NCBI GenBank assembly: GCA_039680785.1 | Contig: JBDKSF010000085.1 | Span: 1 to 50,992, forward strand | Length of the DNA stretch: 50,992 bases | Direction: 5' to 3' | Origin: Candidatus Cloacimonas sp. | Lineage (GTDB): Bacteria > Cloacimonadota > Cloacimonadia > Cloacimonadales > Cloacimonadaceae | In this document: one piece after another, positions 1-50,992 of the stretch | How the letters are laid out: every line of letters begins with the position of its first letter | How positions within the stretch are numbered: position 1 is the first letter of the stretch | Translations under genes and position numbers: made by a program | The notes under the pieces: model-generated | The model's input: the letters and a program-made list of their open reading frames with translations, nothing else | Told to the model about the DNA's origin: nothing | Database searches by the model: none

Positions 1-1
1 A

Positions 2-430
2 ATGTCAAAAGCAATATCTCTTGAAACTATTATTTATATTCCAACTTTTGATGAAATTTATGAAGATTGGAAACAAACTCCGAGAGAAGCTGGCAGTACT
101 ACAACTTATAGTACCCCTTCAACACAAACAACAACACAAGATAATAAGCCTGAACCTGGTCAAGCTTTTACTGAAACAGAGCAAAAACAAGCAAATACAC
201 CTACATGTCCTTTTGGTGGTATATTTGGTGCTGATTGTGAAAAGATAAGTTTTTGTGGGAGATGTAGTGTATGGGATGCTTGTTCAGCAAAACGAAATGA
301 AACTGCACCAACACAAACTGTTGCACAAACTACACCAGTACAAACTACTGCACCCGTACAAGAAACAAAACCTGTAGAAACTGCACCAGAACAAACTGCT
401 GCACCTATAGCAAGAAGACGAAGGGGATAA
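2..430 (+). CDS. Cysteine-cluster protein with Thr/Gln/Pro-rich linkers (possibly 5'-partial)
   Basis: 142 residues from an ATG at base 2. Only one base lies upstream, so the true start and any ribosome site cannot be judged and the gene may begin outside the window. A short ordered N-terminus is followed by a low-complexity Thr/Gln/Pro/Ser stretch (about residues 30-65), a compact cysteine cluster with spacing CX9CX5CX2CX5C around CPFGGIFG (about 69-94), a second Thr/Pro/Gln linker and a basic end (RRRRG). The cluster looks like a small zinc site. The basic tail and early-operon position would suit a nucleic-acid-binding role, but that is inference. I do not recognise the family. Confidence 0.6.
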   Translation: MSKAISLETIIYIPTFDEIYEDWKQTPREAGSTTTYSTPSTQTTTQDNKPEPGQAFTETEQKQANTPTCPFGGIFGADCEKISFCGRCSVWDACSAKRNETAPTQTVAQTTPVQTTAPVQETKPVETAPEQTAAPIARRRRG

Positions 431-431
431 A

Positions 432-617
432 ATGAAAGAAGAAACATTAGAATTATTACAACCTGGTAAATTAATTAGTTTTTCACCTCCAACTAATATT
501 CTTTGTGAAAGAACAATATGTAAATTTCACGAGGAGGATAATTGCTGTCAATTCAAAGAAATTATAATAGATGTAAATGGAAATTGTAGTAAACAAGATA
601 CAGATATAGAAAGTTAA
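432..617 (+). CDS. Small cysteine-rich protein
   Basis: 61 residues, starting 2 bases after the previous stop. The pattern is C-x4-C, a CC pair, then I-I-I-D-V-N-G-x-C, with five cysteines in the second half. This loosely resembles small DUF1540-type cysteine proteins, but the match is by eye only. No function can be assigned. It is the last coding gene before the 259-base structured non-coding stretch, so its stop lies a few bases before a 13-bp RNA stem. Confidence 0.6.
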   Translation: MKEETLELLQPGKLISFSPPTNILCERTICKFHEEDNCCQFKEIIIDVNGNCSKQDTDIES

Positions 618-624
618 AAACAGT

Positions 625-707
625 TAGTGGGAAAAGTGCTAATGTAAGTGGGAGTTGACAACTTACGGTGATCACTTCATGAGGGGCATTAGTTACTTTT
701 CCCACTA
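625..707 (+). ncRNA. Long structured hairpin RNA element
   Basis: Bases 625-637 and 695-707 are exact reverse complements (13 bp). Inside, CTAATG at 639-644 pairs with CATTAG at 687-692, so the helix continues past a small internal loop. The apical part can form a smaller stem (TAAGT 645-649 with ACTTA 661-665) beside the palindrome GTGATCAC (668-675 region). The shape is a long basal helix opening into a branched head. No T-run follows, so it is not a classical terminator. It lies 6 bases before the tRNA-shaped element. I could not match it to a riboswitch or ribozyme class. Confidence 0.5.
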
Positions 708-713
708 TATTAA

Positions 714-855
714 ACTGTGATGGGTAACATAATGGTAATGTATAGTATCCCTATCCCATACTATGTTTTAATGAATATAGATACCCATTGTGGGTTTCAC
801 CCTCCAGTCAATTATTCATTAAAATTTGTGGGTTCAAGTCCCACCCCATCACAGT
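714..855 (+). ncRNA. tRNA-shaped RNA with non-canonical anticodon arm and large variable region
   Basis: The ends 714-724 and 845-855 pair perfectly over 11 bp. Inside them are T8/A9 equivalents (725-726), a D arm (ACAT 727-730 / ATGT 738-741) whose loop AATGGTA carries the conserved GG, and a textbook T arm (GTGGG 828-832, loop TTCAAGT 833-839, CCCAC 840-844). The third helix is 7 bp (742-748/758-764) with a 9-base loop CCCTATCCC, not the usual 5 bp and 7 bases. Between it and the T arm sits a perfect 11-bp helix (766-776/814-824) enclosing a small hairpin, where a normal tRNA has 4-24 bases. No CCA is encoded. It could be a degenerate or atypical tRNA or a tRNA mimic. Confidence 0.5.
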
Positions 856-876
856 TTTCTTTATAAGGAGTTTTAA

Positions 877-1797
877 ATGTTAAATGTAGTTTCGATCAAA
901 GCAACAACAATCCCTGATGCCTGGCATCAATTAATAATGTCTATTATGGATAATGGTAGAGTCTTCAAAATTGATGAAGGTTCATATGCAGGAGATTATA
1001 GATTAGAATTTGATTTTGTAATTATTCAAATACTTCATCCAGAAATAAGACCATTTGAACCCGAACTCCCAGATGATATGAAAAATTCTGGAATTCCTAA
1101 TCCTGTTGCTCTAGGATATATTGAAGGTGGGGAAGGATTTGAAGGTGATCCTTATGTATTATACTTGATGTCTTCTGAAAAGAAACCTGAAGAGGACTAT
1201 ACATATGGACAAAGACTAAATGATACAAGAATAGAACGTGATGCTTTTTTAACTACATTCAATCAAGTCCAGCATGTCATCGACAAATACAAAACAGGTA
1301 AGATAAGAAACAATCAACTTTGTATGAGTGTAGCTCAACCAGGTGATATGTTACTCAAAGACCCACCTTGTTTACAATTGATTGATACTCGTATTCAAGA
1401 TGGTAAATTACACTTCACAACTTATTTTAGATCATGGGACTTGTGGGGAGGATTGCCAGCTAACTTTGGTGGATTACAATGCTTGAAAGAATATATGGCA
1501 TCAGAGATAGGGGTTGAACCAGGTGAAACAATCGGGATTTCAAAAGGATTACATATATATAAATATGTATGGGAATTGGCTGAATTAAGAAGGAGAAAAA
1601 CTGGATATGTATCAAAATTTCTTCAAGAAATACAAGCTGATAATCCCATATGTGAATGTTGTGGTACAAAAATGCTTCGTTTTGGTTGGTATGAAATTGA
1701 TCCTTTATATAAATATTGGTATTGTCTTGAATGTGATAAAGAAAATAGATTTCCTTTTTTAAGAGCACAATACAATGGAATTTGGGTAGACAAATAA
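877..1797 (+). CDS. Thymidylate synthase-like protein with C-terminal zinc ribbon
   Basis: 306 residues, with AAGGAG upstream. ThyA-family signatures are in order: arginine-containing strand near 112-119; the catalytic-cysteine motif DPPC with Cys165; the phosphate/base-binding run RSWDLWGGLPAN (185-196); and HIYKY (226-230). Asn196 is the position that in this family separates dUMP users (Asn) from dCMP hydroxymethylases (Asp), so methylation of dUMP to dTMP is expected (established family knowledge). After the enzyme core, CECC (259-262) and CLEC (283-286) form a zinc-ribbon-like appendix absent from ordinary ThyA. The N-terminal 100 residues are divergent. It heads the recombination operon, consistent with nucleotide supply for phage DNA synthesis. 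Confidence 0.8.
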   Translation: MLNVVSIKATTIPDAWHQLIMSIMDNGRVFKIDEGSYAGDYRLEFDFVIIQILHPEIRPFEPELPDDMKNSGIPNPVALGYIEGGEGFEGDPYVLYLMSSEKKPEEDYTYGQRLNDTRIERDAFLTTFNQVQHVIDKYKTGKIRNNQLCMSVAQPGDMLLKDPPCLQLIDTRIQDGKLHFTTYFRSWDLWGGLPANFGGLQCLKEYMASEIGVEPGETIGISKGLHIYKYVWELAELRRRKTGYVSKFLQEIQADNPICECCGTKMLRFGWYEIDPLYKYWYCLECDKENRFPFLRAQYNGIWVDK

Positions 1798-1807
1798 GGG
1801 GGATAAT

Positions 1808-2899
1808 ATGGCAGAAGTAATGCTAAGAAGAAAATCAGTTTCCGCAGATGCCCAAACTGTAGTGGAACATGTTCAAGATAAATCCAAACATCAAATCGTA
1901 GTGCCAGAACAAATTGAGTGGGTAACATCAGGATGTCCAACTCTCAATCTTGCTTTATCAGGAAATGTTCATAATGGATTTCCTAAAGGCACAATTGTAA
2001 ATGGAATAGGGGGACATACTACTGGGAAGACTTTGCTTTGGTGCGAGCTTGCAAATAATATTTTTTATGGAGAAGGAAAGAAACAAGGGAAAAAGGTTCT
2101 AATTGCTGTAAATGAACCTGAACATAAATTTAACTACCAACTTGCAGCAGATAATCACTTGCCAATCAATGACATAACCTGGGAACATTCAAACACAATT
2201 GAACATTTTTGTGATTGGACTGTTAATCTTCTTACAGAAAATAAAGGGAAATATGATACCATATTGATTGTGCTTGATGCTCTTGATCGACTTGACAATG
2301 CCAGAGAAGTAAAGAAAGACAAGAAGAAAGGAATGGGAGCACAAGATTACAAGGTGGGTATTCCTACTATCCTATCTAAATTCTTCCATGCTGAAAATAC
2401 AAAGTTAATTAAAGATTCTAATTGTATCCTTCATATTGTTTCTCAAATCAGAGCAAATGTTGGAGCAAAACCTTGGGAATCTAAAGTTTCACGATCTGGC
2501 GGAAATGCTTTAGATCATTCATGTACAATTATTTATTGGTTAAGGCAAATGGGGGAACTAAAACATGATAATGGTATGATTCAAGGATTTCCTATTGAAA
2601 TAGATGTACAAAAGAATCACGCTGCTTCACCTTCTCGTACAATTCAATTTAACATACTAAATGGATATGGTATTGATTATATTGGAAGTGCTGTGAATTT
2701 TGCTCTTGAAACAGAAATAATTAAGCCTAGCGGAAGTTGGTATAAGTGGGGTGAACAAACTATGGGACAAGGTGAAAAAACTATTGTTCCTTTCTTTGAA
2801 CAAAATCCTGATGAATATTCTGTATTGCTTGATATGATTCAAGCTAGATGGGATACTTTGTTAGAGGAAGCTAAAGTTAAAAGGATGCCAAAATGGTAA
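1808..2899 (+). CDS. RecA/UvsX-like DNA recombinase
   Basis: 363 residues, with a strong ribosome site (AAGGGGGA). Walker A is GGHTTGKT (68-75) and Walker B is ILIVLD (152-157). A loop-2-like segment SRSGGNALDH follows a strand ending in HIVSQIR, as in RecA-fold strand-exchange proteins. The length is close to RecA and UvsX. It should form ATP-dependent filaments on single-stranded DNA and drive homologous pairing. The neighbours are a flap exonuclease, a resolvase and Mre11/Rad50-like genes, which makes a complete recombination-dependent replication/repair set. The N-terminal oligomerisation helix typical of bacterial RecA is not obvious, so I call it phage-type. Confidence 0.9.
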   Translation: MAEVMLRRKSVSADAQTVVEHVQDKSKHQIVVPEQIEWVTSGCPTLNLALSGNVHNGFPKGTIVNGIGGHTTGKTLLWCELANNIFYGEGKKQGKKVLIAVNEPEHKFNYQLAADNHLPINDITWEHSNTIEHFCDWTVNLLTENKGKYDTILIVLDALDRLDNAREVKKDKKKGMGAQDYKVGIPTILSKFFHAENTKLIKDSNCILHIVSQIRANVGAKPWESKVSRSGGNALDHSCTIIYWLRQMGELKHDNGMIQGFPIEIDVQKNHAASPSRTIQFNILNGYGIDYIGSAVNFALETEIIKPSGSWYKWGEQTMGQGEKTIVPFFEQNPDEYSVLLDMIQARWDTLLEEAKVKRMPKW

Positions 2900-3084
2900 A
2901 CAAAAGAAAAACAATTGATCTTGTTTATTATTTTGAACCAAAAGGTTGGTGTTTCTCTAAGGATGGACAACTTATTCATGGTTTTAAATCTCAAGATGAA
3001 GCAGAACAAGCTATGAAAGAATATTATGGAATAACTGAAGAAATTAAACCTAAAAGTTATGGATCTTTAATGGAAGGAGAATAA
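2893..3084 (+). CDS. Small hypothetical protein
   Basis: 63 residues. The ATG lies inside the last codons of the recombinase gene (7-base overlap), preceded by AAAGGATG, so it is probably translationally coupled. A strand-rich N-terminal half (DLVYYFEPKGWCF) is followed by a short helix (QDEAEQAMKEYYG). No recognised family. Confidence 0.65.
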   Translation: MVNKRKTIDLVYYFEPKGWCFSKDGQLIHGFKSQDEAEQAMKEYYGITEEIKPKSYGSLMEGE

Positions 3085-3085
3085 T

Positions 3086-3424
3086 ATGACTTACGAAGAA
3101 TTTAATACCATGACAGATGCAATTTTAGAAAATTGCAAGGATGTTTTACGATTAAAAGCTGGTGAATATGCAAATGAAAAAGATCGTCTTTGTCAATTTA
3201 AACAAATAGCTCCTTTAATAAATGAAACACCAGAACAAGTTCTTATTGGTATGTGGTTAAAACATGTACAAAGTATTTGTGAATATGTAAATGTTTTATC
3301 TAAAGGAAAATCTATTTCAATTGAAAAATGGGATGAAAAAATAATTGATAGCATTAATTATATGGTTTTACTTCGTGGTCTTTTGGTTGAAAAAGAATCA
3401 ATTAAATATACATTAGGAGAATAA
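3086..3424 (+). CDS. Helical phage protein, MazG/DUF1599-like by appearance
   Basis: 112 residues, with AAGGAG before the ATG. It is all-helical in appearance, with KAGEYANEKDRLCQF near 24-38 and a C-terminal EKWDEKIIDSINYMVLL (about 80-96). The E..D..D..NY spacing and the K-x-x-EYA motif resemble small phage pyrophosphohydrolase-like (DUF1599/MazG-type) proteins that hydrolyse or bind nucleotides, and a nucleotide role would fit the ThyA-like neighbour. The EXXE metal motif of true MazG enzymes is not clear, so activity is uncertain. Confidence 0.6.
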   Translation: MTYEEFNTMTDAILENCKDVLRLKAGEYANEKDRLCQFKQIAPLINETPEQVLIGMWLKHVQSICEYVNVLSKGKSISIEKWDEKIIDSINYMVLLRGLLVEKESIKYTLGE

Positions 3425-3426
3425 AA

Positions 3427-3603
3427 ATGGAAGAAGGAATACTTGAATTACATATCCAAGAAATATTAAATGAATTCCAAGAGAAATATAAAGTTGTTAT
3501 TTCTCATGTATTTGTACACCATTCAAAAGATCATAGTATAGATAAAATATCTCTTAATATTGAATCCATAGCAGAATGGAAAAGAATGTATGGTGGCAAA
3601 TGA
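3427..3603 (+). CDS. Small hypothetical protein (58 aa)
   Basis: An ATG two bases after the previous stop opens 58 codons ending TGA at 3601-3603. The sequence begins MEEGILELHIQEIL and ends AEWKRMYGGK. Its stop overlaps the ATG of the exonuclease as ATGA, so the two are probably coupled. No recognised family. The tight packing at both ends is the main support for it being real. Confidence 0.6.
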   Translation: MEEGILELHIQEILNEFQEKYKVVISHVFVHHSKDHSIDKISLNIESIAEWKRMYGGK

Positions 3604-4484
3604 AAAATGATTTGATGATCGTTGTAGATTCTGGCTATATAGCCAATGCCGCAAAACATGCAATGAAAGGAATGGATTTAAAACATGAAAATATTCACAC
3701 AAGCATTATTTATGTTTTTCTCCAACAAATAAGTAACCTTATAAAAAAATTCAAGTCAAAAAGGTTTGTATTTTGTTGGGATTCAAGAACTTCAAAAAGA
3801 CTTGAAATATATCCAGAATACAAAGCAAATAGAAAGGATAAAAGTAAACTCACTGAAGACGATTTAATTTATAATAATATTTGTTATGGTCAATTTGCTG
3901 TAATTCAAAATGATGTTCTACCGTCAATTGGATTCAAAAACATATTTAATCAAGATGGATATGAGTCTGATGATATCATTGCTTCTATTGTTCAAACCAA
4001 CACAAGAAATCAGAAGATGTGTATTGTAGCAAATGACCATGATTTATTTCAACTACTTGACGATACAATTTTTCTTTATGATCCAAAATCTAAAGAAAAA
4101 ACTACTGATAGAGATTTTTATGATAGATTTGGTATTTATCCTTCTTATTGGGGAGAAGTGTTAGCAATAGCTGGATGCACAACTGACTATGTAAAAGGCA
4201 TAGAAAATGTTGGGGTTAAAACAGCTATTAAATATTTACTTGGCAGATTATCAAGGAGTAGAGAAACACACACTTTAATACTTTCTGAAATAGGACAAAG
4301 AATCATTGAACGTAATAAGAAACTTGTAGTACTTCCATTTGAAGGAACTATGATTCCTTCAATCATGAATGATGAAGTATTCTATCTTAAAGACTTTGAA
4401 AACATGTGTGAAAAATATGGTTTTTATTCTTTCTTGAAAGCTGAAAGACTTATTGAATGGCGAAACTTATTGGAGATGAGATAA
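3600..4484 (+). CDS. 5'-3' exonuclease / flap endonuclease (FEN family)
   Basis: 294 residues from the ATG at 3600, which overlaps the previous stop (ATGA). An upstream in-frame ATG at 3576 lies inside the preceding gene and is less likely. FEN/T4 RNase H/PolA-exo motifs are present: D10 in IVVDSGY, D61 in FCWDSR, the basic YKANRK run (74-79), E122/D124/D125 in YESDDIIAS and D146/D148 in ANDHDLF. An H3TH-like segment, AGCTTDYVKGIENVGVKTA (191-209), keeps the metal-binding D196. The expected role is removal of RNA primers and 5' flaps during phage replication. It sits between the recombinase and the resolvase. Confidence 0.88.
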   Translation: MKNDLMIVVDSGYIANAAKHAMKGMDLKHENIHTSIIYVFLQQISNLIKKFKSKRFVFCWDSRTSKRLEIYPEYKANRKDKSKLTEDDLIYNNICYGQFAVIQNDVLPSIGFKNIFNQDGYESDDIIASIVQTNTRNQKMCIVANDHDLFQLLDDTIFLYDPKSKEKTTDRDFYDRFGIYPSYWGEVLAIAGCTTDYVKGIENVGVKTAIKYLLGRLSRSRETHTLILSEIGQRIIERNKKLVVLPFEGTMIPSIMNDEVFYLKDFENMCEKYGFYSFLKAERLIEWRNLLEMR

Positions 4485-4485
4485 T

Positions 4486-5028
4486 ATGATATCAATAGGA
4501 ATTGATCCAGGACAAACAGGTGCTATTGGAATAATTCGTTCTGATGGATCTTATGATGTTTATGATATGCCAATTTATGAGATAAAAAAAGAAGTAAGAT
4601 CCAAACGGTCTATAACTCCAAAGAAAACAACTCAAGTAAAAAAGTTTATTGACAGAAAAAAGTTATTAGAACTTCTTAAAATTTTAGTTAATTATGATAA
4701 ACCATCCCCTTATAAATGTTTATGCTACATTGAAAGACAAGGAGTTAGGCCTGACCAAAGTGCTAATTCAGGATTTAATACTGGTAAGCAATATGGTGAA
4801 ATATTGATGGCGCTTGATGCACTTGGGGTAAGTTTTGAAGAAATATCTGCCCAAGAATGGCAAAAGCATTTCTCTATTGGCAAAGATACAAAAGGTGATA
4901 GTTGTAGAAAGGCAGAAAATTTATTTCCAAAACTTGTGTTAAGAGGACCTAGGGGCAGAACGTATGATGGTCGTAGTGATGCCATCCTAATTACACTTTA
5001 TGGTAAAAGGAAAAATGGAGGAGAATAA
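4486..5028 (+). CDS. RuvC-like Holliday junction resolvase
   Basis: 180 residues, close to bacterial RuvC in length. RNase H-fold signatures are GIDPGQTGAIGI with D7, E83 in YIERQG, and D161/D165 in DGRSDAILIT, which are the four acidic metal ligands of the family. Phage RuvC-like enzymes cut branched DNA before packaging and during recombination. There is an insertion rich in Lys/Arg (about 33-58) between the first strands. It starts one base after the exonuclease stop. Confidence 0.85.
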   Translation: MISIGIDPGQTGAIGIIRSDGSYDVYDMPIYEIKKEVRSKRSITPKKTTQVKKFIDRKKLLELLKILVNYDKPSPYKCLCYIERQGVRPDQSANSGFNTGKQYGEILMALDALGVSFEEISAQEWQKHFSIGKDTKGDSCRKAENLFPKLVLRGPRGRTYDGRSDAILITLYGKRKNGGE

Positions 5029-5029
5029 A

Positions 5030-5428
5030 ATGAAAGCAGAAAGATCAACCAAAAATTCGTATCTAAATGTACTTAATACTCGTTTTATCAATTGTGTAGA
5101 CAAAATAAATTTAGGGATGAAACATAACAAAGAAAATACAATCCAAAAATTTTATAAGGAAAATAATATTGAAGCAGAATATCAGGAATATCAATCTATG
5201 AAAAAAGAAAAGGAACTACTTGAAACAAGAATATCTTTATTTGAAAATAAAATAAGGAGGATTATTGGAGAACGATATTATGATTCTGAAAGTATTTTTA
5301 AATATATGAAAGAACAAAATCTTGAATTGCAATCTCTTCGAGAATTAAAAGAAAAAGTAAAAGAGGAAATAAAACTTTCTGTTACTGTGGAAGAATTAAA
5401 AATTGCTCTTGAAAGATTTCCATCATGA
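5030..5428 (+). CDS. Coiled-coil hypothetical protein
   Basis: 132 residues from ATG 5030, chosen because GGAGGAG lies 6 bases upstream. An in-frame ATG at 5000 would overlap the resolvase. The protein is almost wholly charged helix (for example QSMKKEKELLETRISLFENK) and predicts as coiled coil. No catalytic motif. It precedes the Rad50-like genes but has no P-loop. Confidence 0.65.
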   Translation: MKAERSTKNSYLNVLNTRFINCVDKINLGMKHNKENTIQKFYKENNIEAEYQEYQSMKKEKELLETRISLFENKIRRIIGERYYDSESIFKYMKEQNLELQSLRELKEKVKEEIKLSVTVEELKIALERFPS

Positions 5429-5574
5429 GAACAGTTGATGATATAAAATGGTATAAGCCTATTCGTATTAATTATAGATCAATTGATTTCTTATTTCCTT
5501 TTAGGTGGATACTTACAATATGTTTTAAAGGCAAATTTTGTTGTTATTTTTGGAGAACAATAAAATATGATTAA
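5425..5574 (+). CDS. Small aromatic/basic protein (49 aa)
   Basis: The ATG at 5425 overlaps the previous stop (ATGA). 49 codons end with TAA at 5572-5574, overlapping the next gene by 8 bases. The centre is hydrophobic and aromatic (FLFPFRWILTICF) and could be a short membrane helix, with cysteines after it (FCCYFW). No family recognised. Coupling at both ends supports expression. Confidence 0.5.
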   Translation: MRTVDDIKWYKPIRINYRSIDFLFPFRWILTICFKGKFCCYFWRTIKYD

Positions 5575-5851
5575 AACAATCAGACTTAAAAACTTTGTAA
5601 GCCATAAAGATTCTGAACTCGAACTTGATCCTGGCTTAAATGTTATTGCTGGTTCTACAGGAAATGGAAAATCAGTAATTCACGAGGGGCTTGAATGGGC
5701 TCTTTTAAATAATTTTCGTGGGTTAGGATTTAGACCCACTACTTATCCAGTAGATAAAAAAGATTCATCATCAGTGGGAGTTATATTTGATAATGGATCC
5801 GTGATAAGAGAACGAAATGAAAGAACAGATGAAGAAAATAAAATAAACTGA
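5567..5851 (+). CDS. Rad50/SbcC-like ATPase, N-terminal P-loop segment (ends at in-frame TGA)
   Basis: 94 codons up to TGA 5849-5851. It begins as Rad50/SbcC/T4 gp46 do: a short strand pair (IRLKNFVSHKDSELEL), then Walker A GSTGNGKS (29-36), then a strand ending in GSVIRERNE. An intact family member would continue into the Q-loop. That continuation is present downstream in the same reading frame, so the TGA interrupts one gene rather than ending a natural small protein. It may be a true split, a recoded stop, a recent mutation or a sequence error. The Mre11-like partner is at 7689. Confidence 0.8.
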   Translation: MIKTIRLKNFVSHKDSELELDPGLNVIAGSTGNGKSVIHEGLEWALLNNFRGLGFRPTTYPVDKKDSSSVGVIFDNGSVIRERNERTDEENKIN

Positions 5852-5905
5852 TACAGATTTTCAAATGGTAATAAATCTGGTAAGTTAGAAGCTTTAAGAA
5901 CAGAT

Positions 5906-6703
5906 GTGCCAAAGGAAATTTTCGATATATCTCGGATAGATGAAATAAATATTCAAGGTCAAGAAGATGATAGATTTCTTTTAAGTAAACATACTTCTCC
6001 AGGTGAAGTTGCAAAAAAGCTTAATGAGTTTTGTGGACTTACTATCATTGATGAAGTTCTTGACAAAGCTAGATCCAATGTAGATAACATAAATAAGGAA
6101 CTTGTCAGAACCCAAAAAGACCTTGAAGAATCTGAAAAGGAAGTTAAGAAACTTTCCCATCTTGATTCTATAGAGCCATTGTTTATAGAGATAGATGGAT
6201 TAGTAATTAAAAATTCAGAGTTGAAATCTAAGGTAATTAAAGTCAAAGAATTATCTGGTAAAACTTCTGAATTAAGAGAAAGGATCATAGACAACAAAGA
6301 CTGGTTGAAATGCGGGCTTATTTTAAGTGAAGTAGAAACTTTGGTGGATACAAAATATACTTTGTCACTTAAAATAGTAGACATTAAAACTTTATCCGAT
6401 CGTATTCAGTTCTTAAAAGAATCAATTCAAAAGAAACAAAAGTTTTTAGACGCAAAAGCAGTTCTAAGTGACATAGAACTGCTTATTGAGAAGCGAGGAA
6501 TAATAGTTTCCTTGAAAGATAAAGTGAAAAATGTATCAGAACAAGTATCAAAATTAAGAACTAAAATCCATAATAGTCAAGAGATCATTAAAGACAAAAA
6601 TTCCCAACTTAAAAACCTTCTTGATTCAGTGAAACTTTGTCCTATATTTGAAGTGAGCTGTCCATTATCTGATAGCGTTAAAAGTGGAAAGGTGACTTTC
6701 TAA
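5906..6703 (+). CDS. Rad50/SbcC-like ATPase, Q-loop and coiled-coil segment (in frame with 5567)
   Basis: The reading frame is open from 5852, directly after the TGA, and continues the frame of the 5567 gene. The first possible restart is the GTG at 5906, which has no clear ribosome site. There is no ATG anywhere in this 266-codon segment, so independent initiation looks poor. It carries the Q-loop-like run EINIQGQEDDRFLL, then long heptad-like coiled coil, then a two-cysteine element CPIFEVSC (245-252 from the GTG) where Rad50 proteins carry their zinc hook. It stops soon after, so the returning coil and C-terminal lobe are missing here and appear at 9202-10219. Confidence 0.7.
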   Translation: MPKEIFDISRIDEINIQGQEDDRFLLSKHTSPGEVAKKLNEFCGLTIIDEVLDKARSNVDNINKELVRTQKDLEESEKEVKKLSHLDSIEPLFIEIDGLVIKNSELKSKVIKVKELSGKTSELRERIIDNKDWLKCGLILSEVETLVDTKYTLSLKIVDIKTLSDRIQFLKESIQKKQKFLDAKAVLSDIELLIEKRGIIVSLKDKVKNVSEQVSKLRTKIHNSQEIIKDKNSQLKNLLDSVKLCPIFEVSCPLSDSVKSGKVTF

Positions 6704-6885
6704 TGTGTGAAATAAATCCCAAAAGGAAAGAATTTTTCAGACTTGAGTTTTTTACCTCTACAGAAATATCGGATGAGGAATGGAAGGGATTAATAATAGA
6801 AAGATTGCTACTATTGGAACAAGTCTTTAATTTATCCGGAGAAATAAGAGCACATATTCATGAAGAACTTGAGGAGAAGGGATGA
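6703..6885 (+). CDS. Small acidic hypothetical protein
   Basis: 60 residues. The ATG overlaps the preceding stop as TAATG, suggesting reinitiation. It is a helical, acidic protein (ERLLLLEQVFNLSGEIRAHI). No recognised family. Its position in place of the rest of the Rad50-like gene suggests insertion of small genes between the two ATPase halves. Confidence 0.55.
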   Translation: MCEINPKRKEFFRLEFFTSTEISDEEWKGLIIERLLLLEQVFNLSGEIRAHIHEELEEKG

Positions 6886-7046
6886 AAATAAAAATTGGGC
6901 GATCTAATACCGGTGTTATGGGATTTATATCTTGGGAAAGATTAGAAGAAGTGTTTAAGTCCACAGATGAAATAAAAGAAGATGAAAAATTAGTAGGAGT
7001 TGATATAAATGAAAATGGAATTACTTATACAGTGGAGACGAAATGA
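6882..7046 (+). CDS. Small hypothetical protein (54 aa)
   Basis: The ATG overlaps the previous stop (ATGA) and follows GGAGAAGG. It begins MKIKIGRSNTGVMGF and ends GITYTVETK, with TGA at 7044-7046. It is a mixed alpha/beta sequence without motifs I recognise. Confidence 0.55.
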   Translation: MKIKIGRSNTGVMGFISWERLEEVFKSTDEIKEDEKLVGVDINENGITYTVETK

Positions 7047-7204
7047 AACAAAATCAATGTTTAAGATGTGGGTGGGATCATGATCCGGAATGGGATTGTA
7101 TAAGAGAATGTCCAGATTGTACTATAAAAACCCAAGATCAATGTAAAACTTGTAAAGGAAAAGGAATGATTAATTGGCCAAAAAATGAGGAAACTAAAAA
7201 ATGA
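7043..7204 (+). CDS. Small zinc-finger-like protein (53 aa)
   Basis: The ATG at 7043 overlaps the previous stop (ATGA). 53 codons contain CLRC, then C, then CPDC and CKTCKGKG, four CXXC-like or single Cys sites. The CxxCxGxG element is the unit used in DnaJ-type zinc domains. A small zinc-binding protein is likely; its partner is unknown. Confidence 0.6.
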   Translation: MKQNQCLRCGWDHDPEWDCIRECPDCTIKTQDQCKTCKGKGMINWPKNEETKK

Positions 7205-7229
7205 AATTCCTTTTATAGTGAGGGGCGAA

Positions 7230-7379
7230 ATGAGCATTGATGAAAAACTTATTTTACTTATTGCATATACATCATTATTAATGGAAGTTGAGAAACTTAA
7301 AGGCAACGAAAAATGGAGTATGTTTATATTTTTATGTTCTTTAATAGCAACCATATATTATTTATTTAGATTAGTGTAG
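7230..7379 (+). CDS. Small single-pass membrane protein (49 aa)
   Basis: The start was chosen at ATG 7230, which follows GAGGGGCG. An in-frame ATG at 7185 lies within the preceding gene. A mildly hydrophobic N-terminal helix (LILLIAYTSLLM) is followed by a clear transmembrane segment near the C-terminus (MFIFLCSLIATIYYLF). No family recognised. Confidence 0.55.
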   Translation: MSIDEKLILLIAYTSLLMEVEKLKGNEKWSMFIFLCSLIATIYYLFRLV

Positions 7380-7390
7380 TTTAAACTATC

Positions 7391-7678
7391 ATGAAAGGTT
7401 TTAGTGCCATGAAAGACCACAAATGTAGATTACCAGATTATTGTATTTGTTCATCTACAATACTAGAATCAAATGAAAAATGCCCAATCCATTCTGGATA
7501 TACACCTTATCCGCCACGGTGTGTTGATTGTGGTAGATTTATACATGTTGAAGAAAAAGAATTTCCAAAATATTATTCTGAGCCTTCTGATATTCCATGT
7601 AGTATATGTAAAGGTATAATGACAAAAGGTGATGAAGAATGTGCCGGAGTTTGTAGTGACTGCTATTTCAAAGCATGA
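7391..7678 (+). CDS. Cysteine-rich zinc-binding hypothetical protein
   Basis: 95 residues if the first ATG is used. A second in-frame ATG at 7409 is an alternative, and neither has a strong ribosome site. It contains C-x4-C-x-C near 12-20, CVDC (44-47), CSIC (70-73) and C-x3-C-x2-C near the end, so two or three treble-clef or ribbon-like sites. It may bind nucleic acid or protein. The function is unknown. Confidence 0.6.
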   Translation: MKGFSAMKDHKCRLPDYCICSSTILESNEKCPIHSGYTPYPPRCVDCGRFIHVEEKEFPKYYSEPSDIPCSICKGIMTKGDEECAGVCSDCYFKA

Positions 7679-7688
7679 GAGTATAAAT

Positions 7689-8612
7689 ATGAAATTTTTT
7701 TGCACAAGTGATTGGCATCTTCGAGCTACAACACCAAAAAATAGAATAGATGATTTTTCAGCAGAATTGTTTAGGAAAGTTGATTGGATATATAATATGG
7801 CTTATCACAATCAATGTTCCTATATTTTAAGGGCAGGGGACTTGACTAATTCTGCTACATTGCCTTATTCAGTTACTCAAAAATACATTGATCTATTTTT
7901 GAGTTGGAAAGAGAAAGAAGTTATCGGGATAGATATAGCAGGGCAACATGATATGAGGTACCATTCAAACGATCTTGAAAATACTCCTATCATGACATTT
8001 GCGGCAGCTAAATCAATTATACTTTTAGGCAGGGGGGATATGTTTGAACCAGAAGAAGGTATTCATATTTATGGTGCTGGTTGGAATGATGATATTCCTG
8101 AAATAGAAGACCCTGAAGCATTTAATATTCTTATTATCCATTCTATGATGATCTCTGAGAAGATATGGTATGGTCAAGAGAATTATGATAGTGCAAGAAA
8201 GTTTTTAAAAGATAATAATTTTGATCTTATTGTATCTGGAGATAATCATAAAACAGTTGTTTCTTGTGTTTCTCATATAAATGGAGATAAATGGTTACTT
8301 AATACTGGTTCTTTAATGAGACAAAAATCAGATCAAATGGATCATAAACCTTGTATTTTTATCTTTGATACAGAGACAAGAAAAAGTGATATTCATTATA
8401 TTCCTTGTAAAGATATTTCTCAGGTTATGAATATCGAAAAGATTTCTAAGGAGAAAGAACAAAGTAAGGAACTTAATGATCTAAAAGAAAAGCTGAATGA
8501 AAATGTAGAGGAATCTGGTCTTGATTATTTATTGAATCTTAGATTAGGATTATCTACTTCTGGACTTAGCGAAAAGGCAATCGAGTTTGTTGAAAGGAGT
8601 ATTCCAGCATGA
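7689..8612 (+). CDS. Mre11/SbcD-like nuclease (T4 gp47-like)
   Basis: 307 residues from ATG 7689. The longer in-frame start at 7629 lies inside the previous gene. The calcineurin-like phosphoesterase motifs are TSDWH (D8, H10), AGD (D51), GQHD (85-88, in place of GNHD), a histidine in IIHSMM (H151) and SGDNH (183-187, where GHxH is usual). The fold and order match the nuclease subunit of Mre11/Rad50 complexes, which trim double-strand ends for recombination. Its ATPase partner is encoded on both sides (5567-6703 and 9614-10219), an unusual arrangement. The C-terminal 70 residues are helical, as in the Rad50-binding part of the family. Confidence 0.88.
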   Translation: MKFFCTSDWHLRATTPKNRIDDFSAELFRKVDWIYNMAYHNQCSYILRAGDLTNSATLPYSVTQKYIDLFLSWKEKEVIGIDIAGQHDMRYHSNDLENTPIMTFAAAKSIILLGRGDMFEPEEGIHIYGAGWNDDIPEIEDPEAFNILIIHSMMISEKIWYGQENYDSARKFLKDNNFDLIVSGDNHKTVVSCVSHINGDKWLLNTGSLMRQKSDQMDHKPCIFIFDTETRKSDIHYIPCKDISQVMNIEKISKEKEQSKELNDLKEKLNENVEESGLDYLLNLRLGLSTSGLSEKAIEFVERSIPA

Positions 8613-8965
8613 AAGTTATTATAGCAGGAAGCAGAACAATAACAAATCCAGTTGCTTTAGATTCAGCTATTTCATCAGCAATAAATATATTAAATATTTC
8701 TATAACTGAAGTTGTTTGTGGAATGGCAAAAGGGGCAGATGAACTTGGAAGACAGTGGGCTATTAAACATAATATTCCAGTAACAGAATTTCATGCTGCA
8801 TGGACTCGTTATGGAAAATCAGCAGGAAAAATAAGAAATGCACAAATGGCAGAATATGCAGATGTTTTGATAGCTTTATGGGATGGGCAAAGTAGAGGTA
8901 CAGAACATATGATAAATAAAGCAAAAGAAAGAAACCTTAAAGTTTATATTCATAGAACATATTAA
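8609..8965 (+). CDS. DUF2493/YspA-type SLOG-fold protein
   Basis: 118 residues, with the ATG overlapping the nuclease stop (ATGA). It opens with the Rossmann-like run KVIIAGSRTITN, followed by VVCGMAKGADELGRQWA (about 35-51) and RNAQMAEYADVLIALWDG (about 77-94), the hallmark of the DUF2493 branch of SLOG domains. These bind nucleotides or nucleotide-like ligands, and related proteins occur in phages and conflict systems. A ligand-sensing or nucleotide-processing role beside a nuclease is inference. Confidence 0.8.
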   Translation: MKVIIAGSRTITNPVALDSAISSAINILNISITEVVCGMAKGADELGRQWAIKHNIPVTEFHAAWTRYGKSAGKIRNAQMAEYADVLIALWDGQSRGTEHMINKAKERNLKVYIHRTY

Positions 8966-8974
8966 GGAGAAGAT

Positions 8975-9205
8975 ATGAGTAAATATGGAATTGAATTTGA
9001 AGATTTATTTTTTACTGCAAATGTTGATAATATTGCTACCTTGATCAAAAAAGAACTTTATCAACAATATGGTAACCATTATGGATTTTCTCTTGAAATA
9101 TATTTTATTCATGGTGGATCTATTACAATACAAAGAGGTAGAAAAGAAGAAAGAGATCAAATTTATAACGACCTAAAAGCTATAATACAAAAGGAGAAAA
9201 TATGA
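8975..9205 (+). CDS. Small hypothetical protein
   Basis: 76 residues, with AAGGAG upstream. It has an alpha/beta appearance, with strands LEIYFIHGGSITIQRG after a helix (IATLIKKELYQQYG) and a closing helix. Its stop overlaps the next ATG. No recognised family. Confidence 0.6.
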   Translation: MSKYGIEFEDLFFTANVDNIATLIKKELYQQYGNHYGFSLEIYFIHGGSITIQRGRKEERDQIYNDLKAIIQKEKI

Positions 9206-9441
9206 GTAATATAATTCAAGATATTCAGTCTTACAAAAAAGCTATTGCTGAAACAGAAAGAACTCTTGCACAAGATGAAGGTTCTTTAAAAACAAATGAA
9301 GAAAGCTTGAAAAAAGAGATTGGTAACTGTGATGAAAATTTCGTTTCTAAATGGCTATCAACAAATGAAACAGAACTGGTTAACATTGACAAACAAATCA
9401 ATGAGAAGTTAACCCATCTTAAACAAGTGTTCCCATTATGA
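9202..9441 (+). CDS. Coiled-coil protein, possible displaced Rad50-like coil segment
   Basis: 79 residues, all charged helix (for example TERTLAQDEGSLKTNEESL), with AAGGAG upstream. It lies just before the gene for the Rad50-like C-terminal lobe, where the returning coiled coil of an intact SbcC would be. It may be a remnant or a stand-alone coil subunit; this is inferred from position only. Confidence 0.55.
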   Translation: MSNIIQDIQSYKKAIAETERTLAQDEGSLKTNEESLKKEIGNCDENFVSKWLSTNETELVNIDKQINEKLTHLKQVFPL

Positions 9442-9617
9442 AAGAATTTAATATAATAATTAGGGTATTTTCCCTTATAGTATTTATTCTATGGTTTTTA
9501 ATTACTTTGATGGTTTGGTTCGAACTTTCTCCAGAAAAAAGTTTGACTGATGTTTTGATTATGGAAAGGGATACAATTAAAGAAGTTATAGATCATTTTA
9601 AGGGATTGAGAATATGA
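9438..9617 (+). CDS. Small membrane protein (59 aa)
   Basis: The ATG overlaps the previous stop (ATGA), and its own stop overlaps the next start (ATGA at 9614). One strong transmembrane helix (IRVFSLIVFILWFLITLMVW, about residues 8-27) is followed by a charged amphipathic tail. It is inserted in the middle of the recombination genes. No family recognised. Confidence 0.6.
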   Translation: MKEFNIIIRVFSLIVFILWFLITLMVWFELSPEKSLTDVLIMERDTIKEVIDHFKGLRI

Positions 9618-10219
9618 TTGAATACCAAAAACTCAAACAAAAGTTCATTGACGAAAAAACAAACCGAGATTTCCTTCTAAGGAATATTGAAACATATAAA
9701 CAATCAATCCAGTCATTAGAACAAGATCAAATTGCTGCTAAAGCTGCACAAGTGTATTGTCAACAAAAAGCAGAAGAAACACAAAGAAACCTTGAGTATA
9801 GGATTTCAAATTTAGTGTCAACTGCATTATCAGCAGTATTTGAAGATCCAGATCAATTCCTTGTTAAATTTGTCCAGCGCCGAGGCCGAACTGAGTGTGA
9901 TCTGTTGTTCATGAAAGATGGGAAAGAAACAGATTTTGTTGGGGGTGGTGTAAAAGATGTAACTTGTTTTGCTCTAAAGATTGCTTTTCTATTCTTGAAA
10001 AGGAATAAAACAGGTAATCGTTTATTCTTTGCAACTGATGAACCATTTAGAAATCTTCATGGAGATAAAGAACAAGAAAACTGTTCTGATATGGCGAAAA
10101 TGTTAACAAGAGAATGTAACCTTCAAATCTTGATGATAAGTGATGTAGAGAGAGTAAATAAAGCAGCAGATAAAATCTTTCGTGTTGAAATGAGGAACAA
10201 GATTAGTTATGTTAATTAG
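9614..10219 (+). CDS. Rad50/SbcC-like ATPase, C-terminal lobe
   Basis: 201 residues. After about 65 residues of coiled coil come the features of an ABC/SMC-type C-lobe: a signature-like GGGVKDVTCFALKIA (110-124), Walker B RLFFATDEP (136-144, D142 and catalytic E143) and a D-loop/switch region with LQILMISDVE. There is no Walker A here. It should pair in trans with the P-loop part encoded from 5567, since an active site needs both. The start is coupled to the preceding gene. Its stop lies within the convergent terminator. Confidence 0.82.
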   Translation: MIEYQKLKQKFIDEKTNRDFLLRNIETYKQSIQSLEQDQIAAKAAQVYCQQKAEETQRNLEYRISNLVSTALSAVFEDPDQFLVKFVQRRGRTECDLLFMKDGKETDFVGGGVKDVTCFALKIAFLFLKRNKTGNRLFFATDEPFRNLHGDKEQENCSDMAKMLTRECNLQILMISDVERVNKAADKIFRVEMRNKISYVN

Positions 10220-10250
10220 TATAAAAGGAGATATAATCTCCTTTTATACT
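10218..10250. terminator. Convergent bidirectional terminator hairpin
   Basis: A perfect 15-bp inverted repeat (10218-10232 with 10236-10250) has a 3-base ATA loop. It overlaps the stop of the last + strand gene and lies 37 bases from the end of the last - strand gene. The stem itself contains A/T runs that give weak T-tracts in both directions. It separates the two transcription blocks. Confidence 0.8.
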
Positions 10251-10287
10251 ATATCACCACCCCCGAACAAGACTCCCATTTTGGCTC

Positions 10288-10899
10288 CTATGAGCAGGAT
10301 TGAGTTATAAAATAACACTGGAGTGTCGAGTCATAGGTCCAAGTAGACCCGTCAGCACTCAAACATGTCCTTCCGCCAGACCCCCCGTAAATATCTATCC
10401 TGTTCGAACTATCTCCAACAGAACTACACCCAAGTGCCCAGCTATAGGATGTTCCAGAAATAAGACCATAGTTTGAGAAATTGAATGTGTAGTCTGTTGC
10501 TGAAGTGCTTACGGAAGCAGCAGACAACGTGTCAGTAGACGTGGCAAGCAGATTGACAGGATCATTTGTAGGGGTGCTGTAAATATATGCTGTTATTGTA
10601 AATGACGGCGATCCTGCTTTTAACAATTTTACCGTTAGTTTAGCCAAAGAATACGAACTACCAGCAGTGAATTTACTTGAGGCATACTTGGTCCCATCGG
10701 AATAACCTAACCATGTAGTTTGCGCTGGGTCGGTAGTAAAACTATCCTTCGTAGGATAACTACACCCAGCAACGCCACTCGACCCGAACCCGGCCATATT
10801 CAAAGCCTCGGCTGGCCGAATAATGTCTCGACTCGGCAGGAACAACCCACCGGCGAAGATGAACGTGGTCGCCTTCTTGATGAAATCTCGTCGGTCCAT
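10288..10899 (-). CDS. Fibre-region protein with Tat-type signal and carbohydrate-binding-like domain
   Basis: 203 residues from the ATG at 10899, which overlaps the stop of the upstream gene (TAATG). Longer upstream starts are possible but uncoupled. The N-terminus, MDRRDFIKKATTFIFAGGLF, is a classical twin-arginine signal (RRxFIK, hydrophobic stretch). The rest is a serine/threonine-rich beta protein (LAKLTVKLLKAG, NLLATSTDTLSA, SGTSYSWALG), like lectin-type choice-of-anchor domains. A Tat leader on a phage fibre-region gene is unexpected. It may be a host exported protein captured by the phage, or a protein sent to the periplasm. The first part of the gene is more GC-rich than the genome average. 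Confidence 0.65.
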   Translation of the reverse strand: MDRRDFIKKATTFIFAGGLFLPSRDIIRPAEALNMAGFGSSGVAGCSYPTKDSFTTDPAQTTWLGYSDGTKYASSKFTAGSSYSLAKLTVKLLKAGSPSFTITAYIYSTPTNDPVNLLATSTDTLSAASVSTSATDYTFNFSNYGLISGTSYSWALGCSSVGDSSNRIDIYGGSGGRTCLSADGSTWTYDSTLQCYFITQSCS

Positions 10900-12419
10900 T
10901 AGTTGGTGCTCCATGTACCGGCACCTGATATGCAGTACCATGCGAAGGGTTTTGTGTAGGCCGTTGAACTGGTGTAGGCGACCGTTGAACTGCCATCACT
11001 GAGAACAGTAGTCCCGAACGTGAAATTACCGTCTGACTTGCTGGCGGTAACGTATCCCATGCGCACATGAGCGGCTTCGGCTGCTGGCAGACCTGCCACG
11101 GCGAGGATAGCGGTATCATAGCCGGTAGCATTGGCGGATGCCTCAATAGCGTCCACGGTGCCGTTTACCCCGATATCGAAAGCCACGGCCCCGAATTTGC
11201 CTTGAGGGATAACATCATTCCCAGGGGCTACGCCTACTGCATCAACCACTTTCGCGTATCCGGTCCCGGCAACGTCAAAGCTGAACGCCCCGTGTGCCAC
11301 TGCCGTGGTGGTTGAACCTATTGCCAAGGCAGGACCAACGGTTATTCCCGTGCTCGCCATTTGCTGAGTCCAGCAAGTAACGGTTGCGCCTTGTGTCGGA
11401 ACGGCAATGGACACGTAAGTCTTGCCACACGTACCATTCAGGCACATGAAATCGTCAGGGGTCGGGGTTGTGGAAGCCGTGAAGCGCCAGTATTTAGCCG
11501 CCTGTGCTTCACCAACCGAGCCGATGAAGTTGTACCCCGCCGCCGCAACGGGAAGTGTGTGGCTGATATCGTTGGGGCCTTGACCCGTGTTGGTTATGAT
11601 AGTGTTCGTGACTTGTGCCGCAGTGAGGTTGAGCGCGGCTGACCCGTCCACCATGACGGGCTGAAGGGCTTTGTTGGTTACGGTCTGAACGTCCGTGGTG
11701 CCTACCAACAAACCGGAAGTGGGAAAGGTCATATCCGCATCTGGGGTTGTCCAAGCTCGTGTCTGTCCAGCAGCAGGACCACTTACAGTGATCTTACCTG
11801 TTGTGGCAGTAGATTTTATACTACCCGCAGAACCCGTAGTGTCCGCATTGACTGCTGCTTTAGTTGCAATATTTCCATCAAGCTTTTGAATTGCCTGTAA
11901 AATACTATCAGTCGCAACTAAAGCTGCTGCACCAGATGTAAATCCAGTAATTGCTTGATTTATGACGTTTGCTGCTGTAACCAACGTACCAGCAGGGAGT
12001 ATTGCTGTCCCACCATCTGGTGCTTGAATGGTCCCGGTGTTACCTGGAGTCTGATTAGACGGGTCTATCTTGACAGTCTTCGTCGGAACAGATGTATCAT
12101 AAAACTGTGCAGCAGCATTATCGAGGCTAATCCCCGCAATAGATAAAGCCCCTATTCCCCTATTAATTGCAATTTGCGTTGTACCTAAGAAGAATAATTG
12201 ATTTGTAGCAGCTTTACCTACAATAGCAGCATCTATTGCTTTTTTTACAAGATCAGGTGTCCATGATCTAACAGCAGTAGATGTGCCAGCTTCTGCTTCT
12301 GTTTGGGTAACAGTTTTGGGTATTCTTATTCCTTCAAAAGTAGTTTGAGCGTTAACAAGTTCAGCAAACCCAAACCAAAGTGCAAACAAAAATAATATAA
12401 ATTTGGTTTTATTTGACAT
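10899..12419 (-). CDS. Tail fibre-like repeat protein with Sec signal peptide
   Basis: 506 residues. The first 25 (basic start, then FILFLFALWFGFAELVNA) form a Sec-type signal peptide with an A-x-A-like end. The body is Ala/Thr/Gly-rich with repeated short strands (VTNKALQPVMVDGSAALNLT, TSGLLVGTTDVQ), as in phage fibre shafts. The C-terminal half has six or so cysteines and ends with a WYCISGAG strand. The AT-rich N-terminal part gives way to a GC-rich middle and C-terminal part (hand count 35 of 60 G+C at 11101-11160, against 16 of 60 at 12361-12420), suggesting a recombined tip. It probably acts in host recognition. Why it has a signal peptide is unclear. Confidence 0.65.
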   Translation of the reverse strand: MSNKTKFILFLFALWFGFAELVNAQTTFEGIRIPKTVTQTEAEAGTSTAVRSWTPDLVKKAIDAAIVGKAATNQLFFLGTTQIAINRGIGALSIAGISLDNAAAQFYDTSVPTKTVKIDPSNQTPGNTGTIQAPDGGTAILPAGTLVTAANVINQAITGFTSGAAALVATDSILQAIQKLDGNIATKAAVNADTTGSAGSIKSTATTGKITVSGPAAGQTRAWTTPDADMTFPTSGLLVGTTDVQTVTNKALQPVMVDGSAALNLTAAQVTNTIITNTGQGPNDISHTLPVAAAGYNFIGSVGEAQAAKYWRFTASTTPTPDDFMCLNGTCGKTYVSIAVPTQGATVTCWTQQMASTGITVGPALAIGSTTTAVAHGAFSFDVAGTGYAKVVDAVGVAPGNDVIPQGKFGAVAFDIGVNGTVDAIEASANATGYDTAILAVAGLPAAEAAHVRMGYVTASKSDGNFTFGTTVLSDGSSTVAYTSSTAYTKPFAWYCISGAGTWSTN

Positions 12420-12487
12420 TTATTTATCCTCTTAAAGTTGAAAAAGTAATCAAACAATTTCTCCTTTTTGTCAATTGAAAACCATTT

Positions 12488-12916
12488 TTATTGCATTTCT
12501 CTTATATCTACTACTGCACCAAAAGTAGATTCAACAATAACAGTGTTCACTTTTCCCCATACATCTTCTTTTGCAAATTCAATACCTCTACCAGGAAGTA
12601 ATAAAGCAGCACGGGGACCAGTAGCATTATTAAAATGAATATCAACTTCCCCACTACTATCAACTCTATTAAATATTTCTAATCCAGTAATTCTTTTACC
12701 AACTGTTACTGTTCCTGACCCACCTGCTACTCCTATCATTACTACATTCCAATTAAATGTAGGTGAATCAACTGGACTAACAGAAGTTTCTGTGAATCCA
12801 TCTACAGTTAAATCTTGATAAGATTTAACAGAGTGCCCAGGTGGTACTACTTGTGCTTCACCAGAAAAATTAGTGACTCTCACTGCAAAATCATTGTCAT
12901 TTTGGAAAGTAGGCAT
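12488..12916 (-). CDS. Small beta-rich virion-associated protein
   Basis: 142 residues, with AAAAGGAGA before the ATG. A beta-sandwich appearance (FAVRVTNFSGEAQVVPPGHS, then TVTVGKRITGLEIFNR, then SGEVDIHFNNATG) suggests a small structural or decoration protein of the tail tip. It carries two of the SGE tripeptides common in this phage's virion proteins. Family not recognised. Confidence 0.55.
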   Translation of the reverse strand: MPTFQNDNDFAVRVTNFSGEAQVVPPGHSVKSYQDLTVDGFTETSVSPVDSPTFNWNVVMIGVAGGSGTVTVGKRITGLEIFNRVDSSGEVDIHFNNATGPRAALLLPGRGIEFAKEDVWGKVNTVIVESTFGAVVDIREMQ

Positions 12917-12928
12917 TTTATCTCCTTT

Positions 12929-13789
12929 TTAGTATTCTATGTACCATGCATCTTTAGCTACATTGCCACCAGTTATATTTACCTTAAAATAATTATTATT
13001 TGGTACAGTCATTCTAACTGTATGACGTTGATTAGCACCTTTAGTTTCCCAATGCACATATTTTGATACTGGAGTAGAAGGATCAGAATAACCAATAAAA
13101 GTTCCAGTAGTATCACACCATCCTATAGCTACAACTGTTATAGTTTTACCAGTTGTATTTCTATATTCAACTCCAAAATCATAATTTACAGTCTCATCAT
13201 ACTGAGTAATACCAAGTAAATTTTTTGTGTCACTCGCTGATAATTCTTCTGTACTCCCAGATCCAGAAGACTTGCGGCCAAGTAATCTAGCTGTCGCTGA
13301 TATATCTTGCATCTTTGCATAAGTGATTGATTTATCTGAAATAGCAATAGATGAATCAATGTATTGTGGTCTAATAAAAAGTTGTTTATTTCCTAATGCA
13401 TATCCAACAATTTCAAGATTTGAAGTAGGTGCAGATGATGTAAGTTCTCCACTATTATTTAAATAAATATATTCACCACTTCCAACAAAATTAAAACAAT
13501 TAGCAGTTAATGGACCTAATGTTCGAACTCTTACATACTCACCAGATATTCCAGATTCAAGAAATATTCCAGAAACAGGTTGTTTAACTCCATCAGCAAA
13601 AGCTTTTCGCCATGTATTTCTATATAAATTTGCAACTTCACCTGAAACTATAACTTCACCACTAGCAACTTGATATCGAAGATAGGTGTGATTATATAAC
13701 TCAGCTTTATTGAAGTTATTTGTCAGTAGTGTATTCCATCCCAACAGACTAGGATCTACTGTGTCAAATTCATATATATTAGTTGCCAT
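12929..13789 (-). CDS. Tail fibre adaptor-type protein (paralogue of 16013-16549)
   Basis: 286 residues. The N-terminal 135 residues are a clear duplicate of the protein at 16013-16549, sharing YEFDTVDPSLLGW, LRYQVASGEVI, ESGISGE and GSGEYIYLNNSGE in the same order. After a helix/loop (ISATARLLGRKSSGSGSTEE, typical of fibre trimerisation regions), the C-terminal 90 residues form a tip-like domain beginning EYRNTTGK, which resembles the C-terminus of the 730-residue fibre at 13824. It is likely a fibre that attaches by its conserved head and varies at its tip. Confidence 0.7.
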   Translation of the reverse strand: MATNIYEFDTVDPSLLGWNTLLTNNFNKAELYNHTYLRYQVASGEVIVSGEVANLYRNTWRKAFADGVKQPVSGIFLESGISGEYVRVRTLGPLTANCFNFVGSGEYIYLNNSGELTSSAPTSNLEIVGYALGNKQLFIRPQYIDSSIAISDKSITYAKMQDISATARLLGRKSSGSGSTEELSASDTKNLLGITQYDETVNYDFGVEYRNTTGKTITVVAIGWCDTTGTFIGYSDPSTPVSKYVHWETKGANQRHTVRMTVPNNNYFKVNITGGNVAKDAWYIEY

Positions 13790-13823
13790 ATTTAGTAGTC
13801 TCCAGTCTAAATATTAATTAATA

Positions 13824-16016
13824 CTAATATTTCTCTACCCACCCACCAAGACCAACAGAAGCACCAGGAACAGCCTTGTAATATTCATTCACCCCTACAA
13901 CTGAAGTTAATGTCCCGCAATGGTTATTAGCCGGGGCTTGCCAGAAACCTGATTGAATCGTCGGAGGATTCGCAGCATCCCCGTACAGTATTAGAGTATC
14001 TCCCCCGGAACTGGCACACACGGAAATAATAAGAAATAATGGTTTTCCGGTCGTGTTCCGGTAGACTGTGTTCAGGCTTTTGTTGGCCCCTATATTGTAG
14101 GTTGTGGTAAAGAACGATGCGAAATTAACACCACTATCCTTAACCAAGCCACCTGTGGCTCCGTCAAATATAGCAAAATTATTATCAGTAGCCGAAGAAG
14201 GGCCACGAAGTGTATCAGCATTTGTGATTGCTGATGTACCCGTTCCCGACATAGTATGGGTCATAGCTTCATAGGGTGTTGTACCAGTTAGAAGAACGTC
14301 CCCGACTGTTGCTTTAACAATTATATTACCATCTACAAAAGTTCCTTTTGCTTCGTTTGTTCCATAACCCAATTCTGACTTTGTTATCTCACGTATACCA
14401 TAGCGCATCGACGTGCTAGCACCGGTATTCCTGAGAATGTTCCGCGTGATAATGGTATTTTGTGCGTCTGGATAAACTGCAATACCGTTGCAATGCACCG
14501 TTCCGGCTGGTGCTGCCGGTCCCCATGTTCCAGCATTATCAACAGTGTTAAAGTCTACTATCATATCAATAGCAAAATCACCTGCTAATATTCCATTCGC
14601 GCCAATACCGACAAGGTGATTGCCTTTTACAATCGTGCTGTTATCATGTGTTCCTGAAGATCCACCAATGCTTATCCCATTGTCGTAATGGACCCCAGCT
14701 ACACCTTCTAAATCATTATTAATTATCTGAAAGTCTGTATTGCTTGTTCCAGCTACTAATTCTTGGGATGAATTCCTTATCCGATTATCTTCACATCTGC
14801 TTTTTGATGTTAGCGACCAATGTGTAGCAAACCCTTCCGCTGCAGCTCCAGCAGATACATAACTATGGATAAGATTTACATTTGTACCTCCATATACATT
14901 AAATGCTTCTGCTGTTCCAGGAGCAGTATCCAATAACTGAGAATGGCTGACCTCGGAGTTGGAGCATGCATTAAATAAAACTGATGTTGTGTACCAGCCG
15001 GAAATCTTAGTATTTTTGGTTATTATTAAATGAGTTGCGCTATTCCCATATATTCCATAATAGCCACCTATGATATTTAACCTACTCATAGTTACACTAT
15101 CAGAAGCGTATACATTTATATTTATGTTATTATCTCCATACAATGCATTATCAAGTTCTATGGTAAAACCTTCCAGGGCAAGAGGTCCTGGATGCGACAT
15201 AATGTTAAGAAATGCTGAATTTACAAACGCTGCACTGTAAGATTTTAGATGTCCTGGACCATGTATGCGCTTTACAGTTGAAGGAATATTAAGAGGTCCG
15301 CAATAAAATATACCCGTGCCCGAAGTGCCCTTTGGAATATATATATCTTTTGCGCCTGAATCTAGAGCAGCTTGGATATAAGTTGTATTATCGGCTGCTG
15401 TAGATGTATTGCTATCACCTATGGCACCAAACTCAGCAATGTTAGCAAAACTGGTGTATTGGAAATCTGTGTGTCCCGAACTCGCGTAATCAAGTTCCGT
15501 CAAGTCCGAATGGGCTGTAACGCCACTACCCGTAGATGACAAGGTGGCGGTAGGCTGGTCATAGGCAAGGCCCGTCCCAATGGCAAACGGTTTGTAGGTA
15601 TTCGTGGTGTTGTCAAATCCAAGAACCGTATTCGCTCCGGGGTCAGCCGGGAGTTTAGCCACATTCCCGGCTGCTACCCCGAGAGTCAGAGCTGCAATAT
15701 TCCCACCTGTTACACGCCCGATTACTGTTTCCTCAGTTACTTCAAGCTTGACAGGGGTATCATCTAGGATTGCTATTAGCAATGAATTAGCATCGTATAG
15801 TGATGGACTAAGTTTACTATTCCAAATAAATTTCTCAGATGAAGATACTTGTTTATATGTAGTTCCATCTCCTATATCATCTTGATTCAAAGTTATATTA
15901 GCATTAAGTCTTTTTCCATTTACAGTACGTGAATCCGGAACGAAATATGTAGTAGAAGCCCCAAGTTGAGTAAGAATAATAAATAAAAGCACTAATATAG
16001 CAGATAATTTTTTCAT
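13824..16016 (-). CDS. Beta-helix tailspike-like protein with Sec signal peptide
   Basis: 730 residues. The start overlaps the previous stop (ATGA) and follows TTGGAGGA. The N-terminus, MKKLSAILVLLFIILTQLGA, is a Sec-type signal. Residues about 190-560 show the turn-rich pattern of a right-handed parallel beta-helix (FANIAEFGAIGD..., then repeated N-x-I/V strands such as IITKNTKISGW and IIVKATVGDVLL), the fold of pectate lyase-like tailspikes that bind or cleave surface polysaccharide. The C-terminal part begins VYRNTTGK and is related to the tip of the 12929 protein. GC-rich patches (34 of 60 at 15541-15600) alternate with AT-rich ones. Confidence 0.7.
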   Translation of the reverse strand: MKKLSAILVLLFIILTQLGASTTYFVPDSRTVNGKRLNANITLNQDDIGDGTTYKQVSSSEKFIWNSKLSPSLYDANSLLIAILDDTPVKLEVTEETVIGRVTGGNIAALTLGVAAGNVAKLPADPGANTVLGFDNTTNTYKPFAIGTGLAYDQPTATLSSTGSGVTAHSDLTELDYASSGHTDFQYTSFANIAEFGAIGDSNTSTAADNTTYIQAALDSGAKDIYIPKGTSGTGIFYCGPLNIPSTVKRIHGPGHLKSYSAAFVNSAFLNIMSHPGPLALEGFTIELDNALYGDNNININVYASDSVTMSRLNIIGGYYGIYGNSATHLIITKNTKISGWYTTSVLFNACSNSEVSHSQLLDTAPGTAEAFNVYGGTNVNLIHSYVSAGAAAEGFATHWSLTSKSRCEDNRIRNSSQELVAGTSNTDFQIINNDLEGVAGVHYDNGISIGGSSGTHDNSTIVKGNHLVGIGANGILAGDFAIDMIVDFNTVDNAGTWGPAAPAGTVHCNGIAVYPDAQNTIITRNILRNTGASTSMRYGIREITKSELGYGTNEAKGTFVDGNIIVKATVGDVLLTGTTPYEAMTHTMSGTGTSAITNADTLRGPSSATDNNFAIFDGATGGLVKDSGVNFASFFTTTYNIGANKSLNTVYRNTTGKPLFLIISVCASSGGDTLILYGDAANPPTIQSGFWQAPANNHCGTLTSVVGVNEYYKAVPGASVGLGGWVEKY

Positions 16017-16549
16017 GCTATTTCCTCCAAACCTATCATTCCGTTATTACTAACTACTCTATATGTATGACCATCAGATTTATCTACAATATCATTACTT
16101 GCTGGAGTAATAATACTAACTGGTAAAGGATTTATAAAAAGTTTATCATGTGCTAATGCATATCCAACAATTTCTACATTAGTAGAGGGGGCAGTAGAAA
16201 CAAACTCACCACTATTATTTAAATAAATATATTCACCACTTCCGATAAAATTAAAACAATTAGCAGTGAAAGGCCCTTTACTTCTTGCACGAACCCATTC
16301 ACCAGATATTCCAGATTCTATAGCCACACCTGCTATTGGCTGCCTACTTCCATCTGCTTTAGCTGTTCTCCAATAATCCCTATATAAATTTACAGCTTCA
16401 CCAGATATAATAACTTCACCAGAAGCTACTTGATACCTTAATAATGTATAATTATATGCCTCAATCTTATCAAAATTATTCATTAACAAAGCATCCCATC
16501 CCAACAGACTAGGATCTACTGTGTCAAATTCATATACATCAGTAGACAT
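16013..16549 (-). CDS. Tail fibre adaptor protein (paralogue of 12929-13789 N-terminus)
   Basis: 178 residues, with GGAGG upstream. Its first 135 residues repeat the N-terminal module of the 12929 protein (see shared motifs there), followed by a short unique end (DKSDGHTYRVVSNNGMIGLEE). The module probably docks fibres to the tail tip. The copy here lies directly after the tail hub genes and before the tailspike with which it is coupled (ATGA), so head and tip may be separate polypeptides. Confidence 0.7.
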   Translation of the reverse strand: MSTDVYEFDTVDPSLLGWDALLMNNFDKIEAYNYTLLRYQVASGEVIISGEAVNLYRDYWRTAKADGSRQPIAGVAIESGISGEWVRARSKGPFTANCFNFIGSGEYIYLNNSGEFVSTAPSTNVEIVGYALAHDKLFINPLPVSIITPASNDIVDKSDGHTYRVVSNNGMIGLEEIA

Positions 16550-16551
16550 TT

Positions 16552-18393
16552 TTATGGCCTCCAGTCTGCAAGATAGGTAACTAATGTTGTAGCCTTACCA
16601 GAAAATCTTGTTTGATTAACATCTACTAATGGAAACATTACTATTTCAAGTGCTTTAGCTGTATATCCTAATGCTTGAAGTAAACTATTTGGAATAGTAT
16701 ATGTATTTGTCAAAAGATTGACTTGTGGTAAACCCGGACTACCTTCATCAGGGATAAAAGCAGTCTTTCCATTTATTATTCCCAAACTACCGATAGTTGC
16801 ACCAAAATGAATATAAATAGGTGGAGTAGCTGTTGATTCAAGATTTTCAAGAACATTTAAACCTGCTCCAGCATCTTTTAATCTCAAATTCCAAGTCAAT
16901 ACCAAATCTTCATATTTCGTATAACGAGGATTAATTGCTTGTCCATTTACTTTCAAATTGACTATTGAATAAGGCATCAATGCCCCACCCATAAGATTCA
17001 AAGCTACTTGAGCTGCACAATCTAACTTTCCAACAGTTTCCGTAGTAAAGGGAACAACTTTAAAATAACGTATAGCATCTTTCATCAAGCGATCATCAGA
17101 GATTATTTGATAACGATCTGCACCCAAGAACCAAAAAGGTTCTCCTACAGTATGTGTTACTCTATCTGTATCAAATCGACCACCATATATTCCAGACAAT
17201 AAGTATCTACCAGTAAAACCTGTTACTGGAGTTATTGTTTGAAAAGAAATAAATTCAGAGTTCAATATAGCTAAATTTGTAAGAGAACCGAGTTGTCCTC
17301 TTGTCAATGATTCAATTATTGCAACATCATTTGGTTGGTAAAAATCTATATATAAACCTACACTATCATCTATAGTATTGGAAGGTGGAATATAAGTTAC
17401 TGCTACTGTACCGTAGACAGAATATTTAGAAGATCGAGTCATGAATCTGTAACTATCACCATCTGAACTAAAAAAAACATTAAAGCCAGATTCACCCCCA
17501 GTTTCTCTACTTACTAATAAACCAGTCTTTATTTTGTTACCTGATAATCCATAAGGTAATTCAAAAGCTTTTACTTTTGATAAAGCAGTTTTACCTGCCG
17601 TTGTATCATTCCCTCGCATTGCATACTGTTTTATGCTTGTCAAATCAGCAAAAGTGCTAACACTTAAATAATTTGGATCTTCCATCCATGTTATATTAAT
17701 AACATCAGAATCAGGACCTTCTTCGGTAATACCTGTTACAAGAACTGGCAACTGAGTAATTCCATACATTGTTGTCATTTTAAGTACAAAATTATCACCC
17801 TTTTCAAGTTTAAATACAGAACGATTAAACTTGCATGTGCCCTCAGCTAGAGGATAACTTACTTTTCTTAATTCTCTTGCTGCTACTGTCCGTGCAAGTA
17901 CAATGTCTTGAATGAGAGGAAATGATATGCTAGTTGCATTAATTCCCCCAAGTATTTGCTGATTACCTGTGTCTCCAAGATTTATTGAAGAATCTTTGAA
18001 ATTCACACATTTATCTACAGTTGGTGTACCTATAGCATAATCAGGATCAGTCCAAGAAAACACACCTGACTCAGCAGGATCTATACCATATACACACCAA
18101 CGACAAGTTTCATACTGTGTTCCATCCACATCATAATATTCAATAGTATTAAACTCATCCCAAATACCTGAATCCGATCCCCATACAGTGGGACCATTCC
18201 AAGAAGAGAGTCCTTGATTAACCAACCCAAATATTGTCACCTCAGTTGTGAGACATTTATAAACATAACCATTAGATACTGGGGGCCTTACAATTGAATC
18301 CGTCGAAAAGAACGTGTGTGGAGTCCAAGGAATTACTGCTATTTCAGTAGTGTTTGCAGATAAAGGTTTTACTTGATCAAACCATGTTGACAT
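16552..18393 (-). CDS. Tail tip/hub protein, C-terminal partner
   Basis: 613 residues. It has long beta-rich segments, with the element VARTVAARELRKVSYPLAEG (about 166-185) and then VINITWMEDPNYLSVS, which resemble the later part of hub proteins of the lambda J / gene-transfer-agent gp15 type. In this phage the hub seems divided between this gene and the upstream one at 18406. The role would be closing the tail tip and forming the DNA exit channel or fibre platform. Near residues 95-101 a CRWC pair may bind metal. Confidence 0.7.
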   Translation of the reverse strand: MSTWFDQVKPLSANTTEIAVIPWTPHTFFSTDSIVRPPVSNGYVYKCLTTEVTIFGLVNQGLSSWNGPTVWGSDSGIWDEFNTIEYYDVDGTQYETCRWCVYGIDPAESGVFSWTDPDYAIGTPTVDKCVNFKDSSINLGDTGNQQILGGINATSISFPLIQDIVLARTVAARELRKVSYPLAEGTCKFNRSVFKLEKGDNFVLKMTTMYGITQLPVLVTGITEEGPDSDVINITWMEDPNYLSVSTFADLTSIKQYAMRGNDTTAGKTALSKVKAFELPYGLSGNKIKTGLLVSRETGGESGFNVFFSSDGDSYRFMTRSSKYSVYGTVAVTYIPPSNTIDDSVGLYIDFYQPNDVAIIESLTRGQLGSLTNLAILNSEFISFQTITPVTGFTGRYLLSGIYGGRFDTDRVTHTVGEPFWFLGADRYQIISDDRLMKDAIRYFKVVPFTTETVGKLDCAAQVALNLMGGALMPYSIVNLKVNGQAINPRYTKYEDLVLTWNLRLKDAGAGLNVLENLESTATPPIYIHFGATIGSLGIINGKTAFIPDEGSPGLPQVNLLTNTYTIPNSLLQALGYTAKALEIVMFPLVDVNQTRFSGKATTLVTYLADWRP

Positions 18394-18405
18394 TATTTTA
18401 AACCT

Positions 18406-19701
18406 TTAAGAAAAAATAGCCTCAAGAACTATGTCTTTAAATAACCCATCTTCCCAATATGTATTATCTGCAACTTCTCCACCTATATGTCCTGACCATA
18501 TAACAATCCCATCTTGTTTTATTTGGGATAAAAATTTACCACTATCTGCTTTGAATCTAAAATATGGCACTTCACCAAGCGGAACAAAAATCTTTCCCAA
18601 AGGGTATATCTGCCCCCCACCTGTAGCTAATGATGTTATGACAACAACATTTCTACCAGAATAATCAACTTTCATCATGTTATAAGTATCCATCCATGAC
18701 TTACGTTGAAATGTTGGGGGTTCTATCATCATATCATCAGTGTATACAGGTAATAAAGCAACAGCAGTTGCACCACGAATAAGATATAAACCTATCTTTC
18801 CATCTGCCCCATATTTTAATACACCATCAATCGTATTTAAAATATCCTCGATATAATCTGTTGCTTTTTTCACTTCAGATATTCTCATACCTATACCAAA
18901 TTTCTCATTATATAAAGTCAATGCAGCAGTATTAAAAGCAACAGAATCTAACCAAGTAGCACTAAGACCTCTCATCGTTGTTAATATATACCAAATAGCA
19001 GTAGCTGGATTCACATCAAACTCACCTATTTGACGATAAGTATCATCAAAAGGAAGACCAACAACAGGACACTTTCTAACTGAAAAAGAATAATTTGGTG
19101 CTCTATTGTAATCACCAATATAACAATCATTGAAAACTATATAACATAATCCCCTATAAGCAGGAATATCAGTTCCTTCGTAAGTTTGAATTACAGTACT
19201 TGGAATTTGAACACTTGATCCCCAAAATATTTCTGCCGAACCAATTGTTTCTTCATCTTTTGTTAAAGTTATAGTTGAACTACTTCCATCATTTGGTCGA
19301 GTTATTTCACCTCTCCAAACTACAGAATCGTTATCTTGAACTATTGTATATAGAGCATCTACTGGACCAAGACATATTCCAATTGCCCATGTTAAATAAT
19401 ACTTATAACCTGTAATATTGCTTGTAGCAGCAGGTGCCCCACCTTTACCGCCTGCACTAGAATCTTGTGTTACTGCTACTGATCTATTGTTCCAATAACC
19501 TATTATATTACCTACTAATTTACTTGTACCAAGTAATTCTACTGTTGGAATACCTTCATCAGCAGCAGTGAATTCAAGTTTACTTGTAGCAGGTGCGGTA
19601 CTATCAGTTTGCGTCTTCTTAGCCAAAAGCATTCCTATAGCACCGATTGCTAAAGTTATGCCAACCATAATAAAATAACCAGCAGGTATTCCAAATGCCA
19701 T
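18406..19701 (-). CDS. Tail tip/hub protein, N-terminal partner
   Basis: 431 residues. A hydrophobic N-terminal helix (YFIMVGITLAIGAIGMLLA, about 9-27) is followed by the VELLGTSKLVGNIIGYWNN region and then YYLTWAIGICLGPVDAL, the pattern of large tail-tip proteins found upstream of hub genes in siphophages. NPATAIWYILTTMRGLSATW (about 227-246) is a second such landmark. A membrane-like N-terminal helix is common in this family and may help insertion into the host membrane. Confidence 0.7.
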   Translation of the reverse strand: MAFGIPAGYFIMVGITLAIGAIGMLLAKKTQTDSTAPATSKLEFTAADEGIPTVELLGTSKLVGNIIGYWNNRSVAVTQDSSAGGKGGAPAATSNITGYKYYLTWAIGICLGPVDALYTIVQDNDSVVWRGEITRPNDGSSSTITLTKDEETIGSAEIFWGSSVQIPSTVIQTYEGTDIPAYRGLCYIVFNDCYIGDYNRAPNYSFSVRKCPVVGLPFDDTYRQIGEFDVNPATAIWYILTTMRGLSATWLDSVAFNTAALTLYNEKFGIGMRISEVKKATDYIEDILNTIDGVLKYGADGKIGLYLIRGATAVALLPVYTDDMMIEPPTFQRKSWMDTYNMMKVDYSGRNVVVITSLATGGGQIYPLGKIFVPLGEVPYFRFKADSGKFLSQIKQDGIVIWSGHIGGEVADNTYWEDGLFKDIVLEAIFS

Positions 19702-19702
19702 A

Positions 19703-20152
19703 TTATTTTATCCTAAACACTTTTTTCTTCAAATTCTTAATTTGTGGATCATCTATACATGTTGCTCGAAATACTGTTCCTGCTTGAACATGGTACACTT
19801 GATTATCAAAATATATACCTGAGTGTGAGAACGTACGACCGTAACGAAAAACAATAACATCACCATTTTTAAGTGTATTTACATCAAATGGTAATTCTTC
19901 ATTCTGTCCAAGACTAAAAAGAGATTCAAGTATCCTTTCTCTTCCTCTATGTAGATGCCAGTCTTTTTCATAAGTAGGAAATGATCTAGGTATACTACTT
20001 ACTCCTACTTCCCTCATTATTTCAGCGGTAGATTGCAAACAATCTCCACCTAATCTTTTTACTCCACAACTATGACGAAAAGGGGTTCCAACCCACTCAT
20101 TAAGAACCCTCTTTAATTCCTTTTGTTTATCTTCTGAATCAAAATAACTCAT
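19703..20152 (-). CDS. NlpC/P60 family tail-tip peptidase
   Basis: 149 residues from ATG 20152, one base after the previous stop. A longer reading from a TTG overlaps the previous gene and is less likely. Catalytic features are Cys38 in LGGDCLQ and His110 in FSHSGIYF, with a further His121 in YHVQAG; NGDVIVFRYG is the usual strand before the histidine. The family hydrolyses peptidoglycan peptide bonds. In siphophages it sits at the tail tip between the distal tail and hub genes, as here, and opens the cell wall during DNA entry. Confidence 0.85.
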   Translation of the reverse strand: MSYFDSEDKQKELKRVLNEWVGTPFRHSCGVKRLGGDCLQSTAEIMREVGVSSIPRSFPTYEKDWHLHRGRERILESLFSLGQNEELPFDVNTLKNGDVIVFRYGRTFSHSGIYFDNQVYHVQAGTVFRATCIDDPQIKNLKKKVFRIK

Positions 20153-20153
20153 T

Positions 20154-20978
20154 TTAAGCTGTCCAAAGTGTGGGGTTATCAAAAGGAATATATTCAAAAC
20201 CTAAAAAGTTTATCATGTTATCAAACTTATCAAGACAAGTTTTCCCCGTTCGATCACAACCAGGTAATATATTTATAGAATCACCAACAATAAGAGTTGG
20301 TATTGGATAAATCAGAGTGAAATGATCTGCATTAACTTCATACGCAACAATCATCCTTGTTGTTCCACGAGCTTCTATATATCCATGAGTATAATAATTA
20401 GCTTCTTTAGGAACCATATTCGAACAATAAACTATATTTGAAGTTGCACCAAATCCTGATACTGTTGCAGTAGTTCTATATGTAGCAGTAAGAACTGTAC
20501 AACCTATATCGTAAAGAAAATGGTTACAAAGACGCTGATAACTCTTATCTGGGATACCTACATTTAAATAAAACTCAAGACTTATACATTCTGCTTCTGC
20601 TTGAATACCTTGAAATGCAACATTTTTAATTTGCCCAATAAAAATAGTATTTATTTCTATTGGATTAAGATCAAGATATGTTCTTAATACTTCTATCCAT
20701 ATTATTTCTACAGGATTCTGGGAAATAAAACCTGTAATTGCAGTATCACTCCAAACAAACTGCACTTTCATTTTACTGACACCAATAGAAGAATCAAACT
20801 CCAGGGATGATCTTTTTATTGAGGCCGGTAAATAAGTTCTACCTGAATATACAATAGCTATACTAGCATCAGTATAATATCCAATATCACCTGAATCATT
20901 AAAAACCCTATATAACTCTGCACCCCTATTAGCTACAGCAGTTTCTTGTGCTTCATATGTTGAAGTTATAGTTTTCAC
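20154..20978 (-). CDS. DUF2163 (BR0599-type) tail protein
   Basis: 274 residues with a GTG start that overlaps the upstream stop (GTGA). The C-terminal signature GCDRTGKTCLDKFDN, followed by MINFLGFEYIP and NP, is the typical end of DUF2163 tail-tip proteins, which lie directly before NlpC/P60 and hub genes in siphophages and gene transfer agents. The N-terminal half is beta-rich (IAIVYSGRTYLPASIKRSS). It is a structural component of the distal tail. Confidence 0.82.
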   Translation of the reverse strand: MKTITSTYEAQETAVANRGAELYRVFNDSGDIGYYTDASIAIVYSGRTYLPASIKRSSLEFDSSIGVSKMKVQFVWSDTAITGFISQNPVEIIWIEVLRTYLDLNPIEINTIFIGQIKNVAFQGIQAEAECISLEFYLNVGIPDKSYQRLCNHFLYDIGCTVLTATYRTTATVSGFGATSNIVYCSNMVPKEANYYTHGYIEARGTTRMIVAYEVNADHFTLIYPIPTLIVGDSINILPGCDRTGKTCLDKFDNMINFLGFEYIPFDNPTLWTA

Positions 20979-21586
20979 GGATATTCCTTAGGTAACTCAA
21001 TAAAATCTATTGCTGTTTCTGCATTACCTTCTGGACCAAAATACGTCCATTCTAATTCTTCAAGATCAAATCTGCAAAGATAAAGAATGGAAATAATAGA
21101 TCGTTCTGCTTGCAAAGCAATTGGAATAGCAGAATTTAAAGTTAATATATTTCCATTTGATACTGAATTTACTTTCCTACAATACCAATTATTTGTTACA
21201 AGATCATAAATAAATAAATGTCTTCCAGTACCTGGAATTGCGGGAAAATAAACTGGGTATTGAACATCATCAATAGTAATCACACTTTGATTTGCAACTA
21301 TGTTAGAAGTTAATTTAAAATCTCTTTTCCAAGATGGAACCCATAAAGAATATAATCTTCCATAACAAAGATCATGTAAATTATTTATTTCCCATATTTT
21401 GCTTTTACTTAAAAAGGAATAATAATGCTTTAATTTTGTTGTTGGATAATCTTCAAATAATGTTGGATAATCTACTGTATTTGCTACAAACATATCTCCT
21501 TTTTGTTCATATGTTTCTTCTGCACCTTCATCAAACTTAGGCATCAGATGAAAAACATATTTAGAAAGATATTGAGAAAAGATCAT
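20975..21586 (-). CDS. Distal tail protein
   Basis: 203 residues. The central segment CYGRLYSLWVPSWKRDFKLT, then ITIDDVQYPVYFPAIPGTG, has the same order as RGNLHAIWGVPLWHYAMRLT and LSIVVDD in the next upstream gene (21596), so the two appear to be distant paralogues or share a domain. It is placed between tape measure and DUF2163 genes, where distal-tail ring proteins usually lie. Specific role unconfirmed. Confidence 0.65.
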   Translation of the reverse strand: MIFSQYLSKYVFHLMPKFDEGAEETYEQKGDMFVANTVDYPTLFEDYPTTKLKHYYSFLSKSKIWEINNLHDLCYGRLYSLWVPSWKRDFKLTSNIVANQSVITIDDVQYPVYFPAIPGTGRHLFIYDLVTNNWYCRKVNSVSNGNILTLNSAIPIALQAERSIISILYLCRFDLEELEWTYFGPEGNAETAIDFIELPKEYP

Positions 21587-21595
21587 TTATATACC

Positions 21596-22357
21596 TTAAT
21601 ATTTTGAAACAATGTCACCATCAACATCAACTTCCCAACATGTATCAATTCTATCTGCTCCAACTATTTCATGTAGTGTACCACTTCCATCTATTCTCCA
21701 TAGACCACGAACATTCATAGACATATCAGGATTTGCTACTACAAGTTCACCACTCAATATGGATTTATATGTACCATATTGTTTCGTCACGTTAAATTGA
21801 ATGTCAAGTTTCGATTGTAATGGCAAATTTGAAGTAAACTTTTGACTCTTATCTATTTCAGCAGCGATGATTGGGTAGCAATATGTTCCAATTGCCCAGG
21901 TTCTAGTTGCAGTGCTTAGAACTGGGATAGTTATTCCATCCGTTATTCCTATGGTAAAATCATAGTTGACAATTTGATTCAGATAAGAATTTCCAATCAT
22001 AATCCTTGTAAAGGTAGACAGCTCAGAACTTGAAGCATCATCAACTACTATACTCAAATCTCCCGGAACGAACGGTTGAGTAAGTCTCATTGCGTAGTGC
22101 CACAATGGAACTCCCCAAATTGCATGAAGATTTCCTCTTACTATCCTTCTAAGTTTGCTTGCCATATCATTGATTGTATCTACAGTGTATTTTAGACTGT
22201 AAAGAGGTAAAGTTCTTCTTGCACTTCTTTGTTCATTTCCAGTGAAAGTCCGTAACAATCTTGTATTATATTTACCACGAGTAAAGGTGTACGATTGACT
22301 CCAATTTGGCTCAAATGGAAAATAAACTTCTACTTCTATATTTGAATAAGCACTCAT
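21596..22357 (-). CDS. Distal tail protein (Dit-like position)
   Basis: 253 residues, directly after the tape measure gene with a one-base overlap. It has a beta-rich N-terminus (VEVYFPFEPNWSQSYTFTRG), an arginine-rich helix region (NEQRSARRTL) and the IWGVPLWHY element shared in outline with the 20975 protein. By position it should form the first ring below the tail tube. Confidence 0.65.
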   Translation of the reverse strand: MSAYSNIEVEVYFPFEPNWSQSYTFTRGKYNTRLLRTFTGNEQRSARRTLPLYSLKYTVDTINDMASKLRRIVRGNLHAIWGVPLWHYAMRLTQPFVPGDLSIVVDDASSSELSTFTRIMIGNSYLNQIVNYDFTIGITDGITIPVLSTATRTWAIGTYCYPIIAAEIDKSQKFTSNLPLQSKLDIQFNVTKQYGTYKSILSGELVVANPDMSMNVRGLWRIDGSGTLHEIVGADRIDTCWEVDVDGDIVSKY

Positions 22358-25300
22358 TAAGTAGCAATCTCCATTGCTCGTCTAAACTTACCAGGATTGT
22401 TACCTACAACATTTAACAAAGAATTTTTTCCTTGTGGAGTAGCTAAATAAGCATCAATCAATCTTGGATCTACAATATTAGTAATGTTTAAGTTTCCTTT
22501 ATTACTTCCTGCCATCATACCAAGAGCTTTCATTTGACCTTTCGTAAATATCCCTTCTTCATCTTTTGCAACAATAGCCCTTTCACCAGGACCTATTCCA
22601 CTATGTGCTCTAACTGCATCAGAAAAAGCAGATACGGAAACTTGTCTTGAAGGGAATCTATCTTCTCCTAATACACCACCACCATGAGCAAAAGAAGGGG
22701 TTAACCAGGTACCAATTTGAGCAACATTATCAAATGCGGCCCCACCCCCACCACCTAATCCAAATAAACCCCCTAATAATCCCCCTAGCCCCCCTAATCC
22801 CCCACTAGAACTACCAGTTGCAGCTTCGATTGCTTTTAGTAATGTCCATTTAAGTATTGCTTCACCAAGCCATTTAAACATTGACATAAAAAAATCTGAC
22901 ATTGCTTCTTTTGCAGTCTTGGTTCCATCAGCGAAAGACATTATAGCATCAGTCAATCCGGAAGCTAATTTATCTGGACCTTCTTTCCCAAGGCGAATCA
23001 TCAATTCACCCCAGGATTCCATTTCTCTTTTTGCTTTTTGATAACCCCTTTTTATTTGGTCCCACATAGTGCCGTTTACAGCAATTGACTTATCTTTAAA
23101 TTCTTCCTCGTCTATTATTTCAAAATCTCGTGCTTGTTTGATATAACTAAAATATTGTTCCGCACTTATTTCTCCAGCACGCCATTTTTGTTCATCATAT
23201 TTATGTTCTATTTGGTATAGTTCTTTTCTCTTCGCCAATTCTCTTTGTAATGCTTCCTCAACTTCTTTTGCTGCTTTATTAAGGTGTTCAGCTTTTACTT
23301 TTAAATCAGTTTCGGGCATACTCTTGATATTGTTATAATGTTCTACTTTTAATTGCAAATCTTTTTGATAAAACTCAATATCCATAGCAAGCATATTTCT
23401 CTTGCTTGTATTATTTAATTGGCCCTCAGTTCTAGCTTGCTGCGCCGCTGCTTCAAGTTCTGCTTTTTGAAGATCAAATTTATCACTTTCTTCCTTGTAA
23501 CTTTTAAGTTTGGTTCTTTTCTCAGCTTTTGCAACATCATCCCAATATTTTTCTTTTGATTTTATAAGGGCTTGATTAGCTTGTTCTTCATAATTAATCG
23601 TTTGATCTGCACCTTCTTTATCTAAAACTTCTCTAGCTCTTAATAAATCCTTTCTTATTTTAAGATCACGTAATTTATATTCTAAACCTGCTTTTTTAAC
23701 CAAATCTATTTCAGCGGAAGCCTCTATCTGGGATAGATTTGCTTGGATACTTAATTGTTCCTCTTCGATATCAAGTTTTTCTTTTGCTCCTTTTCTTGTA
23801 ATTTCAGAGATGTTTCTTTCTCTTTTTTGTATTCTATCTACTAACCATTCATCATACTTTGTTTCCATATCTTTAAGATAATCTTGCTGTTGTTTTTTTC
23901 TTACTGCAAGATCACCTTCTGGTTCTATTGTAAGATTTTTTCCAAATAAATTGACATCCACCTTTTCCCCAGTTACTACCATTATATCAAGTTGTTTCTT
24001 AAATGTTTCAAGATGATCTTTCATCTTATCAACATCAAGAGAAAATGATTCTTGTTCTTTTTTGATATGATCTGTCATCTTAGATATATTAAGAGCATTT
24101 ATTTGTTCAGCCGATTTTTCTAATCCTTTTTGCAATGGAGTTTGAACTTGTTTAAGTTCTTGTTGGGCCTTCATATAAAGTTCCATTGCTTTACTAAATT
24201 CAGTTTGAATGCGTTGATTTTTTACAACTGTTGTATCATTGCCTTTATTTATTTCTTTAATAGTTTCATCAAAATCTTTTGTTATTTTATAAAGGTAACC
24301 TTTTTGGACATCAGTAGCAGCATTCCACAGTAAGACTAACCCATCTGACATTTTTTCAGATATAGTGGCGATGTTGGTAGCAACTTTTGATATGAACTTT
24401 TCTTGATTATCAAGAATTTCTGGATCAGTTGTTGGGATAACAAATTTTGAACTACTTGGAGAAAGTGTTGTTGGACCTTTATCTTGTTGTAATTCAGAAA
24501 TACTTTTGAATATTGCGTCTCTTACTGCTTCATACCCTTTTACAAATATTGTCTTTTTCTTCTCTAATACATAAGCATTTTGCGCATTAAGAGATTCAAG
24601 AAATGTCATTTCTTTTAAAGAAACAGCATCATTGTGCCTATTCATTTCCTGTTGAATATTTTTATTACTTCCTTTTGCTTCAGCAAGTTTTCTATTATGA
24701 AGATCATTCTCGTTTGAAAGATCATTAAAATATGCATCCCTCATCTTCTTAATATATAATTGAAATCCTTTAAGGACTTCATTATTTACATCTTCAGAAG
24801 TTCCAATATCTTTATATCTTATTTCAGCTATATCTTCTCTAGCTTTCATTGCTAATCTAAGGTGTTCAGCTTCCATTGCCTTAACTGATCCACCTTCATC
24901 TTCAAAATTTTTCTTGAGATTTTCAAGATCCTTATCCAATTTAACTGCTATTTTTTCCGAGTCTGCTCTTCGTTGGCCCTCGAGATCATTATATAAATCA
25001 GCGAACAAAGAAACTTCCTCTCTCCGTTCTCCTATTGCTATCTTTCTTTTTTCTTCAACTTTTTTTCGTTCTGCCTCAAGTTCCTGTTGATGAAGACTAT
25101 TTAATTTTGTCATTACAGCAGTGAGCAACGCTGTTGCTTGTTCTGAATTTAAACCAGAAAACATATTAGAATTTATTTGAAGTAAAGCATCCTTTACTTC
25201 TTTACCAGTTGATGTAGCAGTGATACCAAGTTCTTTAAGTCTTGGTATAAAAACTAATGTAGCATCTGTTAATTTTTGAAATTGATCTTGTGGATCTTTA

Positions 25301-27426
25301 AGACTAAATACCCATTTGTATATGGTACTAAAACTTCTTTCAAATTCTATGGTTAATTGTTGCAGAGCTTTTGCTTGCTCTGCCATTAACTTTATGTGTT
25401 GGGTTTGTAGCAAGTTATCGAGAAATTGAATCCCAGCTTGCTGATCTTTCCATTTACCTGTAACTGAATCAATAAATGGGGCAAGTTCTTTATAATCTAT
25501 AGCGAGGCGTTTTAATGTAGCACCATATTCATTAGTTCCTGGATTTAATTGAACTAATTTATTTCTATAATCCTCAAGCCTGTCAATACTCTTTTGTATC
25601 TCAATTCCAGATATTATAAGTTCGTTACTCAATTCTTTTTGGGTTTTTACCCACATCAATAAAGCACCAACTAAAGCACCAACTACTAAAACTAAATTAC
25701 TTGCTAAAAAGGTTAAAATAGTTTTACTTAAAATAACCAATTCTGCTCTTGCTGCTCTAGTTACGATACCTAATTTCCATATCAATTCAATAGACGTTTT
25801 AATACCAGATAAAAACTCAGCTAACCAGATTGCCATTATTGCTTTGCCAAGTCCCCAAGTAACTACAGCAGCAGCCCCCATTGCAATTGTATATTGACCA
25901 ATAACACTTGTAGAAAGATAAGTCATACCTTTTATAAGACTATTTAAAGAATCAATCACCCCTCCCAGAACTGCACTAAAACCCCCACTACCTACACCTA
26001 TTGTTAAAAGTTGTATATTATTTAACAGATTTTTGGCTCTATAAGACAAGCCTTGCATCTGCACATCCATCATTGCTTGTGCTGCACCAACATTAAAAAG
26101 TTGATTATAATATGTATCAAATTGTTGTCCCCCATCTTTCATCGTCTTTACTAATATTGCTACAGCAGGTGCACCACGCAGTCCAAACAACTCAAAAGCA
26201 TCAGCAGCAGTTGGTGCCACACGTGCTAATTCTTCCATAATTGTTTTTAAGCTACTCGTTGCAGGATTGAGTAAATTCATATCTGCACCAAGAGCAAGAA
26301 ACTTTGCCTGAAGAGAATCAGTTGGAGATATAAGTCGCGCAATTACTTGTCTAAGCGAAGTACCAACAGTGGAAGCTTTTAGCCCATTGTCTGTCAATAA
26401 CATTGCAGCAGCAGTTACTTCTTCCAAGGACAAACCAGCAGCAGCAGCGATAGGTGCCAAATAAGAAAAAGTTACATTTAATTTTTCAACAGTTTCTTTA
26501 GATTTGTTTACTGCAACCGCCATAACATCTGCAACTCTACCTGACTCTGATGCATTCATGTTAAATGCTCGTATAACAGTGGTGAGCAAATCTGAAGCAT
26601 TCCCCATATCAGATATAGTTCCAGTTGCTAATGTAATTACATCTTTCATTATTCCAATTGTTTCAGCAGCACTAAATCCAGCTTGTGCTACTGTAACTGT
26701 ACCTGTTTGAATCTCTTTCATAGAGAATTTGGTCTTGCTTGCTAGATCAAGCATTACTTGACCCATCATCGTTACTTCAGCAGTGGTAGCAGATGTTACA
26801 GCTTGAAAATTTTTAAGAACCTGATCGAATTCCATTACATTTACGACACCTTCTTTTATCGCTCTCATTGTGCCGTAAATAGCAGTAGCAGCAAGACCCC
26901 AATATGCCATTGATGATATTACAGTGCTAAACTTAGAAAAAATTCCACTTGCTTTAACTACCGGTTCAACTATATCTTCAATTCCTTTTGAGGTAAGTTT
27001 AATATTTTTTCTCAAACCATCCATTGTAAGTGAAAGTCTATCTACATGTTCTGCCCAAGATTTACCATTTTTTCCAGCTGCTATCATTGATTGACCATGA
27101 GCTTGAATGGCACTCTCAGTCTTGTTCAGAGTGGATCTAAAAGCATCAAATGCACTGCCCTGATCTCCAAATACCTTAGTTCCGTAAGCAATTGCATCAT
27201 GATACTTTTGTGATACTTCAGTAGCTTTTCCAATAGCAAGCGAGTATTTTGAAAACTCACTACCACCAGATTGCATCGCCGATCTATTTTTTTCTGAAGC
27301 AGCAGTTACCCCACCTAGAGCACCATTCAAAGTACCAAGCATCCGCTTCATTTCTTCTACTGTATTACGAAAAGTAGAATCAATTTCGCCTTTGAATAGT
27401 GTACCAAGACTGAGAGATTTAGCCAT
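22357..27426 (-). CDS. Tail tape measure protein
   Basis: 1689 residues, the longest gene in the window. Residues about 195-470 match the TP901-type tape measure core (DQVLKNFQAVTSAT..., FSYLAPIAAAAGLSLEE, LRGAPAVAIL). Two hydrophobic segments follow (about 495-530 and 570-590), then roughly 800 residues of charged coiled coil, and a C-terminal glycine-rich stretch (about residues 1540-1570) with membrane-active character. The protein sets tail length and exits with the DNA. At the usual 0.15 nm per residue this gives a tail near 250 nm (estimate from family knowledge). Confidence 0.93.
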   Translation of the reverse strand: MAKSLSLGTLFKGEIDSTFRNTVEEMKRMLGTLNGALGGVTAASEKNRSAMQSGGSEFSKYSLAIGKATEVSQKYHDAIAYGTKVFGDQGSAFDAFRSTLNKTESAIQAHGQSMIAAGKNGKSWAEHVDRLSLTMDGLRKNIKLTSKGIEDIVEPVVKASGIFSKFSTVISSMAYWGLAATAIYGTMRAIKEGVVNVMEFDQVLKNFQAVTSATTAEVTMMGQVMLDLASKTKFSMKEIQTGTVTVAQAGFSAAETIGIMKDVITLATGTISDMGNASDLLTTVIRAFNMNASESGRVADVMAVAVNKSKETVEKLNVTFSYLAPIAAAAGLSLEEVTAAAMLLTDNGLKASTVGTSLRQVIARLISPTDSLQAKFLALGADMNLLNPATSSLKTIMEELARVAPTAADAFELFGLRGAPAVAILVKTMKDGGQQFDTYYNQLFNVGAAQAMMDVQMQGLSYRAKNLLNNIQLLTIGVGSGGFSAVLGGVIDSLNSLIKGMTYLSTSVIGQYTIAMGAAAVVTWGLGKAIMAIWLAEFLSGIKTSIELIWKLGIVTRAARAELVILSKTILTFLASNLVLVVGALVGALLMWVKTQKELSNELIISGIEIQKSIDRLEDYRNKLVQLNPGTNEYGATLKRLAIDYKELAPFIDSVTGKWKDQQAGIQFLDNLLQTQHIKLMAEQAKALQQLTIEFERSFSTIYKWVFSLKDPQDQFQKLTDATLVFIPRLKELGITATSTGKEVKDALLQINSNMFSGLNSEQATALLTAVMTKLNSLHQQELEAERKKVEEKRKIAIGERREEVSLFADLYNDLEGQRRADSEKIAVKLDKDLENLKKNFEDEGGSVKAMEAEHLRLAMKAREDIAEIRYKDIGTSEDVNNEVLKGFQLYIKKMRDAYFNDLSNENDLHNRKLAEAKGSNKNIQQEMNRHNDAVSLKEMTFLESLNAQNAYVLEKKKTIFVKGYEAVRDAIFKSISELQQDKGPTTLSPSSSKFVIPTTDPEILDNQEKFISKVATNIATISEKMSDGLVLLWNAATDVQKGYLYKITKDFDETIKEINKGNDTTVVKNQRIQTEFSKAMELYMKAQQELKQVQTPLQKGLEKSAEQINALNISKMTDHIKKEQESFSLDVDKMKDHLETFKKQLDIMVVTGEKVDVNLFGKNLTIEPEGDLAVRKKQQQDYLKDMETKYDEWLVDRIQKRERNISEITRKGAKEKLDIEEEQLSIQANLSQIEASAEIDLVKKAGLEYKLRDLKIRKDLLRAREVLDKEGADQTINYEEQANQALIKSKEKYWDDVAKAEKRTKLKSYKEESDKFDLQKAELEAAAQQARTEGQLNNTSKRNMLAMDIEFYQKDLQLKVEHYNNIKSMPETDLKVKAEHLNKAAKEVEEALQRELAKRKELYQIEHKYDEQKWRAGEISAEQYFSYIKQARDFEIIDEEEFKDKSIAVNGTMWDQIKRGYQKAKREMESWGELMIRLGKEGPDKLASGLTDAIMSFADGTKTAKEAMSDFFMSMFKWLGEAILKWTLLKAIEAATGSSSGGLGGLGGLLGGLFGLGGGGGAAFDNVAQIGTWLTPSFAHGGGVLGEDRFPSRQVSVSAFSDAVRAHSGIGPGERAIVAKDEEGIFTKGQMKALGMMAGSNKGNLNITNIVDPRLIDAYLATPQGKNSLLNVVGNNPGKFRRAMEIAT

Positions 27427-27429
27427 TCA

Positions 27430-27687
27430 TTATCCCCGTTTACTTATTAAAGCAACTGGATTTTGTTGTGTAAGTGGTGTATAATGAACCATCATTTTTT
27501 TAGTCAATTCTTCTCTTTCCACCTGACTCATTTTCTCATATTCTTTCGGATCTCCAAACAAAAGGTTTTGTTCTTTTGGTTTTTCTAAAACTTTGCTTCC
27601 TTGTGTTTTTATATCTATTCCATGCAACATTGCTTGAACTTTCATTAATTCGATTTCTTTTTTTACATTATGTTCATAAAGAAACAT
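27430..27687 (-). CDS. Tail assembly chaperone, downstream part (lambda T-like; made as a frameshift fusion)
   Basis: 85 codons from the ATG at 27687, which overlaps the upstream stop as TAATG. The frame is open and protein-like well upstream of that ATG, back to a TGA just before the slippery site at 27849-27855, reading GIKGGSEVPNN..., VVTYESAVAEVCLCYGYRPF and GGYTIGQLMFLYEHN. The biologically relevant product is therefore probably the -1 fusion of the 28193 gene's first 115 residues to 139 residues in this frame (254 in all), as in lambda gpGT. Such fusions coat the tape measure and recruit tail tube subunits. The tape measure gene follows 3 bases later, as expected. Confidence 0.8.
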   Translation of the reverse strand: MFLYEHNVKKEIELMKVQAMLHGIDIKTQGSKVLEKPKEQNLLFGDPKEYEKMSQVEREELTKKMMVHYTPLTQQNPVALISKRG

Positions 27688-28193
27688 TAACTGTCCGATT
27701 GTATATCCGCCTTCTCTAAACCCTTTTCCAAAGAACTCAAAAGGTCTGTATCCATAGCAGAGGCAGACTTCTGCAACGGCGGATTCATAGGTGACAACAT
27801 CGCCATCTTTTCCTTTATTGTTTGGAACTTCGCTGCCACCTTTGATGCCAAAAAAGAAAAATTTTCTTCATAGACTATTTCTACAAGCTGAGTAAATTGC
27901 TTATTCGTAATATCAGAGAGCAAATCATCTTCCTCTGTAATCTTACAATCAGTTACAAGAGGAACTATGTCTTCAATGTGTTTAGTTACAGTGTCAACTA
28001 TGAAAGAGATAAAAACCATGTCATCTACCGTTCGCTCTTGACTGACACTAAACAAAGTATCCAAAGCACTCTTTATTATCTCTTTCGCTTTCAACTGATC
28101 TCTTACACTTAGAGGATAAATCTTAATGTTCCTCAAATTACGGATTCCAACTTCAATTTCCTTAATTTGAGGATTAAGTGTAGGCTCCGACAT
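27687..28193 (-). CDS. Tail assembly chaperone (lambda G-like)
   Basis: 168 residues in the zero frame. It is a helical protein with VRDQLKAKEIIKSALDTLF (about 30-48) and LSDITNKQFTQLVEIVYEEN (about 92-111), typical of the small chaperone encoded between tube and tape measure genes. The slippery heptamer lies at codons 113-115. The C-terminal 53 residues downstream of it are translated only in unshifted product. It probably binds the tape measure and keeps it soluble before tube assembly. Confidence 0.8.
   Translation of the reverse strand: MSEPTLNPQIKEIEVGIRNLRNIKIYPLSVRDQLKAKEIIKSALDTLFSVSQERTVDDMVFISFIVDTVTKHIEDIVPLVTDCKITEEDDLLSDITNKQFTQLVEIVYEENFSFLASKVAAKFQTIKEKMAMLSPMNPPLQKSASAMDTDLLSSLEKGLEKADIQSDS
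27849..27855 (-). promoter_or_regulatory. Programmed -1 ribosomal frameshift site (T_TTT_TTG)
   Basis: On the - strand, zero-frame codons read TCT TTT TTG. The heptamer T TTT TTG fits the X XXY YYZ rule. The -1 frame has a TGA four codons upstream of the heptamer and no stop from there to the end of the 27430 gene, so the site lies at the very start of the overlap window. The place (between tail tube and tape measure genes) is where siphophages use this device. No stimulatory structure was tested. Confidence 0.82.
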
Positions 28194-28214
28194 TTCAATT
28201 CTCCTTCTTAGAGA

Positions 28215-28793
28215 TTACACAAAAATAATGTGTCCAAGAGGTTTGTCATCCCAAAGAGCATTACCACCAGTCACACCACTACTAGCAAGTTTTGCTTCAA
28301 AGGTAAGAGTAGGTTTCGCATTATCTTCTTTCGCAAGAGCAAGTTCTGTGGCAGCAGAAACCTGAGCACGAGGAAAAATAATGTACATGTAATTTGTGCC
28401 ATTCGGAAACGTGTATTGAGCTTCCATTCTTACATACTCAGGAGCAGAAAGAGAACCAAGTGTAATCTCTCCCGAACTTGCTGTATACGTCCCACTTGTA
28501 GGATCAACACCGCGAGCAAGAGCAAGAGTGTAAGGCTTAATTTCTTCATACTGACATTCAAGAGCAGCTTTTTCTCTGAGAGGAATAATAGAATCTTCTT
28601 TCAGAGGGAAACCAGACTCATGACGCCAGTAGTCAACTTGTGCTGTAAATTTTGTTGCTGCAAGTGCCCCAATACTATCAGCAGCAGTGGAAGCAACACC
28701 AGGTTTTGCTATATTTGCTGCCGATGCAATTACACGTACTTGGGCAAGTCCAAGGGCAAGGGTTCCAGTATCAATAATGGTAGGACCCGACAT
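28215..28793 (-). CDS. Major tail tube protein
   Basis: 192 residues from ATG 28793, which follows AAAGGAG. A slightly longer reading begins at a TTG and is rejected. It is a beta-rich protein with the N-terminus MSGPTIIDTGTLALGLAQV, an ALARGVDPTSGTYT segment, and a closing sheet (MYIIFPRAQVS, KPTLTFEAKL). By size and position before the tail chaperones it is the tube subunit. Strong ribosome site and host-like codons fit high expression. Confidence 0.75.
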   Translation of the reverse strand: MSGPTIIDTGTLALGLAQVRVIASAANIAKPGVASTAADSIGALAATKFTAQVDYWRHESGFPLKEDSIIPLREKAALECQYEEIKPYTLALARGVDPTSGTYTASSGEITLGSLSAPEYVRMEAQYTFPNGTNYMYIIFPRAQVSAATELALAKEDNAKPTLTFEAKLASSGVTGGNALWDDKPLGHIIFV

Positions 28794-28852
28794 AGAAACT
28801 CCTTTCAAAAGAAATACAAAGAATGTTCAACACTCACCACTTTGTCGGAGTT

Positions 28853-29101
28853 TCAGTCGATCTTTGGTGCGGAAGAGGACTGATTTATTTCAAATGCATT
28901 AAATTCGTTCCAATGATCTGGGTTTAATCGTCTACATGTCCTCCTTATACATCTCATTCTAATTACGCCAAGTATCTCCATATTAACAATTAAGCCAATA
29001 TCTTGACTTATCTTATCACCAAAAAGAAACCTCCATGTACCATTTGTAAGTCTCTCAATAAGAGGTTTACCACATTTTGTGCAAGAGCAAAGCTTTCCCA
29101 T
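28853..29101 (-). CDS. Small zinc-finger protein in tail module
   Basis: 82 residues, with the start overlapping the previous stop (TAATG). CSCTKC (5-10) and a later C-x4-C in MRCIRRTCRRLNPDHW make a likely four-cysteine zinc site. The arrangement is reminiscent of small phage zinc fingers such as Mu Com, but the spacing differs and I would not name it. It is unusual between tail terminator and tube genes. Confidence 0.55.
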   Translation of the reverse strand: MGKLCSCTKCGKPLIERLTNGTWRFLFGDKISQDIGLIVNMEILGVIRMRCIRRTCRRLNPDHWNEFNAFEINQSSSAPKID

Positions 29102-29571
29102 TACACTTTACTCTCCCATCTTAAACGAGCACTTAAAAGGCAAAACTTGGTTTCGTCGTCAGTGGTGTCCTCACCTACTTCTCGAATCTCTTGTACTAAA
29201 AAAGCTCCTAAAACAGTCCACGCTTCGCTCGGGTGACTCTTGTAAAAAGTGATTCTCTTCATTCCATCAGATGCAGTTGTATCCGTTAGGTATCCTAACA
29301 CAGTATCTCTTAATTGTGCAAGTCGAAAACCTTCATTATCCATCTTTGTACAACAAAAAATTCTTAGATCAATACTAGACATATAATCCAGATCAATGTT
29401 ACCTAGCATTATAGATACCCAACGATCTACTTCTCTACCTTGAATCTTTGGAGATACTAAAGATCTATCAAAGGTTATAGGTATATTCTCATTCCTTTTT
29501 AAAGAATCTACAAAAAACTTCTTTATAGAATCTTTAACATTAGCTTTTCTAGCTGAAGGATCAAGAGCCAT
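29101..29571 (-). CDS. Tail terminator/neck protein
   Basis: 156 residues. SIKKFFVDSLKRNENIPITFD, then VSIMLGNIDLDYMSSIDLRIFCC and a C-terminal VLGAFLVQEIREVG sheet, has the alpha/beta pattern of small tail terminator proteins that cap the tube and join it to the head. The position directly before the tube gene supports this. Exact family uncertain. Confidence 0.6.
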   Translation of the reverse strand: MALDPSARKANVKDSIKKFFVDSLKRNENIPITFDRSLVSPKIQGREVDRWVSIMLGNIDLDYMSSIDLRIFCCTKMDNEGFRLAQLRDTVLGYLTDTTASDGMKRITFYKSHPSEAWTVLGAFLVQEIREVGEDTTDDETKFCLLSARLRWESKV

Positions 29572-29794
29572 TTTCTATTTCCTTAAGAAACTTTTTAAGT
29601 TCAGGAAAGAATTTATTAATTATCCAGTTAACTGATTCCGTTACATCTGATCTTTCTTCCTCTTTCACCTTTATTATATTAAACTCAGCACAATTTATAG
29701 CCAGAGCTAATTTTTTTAAATCTTCAAGATCATGTTCAATCACTACCCTAAATCCAACAGGTTTTACATCAAGTATTTTTAAAGGAATACTCAT
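29561..29794 (-). CDS. Small hypothetical protein of the head-tail joining region
   Basis: 77 residues, overlapping both neighbours by a few bases. A strand-helix start (KPVGFRVVIEHDLEDLKKLALAINC) is followed by a charged helix. No recognised family. Coupling suggests a structural accessory role. Confidence 0.55.
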   Translation of the reverse strand: MSIPLKILDVKPVGFRVVIEHDLEDLKKLALAINCAEFNIIKVKEEERSDVTESVNWIINKFFPELKKFLKEIENGS

Positions 29795-30348
29795 TTCCAG
29801 GCCCTTTCTATATCATTCATCATTGTATCAACTATGCCAGAATAATTCTGTTCCTCAAATTCATTTAAGGTATTACTAAGAATAGGTCTTGGAAAGTGAT
29901 AACCCCCGCCTTTCGATCTATAATCTCCCCCATATTCAAGTACTGTAGCAATCATAGCAAGAGGTTTACTTTTACCTTTATCAAGATTCCCATACCAACT
30001 CTTACCCCCTGAATCTAATATATTTGCTGGAATACCCCCTACCCACCCACCACGTTCTTGAAACTGGGTCATACTTGCAACTAAATCACCCTTTAACTTC
30101 CAAAAAGGATTAGATCCTAATCCAATTTTGTGTTTCCACTTGGAATACGTTTCTGTATACGGCATAAAAGACCACTTATTTGAAAGAATATTTACTGATA
30201 CTCTATTTGCGTATTCAACAGCACATCTCCTGTTAAATTCACCACCCTTTTCTTTCAACCACCATTTAGCTCGCCACTCTATGCCATCAAGAGCTTTCAC
30301 CCATCTTCTAATATCTTCTTTGTTTAATTCTACAAAGAAACCAATCAT
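29791..30348 (-). CDS. HK97 gp10-like / virion morphogenesis neck protein
   Basis: 185 residues. The C-terminal LEYGGDYRSKGGGYHFPRPILSNTL matches the E-x-G...RPFL..A/T-L end of gp10-like neck and tail completion proteins. The N-terminal part has helix RRWVKALDGIEWRAKWWLKE. It lies between the cargo region and the tail genes and probably takes part in joining head and tail. Confidence 0.7.
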   Translation of the reverse strand: MIGFFVELNKEDIRRWVKALDGIEWRAKWWLKEKGGEFNRRCAVEYANRVSVNILSNKWSFMPYTETYSKWKHKIGLGSNPFWKLKGDLVASMTQFQERGGWVGGIPANILDSGGKSWYGNLDKGKSKPLAMIATVLEYGGDYRSKGGGYHFPRPILSNTLNEFEEQNYSGIVDTMMNDIERAWK

Positions 30349-30351
30349 TGT

Positions 30352-30774
30352 TTATCCTTCTTGCTTTATCCATCCATCAAGTACTTTAATAAACGATAAA
30401 TTTGGCACTTCTTTATATGTTTCAATTCCTAAAGGAACAATCCAAGATCGAAATATTCTTGATGCTAAAAATACTGCTTTTTCTCCATTTTCTTTGGTAA
30501 TATCTTTGAAAAATGTAAGAACATTATAATTAGCTTGTTCCAAATAAATGTTAAGTACTTCAGAAATATCTTTTTCAAACCATTCATTTCCAAACAAATA
30601 TCCCCACCATTTTGTATCTGGAACTTGCTGGATTTCGAGTTCTTCTCTATAGCTGAGAAAAACTACGTTGCAACGAATTTCTTTGCAGGAATCTATAATC
30701 CGTTGCTTGTCATCAAGTGTTTCTTTGTCACCCGGAAACACATAAAGAGTTAACAAATCTATTTTTTGTTCCAT
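30352..30774 (-). CDS. Hypothetical protein next to lysozyme
   Basis: 140 residues. The N-terminal LLTLYVFPGDKETLDDKQRI, then CNVVFLSYREEL, alternates strand and helix as in a partial Rossmann or GT-A core, and TKWWGYLFGNEWFEKDISEVL recalls glycosyltransferase-like segments. No DxD motif is seen. It overlaps the lysozyme gene by 16 bases. I do not recognise it; a degraded or accessory glycan enzyme is one possibility given the adjacent cassette. Confidence 0.5.
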   Translation of the reverse strand: MEQKIDLLTLYVFPGDKETLDDKQRIIDSCKEIRCNVVFLSYREELEIQQVPDTKWWGYLFGNEWFEKDISEVLNIYLEQANYNVLTFFKDITKENGEKAVFLASRIFRSWIVPLGIETYKEVPNLSFIKVLDGWIKQEG

Positions 30775-31235
30775 AATTCAATCTCTGCATTTCTTCTATT
30801 TGTCAAACCTTTGACAGTTCTCCCACCTGCTTTATTCCATCTTAACAATTGAACTGGAACTTCATCATAAAAACCTTGATTCAAAAGTTTAAGTAAAGTG
30901 GAATTTTCAAATGCACTCTTGCCAACATTATATATAAACGATATTAGAGCATCAAATTGATTCTGAGTAATATCCACTTTCACTAAATTATTAACCATAT
31001 TTATAACAGATTCAAGGTCTTGTTGTAACAAAGTTCCAGCTTGATCATAAGTTATTCCATTTTTATATTTGATAAATTCACCATTTATTTTAATCTTGCC
31101 AGATGTTAATTCACTCTTAGTTAACAAATGACCTGTACCTATAGTAGGGAAACCAACAGAGTCTAAATAAACGTGAAGTTTTGTAGCTTCAACATTGATT
31201 AAAAAATTGACTCCATTATTACTTATCCCTTTCAT
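30759..31235 (-). CDS. Endolysin, T4-type lysozyme (GH24)
   Basis: 158 residues. The diagnostic E-x8-D-x5-T triad is exact: Glu16, Asp25, Thr31 in NVEATKLHVYLDSVGFPTIG. ALISFIYNVGKSAFENSTLL and GLTNRRNAEIELW are the other family landmarks. It hydrolyses the MurNAc-GlcNAc bond of peptidoglycan to release progeny. No signal peptide, so a holin should export it. The start overlaps the radical SAM stop (ATGA), placing lysis and glycan enzymes in one coupled run. Confidence 0.92.
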   Translation of the reverse strand: MKGISNNGVNFLINVEATKLHVYLDSVGFPTIGTGHLLTKSELTSGKIKINGEFIKYKNGITYDQAGTLLQQDLESVINMVNNLVKVDITQNQFDALISFIYNVGKSAFENSTLLKLLNQGFYDEVPVQLLRWNKAGGRTVKGLTNRRNAEIELWNKK

Positions 31236-32449
31236 CTTAGTCTTTCCTTATCTTTGTACAAGTCTTCAATCATATCCCTGTACTTAATAAGTTGTTGAGA
31301 AGAAAGTTCCTTTGTCCTTACAGCACATTTATATTGTCCAGGAGTTCCTTTAAACCAAGTTACATTATCATTGTACTCAAATTCAAGACCGAACTTTTCA
31401 GGATCATTGAAAATTGGTGCACCAGGATATGGTTGCAAAATAGAGGTATCAATATCATCTGGTTTTGCCTCTTCTATCCAACTACATGTTTCAACGATTG
31501 TATCTTTTGTTTCTCCAGGTAATCCAACAATAAGAAATGCTTTTGCTCTTATCCCTGCATTATGTAAAAGTTTCACTGCTTTTGTATTTTGTTCCCTTGT
31601 AGTTCCTTTCAAATTCTGTTTTAATACAGTATTTGATCCACTTTCAACTCCTAATCCTACTTCAACTACTCCCATCGCCTTCAATAAGGCACAAGTTTCT
31701 TCATCAAGTAAATGAGTTCTGGAAAAACATCTGAATTTAAGATTCTCATTTTTCAAAAGAAGTACCATTTGTTCAAGTCGTTCTTTATCTGTCGTAAATA
31801 CATCATCAAAAAACATAAAGGCTTTAAACCCAAATACTTCTTTAACATGTAGTATCTCACGAACTGTCCTAAAAGAACTTTGTATTCTACATTTTTTTGT
31901 TACTTTGGCGCAAAAGGAGCAGCTCCAAGGGCAACCTCGTGAAGACATAAGAACAGTTGCAGGTTCACCATCTATGAGGTATTTATAATCTTTTATTGGA
32001 ATAGCAGACCTATCTGGAACAGGTATTTCGAAATTTACATTAAGTGGTTGATCTTCTTTAATCAACCAATCACCATTTGTTTTATTCTTTAAAAGTTTAG
32101 TTAATCCTAATTCCCCTTCTCCTCTAACTACATAATCAAATCCTACTTCTTTACACTCTTCTGACATATGAGTAGCATGAGGACCACCTGCAATAAGTAT
32201 ATGACCACGTTTTTTAAGTTCTTTTGCAATCTTGTATGCTTCAAATCGTTGTGGGGTAGTAATAGAAATACCAACATATTTCGACTTTATTAAATCAGGA
32301 TTAAAACCTTGTAGTCCAACATCAATACATTCAGAGGTCAAATCAAACTTCCTTAGATATGCTGACAAATAGAGTATTCCTAGAGGAGGAAATACTGCTT
32401 GATTCAACAAAAATTCACTTGGGGGAAATATCAAGGTTATATCTTTCAT
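31232..32449 (-). CDS. B12-binding-type radical SAM enzyme
   Basis: 405 residues. Residues 1-125 form a cobalamin-binding-like Rossmann domain (ITLIFPPSEF, YVGISITTPQRFEAYKIAKE, ILIAGGPHATHM, YVVRGEGE). Then comes the radical SAM core with the iron-sulphur motif CPWSCSFC (Cys173, Cys177, Cys180), FFDDVFTTD and VGLGVESGSNTVLK, then LIVGLPGE. Class-B radical SAM enzymes of this design methylate or rearrange unreactive carbons, often in lipids, cofactors or sugars. A full-length one in a phage is rare. Neighbours are methyltransferases and glycosyltransferases with ATGA coupling, so a glycan or lipid substrate is inferred. Confidence 0.88.
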   Translation of the reverse strand: MKDITLIFPPSEFLLNQAVFPPLGILYLSAYLRKFDLTSECIDVGLQGFNPDLIKSKYVGISITTPQRFEAYKIAKELKKRGHILIAGGPHATHMSEECKEVGFDYVVRGEGELGLTKLLKNKTNGDWLIKEDQPLNVNFEIPVPDRSAIPIKDYKYLIDGEPATVLMSSRGCPWSCSFCAKVTKKCRIQSSFRTVREILHVKEVFGFKAFMFFDDVFTTDKERLEQMVLLLKNENLKFRCFSRTHLLDEETCALLKAMGVVEVGLGVESGSNTVLKQNLKGTTREQNTKAVKLLHNAGIRAKAFLIVGLPGETKDTIVETCSWIEEAKPDDIDTSILQPYPGAPIFNDPEKFGLEFEYNDNVTWFKGTPGQYKCAVRTKELSSQQLIKYRDMIEDLYKDKERLR

Positions 32450-33195
32450 AGTCCTTTTTTCAACTCCTCTCTATAAAGATCACAAGCGTTTTGAGGATTA
32501 ACATCATCCATCAAAAAATCGTCTGTGATTATTTGATGTGAAATACTACCTTTGTACCAAAAACTAAGATCACCTGGTCTTTCTTCTCCATTTAGTGCTA
32601 ACATAGGAAGTACCCAATCATCAAGACCTTTCAAATATTCAAGAAAACCATACTTTGGCCAAAACATTAAAGTGGGTTCAGCAAAATCATTTCTCAAACT
32701 CAATATCCATTTATGGCAATGTGCCCCGCGCCAAAATCCAGTAACACCACATCGTTCTAAGCCTTCTTCAGTGAATTGACTACCTCTTTCAAGTTCTATA
32801 TATTTACTCGGAACACTCACAAATCCTTGTTTGGCAATTGATGTTAAAAATGATATACCAAAACTAGGTTCAGGTACATGTTCAAGAACATGACAACAAA
32901 TAGCAAAATCAAATTTACCATTCTTTAATACGTCATCTTTTATAGCATCCCAAGTAAAAGGATTACCAATATCAGCTTGAAAATATCCCGCCTTTTTAAA
33001 ATCATCATCATATGTATGTGGATCATTTATAGCTACATAATCCTTTTCCAGAAGATCAACATAATGAGTAACATACTTTCTTGCCCACGGATGAAGTATT
33101 CCACCAACATCAAGAACTCTTGGATATTTGGCTTGTTCTAAATGAGCTAGAACTTTCGCTTTTTGATTAAAACGATTTCGAAAATCATAAATCAT
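32446..33195 (-). CDS. SAM-dependent methyltransferase (paralogue 1 of 3)
   Basis: 249 residues, with AAAGGTG upstream. Class I methyltransferase motif I is RVLDVGGILHPWA (about 25-37), followed by VTHYVDLLEKDYVA, a motif-IV-like KFDFAICCHVLEHVPEP (about 94-110) and QGFVSVPSKYIE. It shares these blocks in the same order with the proteins at 35523 and 36223 (each has VDVGG/LDVGG, P-W/V-A, VTH-Y/C, a DF-x-IC-x-x-LED/LEH run). Sugar or other small-molecule methylation is likely from the setting; the substrate is unknown. Confidence 0.8.
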   Translation of the reverse strand: MIYDFRNRFNQKAKVLAHLEQAKYPRVLDVGGILHPWARKYVTHYVDLLEKDYVAINDPHTYDDDFKKAGYFQADIGNPFTWDAIKDDVLKNGKFDFAICCHVLEHVPEPSFGISFLTSIAKQGFVSVPSKYIELERGSQFTEEGLERCGVTGFWRGAHCHKWILSLRNDFAEPTLMFWPKYGFLEYLKGLDDWVLPMLALNGEERPGDLSFWYKGSISHQIITDDFLMDDVNPQNACDLYREELKKGL

Positions 33196-33210
33196 TTCAT
33201 TACACCTTTC

Positions 33211-34302
33211 TTAAAAAGGAATTTCTACACTTCCAAATCTTTTGCCTTCGTTTACTATCTTATCAAAAAACCAATCATATCGTTCTGCCATTAACTGTGC
33301 AGTAAACTTTTCAAGGAATTGATTTCTGCAATCTTCTCTATTAATTTGATCTATCTTCTGAAGCAAAGGAACACCCTTTTCAAGTATTTCCTGTTCATCA
33401 TTTGAATCATAGTAGTTCAAAAAGAAACCATGTTTTCCATTTTCAATTATTCGATCAAGTTTAATAGCACAATCTTGATTTATCCTGTTAAATCCAATAA
33501 TAGGAGTTCCCATTGCCAATGCTTCAATATTTGTTATTCCAAAATGTTCTTTCCAAGAATTGTCATTTGCAGAGATAAACACTTTGGCTCTTGACATAAT
33601 CTTATATTTTTGTTCATCATTTACACCACGAACCCAAAATACATTTGGATTGTCTAGAAAAGGACCAACTTCTTTCCAAAAAGAACCTGTATTATAAGGT
33701 GGTCCCATTATTACAATTTTCATATCAGAAGCAAGAGCAAGTTTGATTGCCAAACCGGGGGCTTTTCCCCCTTCTATCTTACCTAGCCAAACTGCATATC
33801 CATCATGCTCAGAGGAAAACTTATACAAATCTTCAGGTATTCCATAATGTATTACAGTAGAATGTATCCCATGTAACATGAAATCACTTTGCAAGACTTT
33901 TGAACAAGATACAATGTTAAAAGAAGGATTAGTATTTTGAAAAGTTCCATGACACCACTTACACCAAGGAAACTCAACATATCCAGGAAATGCAAATTGA
34001 CAATCAGGATCCCACCCTTCTCCAAAATACCCACAAAAATATAGATCAAAATTTATATCAGGATGCCTTGAAAGGTAATCTTTCACTGCCTCGTAATGAA
34101 CATCCCGTTTATTTTCAAGTGCAGAAGTTGGAATATAATCTTTTATACCTATACCAGTAAAGTCTGAACCTTCTCTTGCAAACACATACACTTCATGTCC
34201 GAGTTTCACAAGTGATTCGATAAGATAAAAAATCATTCTTTCGCCACTATATGCTACATGGCGACCCATGGGATAAACATTTCCGGTCATTGCAATCTTC
34301 AT
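33211..34302 (-). CDS. GT4-type glycosyltransferase
   Basis: 363 residues. GT-B fold signs are GNVYPMGRHVAYSGERMIFYL at the N-terminus (nucleotide-sugar acceptor domain) and, in the C-terminal domain, AVWLGKIEGGKAPGLAIKLA and EHFGITNIEALAMGTPIIGF (about 268-287), the E-x7-E block that binds the sugar donor. It transfers a sugar from a nucleotide sugar onto a cellular or phage acceptor. It is part of the cargo cassette, directly followed by the methyltransferase at 33195. Confidence 0.85.
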   Translation of the reverse strand: MKIAMTGNVYPMGRHVAYSGERMIFYLIESLVKLGHEVYVFAREGSDFTGIGIKDYIPTSALENKRDVHYEAVKDYLSRHPDINFDLYFCGYFGEGWDPDCQFAFPGYVEFPWCKWCHGTFQNTNPSFNIVSCSKVLQSDFMLHGIHSTVIHYGIPEDLYKFSSEHDGYAVWLGKIEGGKAPGLAIKLALASDMKIVIMGPPYNTGSFWKEVGPFLDNPNVFWVRGVNDEQKYKIMSRAKVFISANDNSWKEHFGITNIEALAMGTPIIGFNRINQDCAIKLDRIIENGKHGFFLNYYDSNDEQEILEKGVPLLQKIDQINREDCRNQFLEKFTAQLMAERYDWFFDKIVNEGKRFGSVEIPF

Positions 34303-34304
34303 AA

Positions 34305-34700
34305 CTATCCTTTCAAAAAAGGTTTCACCAATGCATCAAATTCTTCTGCGGTGATTTTACTACTACTAGACGATCTTATTGAATCTTCTTGAAAATCATG
34401 GGTGGAAATCTCTAAAATAACAGAGTCAACTATACCGGTAAACCTGTGATCTATTCCAGGCAAAATAGTTACTTGATCTCCTTGTTTAGATAAAACAATT
34501 AGTTTAGATGGAAAAGAAATAGGATCTTTGCTTCCTAGTTCTAACAAAACTATTCCACTATCCAAAATAAATGTTTCTTTTTTTATCTCATGGTGATGTA
34601 TACTACATCTGTATTGATGTTGAAGGTATAGTTTTTTAAAACAGTACTCCCGTTCATTTACTAAAATATCTTCACATCCCCACACTTTATGAGCAATCAT
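34305..34700 (-). CDS. Cupin-fold protein (sugar isomerase/epimerase-like)
   Basis: 131 residues from ATG 34700, one base after the previous stop. A longer reading overlaps the neighbour and is rejected. It starts HKVWGCEDILVNEREYCFK, then CSIHHHEIKKETFILDSG (metal-binding HHH plus E), then QVTILPGIDHRFTG, the two cupin motifs as in mannose-6-phosphate isomerase type II and related sugar-phosphate enzymes. It could supply or modify sugars for the glycosyltransferases around it. Exact reaction unknown. Confidence 0.75.
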   Translation of the reverse strand: MIAHKVWGCEDILVNEREYCFKKLYLQHQYRCSIHHHEIKKETFILDSGIVLLELGSKDPISFPSKLIVLSKQGDQVTILPGIDHRFTGIVDSVILEISTHDFQEDSIRSSSSSKITAEEFDALVKPFLKG

Positions 34701-34701
34701 A

Positions 34702-35526
34702 TTAAACTCCGCGAACATCACAAGGATATGCAATACCTCCGCACTGTCTAACATAAGCAAAAACATCATCATATGGTAATTTATTTAGTTGAGCAAAAAG
34801 TCCAGATTTATAACACCCCCAACTAAAAATCATATAACTTTTATATTGTATTGGTGGATAGAACACTTTATCTGGACCAGCCATTATTCCAAATATATGT
34901 TCAAGCCAGGGGCATCTTCTATATTTATCTCCATACTTTCCATAAAGATATTCATCACTCATCAAACATTTTATAACTTCCGGGAAATCGAATTTTTCTT
35001 GTTTACAAATAAAGAAGCGAGTACTAGCCCATCTATAATCCCACTTATTATCTTCATCGGGAGAAGGACTCCAATAAGAAGGATAACTAATATAATCGTA
35101 CCTATCACTGTCAAGCAAATGCAACCAACTAGAAATAATCCCGTTAGGATCTTTTCCAAAAATTGCCATGTCACCGTCGAAATGTACGACATATTTTCCC
35201 TTTGCCATTGATAATGCCTGAATATAATTCAAATCATTATATTTTGGGAAGTATGCACCTCTAAATTGTTCATTATGTGGACTAATAACAAGTTTCATTT
35301 TCTCAGGACAGGATTCAATTATTCTATTCCAATCATTGAATCCTTCATGTACATCAACAAATTGTATTAATTCAATACTTGGGTAATCTTTAAAAAAGTT
35401 ATATTTATTCCAAACACTTTCAACTAAAAAATCCAAATTCCTTGTACCTTCAAATTGTTTCCCTTGAATAGAAACATCTTTATTGAAACCTGGTCTAGTG
35501 TCAGTATTTATTACAATACTTATCAT
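34702..35526 (-). CDS. GT-A-type glycosyltransferase
   Basis: 274 residues. It begins ISIVINTDTRPG and carries a DxD-like metal motif in KYVVHFDGDMAIFG (about residues 110-123), with ALSMAKGKY just before, as in GT2-like inverting enzymes. The C-terminal part is aromatic (YKSYMIFSWGCYKS). It is coupled to the methyltransferase upstream (ATGA) and the cupin downstream. Donor and acceptor unknown. Confidence 0.75.
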   Translation of the reverse strand: MISIVINTDTRPGFNKDVSIQGKQFEGTRNLDFLVESVWNKYNFFKDYPSIELIQFVDVHEGFNDWNRIIESCPEKMKLVISPHNEQFRGAYFPKYNDLNYIQALSMAKGKYVVHFDGDMAIFGKDPNGIISSWLHLLDSDRYDYISYPSYWSPSPDEDNKWDYRWASTRFFICKQEKFDFPEVIKCLMSDEYLYGKYGDKYRRCPWLEHIFGIMAGPDKVFYPPIQYKSYMIFSWGCYKSGLFAQLNKLPYDDVFAYVRQCGGIAYPCDVRGV

Positions 35527-36221
35527 AAACCTTTCTCCAATAAATCTCTGTAGTATCCAAATACTGAGGGGGGATTAGGGCCAAGAAAATCATCATTCAC
35601 AATTTCAAAAGGGATCGAATCTTCCCAAAAGAAAGCAAGCTCTTGACAACCATTATCAGATTGATCAAGTACATTTTCCAAGCCTTGTATGTGTTCAACA
35701 AAGTTTAGCTTAGGAAAAAGATACAACCTTCCATCATCTATTGTAAATATCCAACGATGATGAAAGTAACCTCTATATGGACTTTTCAATTGCCATTCAT
35801 TTTGTATTTCAACAGAGCGAATTTCTACAAAACTAAGTTCACGATATTTGACAGGAACAGTGATAAATCCTTGTTTTGCTATCTTTGGTAAATTACGAAG
35901 TGCTACAGTGGGATCTCTTATGTCTTCAAGTGTCTGTGAACATATAACAAAATCAAAAGGATCAAATTGTTTCATACAATCCCATGTCTCCTGCCTACAA
36001 ATATCCCCTTCAATAAAAATTGAACTAAGAAATTGAGGAGAATGAAATTCAGGACCACATACTTCTTGTGGATCATTTATATCAAGATAATGAGTTACAA
36101 CATCCCTTGCCCAAGGATACAATGCTCCCCCAACATCAAGCACTCGTTTGTATCCTTTACTTTTGATAAAACTTATGCATTCATCACGTAACAGAATTTT
36201 GTTTTCTGCCTTGATTATCAT
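35523..36221 (-). CDS. SAM-dependent methyltransferase (paralogue 2 of 3)
   Basis: 232 residues. RVLDVGGALYPWARDVVTHY (about 25-44), then DPFDFVICSQTLEDIRDP and KQGFITVPVKYRE, then a C-terminal PFEIVNDDFLGPNPP shared with the 36223 paralogue (PFEIFNDDFMGPDGG). The close block match with its neighbours shows local duplication. It likely methylates the same class of substrate at another position, or acts as a partner subunit. Confidence 0.8.
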   Translation of the reverse strand: MIIKAENKILLRDECISFIKSKGYKRVLDVGGALYPWARDVVTHYLDINDPQEVCGPEFHSPQFLSSIFIEGDICRQETWDCMKQFDPFDFVICSQTLEDIRDPTVALRNLPKIAKQGFITVPVKYRELSFVEIRSVEIQNEWQLKSPYRGYFHHRWIFTIDDGRLYLFPKLNFVEHIQGLENVLDQSDNGCQELAFFWEDSIPFEIVNDDFLGPNPPSVFGYYRDLLEKGL

Positions 36222-36222
36222 T

Positions 36223-36909
36223 TTAATATCCCTTTATGATTTCTGTTCCCCAAGCTTTCATGTAAGTTCCACCATCTGGTCCCATGAAATCATCATTAAA
36301 AATCTCAAAAGGGATATCATCTTTCCACCAAAAAGAAAGTTCATGGAAATGAGCATCTTTGTTTTCTCTAGTAGCCCATTCAAGTCCATTTATGTACTCA
36401 ATGAAATTTAGTTTTGGAAACAATCTGAGTTTGTAATTAAGAATAGTTAAAATCCACCTATGATGAAAATACCCTCGATATTTACCCCCACCTATTCCCC
36501 AAGCAGCTTGATCTTCAGGAGTTCCACATTCTATACCCCTACATATCTCTGCGTGTTTACTTGGAAAAGAAACAAATCCCATATGAGAAATTTGTGGCAA
36601 CATTTGCAAAACAAGTGCAGGATTTGCTATATCTTCAAGTACATGAGTACATATAGAAAAATCAAACTTGCCAGTAAATGCTACAATGCTTCGAATATTA
36701 TCCCAATCCCTTTGCGTTGAAATATCTGCTTTAAGAAATTTACACTCATATCTTTTTGGCTGATTGATATCTATGCAATGAGTAACATAAGGACTAGCCC
36801 AAACATTCAGTCCCCCACCTACATCAACTATGGACTTAAATTTTCTATTGCAGAGAAATTCAAATACAGCATTACGACCATCAGACTTATCTTTGATATC
36901 GTAAATCAT
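36223..36909 (-). CDS. SAM-dependent methyltransferase (paralogue 3 of 3)
   Basis: 228 residues. SIVDVGGGLNVWASPYVTHC (about 30-49), KFDFSICTHVLEDIANP (about 87-103), then MGFVSFPSKHAEICRG and HHRWILTILNYKLRLFPKLN. The last block also occurs in paralogue 2 (HHRWIFTI, then LYLFPKLNFVEH), so 2 and 3 are closest. The start overlaps the stop of the gene before it (ATGA). Confidence 0.8.
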   Translation of the reverse strand: MIYDIKDKSDGRNAVFEFLCNRKFKSIVDVGGGLNVWASPYVTHCIDINQPKRYECKFLKADISTQRDWDNIRSIVAFTGKFDFSICTHVLEDIANPALVLQMLPQISHMGFVSFPSKHAEICRGIECGTPEDQAAWGIGGGKYRGYFHHRWILTILNYKLRLFPKLNFIEYINGLEWATRENKDAHFHELSFWWKDDIPFEIFNDDFMGPDGGTYMKAWGTEIIKGY

Positions 36910-37211
36910 CGGACTTTCTCCATAATAGAATCTTGAAGTTCACTCAAAGAATAAAACCCTTTATTTGAATCATATATAAAATTAGGTTTTATCTCTTCTC
37001 CAGTCATGGGATGAAATCTAATATCAAGTGGAAATTCATAAAGTATTCCAAAATCCCATCTTGATGTTTCTGGGGTTTGAAATATTCCCATTTTCACTGC
37101 ATCTTCATCTGATATATTTTCGATTGAATCCATTCTGTCAGCGTAGCAAAAGTTAGGTTTCTCTTCTGCTCTGACAGCCCGGCCGCACGATTTACATACA
37201 TAAACTGTCAT
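36906..37211 (-). CDS. Zinc-ribbon-start hypothetical protein
   Basis: 101 residues from ATG 37211, which overlaps the upstream stop (ATGA) behind AGAGGATA. VYVCKSCGRAVRAEEKPNFC at the N-terminus gives a three-cysteine ribbon-like site, followed by a region ending GEEIKPNFIYDSNKGFYS. Function unknown. Position between methyltransferases suggests an accessory to the cassette. Confidence 0.6.
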   Translation of the reverse strand: MTVYVCKSCGRAVRAEEKPNFCYADRMDSIENISDEDAVKMGIFQTPETSRWDFGILYEFPLDIRFHPMTGEEIKPNFIYDSNKGFYSLSELQDSIMEKVR

Positions 37212-37921
37212 TTTATCCTCTTTAAACAACCAGCAAAGTTTGGGTTTTCTAAATGTTTGAAATGCCAAGAGTCATTATCCTCTTCCAAATTATATTTGTT
37301 TACAAACTCAATTGCTTTATCCCAGTTGATATGAACTGGTTCATAATATCCAGTATCGACCAAGTATTCGTATGCCATCCCTGGAGCAATATAATTTCCC
37401 ATAAAATCATGAAAGAAAAGAAGTCCATCTACCATGACTTGTTCCATCAACATCTTTACTTCTTGCATAATAAGTTCCAGTTGATGGTCATCTGAATCAA
37501 GAAACACATAGCTAAAAGAACGTGGAGTTTTTAGATAAGTCAAAGAAGTTTCTCCATATAATGTATGATGTAATGAAGAAACACTTTGCAACTTATTCAA
37601 AAGGTTTTTCTTAAAATCTAGTTCCCTACATATTCCCCAAGGCATATTATCTGCTGTCTTCTGAAACGTATTTGCCCATTCTTTTTCATTATTTAGATCA
37701 TAAACAGGATCTACACAATGAAAAACATCCATACGATTCAAAGCAGATAGTGCTGATGTTCCAATCAAAGAAGACTTGCCTGCATTGGAACCTAAATCAA
37801 CAGCAATACCGACAGAGCATTTAAGGTTATTCATAATGGTATCAAATACCCCAAATGCTTCTGTCATTGATATTGCTCCAGGTGTCTTCTGCACTATTTT
37901 CAACAATTCAAGAACACCCAT
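37208..37921 (-). CDS. SAM-dependent methyltransferase (class I, MTF_24-like)
   Basis: 237 residues. Motif I IAVDLGSNAGKSS (about 39-51), an acidic end of strand 2 (VFHCVDPVYDL), and motif IV FSYVFLDSDDHQLELIMQEV followed by DGLLFFHDF. This is a different subfamily from the three paralogues, resembling methyltransferases of sugar and natural product clusters that carry the D-x-D-H region for metal binding. Substrate unknown. Confidence 0.75.
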   Translation of the reverse strand: MGVLELLKIVQKTPGAISMTEAFGVFDTIMNNLKCSVGIAVDLGSNAGKSSLIGTSALSALNRMDVFHCVDPVYDLNNEKEWANTFQKTADNMPWGICRELDFKKNLLNKLQSVSSLHHTLYGETSLTYLKTPRSFSYVFLDSDDHQLELIMQEVKMLMEQVMVDGLLFFHDFMGNYIAPGMAYEYLVDTGYYEPVHINWDKAIEFVNKYNLEEDNDSWHFKHLENPNFAGCLKRIK

Positions 37922-38172
37922 TACTTCCCCTTTAAATACATAACCACTGCACCAACTAAAACACCAACATTAGATATTACAATTTGACGAAATTCAGGAA
38001 TCCAGTAACTAATCATACCAGTAGCAATAAGCAAAATAGCAGCACCACCAAACAGAATAAGGGCATGATTATTATCTGTACTTATAACCTCGCCGAGTTG
38101 CACTGCCTTAGCTGTCTCAGCTTTAGAATCAGCTTTAGTTTGATCCAATATTTGTTCAGGGGTGTCTGCCAT
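37921..38172 (-). CDS. Two-pass small membrane protein, holin candidate
   Basis: 83 residues, with GGAGAAG upstream. Two hydrophobic helices (ALILFGGAAILLIATGMISY, about 36-55, and VISNVGVLVGAVVMYL, about 65-80) follow a polar N-terminus. Small size, two helices and location in a membrane-protein cluster make it a holin candidate for the GH24 lysozyme; this is inference. The stop overlaps the next start (TAATG). Confidence 0.6.
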   Translation of the reverse strand: MADTPEQILDQTKADSKAETAKAVQLGEVISTDNNHALILFGGAAILLIATGMISYWIPEFRQIVISNVGVLVGAVVMYLKGK

Positions 38173-38180
38173 GTCTTCTC

Positions 38181-38348
38181 CTATTTGAAATAGCTTTCTG
38201 GGTCCTTTGCTACAAGTGCCTTAAGTTCTGCAATCTGTTCAGCGGTGAAAGTCATATCCTTCTTGTTAATCAAATCAATCAAACTGATTACAAGAGGCAC
38301 ACCTTGGGTTACTGCGAGTTGAATAAATATAGGAATCAATGCTTCCAT
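38181..38348 (-). CDS. Small amphipathic protein (55 aa)
   Basis: ATG 38348 follows GTAGGAGG, a near-perfect ribosome site. 55 codons end at TAG 38181-38183, whose bases also form part of the next gene's ribosome site. The hydrophobic first half (IPIFIQLAVTQGVPLVISLI) and the polar second half (FTAEQIAELKALVAKDPESY) suggest a membrane-associated protein. It lies between the holin candidate and the lipoprotein. Confidence 0.7.
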   Translation of the reverse strand: MEALIPIFIQLAVTQGVPLVISLIDLINKKDMTFTAEQIAELKALVAKDPESYFK

Positions 38349-38357
38349 AAAATCCTC

Positions 38358-38756
38358 CTACTTCGTTGAATTAAGAATTTGCAAAGCAGTAATTGCCGCT
38401 ACTTGAGCAGTAGCTTCCCCAATTTTTGTCTGTACTGCAAGTTTATTTGCAGCGGTTGGTGATTTAGAATACAACACAAGAGCATCTACTGCTTCCTCAT
38501 ACTTTGCCTTATAAATTGTTGCAACGGCTACTGCTTTTACTTTATTCTCTTCCGAAAACTGACCTGCTTTGTACATTGTACCAATAGCAGTCATGCCTTT
38601 ATCATATGCTTGACCAGCAACAGACAAAGCGTTGTAGCTATTAGTGATAAAATCCTGATCTGCTCCTGCTGTGGTAGTTGTTCCTGTGTTTGCACATCCA
38701 ATCAACATCAACACCATTACCAATACAGCAAAAGATTTACTTATGTTCCTTTTCAT
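38358..38756 (-). CDS. Phage lipoprotein
   Basis: 132 residues, with AAAAGGAG upstream. The N-terminus MKRNISKSFAVLVMVLMLIG, then Cys21, is a clear lipobox (LIGC), so the mature protein should be anchored in a membrane by a lipid. The mature part is an Ala/Lys-rich helical domain (TTTTAGADQDFITNSYNA, then AVATIYKAKYEEAV). It could be an outer spanin-like lysis factor or a superinfection-exclusion lipoprotein. Coupling to the 38753 membrane protein (ATGA) favours a pair. Confidence 0.75.
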   Translation of the reverse strand: MKRNISKSFAVLVMVLMLIGCANTGTTTTAGADQDFITNSYNALSVAGQAYDKGMTAIGTMYKAGQFSEENKVKAVAVATIYKAKYEEAVDALVLYSKSPTAANKLAVQTKIGEATAQVAAITALQILNSTK

Positions 38757-39229
38757 AATTTACTCCTTTTTACAACCTCAATGAAATTTAGATCAAGTTT
38801 TGCAGTTAAAGCAACAATTGCTTCATGAGTCCTTTGGTTACATTCTCTCAACTCCTTTATATCTATTTTAGCTTCATTTATGTAGTCTTGTAAATTCTCC
38901 ATTCTATCACCAAATCCCTCAGTTTTTATTCCTTGTCTATCTCTACAATCAATTCTAATCCTTTCACAACTTGCGACCTTCATGTAAAGCCTGTCATTTC
39001 TTATTTGATTTGCCAGCCACCCAAATAAGAAAGATGCTACTGTAACTACTCCAGTTATAATAGCAAAAGCAGGCAAATGAAGATGTTCAGACATTTCTCC
39101 ATTTTCTGCTGCTGCCAACAAAATCTCTACTGCAACACCCAATGAAAAAATCCCACATAGAAAGACTAACCTTACACCTTTAAAAAGTTTAACCAAGTTC
39201 TGTAACTCCTTTCTATTGGGAAGATTCAT
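38753..39229 (-). CDS. Two-pass membrane protein with C-terminal coiled coil
   Basis: 158 residues from ATG 39229, which overlaps the previous stop (TAATG). Two transmembrane helices (VRLVFLCGIFSLGVAVEILL and FAIITGVVTVASFLFGWLA) are followed by a helical, charged tail (MENLQDYINEAKIDIKEL). Together with the lipoprotein downstream it may be a lysis or membrane-remodelling pair, though a classical inner spanin has one helix. Alternatively it is another holin. Confidence 0.6.
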   Translation of the reverse strand: MNLPNRKELQNLVKLFKGVRLVFLCGIFSLGVAVEILLAAAENGEMSEHLHLPAFAIITGVVTVASFLFGWLANQIRNDRLYMKVASCERIRIDCRDRQGIKTEGFGDRMENLQDYINEAKIDIKELRECNQRTHEAIVALTAKLDLNFIEVVKRSKL

Positions 39230-39966
39230 TACCAACTTGCACCATTCTTCCAATAAAATGGATTTAAATATTTATGTAATTCAGGTTTTATACTTGTTTC
39301 AAATATATCAAAAGGTAATCCAAGTTCTTTCCTTCTAGCTTGAGAACGAAGCCATTTTTTTTCAATTCTTTCTCTGTCCCTATAATCATCCTTTTCATAA
39401 TGAATAATATCAGCTTCAATATTCTCATTAGACTTTGCCCCAATCATAATGTGATGAGGGGAATTGACCCATCTTAATTCAAAATTCTTTCTTATTAACC
39501 TACATTGAAAATCAGGGTATTGACCAATCTGATGTGATTCAATTGGCCACCCATCTTCTCCAATCATAGCAAAAGGTGTATTTTCATAACGAAGAGGTTC
39601 AATAGTTCGCCTAGAAAAGTGAATTGTATCAGTAGTAAAAGAATATAATCCCTTATCAATATCAGAAAGTACTTGTTTAAGTTCTGGTGACATTCTTTCA
39701 TCAAAATCAAGGATCATAGCTATTTGCTTATGTGGAATATAAGATAAGCAAATATTCGATTGTGTAACTTCCATATCATGGAAACTATCAATCCAGCAAT
39801 GCTGATACACTTCTACTTTAGAAAACTGTCTCAATTCTTGAACTGTGTAATCGGTAGAGCAACCATCAATCACAATTATTCTTTCTACCCATTCTTCATC
39901 ATGAAAATCACTTATACACCTATTTACTAATCGTTCTTCGTTCAGTCCCTTCATGAGTACCAACAT
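39229..39966 (-). CDS. GT2-family glycosyltransferase
   Basis: 245 residues. GT-A signs are an IIVIDGCSTDYTVQEL block (about 29-44, the donor-binding DGxSxD), a metal-binding ILDFDERMS (about 84-92) and QCRLIRKNFELRWVNSPHH near 154-172. It resembles small GT2 enzymes that glycosylate lipids or surface glycans. It lies directly after the GT4-GT9 fusion. Confidence 0.82.
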   Translation of the reverse strand: MLVLMKGLNEERLVNRCISDFHDEEWVERIIVIDGCSTDYTVQELRQFSKVEVYQHCWIDSFHDMEVTQSNICLSYIPHKQIAMILDFDERMSPELKQVLSDIDKGLYSFTTDTIHFSRRTIEPLRYENTPFAMIGEDGWPIESHQIGQYPDFQCRLIRKNFELRWVNSPHHIMIGAKSNENIEADIIHYEKDDYRDRERIEKKWLRSQARRKELGLPFDIFETSIKPELHKYLNPFYWKNGASW

Positions 39967-39969
39967 GAT

Positions 39970-42051
39970 TTATCTCCCTAACAATTCTTGCACTGCTTTT
40001 TTAACTCTTGCCGGATGTATTGTATTGATACAAGGTGTATTACAAGGCTTTTTTCCAGGTTGGCCCCAGCAGTTTGAAGTGATTGGACACACATCAAGCT
40101 TATTCGATTCAAGTAGAATTGACTTTGCTCCATATTGCATTCTTGGTTGTGTCACTCTTGCAGGGGCAGGTCCGAATATTGCAACAGTATTAATGCCTAA
40201 GGCGCCAGCTAAATGCATTGGAAAACTATCTACACATACAGCGATATTTGCATTAGACATTATCCAAGCTGTTTCTCGCCAAGTAAGTTTACCTCTAAAA
40301 TCAAGACTTGCAGAACGAACAGGCCAATCAGAGGTATGGCCTACCTGAATGATAAATAGATCAAGTCCTTTTAGTGCTATATCAAGATGTTTATACATTC
40401 GATATACAGGTTGTCCACCTGTGGTATGTACAACACAAATAGGCAACTGGTGTTTATCTTGCTTTTTTATTTCTTCAGAAAGATTAAATTCTGGTTCTTT
40501 ATATTTTATTGTAATGAAATCTGGTTCTACTTTTGTAAAGTAAGGATAAAGACTATGAAGAGTTACATCAAGATTGTTCCATCCCCCAGGTAATATCTTT
40601 TCTCCATGAGGATTATAAACTACTTCATATTCCTTTAGTTTTTTATCATCCCATTCAATTATTTCATCTATATATGAATTTCCTTGAACAATATCAGAAA
40701 ATAACTTTTGTGTCATATAAATAAGGGGTGTATTTGGATGCCTTTCTTTTATTCCCTTAAAACATTGAGTGCTCATCAGCACATCACCTGCACTGCTATG
40801 TTGTGCAAACAATACACCCTTCTTTTTACTTACATCACTAAAAGACTTACCTGTGGGTGTGAGATTTTCAAAAAGAGCATTTATACTAGATGCCCCATCC
40901 AACCAATCTTGTGCTTTCTCTATTCCTTTCTTTCCTATTTCAAATCTCTCTTCTGGAGACATTTCAATCATTTCAATCATTGCTTGTCCTAAATCTTTAA
41001 CAGAGCAAGCTTTTGTTTCAACATATGCTTGACCATATGCAGTCATGACAGAAAGATAAGAAATTTCATCACATTTTACTAATCTGCCAATATTTTTTAG
41101 AAGTTCTGGATGTGCTGTAGTATCAGAAGCAATAACAGGTGTACCACATAGCATTGCATTCAATACTGTCCAACTTAGTCCTTCTTGAAAAGAGCAATTA
41201 ACAAGACAATCTATTCCGTTAAAGACTTTTACCATATCCTCTTCAGCTAAAGGGGGACCATTTTTCTTTGCTGATATAGTTCCTGTTTTTATTTTGTAGT
41301 CTTGAACTAGAGACTGAATATTAAAAATACCTTCAATATCCGTATGAAGATATAAATATGCCTCTTTCTTTTGTGGGGATACAATTTCACCAAAAGCTTT
41401 TAAAATTCTTGGCGGATCTTTTCGTACTTGATTTTTACCTACAAATCCAAAAATGAAAAGATCATCATTTTCTTCACCGCCGAGTAAATTCTTTTTAATT
41501 AATTTTTTTTCCTCTTCAGAAAGTGGGATATACATATCTGAATCAGCAAGACGCGGTCTAAAATAACGTAATTTTGGAACACTGTCCTTTAATATATTAT
41601 ACCCATATTCACTGTACACACAAGGAATATCAAAGAAATTAATCCAATTCACCCAATCAAGTCTCAATTCATTAAGATCATATGGAAATATACTAGAATA
41701 AGTAATATTATTTCTATTTCTGTATTCGTGTAATTGATTAAAAATATAACCATATCTCCAAATATCTAGTCCTACAATTACCATTGCATCATATTTAAAC
41801 TTATAAAGTAATTCTACTACTTGATTCCCACCATATATTTCTTCATTGAAAGGAACATAAGGAATTAATTTATAAGGAAGATTTTCAGGAATAGAAGAAT
41901 TTACGAAGTGTGCTTTTGTAGGTAGTAAAACACCAAAACAAGATATTTCAAATCTGGAATAATCTACTTCACTAAGAAGGGAACGCATCATGTTCCCATT
42001 ACCACTAAAAGAATATGGATGATCCCCCACTAAAAGAATACGTTTCTTCAC
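39970..42051 (-). CDS. Two-domain glycosyltransferase, GT4 fused to GT9 (heptosyltransferase-like)
   Basis: 693 residues with a GTG start behind GGAGGAAG. N-terminal half: GT4 (ILLVGDHPYSFSGNGNMMRS; FIFGFVGKNQVRKDPPRILK, about 199-218; FQEGLSWTVLNAMLCGTPVI, about 285-304). Second half from about residue 410: GT9 ADP-heptose-type transferase (GVLFAQHSSAGDVLMSTQCF; ICVVHTTGGQ; NIAVCVDSFPMHLAGALGI, about 613-631; TVAIFGPA). The fused form lets one protein transfer two sugars in series. The region ends with a cysteine-rich CNTPC. GT9 enzymes normally build lipopolysaccharide core, so this phage protein may alter host surface glycans or a virion glycan. Confidence 0.85.
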   Translation of the reverse strand: MKKRILLVGDHPYSFSGNGNMMRSLLSEVDYSRFEISCFGVLLPTKAHFVNSSIPENLPYKLIPYVPFNEEIYGGNQVVELLYKFKYDAMVIVGLDIWRYGYIFNQLHEYRNRNNITYSSIFPYDLNELRLDWVNWINFFDIPCVYSEYGYNILKDSVPKLRYFRPRLADSDMYIPLSEEEKKLIKKNLLGGEENDDLFIFGFVGKNQVRKDPPRILKAFGEIVSPQKKEAYLYLHTDIEGIFNIQSLVQDYKIKTGTISAKKNGPPLAEEDMVKVFNGIDCLVNCSFQEGLSWTVLNAMLCGTPVIASDTTAHPELLKNIGRLVKCDEISYLSVMTAYGQAYVETKACSVKDLGQAMIEMIEMSPEERFEIGKKGIEKAQDWLDGASSINALFENLTPTGKSFSDVSKKKGVLFAQHSSAGDVLMSTQCFKGIKERHPNTPLIYMTQKLFSDIVQGNSYIDEIIEWDDKKLKEYEVVYNPHGEKILPGGWNNLDVTLHSLYPYFTKVEPDFITIKYKEPEFNLSEEIKKQDKHQLPICVVHTTGGQPVYRMYKHLDIALKGLDLFIIQVGHTSDWPVRSASLDFRGKLTWRETAWIMSNANIAVCVDSFPMHLAGALGINTVAIFGPAPARVTQPRMQYGAKSILLESNKLDVCPITSNCWGQPGKKPCNTPCINTIHPARVKKAVQELLGR

Positions 42052-42095
42052 TGGACTTCCTCCAATTTACAAAATTCACCAAGAATGGCGATTGT

Positions 42096-42722
42096 TTATT
42101 CCCGTGTATCTTCTTCAACTGTTACAACGTCTATACCACTTGAAGTTCTTTTCTTAACGATTGTAACTTTTAAATATTCCCCACTAACAGGAACATATCT
42201 GTCAAGAACTTTGATACCATAACTACTTGGAATGTATAACTCGTCTCTTACGAGATTTAACTGAGCGAAGTCCTGTTCATTTAATTCATTTCCAAACAAC
42301 GATTCTGTCAATAATCCATAAGCACTAACCTTAACTGTATTCCAAGTTGTTTTTTCTTGGTACGTTTGTGAATAAGTTTCACCTGACATTTCTGTTACTG
42401 CAGGTCTTTGTAACTCCCCAGAAACATTTGCCCTATAGAACACACAATTGTACTTGTAAATTTGATTCTCTAAATCTATCCCTTGTTTATTGACAACGAT
42501 ATAATCAGAATTGAGAGGGGTTATATGAACTACATCACCTGGAACAACTATCGAATCATATGAAATTTCTGTTTCAAGAAAAAACTCAAGAATGAAAGGC
42601 TTTGTTGCTTGCTTATTTGGCTTTAATCTTAGATATTCTCCAGACAATACAGTGTCACGAATTACAGTGAAAGATGACCCAACCTCTTCTAATATTTCTT
42701 TTATATCGGGTCCAATTGACAC
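42096..42722 (-). CDS. Neck/connector region structural protein
   Basis: 208 residues with a GTG start behind AGAGGATT. Beta-rich, with VLSGEYLRLKPNK, NVSGELQRPAVTEMSGETYS and PVSGEYLKVTIVKK, so the SGE tripeptide recurs four times. The context (after connector genes, before the cargo) suggests a stopper or head-tail joining protein, but the family is not recognised. Confidence 0.55.
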   Translation of the reverse strand: MSIGPDIKEILEEVGSSFTVIRDTVLSGEYLRLKPNKQATKPFILEFFLETEISYDSIVVPGDVVHITPLNSDYIVVNKQGIDLENQIYKYNCVFYRANVSGELQRPAVTEMSGETYSQTYQEKTTWNTVKVSAYGLLTESLFGNELNEQDFAQLNLVRDELYIPSSYGIKVLDRYVPVSGEYLKVTIVKKRTSSGIDVVTVEEDTRE

Positions 42723-42725
42723 TAT

Positions 42726-43181
42726 TTAATCCTCTGTTGCTGGAGTAATAATCGTTGTATTTTTATATGAATCGCTGTAAGTTAAATCCCTGCCCGTTCG
42801 TTTCTCGTAAACAAAACCTGCATCCATTTTCACACCAGCAATACCTGCTTTATCTTCAGTAGTGTTCATTATCCCGCCTATCTCTACCTTCCACTCTTCA
42901 TCCATAGACTCCACAAGTTTCTGGTAATGATCAAAACGATGTTGAAGATTTATTCCATCAACTTTGAATTTATGAGCAGATTCAGAACGCAACATGAAAT
43001 AAAGGTTTCTTACAACACGTTGCTTCAACCACTTAACTTTATAATTATCAGTAACAGGAAATGACCAACCAGTATCCGCAACTGCATCTGAAGCAGCATT
43101 TACAAAGTCTACCGCTTCAAACCTAGTTGAAAGACCTTTTAGTTCCTGCTGAACTACTGTTATTAGTTCACCACTTGTCAT
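42726..43181 (-). CDS. Head-tail adaptor-type protein
   Basis: 151 residues. The helical N-terminus (ELITVVQQELKGLSTRFEAVDFVNAASDA) and RVVRNLYFMLRSESAHKF recall gp6-like connector adaptors that dock below the portal. It ends with a disordered Thr-rich tail. Gene order after the capsid genes supports a connector role. Confidence 0.6.
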   Translation of the reverse strand: MTSGELITVVQQELKGLSTRFEAVDFVNAASDAVADTGWSFPVTDNYKVKWLKQRVVRNLYFMLRSESAHKFKVDGINLQHRFDHYQKLVESMDEEWKVEIGGIMNTTEDKAGIAGVKMDAGFVYEKRTGRDLTYSDSYKNTTIITPATED

Positions 43182-43468
43182 TTCTTCCGTCTCCGAACTA
43201 ATGCAGGTTTTGTTTCTTGCAGCACTTCAATTTCTGGTTCTTTTATATCTATTGCTTCTATATTAATTTCTTCTACAGGCAATTGTTCTTGGGGTATGAC
43301 GATTTCAGGTTTCTTATACCTGACAACCACCATACCCCTATTGAGTGAGATTTCTTGAAGCAAATCAGGTGGTACAGGATCAAGATACTTTCCAGGTTTT
43401 AATATATCACCTTTTCTTGTCTTTAATGATTTCAGCAACAACACTTCGACTATCTCTCGTTTTTCCAT
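43178..43468 (-). CDS. Small hypothetical head-region protein
   Basis: 96 residues, with AAGAAAGGA upstream. A strand-turn-strand start (EIVEVLLLKSLKTRKGDILK) is followed by a long Pro/Glu/Ile-rich tail ending RRRKK. The early part resembles small KOW- or SH3-like beta-barrels found beside capsid genes. Function unknown. Confidence 0.55.
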   Translation of the reverse strand: MEKREIVEVLLLKSLKTRKGDILKPGKYLDPVPPDLLQEISLNRGMVVVRYKKPEIVIPQEQLPVEEINIEAIDIKEPEIEVLQETKPALVRRRKK

Positions 43469-43486
43469 AGTCGATTCCTTTCTTGA

Positions 43487-43972
43487 TTAATTGGTGGGTT
43501 CTACTTCTACTATGATACAAATATTATGCATCTTAGTAGCGGGAGAAGTTTCTCCATTGTAGACAAAATCCCAAGTGAACACATCACCTTCAGTAAACGA
43601 ATTTGCAGTGTGATCAACAACACCATATCTTATACCAGTATCAGCAGCACTTGCAAAAGTCGTTTTCTGTGCTGACAATTCACCTGAAATCGCACCAATT
43701 CTAGGATTAGTTGTCAAACAACTTGTACCGTTGATCTTTACATCAACTTCCCCACTTACGTATACAGCGGTGTCTCGTTTTCCACAACCAAGTGCTGACA
43801 TGTAAACATCAACAACCTTGCCGGGAAAACGTGCTACTCCAAGAGGCATCCCTCTCTGAGTAACAACCACTTCACCTGAGATAGTACCCACAAACGGGGG
43901 AAATACCTCATTTGCTACTTGCTGGGGGAAGTTGACCGGAAGTGGAAAATACGGTCTTCTTTGATTAGGCAT
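43487..43972 (-). CDS. Beta-rich minor capsid/decoration candidate
   Basis: 161 residues, with AAGGGGGAA upstream. It has three SGE-bearing strands in series: GTISGEVVVTQRG, YVSGEVDVKINGTSC and AISGELSAQK. The pattern and the position right after the major capsid gene suit a jelly-roll-like decoration or minor capsid protein. No family recognised. Confidence 0.55.
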   Translation of the reverse strand: MPNQRRPYFPLPVNFPQQVANEVFPPFVGTISGEVVVTQRGMPLGVARFPGKVVDVYMSALGCGKRDTAVYVSGEVDVKINGTSCLTTNPRIGAISGELSAQKTTFASAADTGIRYGVVDHTANSFTEGDVFTWDFVYNGETSPATKMHNICIIVEVEPTN

Positions 43973-43982
43973 TGATTCCCCC

Positions 43983-45218
43983 TTAATGTACTGTCAAGCA
44001 GTAAATTCCCTTGGGACGATACAGAACAGGCAAACCCTTATTCTCTACCATTACCCATCTTCCTTCAGGATCATTCATGTCCCACGAACTTACTTTAAGT
44101 CCATAAGAACGAGAAAGACCAAAAGGGGCACTGTAATAACCACCAATCAAATCACCTTCAATTCGTTCGCAATACATCGCAAACTTATTTTCAGCAAGAA
44201 ACTTTCTGGTCATCGAAACGAAATCTTCACCCTTTTTGTATGTGGATACAGGAGCAGTATCAACTGTGACTGTACCATTCTCAGGAGATACAGCAGAAAT
44301 CGTGCAATCTTCAGAAGTTCCAGCAGAAACATCATTGAAAGTGAGTTCAGAACCAACTACAAAATCATCTGTATTGTCTACACTGATTGATACTGTAGTG
44401 CCCCCAGTTACCCCACCAGTCAACCAAGCTCTTATCTCGTACATCTCATCATAGACCATGATATTCGGAATCTGGAAGAGATTTTGAAGAGCAGGAATAG
44501 GATTAGTGAGATAAGCATTAAGACCAGGCTGGCCAGCAAATCCAGAATTAGCCATGATCTGAAGGAGTTGCTTATCTTGCTGCAAGAGCTTCAGAACTTC
44601 AGAGGTCATAACAGCGTGAGTTACCTTTGCAGCAGCTTTATTCTGGAGATAAAGTCTAGCATCTGCAATATCGTCCACGATATCCCTGTTAACTCCACCA
44701 TCCCACTTGCGATCAGCAGCGAGAGTTACAAGATGTGCGGCAGGAACACCATAATCAACAGATACTTTGACTTCCCCACGACCAACATAACTGAAAGAAC
44801 CTTCAGTGATCATCTGACAGAACATCCATTCTTTCCTGCGATCTGCCCTATTACGAAGATTCTTCGTTTCTTGTGCAATCTTCCTTGCAGCAGGCATGTA
44901 AACCTGTCGAGTACCTATCTGACGAAGATTATTCAAGAACATTTCATCAAAGAACAATTTTTCCTTCCAGTATGCAGCCATTGCTCGACCTGCACCGTGA
45001 CCTGTAAGAGAAGTTTCCTTTGCAGGTGCACCAGGTGCAGCAAACGGAGTAAGTCCACGAGTTCCGGTTATGCTTTCCCATTCGATAGAATCAGATTCAT
45101 TATCCTCACTGGGAAATGCATTCATAAAATGAAGATTGGGTGGTGTCATGTAACTTTCAATAGTCTTCTTGAGCACCACAAGTCTCAGATCAGGTATATC
45201 AGAAGCGCCTTTAGGCAT
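43983..45218 (-). CDS. Major capsid protein (HK97-like fold, E-family type)
   Basis: 411 residues behind GGAGGTGA. DSIEWESITGTRGLTPFAAP near 43-62 and the long spine-helix region (KIAQETKNLRNRADRRKEW, then VDDIADARLYLQ) fit phage capsid proteins of the lambda E class, and WDMNDPEGRWVMVENKGLP is the typical closing segment. An inserted beta-domain (about 265-335: VSISVDNTDDFVVGSELTF...) resembles part of the adjacent decoration protein. Placed after protease and decoration genes, it is the main shell subunit. Confidence 0.85.
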   Translation of the reverse strand: MPKGASDIPDLRLVVLKKTIESYMTPPNLHFMNAFPSEDNESDSIEWESITGTRGLTPFAAPGAPAKETSLTGHGAGRAMAAYWKEKLFFDEMFLNNLRQIGTRQVYMPAARKIAQETKNLRNRADRRKEWMFCQMITEGSFSYVGRGEVKVSVDYGVPAAHLVTLAADRKWDGGVNRDIVDDIADARLYLQNKAAAKVTHAVMTSEVLKLLQQDKQLLQIMANSGFAGQPGLNAYLTNPIPALQNLFQIPNIMVYDEMYEIRAWLTGGVTGGTTVSISVDNTDDFVVGSELTFNDVSAGTSEDCTISAVSPENGTVTVDTAPVSTYKKGEDFVSMTRKFLAENKFAMYCERIEGDLIGGYYSAPFGLSRSYGLKVSSWDMNDPEGRWVMVENKGLPVLYRPKGIYCLTVH

Positions 45219-45241
45219 ATTATTTCACCTCCTCCCTTGTC

Positions 45242-45943
45242 TTACTTCAAGATCAAATATTGGCCGTCTTCAACTGCACTAAGATCAGTTACAGCAGCAT
45301 CATCAACATTTTCACACAACCCCTCAATAAGAATGGCATTAGTTACAATTCTTACACCAAGACCACCCTTTGCATTAACACCAACACCGGTATCAACTGC
45401 AAATTCAAGAATACCTTTACAGTAGCTATATGTATTGGCATTTTCAGTATCAATGGCAATGTGGGCATTGTTAGCAGATGTGTGACTTGCAGATACAGTA
45501 CCTGTGTATGTGATAGCTGCTTTATTTCTGTACGTGGTTCTATCAATTACTGTTATCGTCAATTGATATGGAGTACCACCATCAGAATTTACTGCTATTA
45601 CATCACCTACCTTGAATTTGTAAGAATCATCAAGACTGACATAAACAGTTTGAGCAGTTCCTGAATCTTCAAGAAGGTATGCACGAGCACCATCCCAACT
45701 AACAGGATCACCAGCCGATTCATTCGGATTCGGACTATAAGGAACCCAGTAACCCGCCCTATCCCCAGCAACAATCTTGCCAAGAGCTGCACCTTGAGGA
45801 ACTACACCATACCCAGGAATCAAAGAAACCTCAAGAGTAAGCGCAAGATCACGCTTACTTCTATAAAGCCTTTTGTAATCTGGGCCACCTTCTGTGAACA
45901 TATAGGGAGTATCACCCTGATGAGTTACCAACGAACCTGCCAT
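45242..45943 (-). CDS. Head decoration protein
   Basis: 233 residues. The DLALTLEVSLIPGYGVVPQG and LGKIVAGDRAGYWVPYSP start resembles lambda gpD-type decoration proteins. The central segment (about 97-145, VYVSLDDSYKFKVGDVIAV, then TITVIDRTTYRNKAAITYTG) is a small barrel also seen inserted in the major capsid protein. It probably clamps the expanded shell at symmetry axes. Confidence 0.72.
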   Translation of the reverse strand: MAGSLVTHQGDTPYMFTEGGPDYKRLYRSKRDLALTLEVSLIPGYGVVPQGAALGKIVAGDRAGYWVPYSPNPNESAGDPVSWDGARAYLLEDSGTAQTVYVSLDDSYKFKVGDVIAVNSDGGTPYQLTITVIDRTTYRNKAAITYTGTVSASHTSANNAHIAIDTENANTYSYCKGILEFAVDTGVGVNAKGGLGVRIVTNAILIEGLCENVDDAAVTDLSAVEDGQYLILK

Positions 45944-45968
45944 AACGTATCACCTCTCTTTCTACAAA

Positions 45969-46481
45969 TTACTTTGCAAGTTTCAAATTCCTCTTAACAA
46001 TAGCATCTTCCTCAGCAGAAAGGTCTCTATCCTGATCATCAGGATCAAGATCCTCAGAATCAACTGCTTTCGAAGCAGTGCCAAATCCAAGAACTGCGGG
46101 TTGAGAAAAACTACCTTCCCAGTCTTTGATCTTAGCATCAATAGCAGTAGAGAAACCTTCTACATCAAGAGCACCTTCCTTTACAAACTCATCAGAACTT
46201 ACAACTTTCTTAAGGTCTTCGTGTCTGCGTGAGGGTATCTTACTCGAATTGAGTTTCTTTGACCAAATAGCGTCAATACTAGCTGAAAGTTCTCTTTCCG
46301 AACGAAGGATATCTTGTTCCTTGAGCTTTGTATTCTCGGTTTTAAGTACTTTGCTTTCTTGCTCTACAGCATTCAAGCGATTACTCAAATCCTGAATCTG
46401 GGGACTAACAGAAGCTTGAGCTTCCTCTTGAATCTGTTTTACAAGTTCGGGATGTTTTTCCTTCAGTTCTTTCAAATCCAT
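45969..46481 (-). CDS. Nested scaffold protein (internal start, lambda Nu3-like)
   Basis: An in-frame ATG at 46481 (codon 358 of the protease gene) would give 170 residues. A near-consensus ribosome site AGAAGGAGGT lies 9 bases upstream, which chance coding sequence seldom provides. The product is highly charged coiled coil (EAQASVSPQIQDLSNRLNAV), as scaffolds are. Lambda makes Nu3 from its C protease gene in the same way. Expression is inferred, not shown. Confidence 0.75.
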   Translation of the reverse strand: MDLKELKEKHPELVKQIQEEAQASVSPQIQDLSNRLNAVEQESKVLKTENTKLKEQDILRSERELSASIDAIWSKKLNSSKIPSRRHEDLKKVVSSDEFVKEGALDVEGFSTAIDAKIKDWEGSFSQPAVLGFGTASKAVDSEDLDPDDQDRDLSAEEDAIVKRNLKLAK

Positions 46482-47552
46482 AGTGACATTACCTCCTTCT
46501 TGTTGTTCTGTGATATCTAGTTGCACTTTGTCATCTTCTGCAATTGAACCATTTTTATTTCCCTTTTTCAATTGCACCAATTCATGCAACCTGTTCATTG
46601 CCATCTCTCTTGTGCCAACGTGATCAATCAAGCCAACACTTTTTGCTTGATTACCTATAAAAACTCGCCCCTCCGCCATCTTCATTGCATCTTCGGACGA
46701 AACCCCTCGATTTGTTGCTACATCATCAACAAAAATCTTGTAATAAGTATCAACCATCTCCTGAATATATGCTTTACCTTCAGGTGACAAAGGTTCATCT
46801 TGACTTGCTATTCTTTTATATTTACCTGCATATATGTTAGTTTTCTTTACACCTATTTGTTCCTGTTGCTTTGAATAATCATTATGTACAGCAGCAACAC
46901 CGATTGAGCCAGCTTGAGATAAATCTGTTCCAAATATCTCAGATGCAGCAGAGCTAACCCAATATGCAGCACTCGCCATCAATCCATCAGTGAAAGCAAT
47001 AATAGGTTTTATGTCTCTTGCTTCTTTAATGTGGTCAGCAAGTTCTTTTGTTCCTTCAACTGCGCCCCCAGGTGAATCAACATCAAGAAAAATACCTTTA
47101 ACATATGGATCTTCAATTGCTGCTTGAATATGACTTTTCAAAACCTGTGTAGATGTCCCCCCACTAAATTCACTCATCATATTCATGCGTTTGCTCATTA
47201 CACCATAAACAGGTATTTTTGCAATACCATCTTCTATAGTGTAGTGTTCTGAAGCATTGTTGCCACTCTTTCCTACTCTATAAGCTTCAAAATCAGATAA
47301 TTGTGCAGAAGCAAGTCTGTTAAGAAGAAACGAATTTATTTCCTCAAGTTTTTCTGGAACTATAGCACAAGGGGTATTTTGAAAAGTATCAAGTAAAATA
47401 CTTCCAGAACTTTCTGCTTTTTTACTTTTATCCCATTTTGAATTGCAAATGGCATTTGCTTGATCAGGTTTATATCCCTCTTTCTCAATAAGGTCTTTAT
47501 TACACCTATTGATATAATCTTGTTTCTTTTCACCTTTATTAGGACTAGGCAT
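45969..47552 (-). CDS. S49-family prohead protease with fused scaffold domain
   Basis: 527 residues. The N-terminal cysteine module (INRCNKDLIEKEGYKPDQAN, NAICNSKW) is frequent in phage protease and portal regions. The serine protease domain (about 110-320) shows LDVDSPGGAVEG, then the nucleophile Ser194 in LMASAAYW and a lysine at 244-246 in AGKYK, the Ser-Lys dyad of SppA/lambda C enzymes. From residue 358 a charged, coiled-coil region (MDLKELKEKHPELV...) serves as scaffold and can also start on its own (see 45969-46481). It shapes and then matures the prohead. Confidence 0.9.
   Translation of the reverse strand: MPSPNKGEKKQDYINRCNKDLIEKEGYKPDQANAICNSKWDKSKKAESSGSILLDTFQNTPCAIVPEKLEEINSFLLNRLASAQLSDFEAYRVGKSGNNASEHYTIEDGIAKIPVYGVMSKRMNMMSEFSGGTSTQVLKSHIQAAIEDPYVKGIFLDVDSPGGAVEGTKELADHIKEARDIKPIIAFTDGLMASAAYWVSSAASEIFGTDLSQAGSIGVAAVHNDYSKQQEQIGVKKTNIYAGKYKRIASQDEPLSPEGKAYIQEMVDTYYKIFVDDVATNRGVSSEDAMKMAEGRVFIGNQAKSVGLIDHVGTREMAMNRLHELVQLKKGNKNGSIAEDDKVQLDITEQQEGGNVTMDLKELKEKHPELVKQIQEEAQASVSPQIQDLSNRLNAVEQESKVLKTENTKLKEQDILRSERELSASIDAIWSKKLNSSKIPSRRHEDLKKVVSSDEFVKEGALDVEGFSTAIDAKIKDWEGSFSQPAVLGFGTASKAVDSEDLDPDDQDRDLSAEEDAIVKRNLKLAK
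46491..46500 (-). promoter_or_regulatory. Internal ribosome-binding site for scaffold
   Basis: The - strand reads AGAAGGAGGT, complementary to the 16S rRNA 3' end over at least 7 bases, and ends 9 bases before ATG 46481. It lies inside the codons for EQQEGGN of the protease linker, which is free of fold constraints. Confidence 0.7.
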
Positions 47553-49218
47553 CGTTATCTTCCTCAGCTTTGCTTGGTTGTTGAGGCTGAATAGGCTTGC
47601 GCTTCAAAGGTAAAGTTGGTTGTTTGGGTTGTTTGCTAGGTTGATTTGGGTTATTCTGTTGTCCTGGCATCTGTTTATTTAATTTTTGTTCCTGCAACAT
47701 TTCTTGATCTATTGCAGATTGAAGTTCAGGATATTGAATCTTTTCAGTTTCACTCTTCAGTCGTTCCTTATGATAATTCTGTATCCCCATTTTATTGGCA
47801 ATAGTCTTGTTACTAATTCCAAGAGTATCATTTGTACTACCATGCTTAACACCAAGCCATGCTCTGGCTTTAGCTTCAGTATCACCAACATCAGAAGTGG
47901 GATACGCAATTTCCATAAGAAATTCAGGTTTTTTATTTACTGTTTTCTTTACTGGTTCATTATTTTTGAACCCAGTAACTTGTTCTACAGGAAATTCTTT
48001 AGGAAAATCAGAAACAGCAGACCTTAAAAAGAATACAGCTTTCCAAAAATCAAATCTTGCATAACGATCATGCCATGCCACTTCATCTGACGTTCTATCA
48101 CTCATAGGGCCTCTACTAGCCTTGACACTAGCAAAGGTTCCTTTTGATTGACCAGTTGAAACATCTTCAGGTTCATTTAACCCTGATGTTATCATATGCA
48201 AAATATCAGTGTCAGATTCGGTTATATTTGGAAGTTTCGGATTAACAGCTTCAAGTTTCATTCCTGGAGGAAGAAAAATTCTACTACCTGGGGTATATCT
48301 TCCTCCTAATCCTGTTTCTTGTTTCTCTTTATCTGTAAGAGCAAGAAACATCCTGTAAGCTTTCCAATCATCGAACTGAGATACCCACAAAAAGGCCCCA
48401 GCGGACTTCTTGTGGTCCACTTCGTAAAACTTCAAGTTCTCATATATGTTCAACCATCTCAAGACTGTACGAAGATGGCTGGTATTCCTCTTTGAAAGCA
48501 AAGATTTATCCCAATGAGTCATGAAACGATAAAATCCACCAAGGGATTTGAACTTAGAACTAGCACTTTTTGAGAATTTCAATAATTCCCAACTAAAACT
48601 AGGATTTTCAGCAGCTACATTTATCAATTTAGGATCGTATGCAACGTAAATAGAAGGAATTTGAACATTTTGAGTAACACCATTCTTATCTTTACGAGAT
48701 ACTTCATAAACAAGTGGCATAGAAGCTTTTGTAGGATGGTAAATAACACCATCTTCATCTGCCCCATTTATATCTGTTGGATCTATAAAATCAACTTCTA
48801 CAAAAGAATCCTCATGTAGAGTTAAACAATTGAATAATTCTCCTTCAACGAAACCCCTACCAATAAATTTAGGCCAAGCATCATAAAGTCTGTTACGGAA
48901 ATCATAATATATTTCATCAATTACCGTTTGTATTTCATCTACTTCAGAAGAAAACTCAAATCCAAGACCAGTTAATCTGCCAACTTGACCTCGAATAGAA
49001 GTATTGACTTGTGGATTATCATGAAATTTTTCCCAGCAGGCTTTCTGGAGTAATTCACGATCATCAGGTAATACTTCTTTAGAAATCATACGAAGGTCAT
49101 CGGGTTCAGCATAAGTTTGTGCTTGAGCAGAGTATTGCCAAGGCGCTGAAAAAGAAAGTTTTTGAAGAACCTCGTCTGGAATGAGTTCTAGTTGCCTTAG
49201 CAACTCTTCATCTGGCAC
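47545..49218 (-). CDS. Portal protein
   Basis: 557 residues with a GTG start behind TAGGAG (6-base spacing). SIRGQVGRLTGLGFEFSSEV (about 75-94), FVEVDFIDPTDINGADEDG and a long wing/stem region are followed by LNEPEDVSTGQSKGTFASVK and a closing Gln/Pro/Lys-rich tail. The order terminase-portal-protease and the size fit a portal, which forms the dodecameric DNA channel at the capsid vertex and docks the terminase. It overlaps the protease gene by 8 bases. Confidence 0.85.
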   Translation of the reverse strand: MPDEELLRQLELIPDEVLQKLSFSAPWQYSAQAQTYAEPDDLRMISKEVLPDDRELLQKACWEKFHDNPQVNTSIRGQVGRLTGLGFEFSSEVDEIQTVIDEIYYDFRNRLYDAWPKFIGRGFVEGELFNCLTLHEDSFVEVDFIDPTDINGADEDGVIYHPTKASMPLVYEVSRKDKNGVTQNVQIPSIYVAYDPKLINVAAENPSFSWELLKFSKSASSKFKSLGGFYRFMTHWDKSLLSKRNTSHLRTVLRWLNIYENLKFYEVDHKKSAGAFLWVSQFDDWKAYRMFLALTDKEKQETGLGGRYTPGSRIFLPPGMKLEAVNPKLPNITESDTDILHMITSGLNEPEDVSTGQSKGTFASVKASRGPMSDRTSDEVAWHDRYARFDFWKAVFFLRSAVSDFPKEFPVEQVTGFKNNEPVKKTVNKKPEFLMEIAYPTSDVGDTEAKARAWLGVKHGSTNDTLGISNKTIANKMGIQNYHKERLKSETEKIQYPELQSAIDQEMLQEQKLNKQMPGQQNNPNQPSKQPKQPTLPLKRKPIQPQQPSKAEEDNDA

Positions 49219-49262
49219 GTTGAACTCCTAGGTTAAAGAGAAATTTATCTTTACCATATAAT

Positions 49263-49291
49263 CTAGTATGTGGTTTATACTTTATTGTCAA
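49263..49291 (-). promoter_or_regulatory. Possible sigma70-type promoter for head genes
   Basis: The - strand reads TTGACA (49291-49286), a perfect -35 box. After 17 bases comes TACTAG (49268-49263), a poor -10 match followed by an AT-rich run. It lies directly after the terminase terminator in the only sizeable gap of the late block here. Moderate support at best. Confidence 0.4.
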
Positions 49292-49293
49292 CT

Positions 49294-49320
49294 AAAAACC
49301 TCTATCATCAACAGGTTTTT
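49294..49320 (-). terminator. Hairpin after the terminase gene
   Basis: AAAAACCT and AGGTTTTT (49313-49320 and 49294-49301) pair over 8 bp around an 11-base loop, and the - strand transcript ends in a TTTTT run, fitting an intrinsic terminator. It overlaps the terminase stop codon. Being A/T-rich it may be leaky and only attenuate. Confidence 0.6.
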
Positions 49321-50992
49321 CAGTAATTGCCTAAAACATTATTTTCTCTTATATACTTACCAAATATAAATGTGTTAGCACCACGTTCTTTAAAGTGTTC
49401 AACACCTAAATTTCTTCCTGAATACATAGACCAACCTGTTGCAAAGATAGAATCATCTTGTACGCCACCTTTTTCTTCTTTTTCAGGTGATCCGAACCAC
49501 TTTCTTTCCATATCATGATCAAATATTTCCATCTCTTCTATCTGAATATCACCTGTTTTTGATCCTTTTATCCCGGTAGGTGCAGACTTGAACAATCCTT
49601 TTGATACAGAAGAGTAAAATTCACCAAAAGCAGACCTTTGTCTATCATATGTTGGAAATAAAAGATCAAATGATATCTCTCTTTCTTCTGCCCAAGGTGC
49701 CAAATCCCATAATCCCCATCTTTCACCTCCTATTGAATCAATTCCATCATATTCAACATGATATTGATTCAATAATTCCTTTATGCCCTCTAATGAGTGA
49801 TCAAGTACATCAGCAAGATGGAGTCTTATGTATAAATAATTTGGTACATTTGATTCCCCATAAAATTGAAATGGGTTAGATTTGGAACCAGGTAACCCTT
49901 TTGCAAGACAAGTAACAATGGTCCTTGCTGTAGATCGAGTTTTCATAGGATCTGCACGGTCAATCCCAACTAATATTGACCAGTTAGTATCATATAACTC
50001 ACCAAGTTTCTTTAACTCCTCAAGTGTTGCTGATCTGCTGTTCCAAGCATCTTGCATTTGATATAATTTAGTTATCCTACCGAATCTCTTCTCAATATCA
50101 TCAAGTAAAGCTTCATTACTATCTCTGGCATCAATATCCTTAACACCAAGATCACTTATCTGCTTTAATATCCTATGTTTATCTTCAAGCAAGTCTATTA
50201 ATGTTTCTTGACAACCAAGTGCCCCGTCAACAGAGTATATTGATATCGCCTCAATCATTTCATCAGTGAATATCCTGATCTTCCCTGCTGTCCATAAATT
50301 CTTAAAAAACTTTTCAAACTCACCAAAAGGGAACTTGATTCTATAACCTTCAAGTTCCTGTTGAGTCATATTAGGATTCCACCAATCTTTATTATCACCA
50401 GTCTCAGAGTATCTATATGAATAAAAGATTCCTTCTGTACCTGGTTTATTTTCTGTTTTATCTTTCCACATTGTGTAAAGAGGGTGTTGTTTTGGAGATA
50501 CAGTGGAATCTATTACACCAAGAGCATTAGATATTGTACGAATAGAACCATCAAGTTCAACGAAGAATTTAGGATTCTTCATAGAAAACATTTCAGAAAA
50601 TGTATATCCAGTTATATTTGACACAATACCAGAAAAGCTTGACAATGCTCTTATCGTACTTATTACATTTCCTTTACTATCTTTTATCTGGATATTCTTT
50701 TGCTGAACATTCCTTTGACCCACTATCTTTATTAGTTCTGGTGAATGAGTAACTATATCTGACATAACATCAAAATGGACAAACTTAATCTGATCTTTAC
50801 TATTAGCACCAAGTACTATATCTTGTTTGGGCCAACAAAAGAACTTCCACAACTGGATAAGACAGGCGAGTAATGACTTGCCTTCACCACGCATCCAACA
50901 GAGAACAAGTAGTCTATATATAAATCTTCCATTTACCATCCTTAATGCTTCTCGCACCAAATCCTGTTGCTCTAGCCACATATCTTTGTAAC
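49320..50992 (-). CDS. Terminase large subunit (5'-truncated by the window edge)
   Basis: At least 556 residues; the frame is open to the right edge and the N-terminus lies outside. An ATG at 50981 exists but the Walker A motif RGEGKS comes only about 31-36 residues after it, too soon for a complete terminase. Further ATPase region: FVELDGSIRTI and LGVIDSTVS. The RNase H-like nuclease domain carries WSILVGIDRADPMKT (first Asp), YDGIDSIGGERW and, near the end, DDSIFATGW. It packages DNA into the prohead and cuts the concatemer. The small subunit is not in the window. Confidence 0.88.
   Translation of the reverse strand, partial: YKDMWLEQQDLVREALRMVNGRFIYRLLVLCWMRGEGKSLLACLIQLWKFFCWPKQDIVLGANSKDQIKFVHFDVMSDIVTHSPELIKIVGQRNVQQKNIQIKDSKGNVISTIRALSSFSGIVSNITGYTFSEMFSMKNPKFFVELDGSIRTISNALGVIDSTVSPKQHPLYTMWKDKTENKPGTEGIFYSYRYSETGDNKDWWNPNMTQQELEGYRIKFPFGEFEKFFKNLWTAGKIRIFTDEMIEAISIYSVDGALGCQETLIDLLEDKHRILKQISDLGVKDIDARDSNEALLDDIEKRFGRITKLYQMQDAWNSRSATLEELKKLGELYDTNWSILVGIDRADPMKTRSTARTIVTCLAKGLPGSKSNPFQFYGESNVPNYLYIRLHLADVLDHSLEGIKELLNQYHVEYDGIDSIGGERWGLWDLAPWAEEREISFDLLFPTYDRQRSAFGEFYSSVSKGLFKSAPTGIKGSKTGDIQIEEMEIFDHDMERKWFGSPEKEEKGGVQDDSIFATGWSMYSGRNLGVEHFKERGANTFIFGKYIRENNVLGNY

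Follow-up and report, generated by a model that had tools for sequence, protein, structure and literature searches.

The window analysed here, a stretch of 50,992 nucleotides, carries an island of glycan-type enzymes in the virion operon of an uncultured siphovirus lineage. In our assessment, this is probably a late modular island that builds and decorates a cytoplasmic glycan on virion proteins, with the late timing suggested by the operon in which it lies. Its design is unusual: across the lineage, recognisable enzyme classes occupy a fixed slot as a fixed core with a variable payload, and multi-span membrane enzymes are not among them.

Organization of the island

The island (31232-42051) comprises four glycosyltransferases, one of them a two-domain fusion, four methyltransferases, a cupin and a B12-binding radical SAM enzyme, and thereby confirms the gene set and coordinates given in a preliminary description. 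All of these genes lie on the late strand, which, as for the boundary genes and o161 described below, is the minus strand, and they are flanked by head genes and tail genes. The left boundary of the slot is orf208 (42096..42722), a core gene found in relatives with and without the cassette, for which the position suggests a head-connector-type role. The right boundary is formed by o140 and o185 (29791..30774), tail-completion-type genes judging from their position, with a weak PHROG match of o185 to 'tail completion or Neck1'.

The enzymes of the head-to-tail cassette described previously are real, but the stretch also contains two membrane proteins, one lipoprotein and orf120. One membrane protein (38753..39253) is small, has two hydrophobic segments and ends in a coiled-coil-like tail; it appears lysis-like rather than a glycan enzyme, and family searches gave no useful match for it. 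It is followed by a lipoprotein with a signal and a lipobox (LIGC) in a spanin-like position (38358..38756), whose PHROG matches are weak and include an Rz-like spanin (E 0.06), and by a holin-like small protein with two hydrophobic segments (37921..38172) that had no family match in Pfam- or PHROG-type searches. The small payload ORF orf120 (36906..37268) is conserved in the window and four relatives (cluster 10); its start is uncertain, as the listed one overlaps the preceding gene by 61 bases. A phage lysozyme (30759..31235; PF00959, 2e-40) lies just outside the island and shares a 4-base overlap with the radical SAM gene.

Coupling by ATGA overlaps had been overstated as the predominant arrangement, since between orf208 and the lysozyme gene only five of 15 junctions are 4-base overlaps and one is TAATG. 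The remaining junctions are mostly gaps of a few bases, with one gap of 185 bases. Promoter-like sites in the region were not more frequent than in shuffled sequence and terminator-like sites only slightly so, and therefore no internal transcription boundary can be claimed. Genes for sugar-nucleotide synthesis, a flippase, a polymerase or a ligase were not found within the window, which makes the 'O-antigen-type' pathway proposed earlier a poor fit.

Glycosyltransferases and tailoring enzymes

The fixed first gene of the island encodes the GT4-GT9 fusion (39970..42051), identified by Pfam (Glycos_transf_1, 2e-10; Glyco_transf_9, 2e-7, passing the broad GT9 cut-off) and by an AlphaFold2 model with a pLDDT of 89.8. 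Four invariant Cys lie near its C-terminal region in the alignment. In the fold search, for which the matches listed came from the GT4 half, the best PDB fold was 3oy2, the chlorovirus NY-2A protein B736L (Z 36.5, 367 residues), which was also the top PDB sequence match of this half. With 16% identity, the two have a similar fold but are not close relatives.

The usual second gene is a GT2 glycosyltransferase (39229..39966) supported by a 23-row family alignment, a PHROG glycosyltransferase match (4e-9) and a PF00535 match just under the cut-off (8e-5). A GT4 glycosyltransferase is encoded at 33211..34302 (Pfam 9e-11). The protein encoded at 34702..35526 had no match in Pfam, NCBIfam or the PDB sequences. 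It has a DxD motif (HFDGD) with D117 and D119 invariant in alignment A10, and its AlphaFold2 model (pLDDT 88) adopts a GT-A fold. The 50 PDB matches listed for this model (Z 11-13) all either are glycosyltransferases or contain a glycosyltransferase domain. Profile comparison of this protein with the GT2 family showed no similarity. Given the GT-A fold predicted by the model, the count of four glycosyltransferases stands.

Three of the four methyltransferases are paralogues: MT_C (36223..36909), which is Methyltransf_23-like in Pfam, MT_B (35523..36221), assigned by Pfam and paralogy, and the Methyltransf_23 enzyme MT_A (32446..33195; Pfam 2e-6), with 37-42% identity to MT_C. The fourth, MT24 (37208..37921), is of the Methyltransf_24 type, with a Pfam match just under the cut-off (2e-5) and homologues in other cassettes. 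Their substrates are presumably sugars. The cupin (34305..34772) matches PHROG_7851 'cysteine dioxygenase' (3e-24) and, weakly, the Pfam families Lyx_isomer and MannoseP_isomer. From its listed start it overlaps the gene before it by 71 bases, and the true start probably lies further in.

The radical SAM enzyme (31232..32449) has Radical_SAM (1e-26) and B12-binding (1e-12) Pfam domains and a CxxxCxxC motif that is invariant in the alignment. This combination of domain and motif is the one that defines class B radical SAM methyltransferases, to which the enzyme would belong on sequence grounds. None of the curated subfamily cut-offs was reached, and the nearest solved structures are AprD4 (1e-17), named a radical SAM diol-dehydratase, and OxsB (4e-15).

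Conservation and variability of the slot

A total of 68 distinct IMG/VR contigs have the fusion in this slot. It directly follows orf208 in 57 of the 65 distinct contigs with upstream sequence and lies within four genes of it in six, and all closed islands (31/31) end at the tail genes o140 or o185. That dozens of independent contigs have the same genes at this position excludes chance. It also supports the proposal that a cassette for glycan modification, late and with coupled genes, has been built into the virion operon, as the relatives keep this late slot instead of having the genes scattered or placed early.

The contents of the slot are graded from the fusion alone (L155, L156, L168) up to about 14 genes, and in other relatives the slot is empty. 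Pfam scans of the commoner clusters revealed methyl-, pyruvyl-, sulfo-, carbamoyl- and aminotransferases, GDP-mannose dehydratase-type enzymes, GT8, GT2 and GT4 glycosyltransferases and radical SAM enzymes as payload families. In 24 of 25 multi-gene islands, GT2 occupies one of the first three positions, and among genes of at least 100 aa the radical SAM gene comes last in 11 of the 12 closed cassettes having it. Homing endonucleases and lysis genes also land in the slot.

By a simple hydropathy count applied to 299 payload proteins from 65 cassettes, 289 have no predicted membrane span and nine have one; the sole four-span protein (L045) is a short transporter-like protein. Therefore, no flippase, polymerase or oligosaccharyltransferase is evident. 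Likewise, neither this count nor the Pfam scans of the commoner clusters revealed an initiating phosphoglycosyltransferase.

A scan for the fusion motifs over 84,980 species of named bacterial genomes gave no confirmed match; as it is limited to motifs, it is weak as a negative. The corresponding scan for the radical SAM enzyme found no more than one distant gene from Bathyarchaeota and two phage contigs that had been binned into a single Sulfuricurvum MAG. Among 107 genomes of the order of the host MAG, the only match to the fusion was the window itself. No 16S was found in the MAG carrying the window, and the host of a phage contig is only weakly indicated by its bin.

Co-inheritance with virion genes and a candidate acceptor

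The fusion has long been inherited together with virion genes. Its distances correlate with those of orf208 (0.81, n=56) and of o185 (0.84, n=31), and in neither case did any of 999 permutations reach as high a value. The GC3 of the cassette resembles that of the neighbouring late genes. This co-inheritance may reflect only the vertical inheritance of the whole phage.

The gene o161 (43487..43972), for which a family alignment was built, directly follows the major capsid gene and is a candidate for a decoration protein and for the glycan acceptor. It is present in 43 of 57 distinct fusion-positive contigs compared to none of 11 fusion-negative ones, and islands are larger in the contigs with o161. 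As the sole acceptor, o161 was rejected, since 14 of the 57 fusion-positive contigs lack it, among them every contig whose island is the fusion alone. In L148, L161, L017 and L013, the proteins encoded after the capsid gene share with o161 a short N-terminal GPWP-like motif but no further detectable homology.

Proposed function and alternative explanations

The fixed position, the graded island sizes, the sugar-tailoring and span-free payload and the precedent in phage Corndog argue for glycosylation of virion proteins in the cytoplasm, as do the co-inheritance of the fusion with virion genes, the closeness of the GT4 half to B736L of the capsid-glycosylating chloroviruses and the occurrence of o161. 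Decoration of capsid or tail proteins is the best-supported branch of the preliminary description. The scheme that follows is our inference as to acceptor, reaction order and purpose. The fixed fusion, made together with the head and tail proteins, would add the first one or two sugars to an abundant virion protein, most likely the capsid or the decoration protein o161, with the tail tube as a further possibility. GT2 and the other soluble glycosyltransferases would extend the chain, using sugar donors supplied by the host, and the exchangeable genes would then tailor the glycan. In the window, tailoring would consist of methylation by the four methyltransferases, a radical SAM step of sugar C-methylation or deoxygenation, by analogy with AprD4-type and C-methylating relatives, and an epimerase- or isomerase-like step by the cupin. 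Since the virion is assembled in the same compartment, export across a membrane is unnecessary. The purpose may be to shield or alter the particle surface under diversifying selection.

Alteration of the host surface, the other branch of the preliminary description, is less supported because the 65 cassettes lack multi-span membrane enzymes, although a form of it, peripheral activity on the LPS core, is the main alternative to virion glycosylation. The fusion and the soluble glycosyltransferases would then modify the core at the inner membrane face, a host exporter would carry the product out, and the changed core would prevent superinfection or keep progeny from sticking to debris. We consider this unlikely. 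GT4, with WaaG, and GT9, with the heptosyltransferases, are LPS-core enzyme families whose soluble members require no flippase, and the folds matching the GT4 half include WaaG. Matches of the GT9 half to the curated NCBIfam models for heptosyltransferases I, II and III are weak, with best scores of 41, 38 and 32 bits that lie well below the cut-offs of 170, 185 and 135. However, all closed islands sit inside the virion operon, and the fusion is kept across a deeply diverged lineage that probably encounters differing hosts and cores. A surface change so late, alongside lysis genes, would also have little time to act, and the hydropathy count revealed a gtrABC-type multi-span membrane gene in no island.

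It is very improbable that unrelated 'moron' genes have merely collected where the region between head and tail genes tolerates insertion, with no single pathway. The variable payload, the lysis genes and homing endonucleases and the empty slots of some relatives would suit such mixed cargo, but gene order is constrained, with the fusion first, GT2 early and the radical SAM gene last, the recognised payload is overwhelmingly glycan chemistry, and the fusion persists alone.

Hypermodification of DNA, in which the glycosyltransferases and methyltransferases would decorate modified bases against restriction, is least probable of all, as base modification is required when DNA replicates, whereas the set is embedded in the head and tail genes, and we know of no pyruvyl, carbamoyl or sulfo tailoring of DNA. 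Phage glycosyltransferases that glycosylate DNA are known (Pyle et al. 2024, as cited in PMC12619734) and the window has a thymidylate-synthase-like gene (877-1797), but this family is absent from 16 other fusion-positive and four fusion-negative contigs, many of them fragments.

Within the preferred reading of virion glycosylation, a more speculative possibility is that the island serves as a serotype system of the phage particle, comparable to an O-antigen locus, in which a fixed enzyme primes the capsid and an exchangeable tailoring set yields a strain-specific surface glycan. If so, diversifying selection could come from surface-binding defences, grazers or competing phages. Few cases of virion glycosylation by phage enzymes are experimentally supported. 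Here, the trait would be standing, lineage-wide and modular in phages without a cultured member, and the natural series from one gene to about fourteen makes the priming enzyme and its acceptor testable with one recombinant protein pair. Furthermore, the island family provides a set of soluble glycosyltransferases and sugar-tailoring enzymes, so far uncharacterised, that would act without membrane carriers.

Comparison with known systems

The only relative of the radical SAM enzyme detected in GenBank phages is a B12-binding radical SAM protein of Streptomyces phage SF3 (22% identity over 84%), whose gene adjoins thymidylate kinase and NUDIX genes, with no annotated glycosyltransferases nearby. 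With O-antigen and LPS-core clusters, the islands share constant ends, a variable middle of glycosyltransferases and tailoring enzymes, and GT4 and GT9 enzymes. They differ in their location in a phage late operon and in that no initiating phosphoglycosyltransferase, flippase, polymerase or ligase was seen.

Chloroviruses encode multi-domain glycosyltransferases and sugar methyltransferases that act in the cytoplasm on their capsid protein Vp54 (PMC7019647). Examples are PBCV-1 A064R and NY-2A B736L, the structurally closest protein to the GT4 half, although the acceptor of B736L itself is unknown (PMC9614988). In contrast to the phage lineage described here, these are eukaryotic viruses.

The closest precedent in kind is the cluster O mycobacteriophage Corndog, whose structural operon contains gp35-gp38, an O-methyltransferase and three glycosyltransferases, one of the latter an N-acetylglucosaminyltransferase (PMC4351075). 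A role in virion modification was first proposed for such enzymes, and they were later reported to act on the capsid and the tail tube (Freeman et al. 2023, as cited in PMC11600133). A sequence relationship to them was not found, as the fusion, GT2 and MT_C had no tblastn match at 1e-5 in 50,697 GenBank phage records. The Corndog set also consists of only four genes between portal and protease, whereas the slot described here lies between head connectors and tail genes and has a GT4-GT9 core and a payload that ranges from zero to about 14 genes and includes radical SAM, pyruvyl, sulfo and carbamoyl enzymes. The earlier statement that no such system had been described holds for the exact gene set, for which a literature search of partial coverage returned no paper, but not for its kind. 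Like Corndog, the island combines soluble phage glycosyltransferases and methyltransferases that probably act on sugars, in tandem within a virion structural operon, and virion glycosylation of this kind is already described.

Phage contig and cassette genes

Contig C85, complete at 50,992 bases, was assigned by binning to a 2.07 Mb metagenome-assembled genome (MAG), and its genes indicate a siphovirus-type phage. Early-type genes (RecA, flap exonuclease, phosphoesterase and a thymidylate-synthase-like protein) lie on the forward strand up to about 10 kb. The thymidylate-synthase-like protein (877-1797) matches PF00303 at 2e-12 over part of its length and was not found in 20 related records. 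The late operon on the reverse strand runs from terminase through portal, S49 protease, capsid protein (Phage_cap_E family), connectors, cassette, lysozyme, tail tube and tape measure to the tail hub. On the right, the contig apparently ends within the terminase large subunit (49320-50992), which means that the phage genome is either incomplete or was linearised at this point. Two distinct contigs of this phage type (L172, L173), both binned in one Sulfuricurvum MAG, weakly hint at a host group.

All ten enzymes claimed for the cassette in the preliminary description were found. The four methyltransferases among them include three paralogues. The weakest assignment was the glycosyltransferase at 34702-35526, a 274-aa protein without a match in Pfam, NCBIfam or PDB sequences. 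This call is backed by an invariant DxD in an alignment of 14 relatives and by the predicted model (pLDDT 88), for which all 50 PDB entries listed are glycosyltransferases or glycosyltransferase domains (GT-A, Z 11-13). The genes are tightly coupled, but not mostly by ATGA as described, since such overlaps occur at only 5 of 15 junctions. The preliminary description does not mention a lipoprotein and two small membrane proteins within the stretch, or the lysozyme gene directly after it; lysis-type genes are thus mixed in among those of the cassette.

A constant slot with a variable payload

Dozens of related contigs were collected by scanning IMG/VR with the GT4-GT9 fusion glycosyltransferase (fusion; 39970-42051, reverse strand), GT2 (39229-39966) and the B12-binding radical SAM enzyme (rSAM; 31232-32449). 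ORFs were predicted on all of them and labelled with profiles made of window genes. The fusion is present in 68 distinct contigs. The head-connector-type gene orf208 directly precedes it in 57 of the 65 contigs with upstream sequence and is at most four genes away in six more, while the far end is a tail-completion-type gene, o140 (27) or o185 (4), in all 31 contigs reaching that side. GT2 is within the first three genes in 24 of 25 multi-gene islands, and rSAM is last in 11 of the 12 islands containing it. Thus, the genes are not scattered and early in relatives, but occupy a constant late-operon slot. Island size increases stepwise from the fusion alone, or with one methyltransferase, up to 14 genes. 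The empty site is known from four related phages (L004, L010, L012, L013), in which the same genes flank the slot but nothing lies in it. L126, L145, L152 and L143 have an extension on the opposite flank of the fusion: two or three additional genes separate it from orf208, among them a cupin-like gene in L126, L145 and L152.

Pfam matches of the commoner payload clusters, namely methyltransferases, GT8, GT2 and GT4 types, radical SAM, polysaccharide pyruvyl transferase, sulfotransferase-like, GDP-mannose dehydratase/epimerase, DegT-type aminotransferase and carbamoyltransferase, point to sugar-tailoring chemistry. Homing endonucleases are passengers among these clusters and a possible vehicle of payload exchange; HNH and GIY-YIG types lie next to the fusion (L016:3605-4084, L117:12030-12881, L037:6590-7414).

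In a simple hydropathy count on the 299 payload proteins with 100 aa or more, 289 had no predicted membrane span, nine had one and one had four. A lipid-linked pathway of the O-antigen type initially suggested is therefore not encoded, and the simplest route to the product would be cytoplasmic synthesis on a soluble acceptor. Late modification of the host LPS core, whose GT4 and GT9 enzymes are peripheral and require no flippase, is a less probable alternative; the retention of the fusion among virion genes throughout a deep lineage argues against it. DNA modification by the cassette enzymes is unlikely because their genes are in the late operon and no member of the thymidylate-synthase family occurs in the records for 20 relatives, many of them fragments.

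Inheritance and candidate acceptor

Between pairs of contigs, fusion distances correlate with the distances of orf208 (r 0.81, n 56), o185 (r 0.84, n 31), GT2 (r 0.74, n 42) and the capsid protein (r 0.55, n 47), with 0 of 999 permutations reaching the observed r in each case. For rSAM and the capsid protein, there is no such correlation (r 0.06, n 14). In the capsid-protein tree, fusion-only contigs form one clade and fusion-negative contigs form two clades among the positive ones, which implies losses or separate gains. Cassette GC and third-position GC resemble those of late genes. Taken together, the fusion is an old, stably inherited gene of the lineage, and the payload behind it is more exchangeable.

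The model of the fusion (pLDDT 89.8) has two glycosyltransferase folds. The closest PDB fold of its GT4 half is the chlorovirus enzyme B736L (Z 36.5; next 33.0), also the best PDB sequence match. As the acceptor of B736L is itself not known (PMC9614988), this likeness is only a pointer. The gene o161 (43487-43972, reverse strand), directly after the capsid gene, is present in 43 of 57 distinct fusion-positive and 0 of 11 fusion-negative contigs. Islands are larger in contigs with o161 (Mann-Whitney p 0.0005; p 0.004 with o161-negative lineages collapsed), with relatedness not fully corrected in either comparison. o161 as the only acceptor was ruled out because fusion-only phages lack it.

In several contigs without o161, an unrelated protein with a common short N-terminal GPWP-like motif takes its place. 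The post-capsid proteins of the window (o161), L148, L161, L017, L011 and L013 have a short N-terminal GP(F/W/Y)P-like motif in common and unrelated outer parts, which suggests that the slot holds head-decoration proteins whose anchor is constant while the outer part varies. The tail-fibre-like genes at 10288-12419 (G+C about 0.49 versus 0.31-0.37 in the surroundings) include a 506-aa protein partly identical (44 % over 124 aa) to the post-capsid protein of L013, as if one fibre module were used on both head and tail. In the 73.7 kb relative L121, o161 and o151 are separated by a pair of large inserted ORFs with no assigned function (668 aa and 484 aa; L121:3765-9966).

Comparison with known systems

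Among the structural genes of Corndog-type mycobacteriophages lie those of an O-methyltransferase and three glycosyltransferases (PMC4351075), enzymes for which modification of capsid and tail tube has been reported (Freeman et al. 2023, as cited in PMC11600133). In chloroviruses, the capsid glycan is glycosylated and methylated in the cytoplasm by multi-domain enzymes (PMC7019647). By analogy, the island would work like these systems. It differs from them in its fixed fusion core, modular payload and constant slot, and in its lineage: terminase, fusion, GT2 and the methyltransferase at 36223-36909 had no match among 50,697 GenBank phage records, and the capsid protein only a 26 % partial match.
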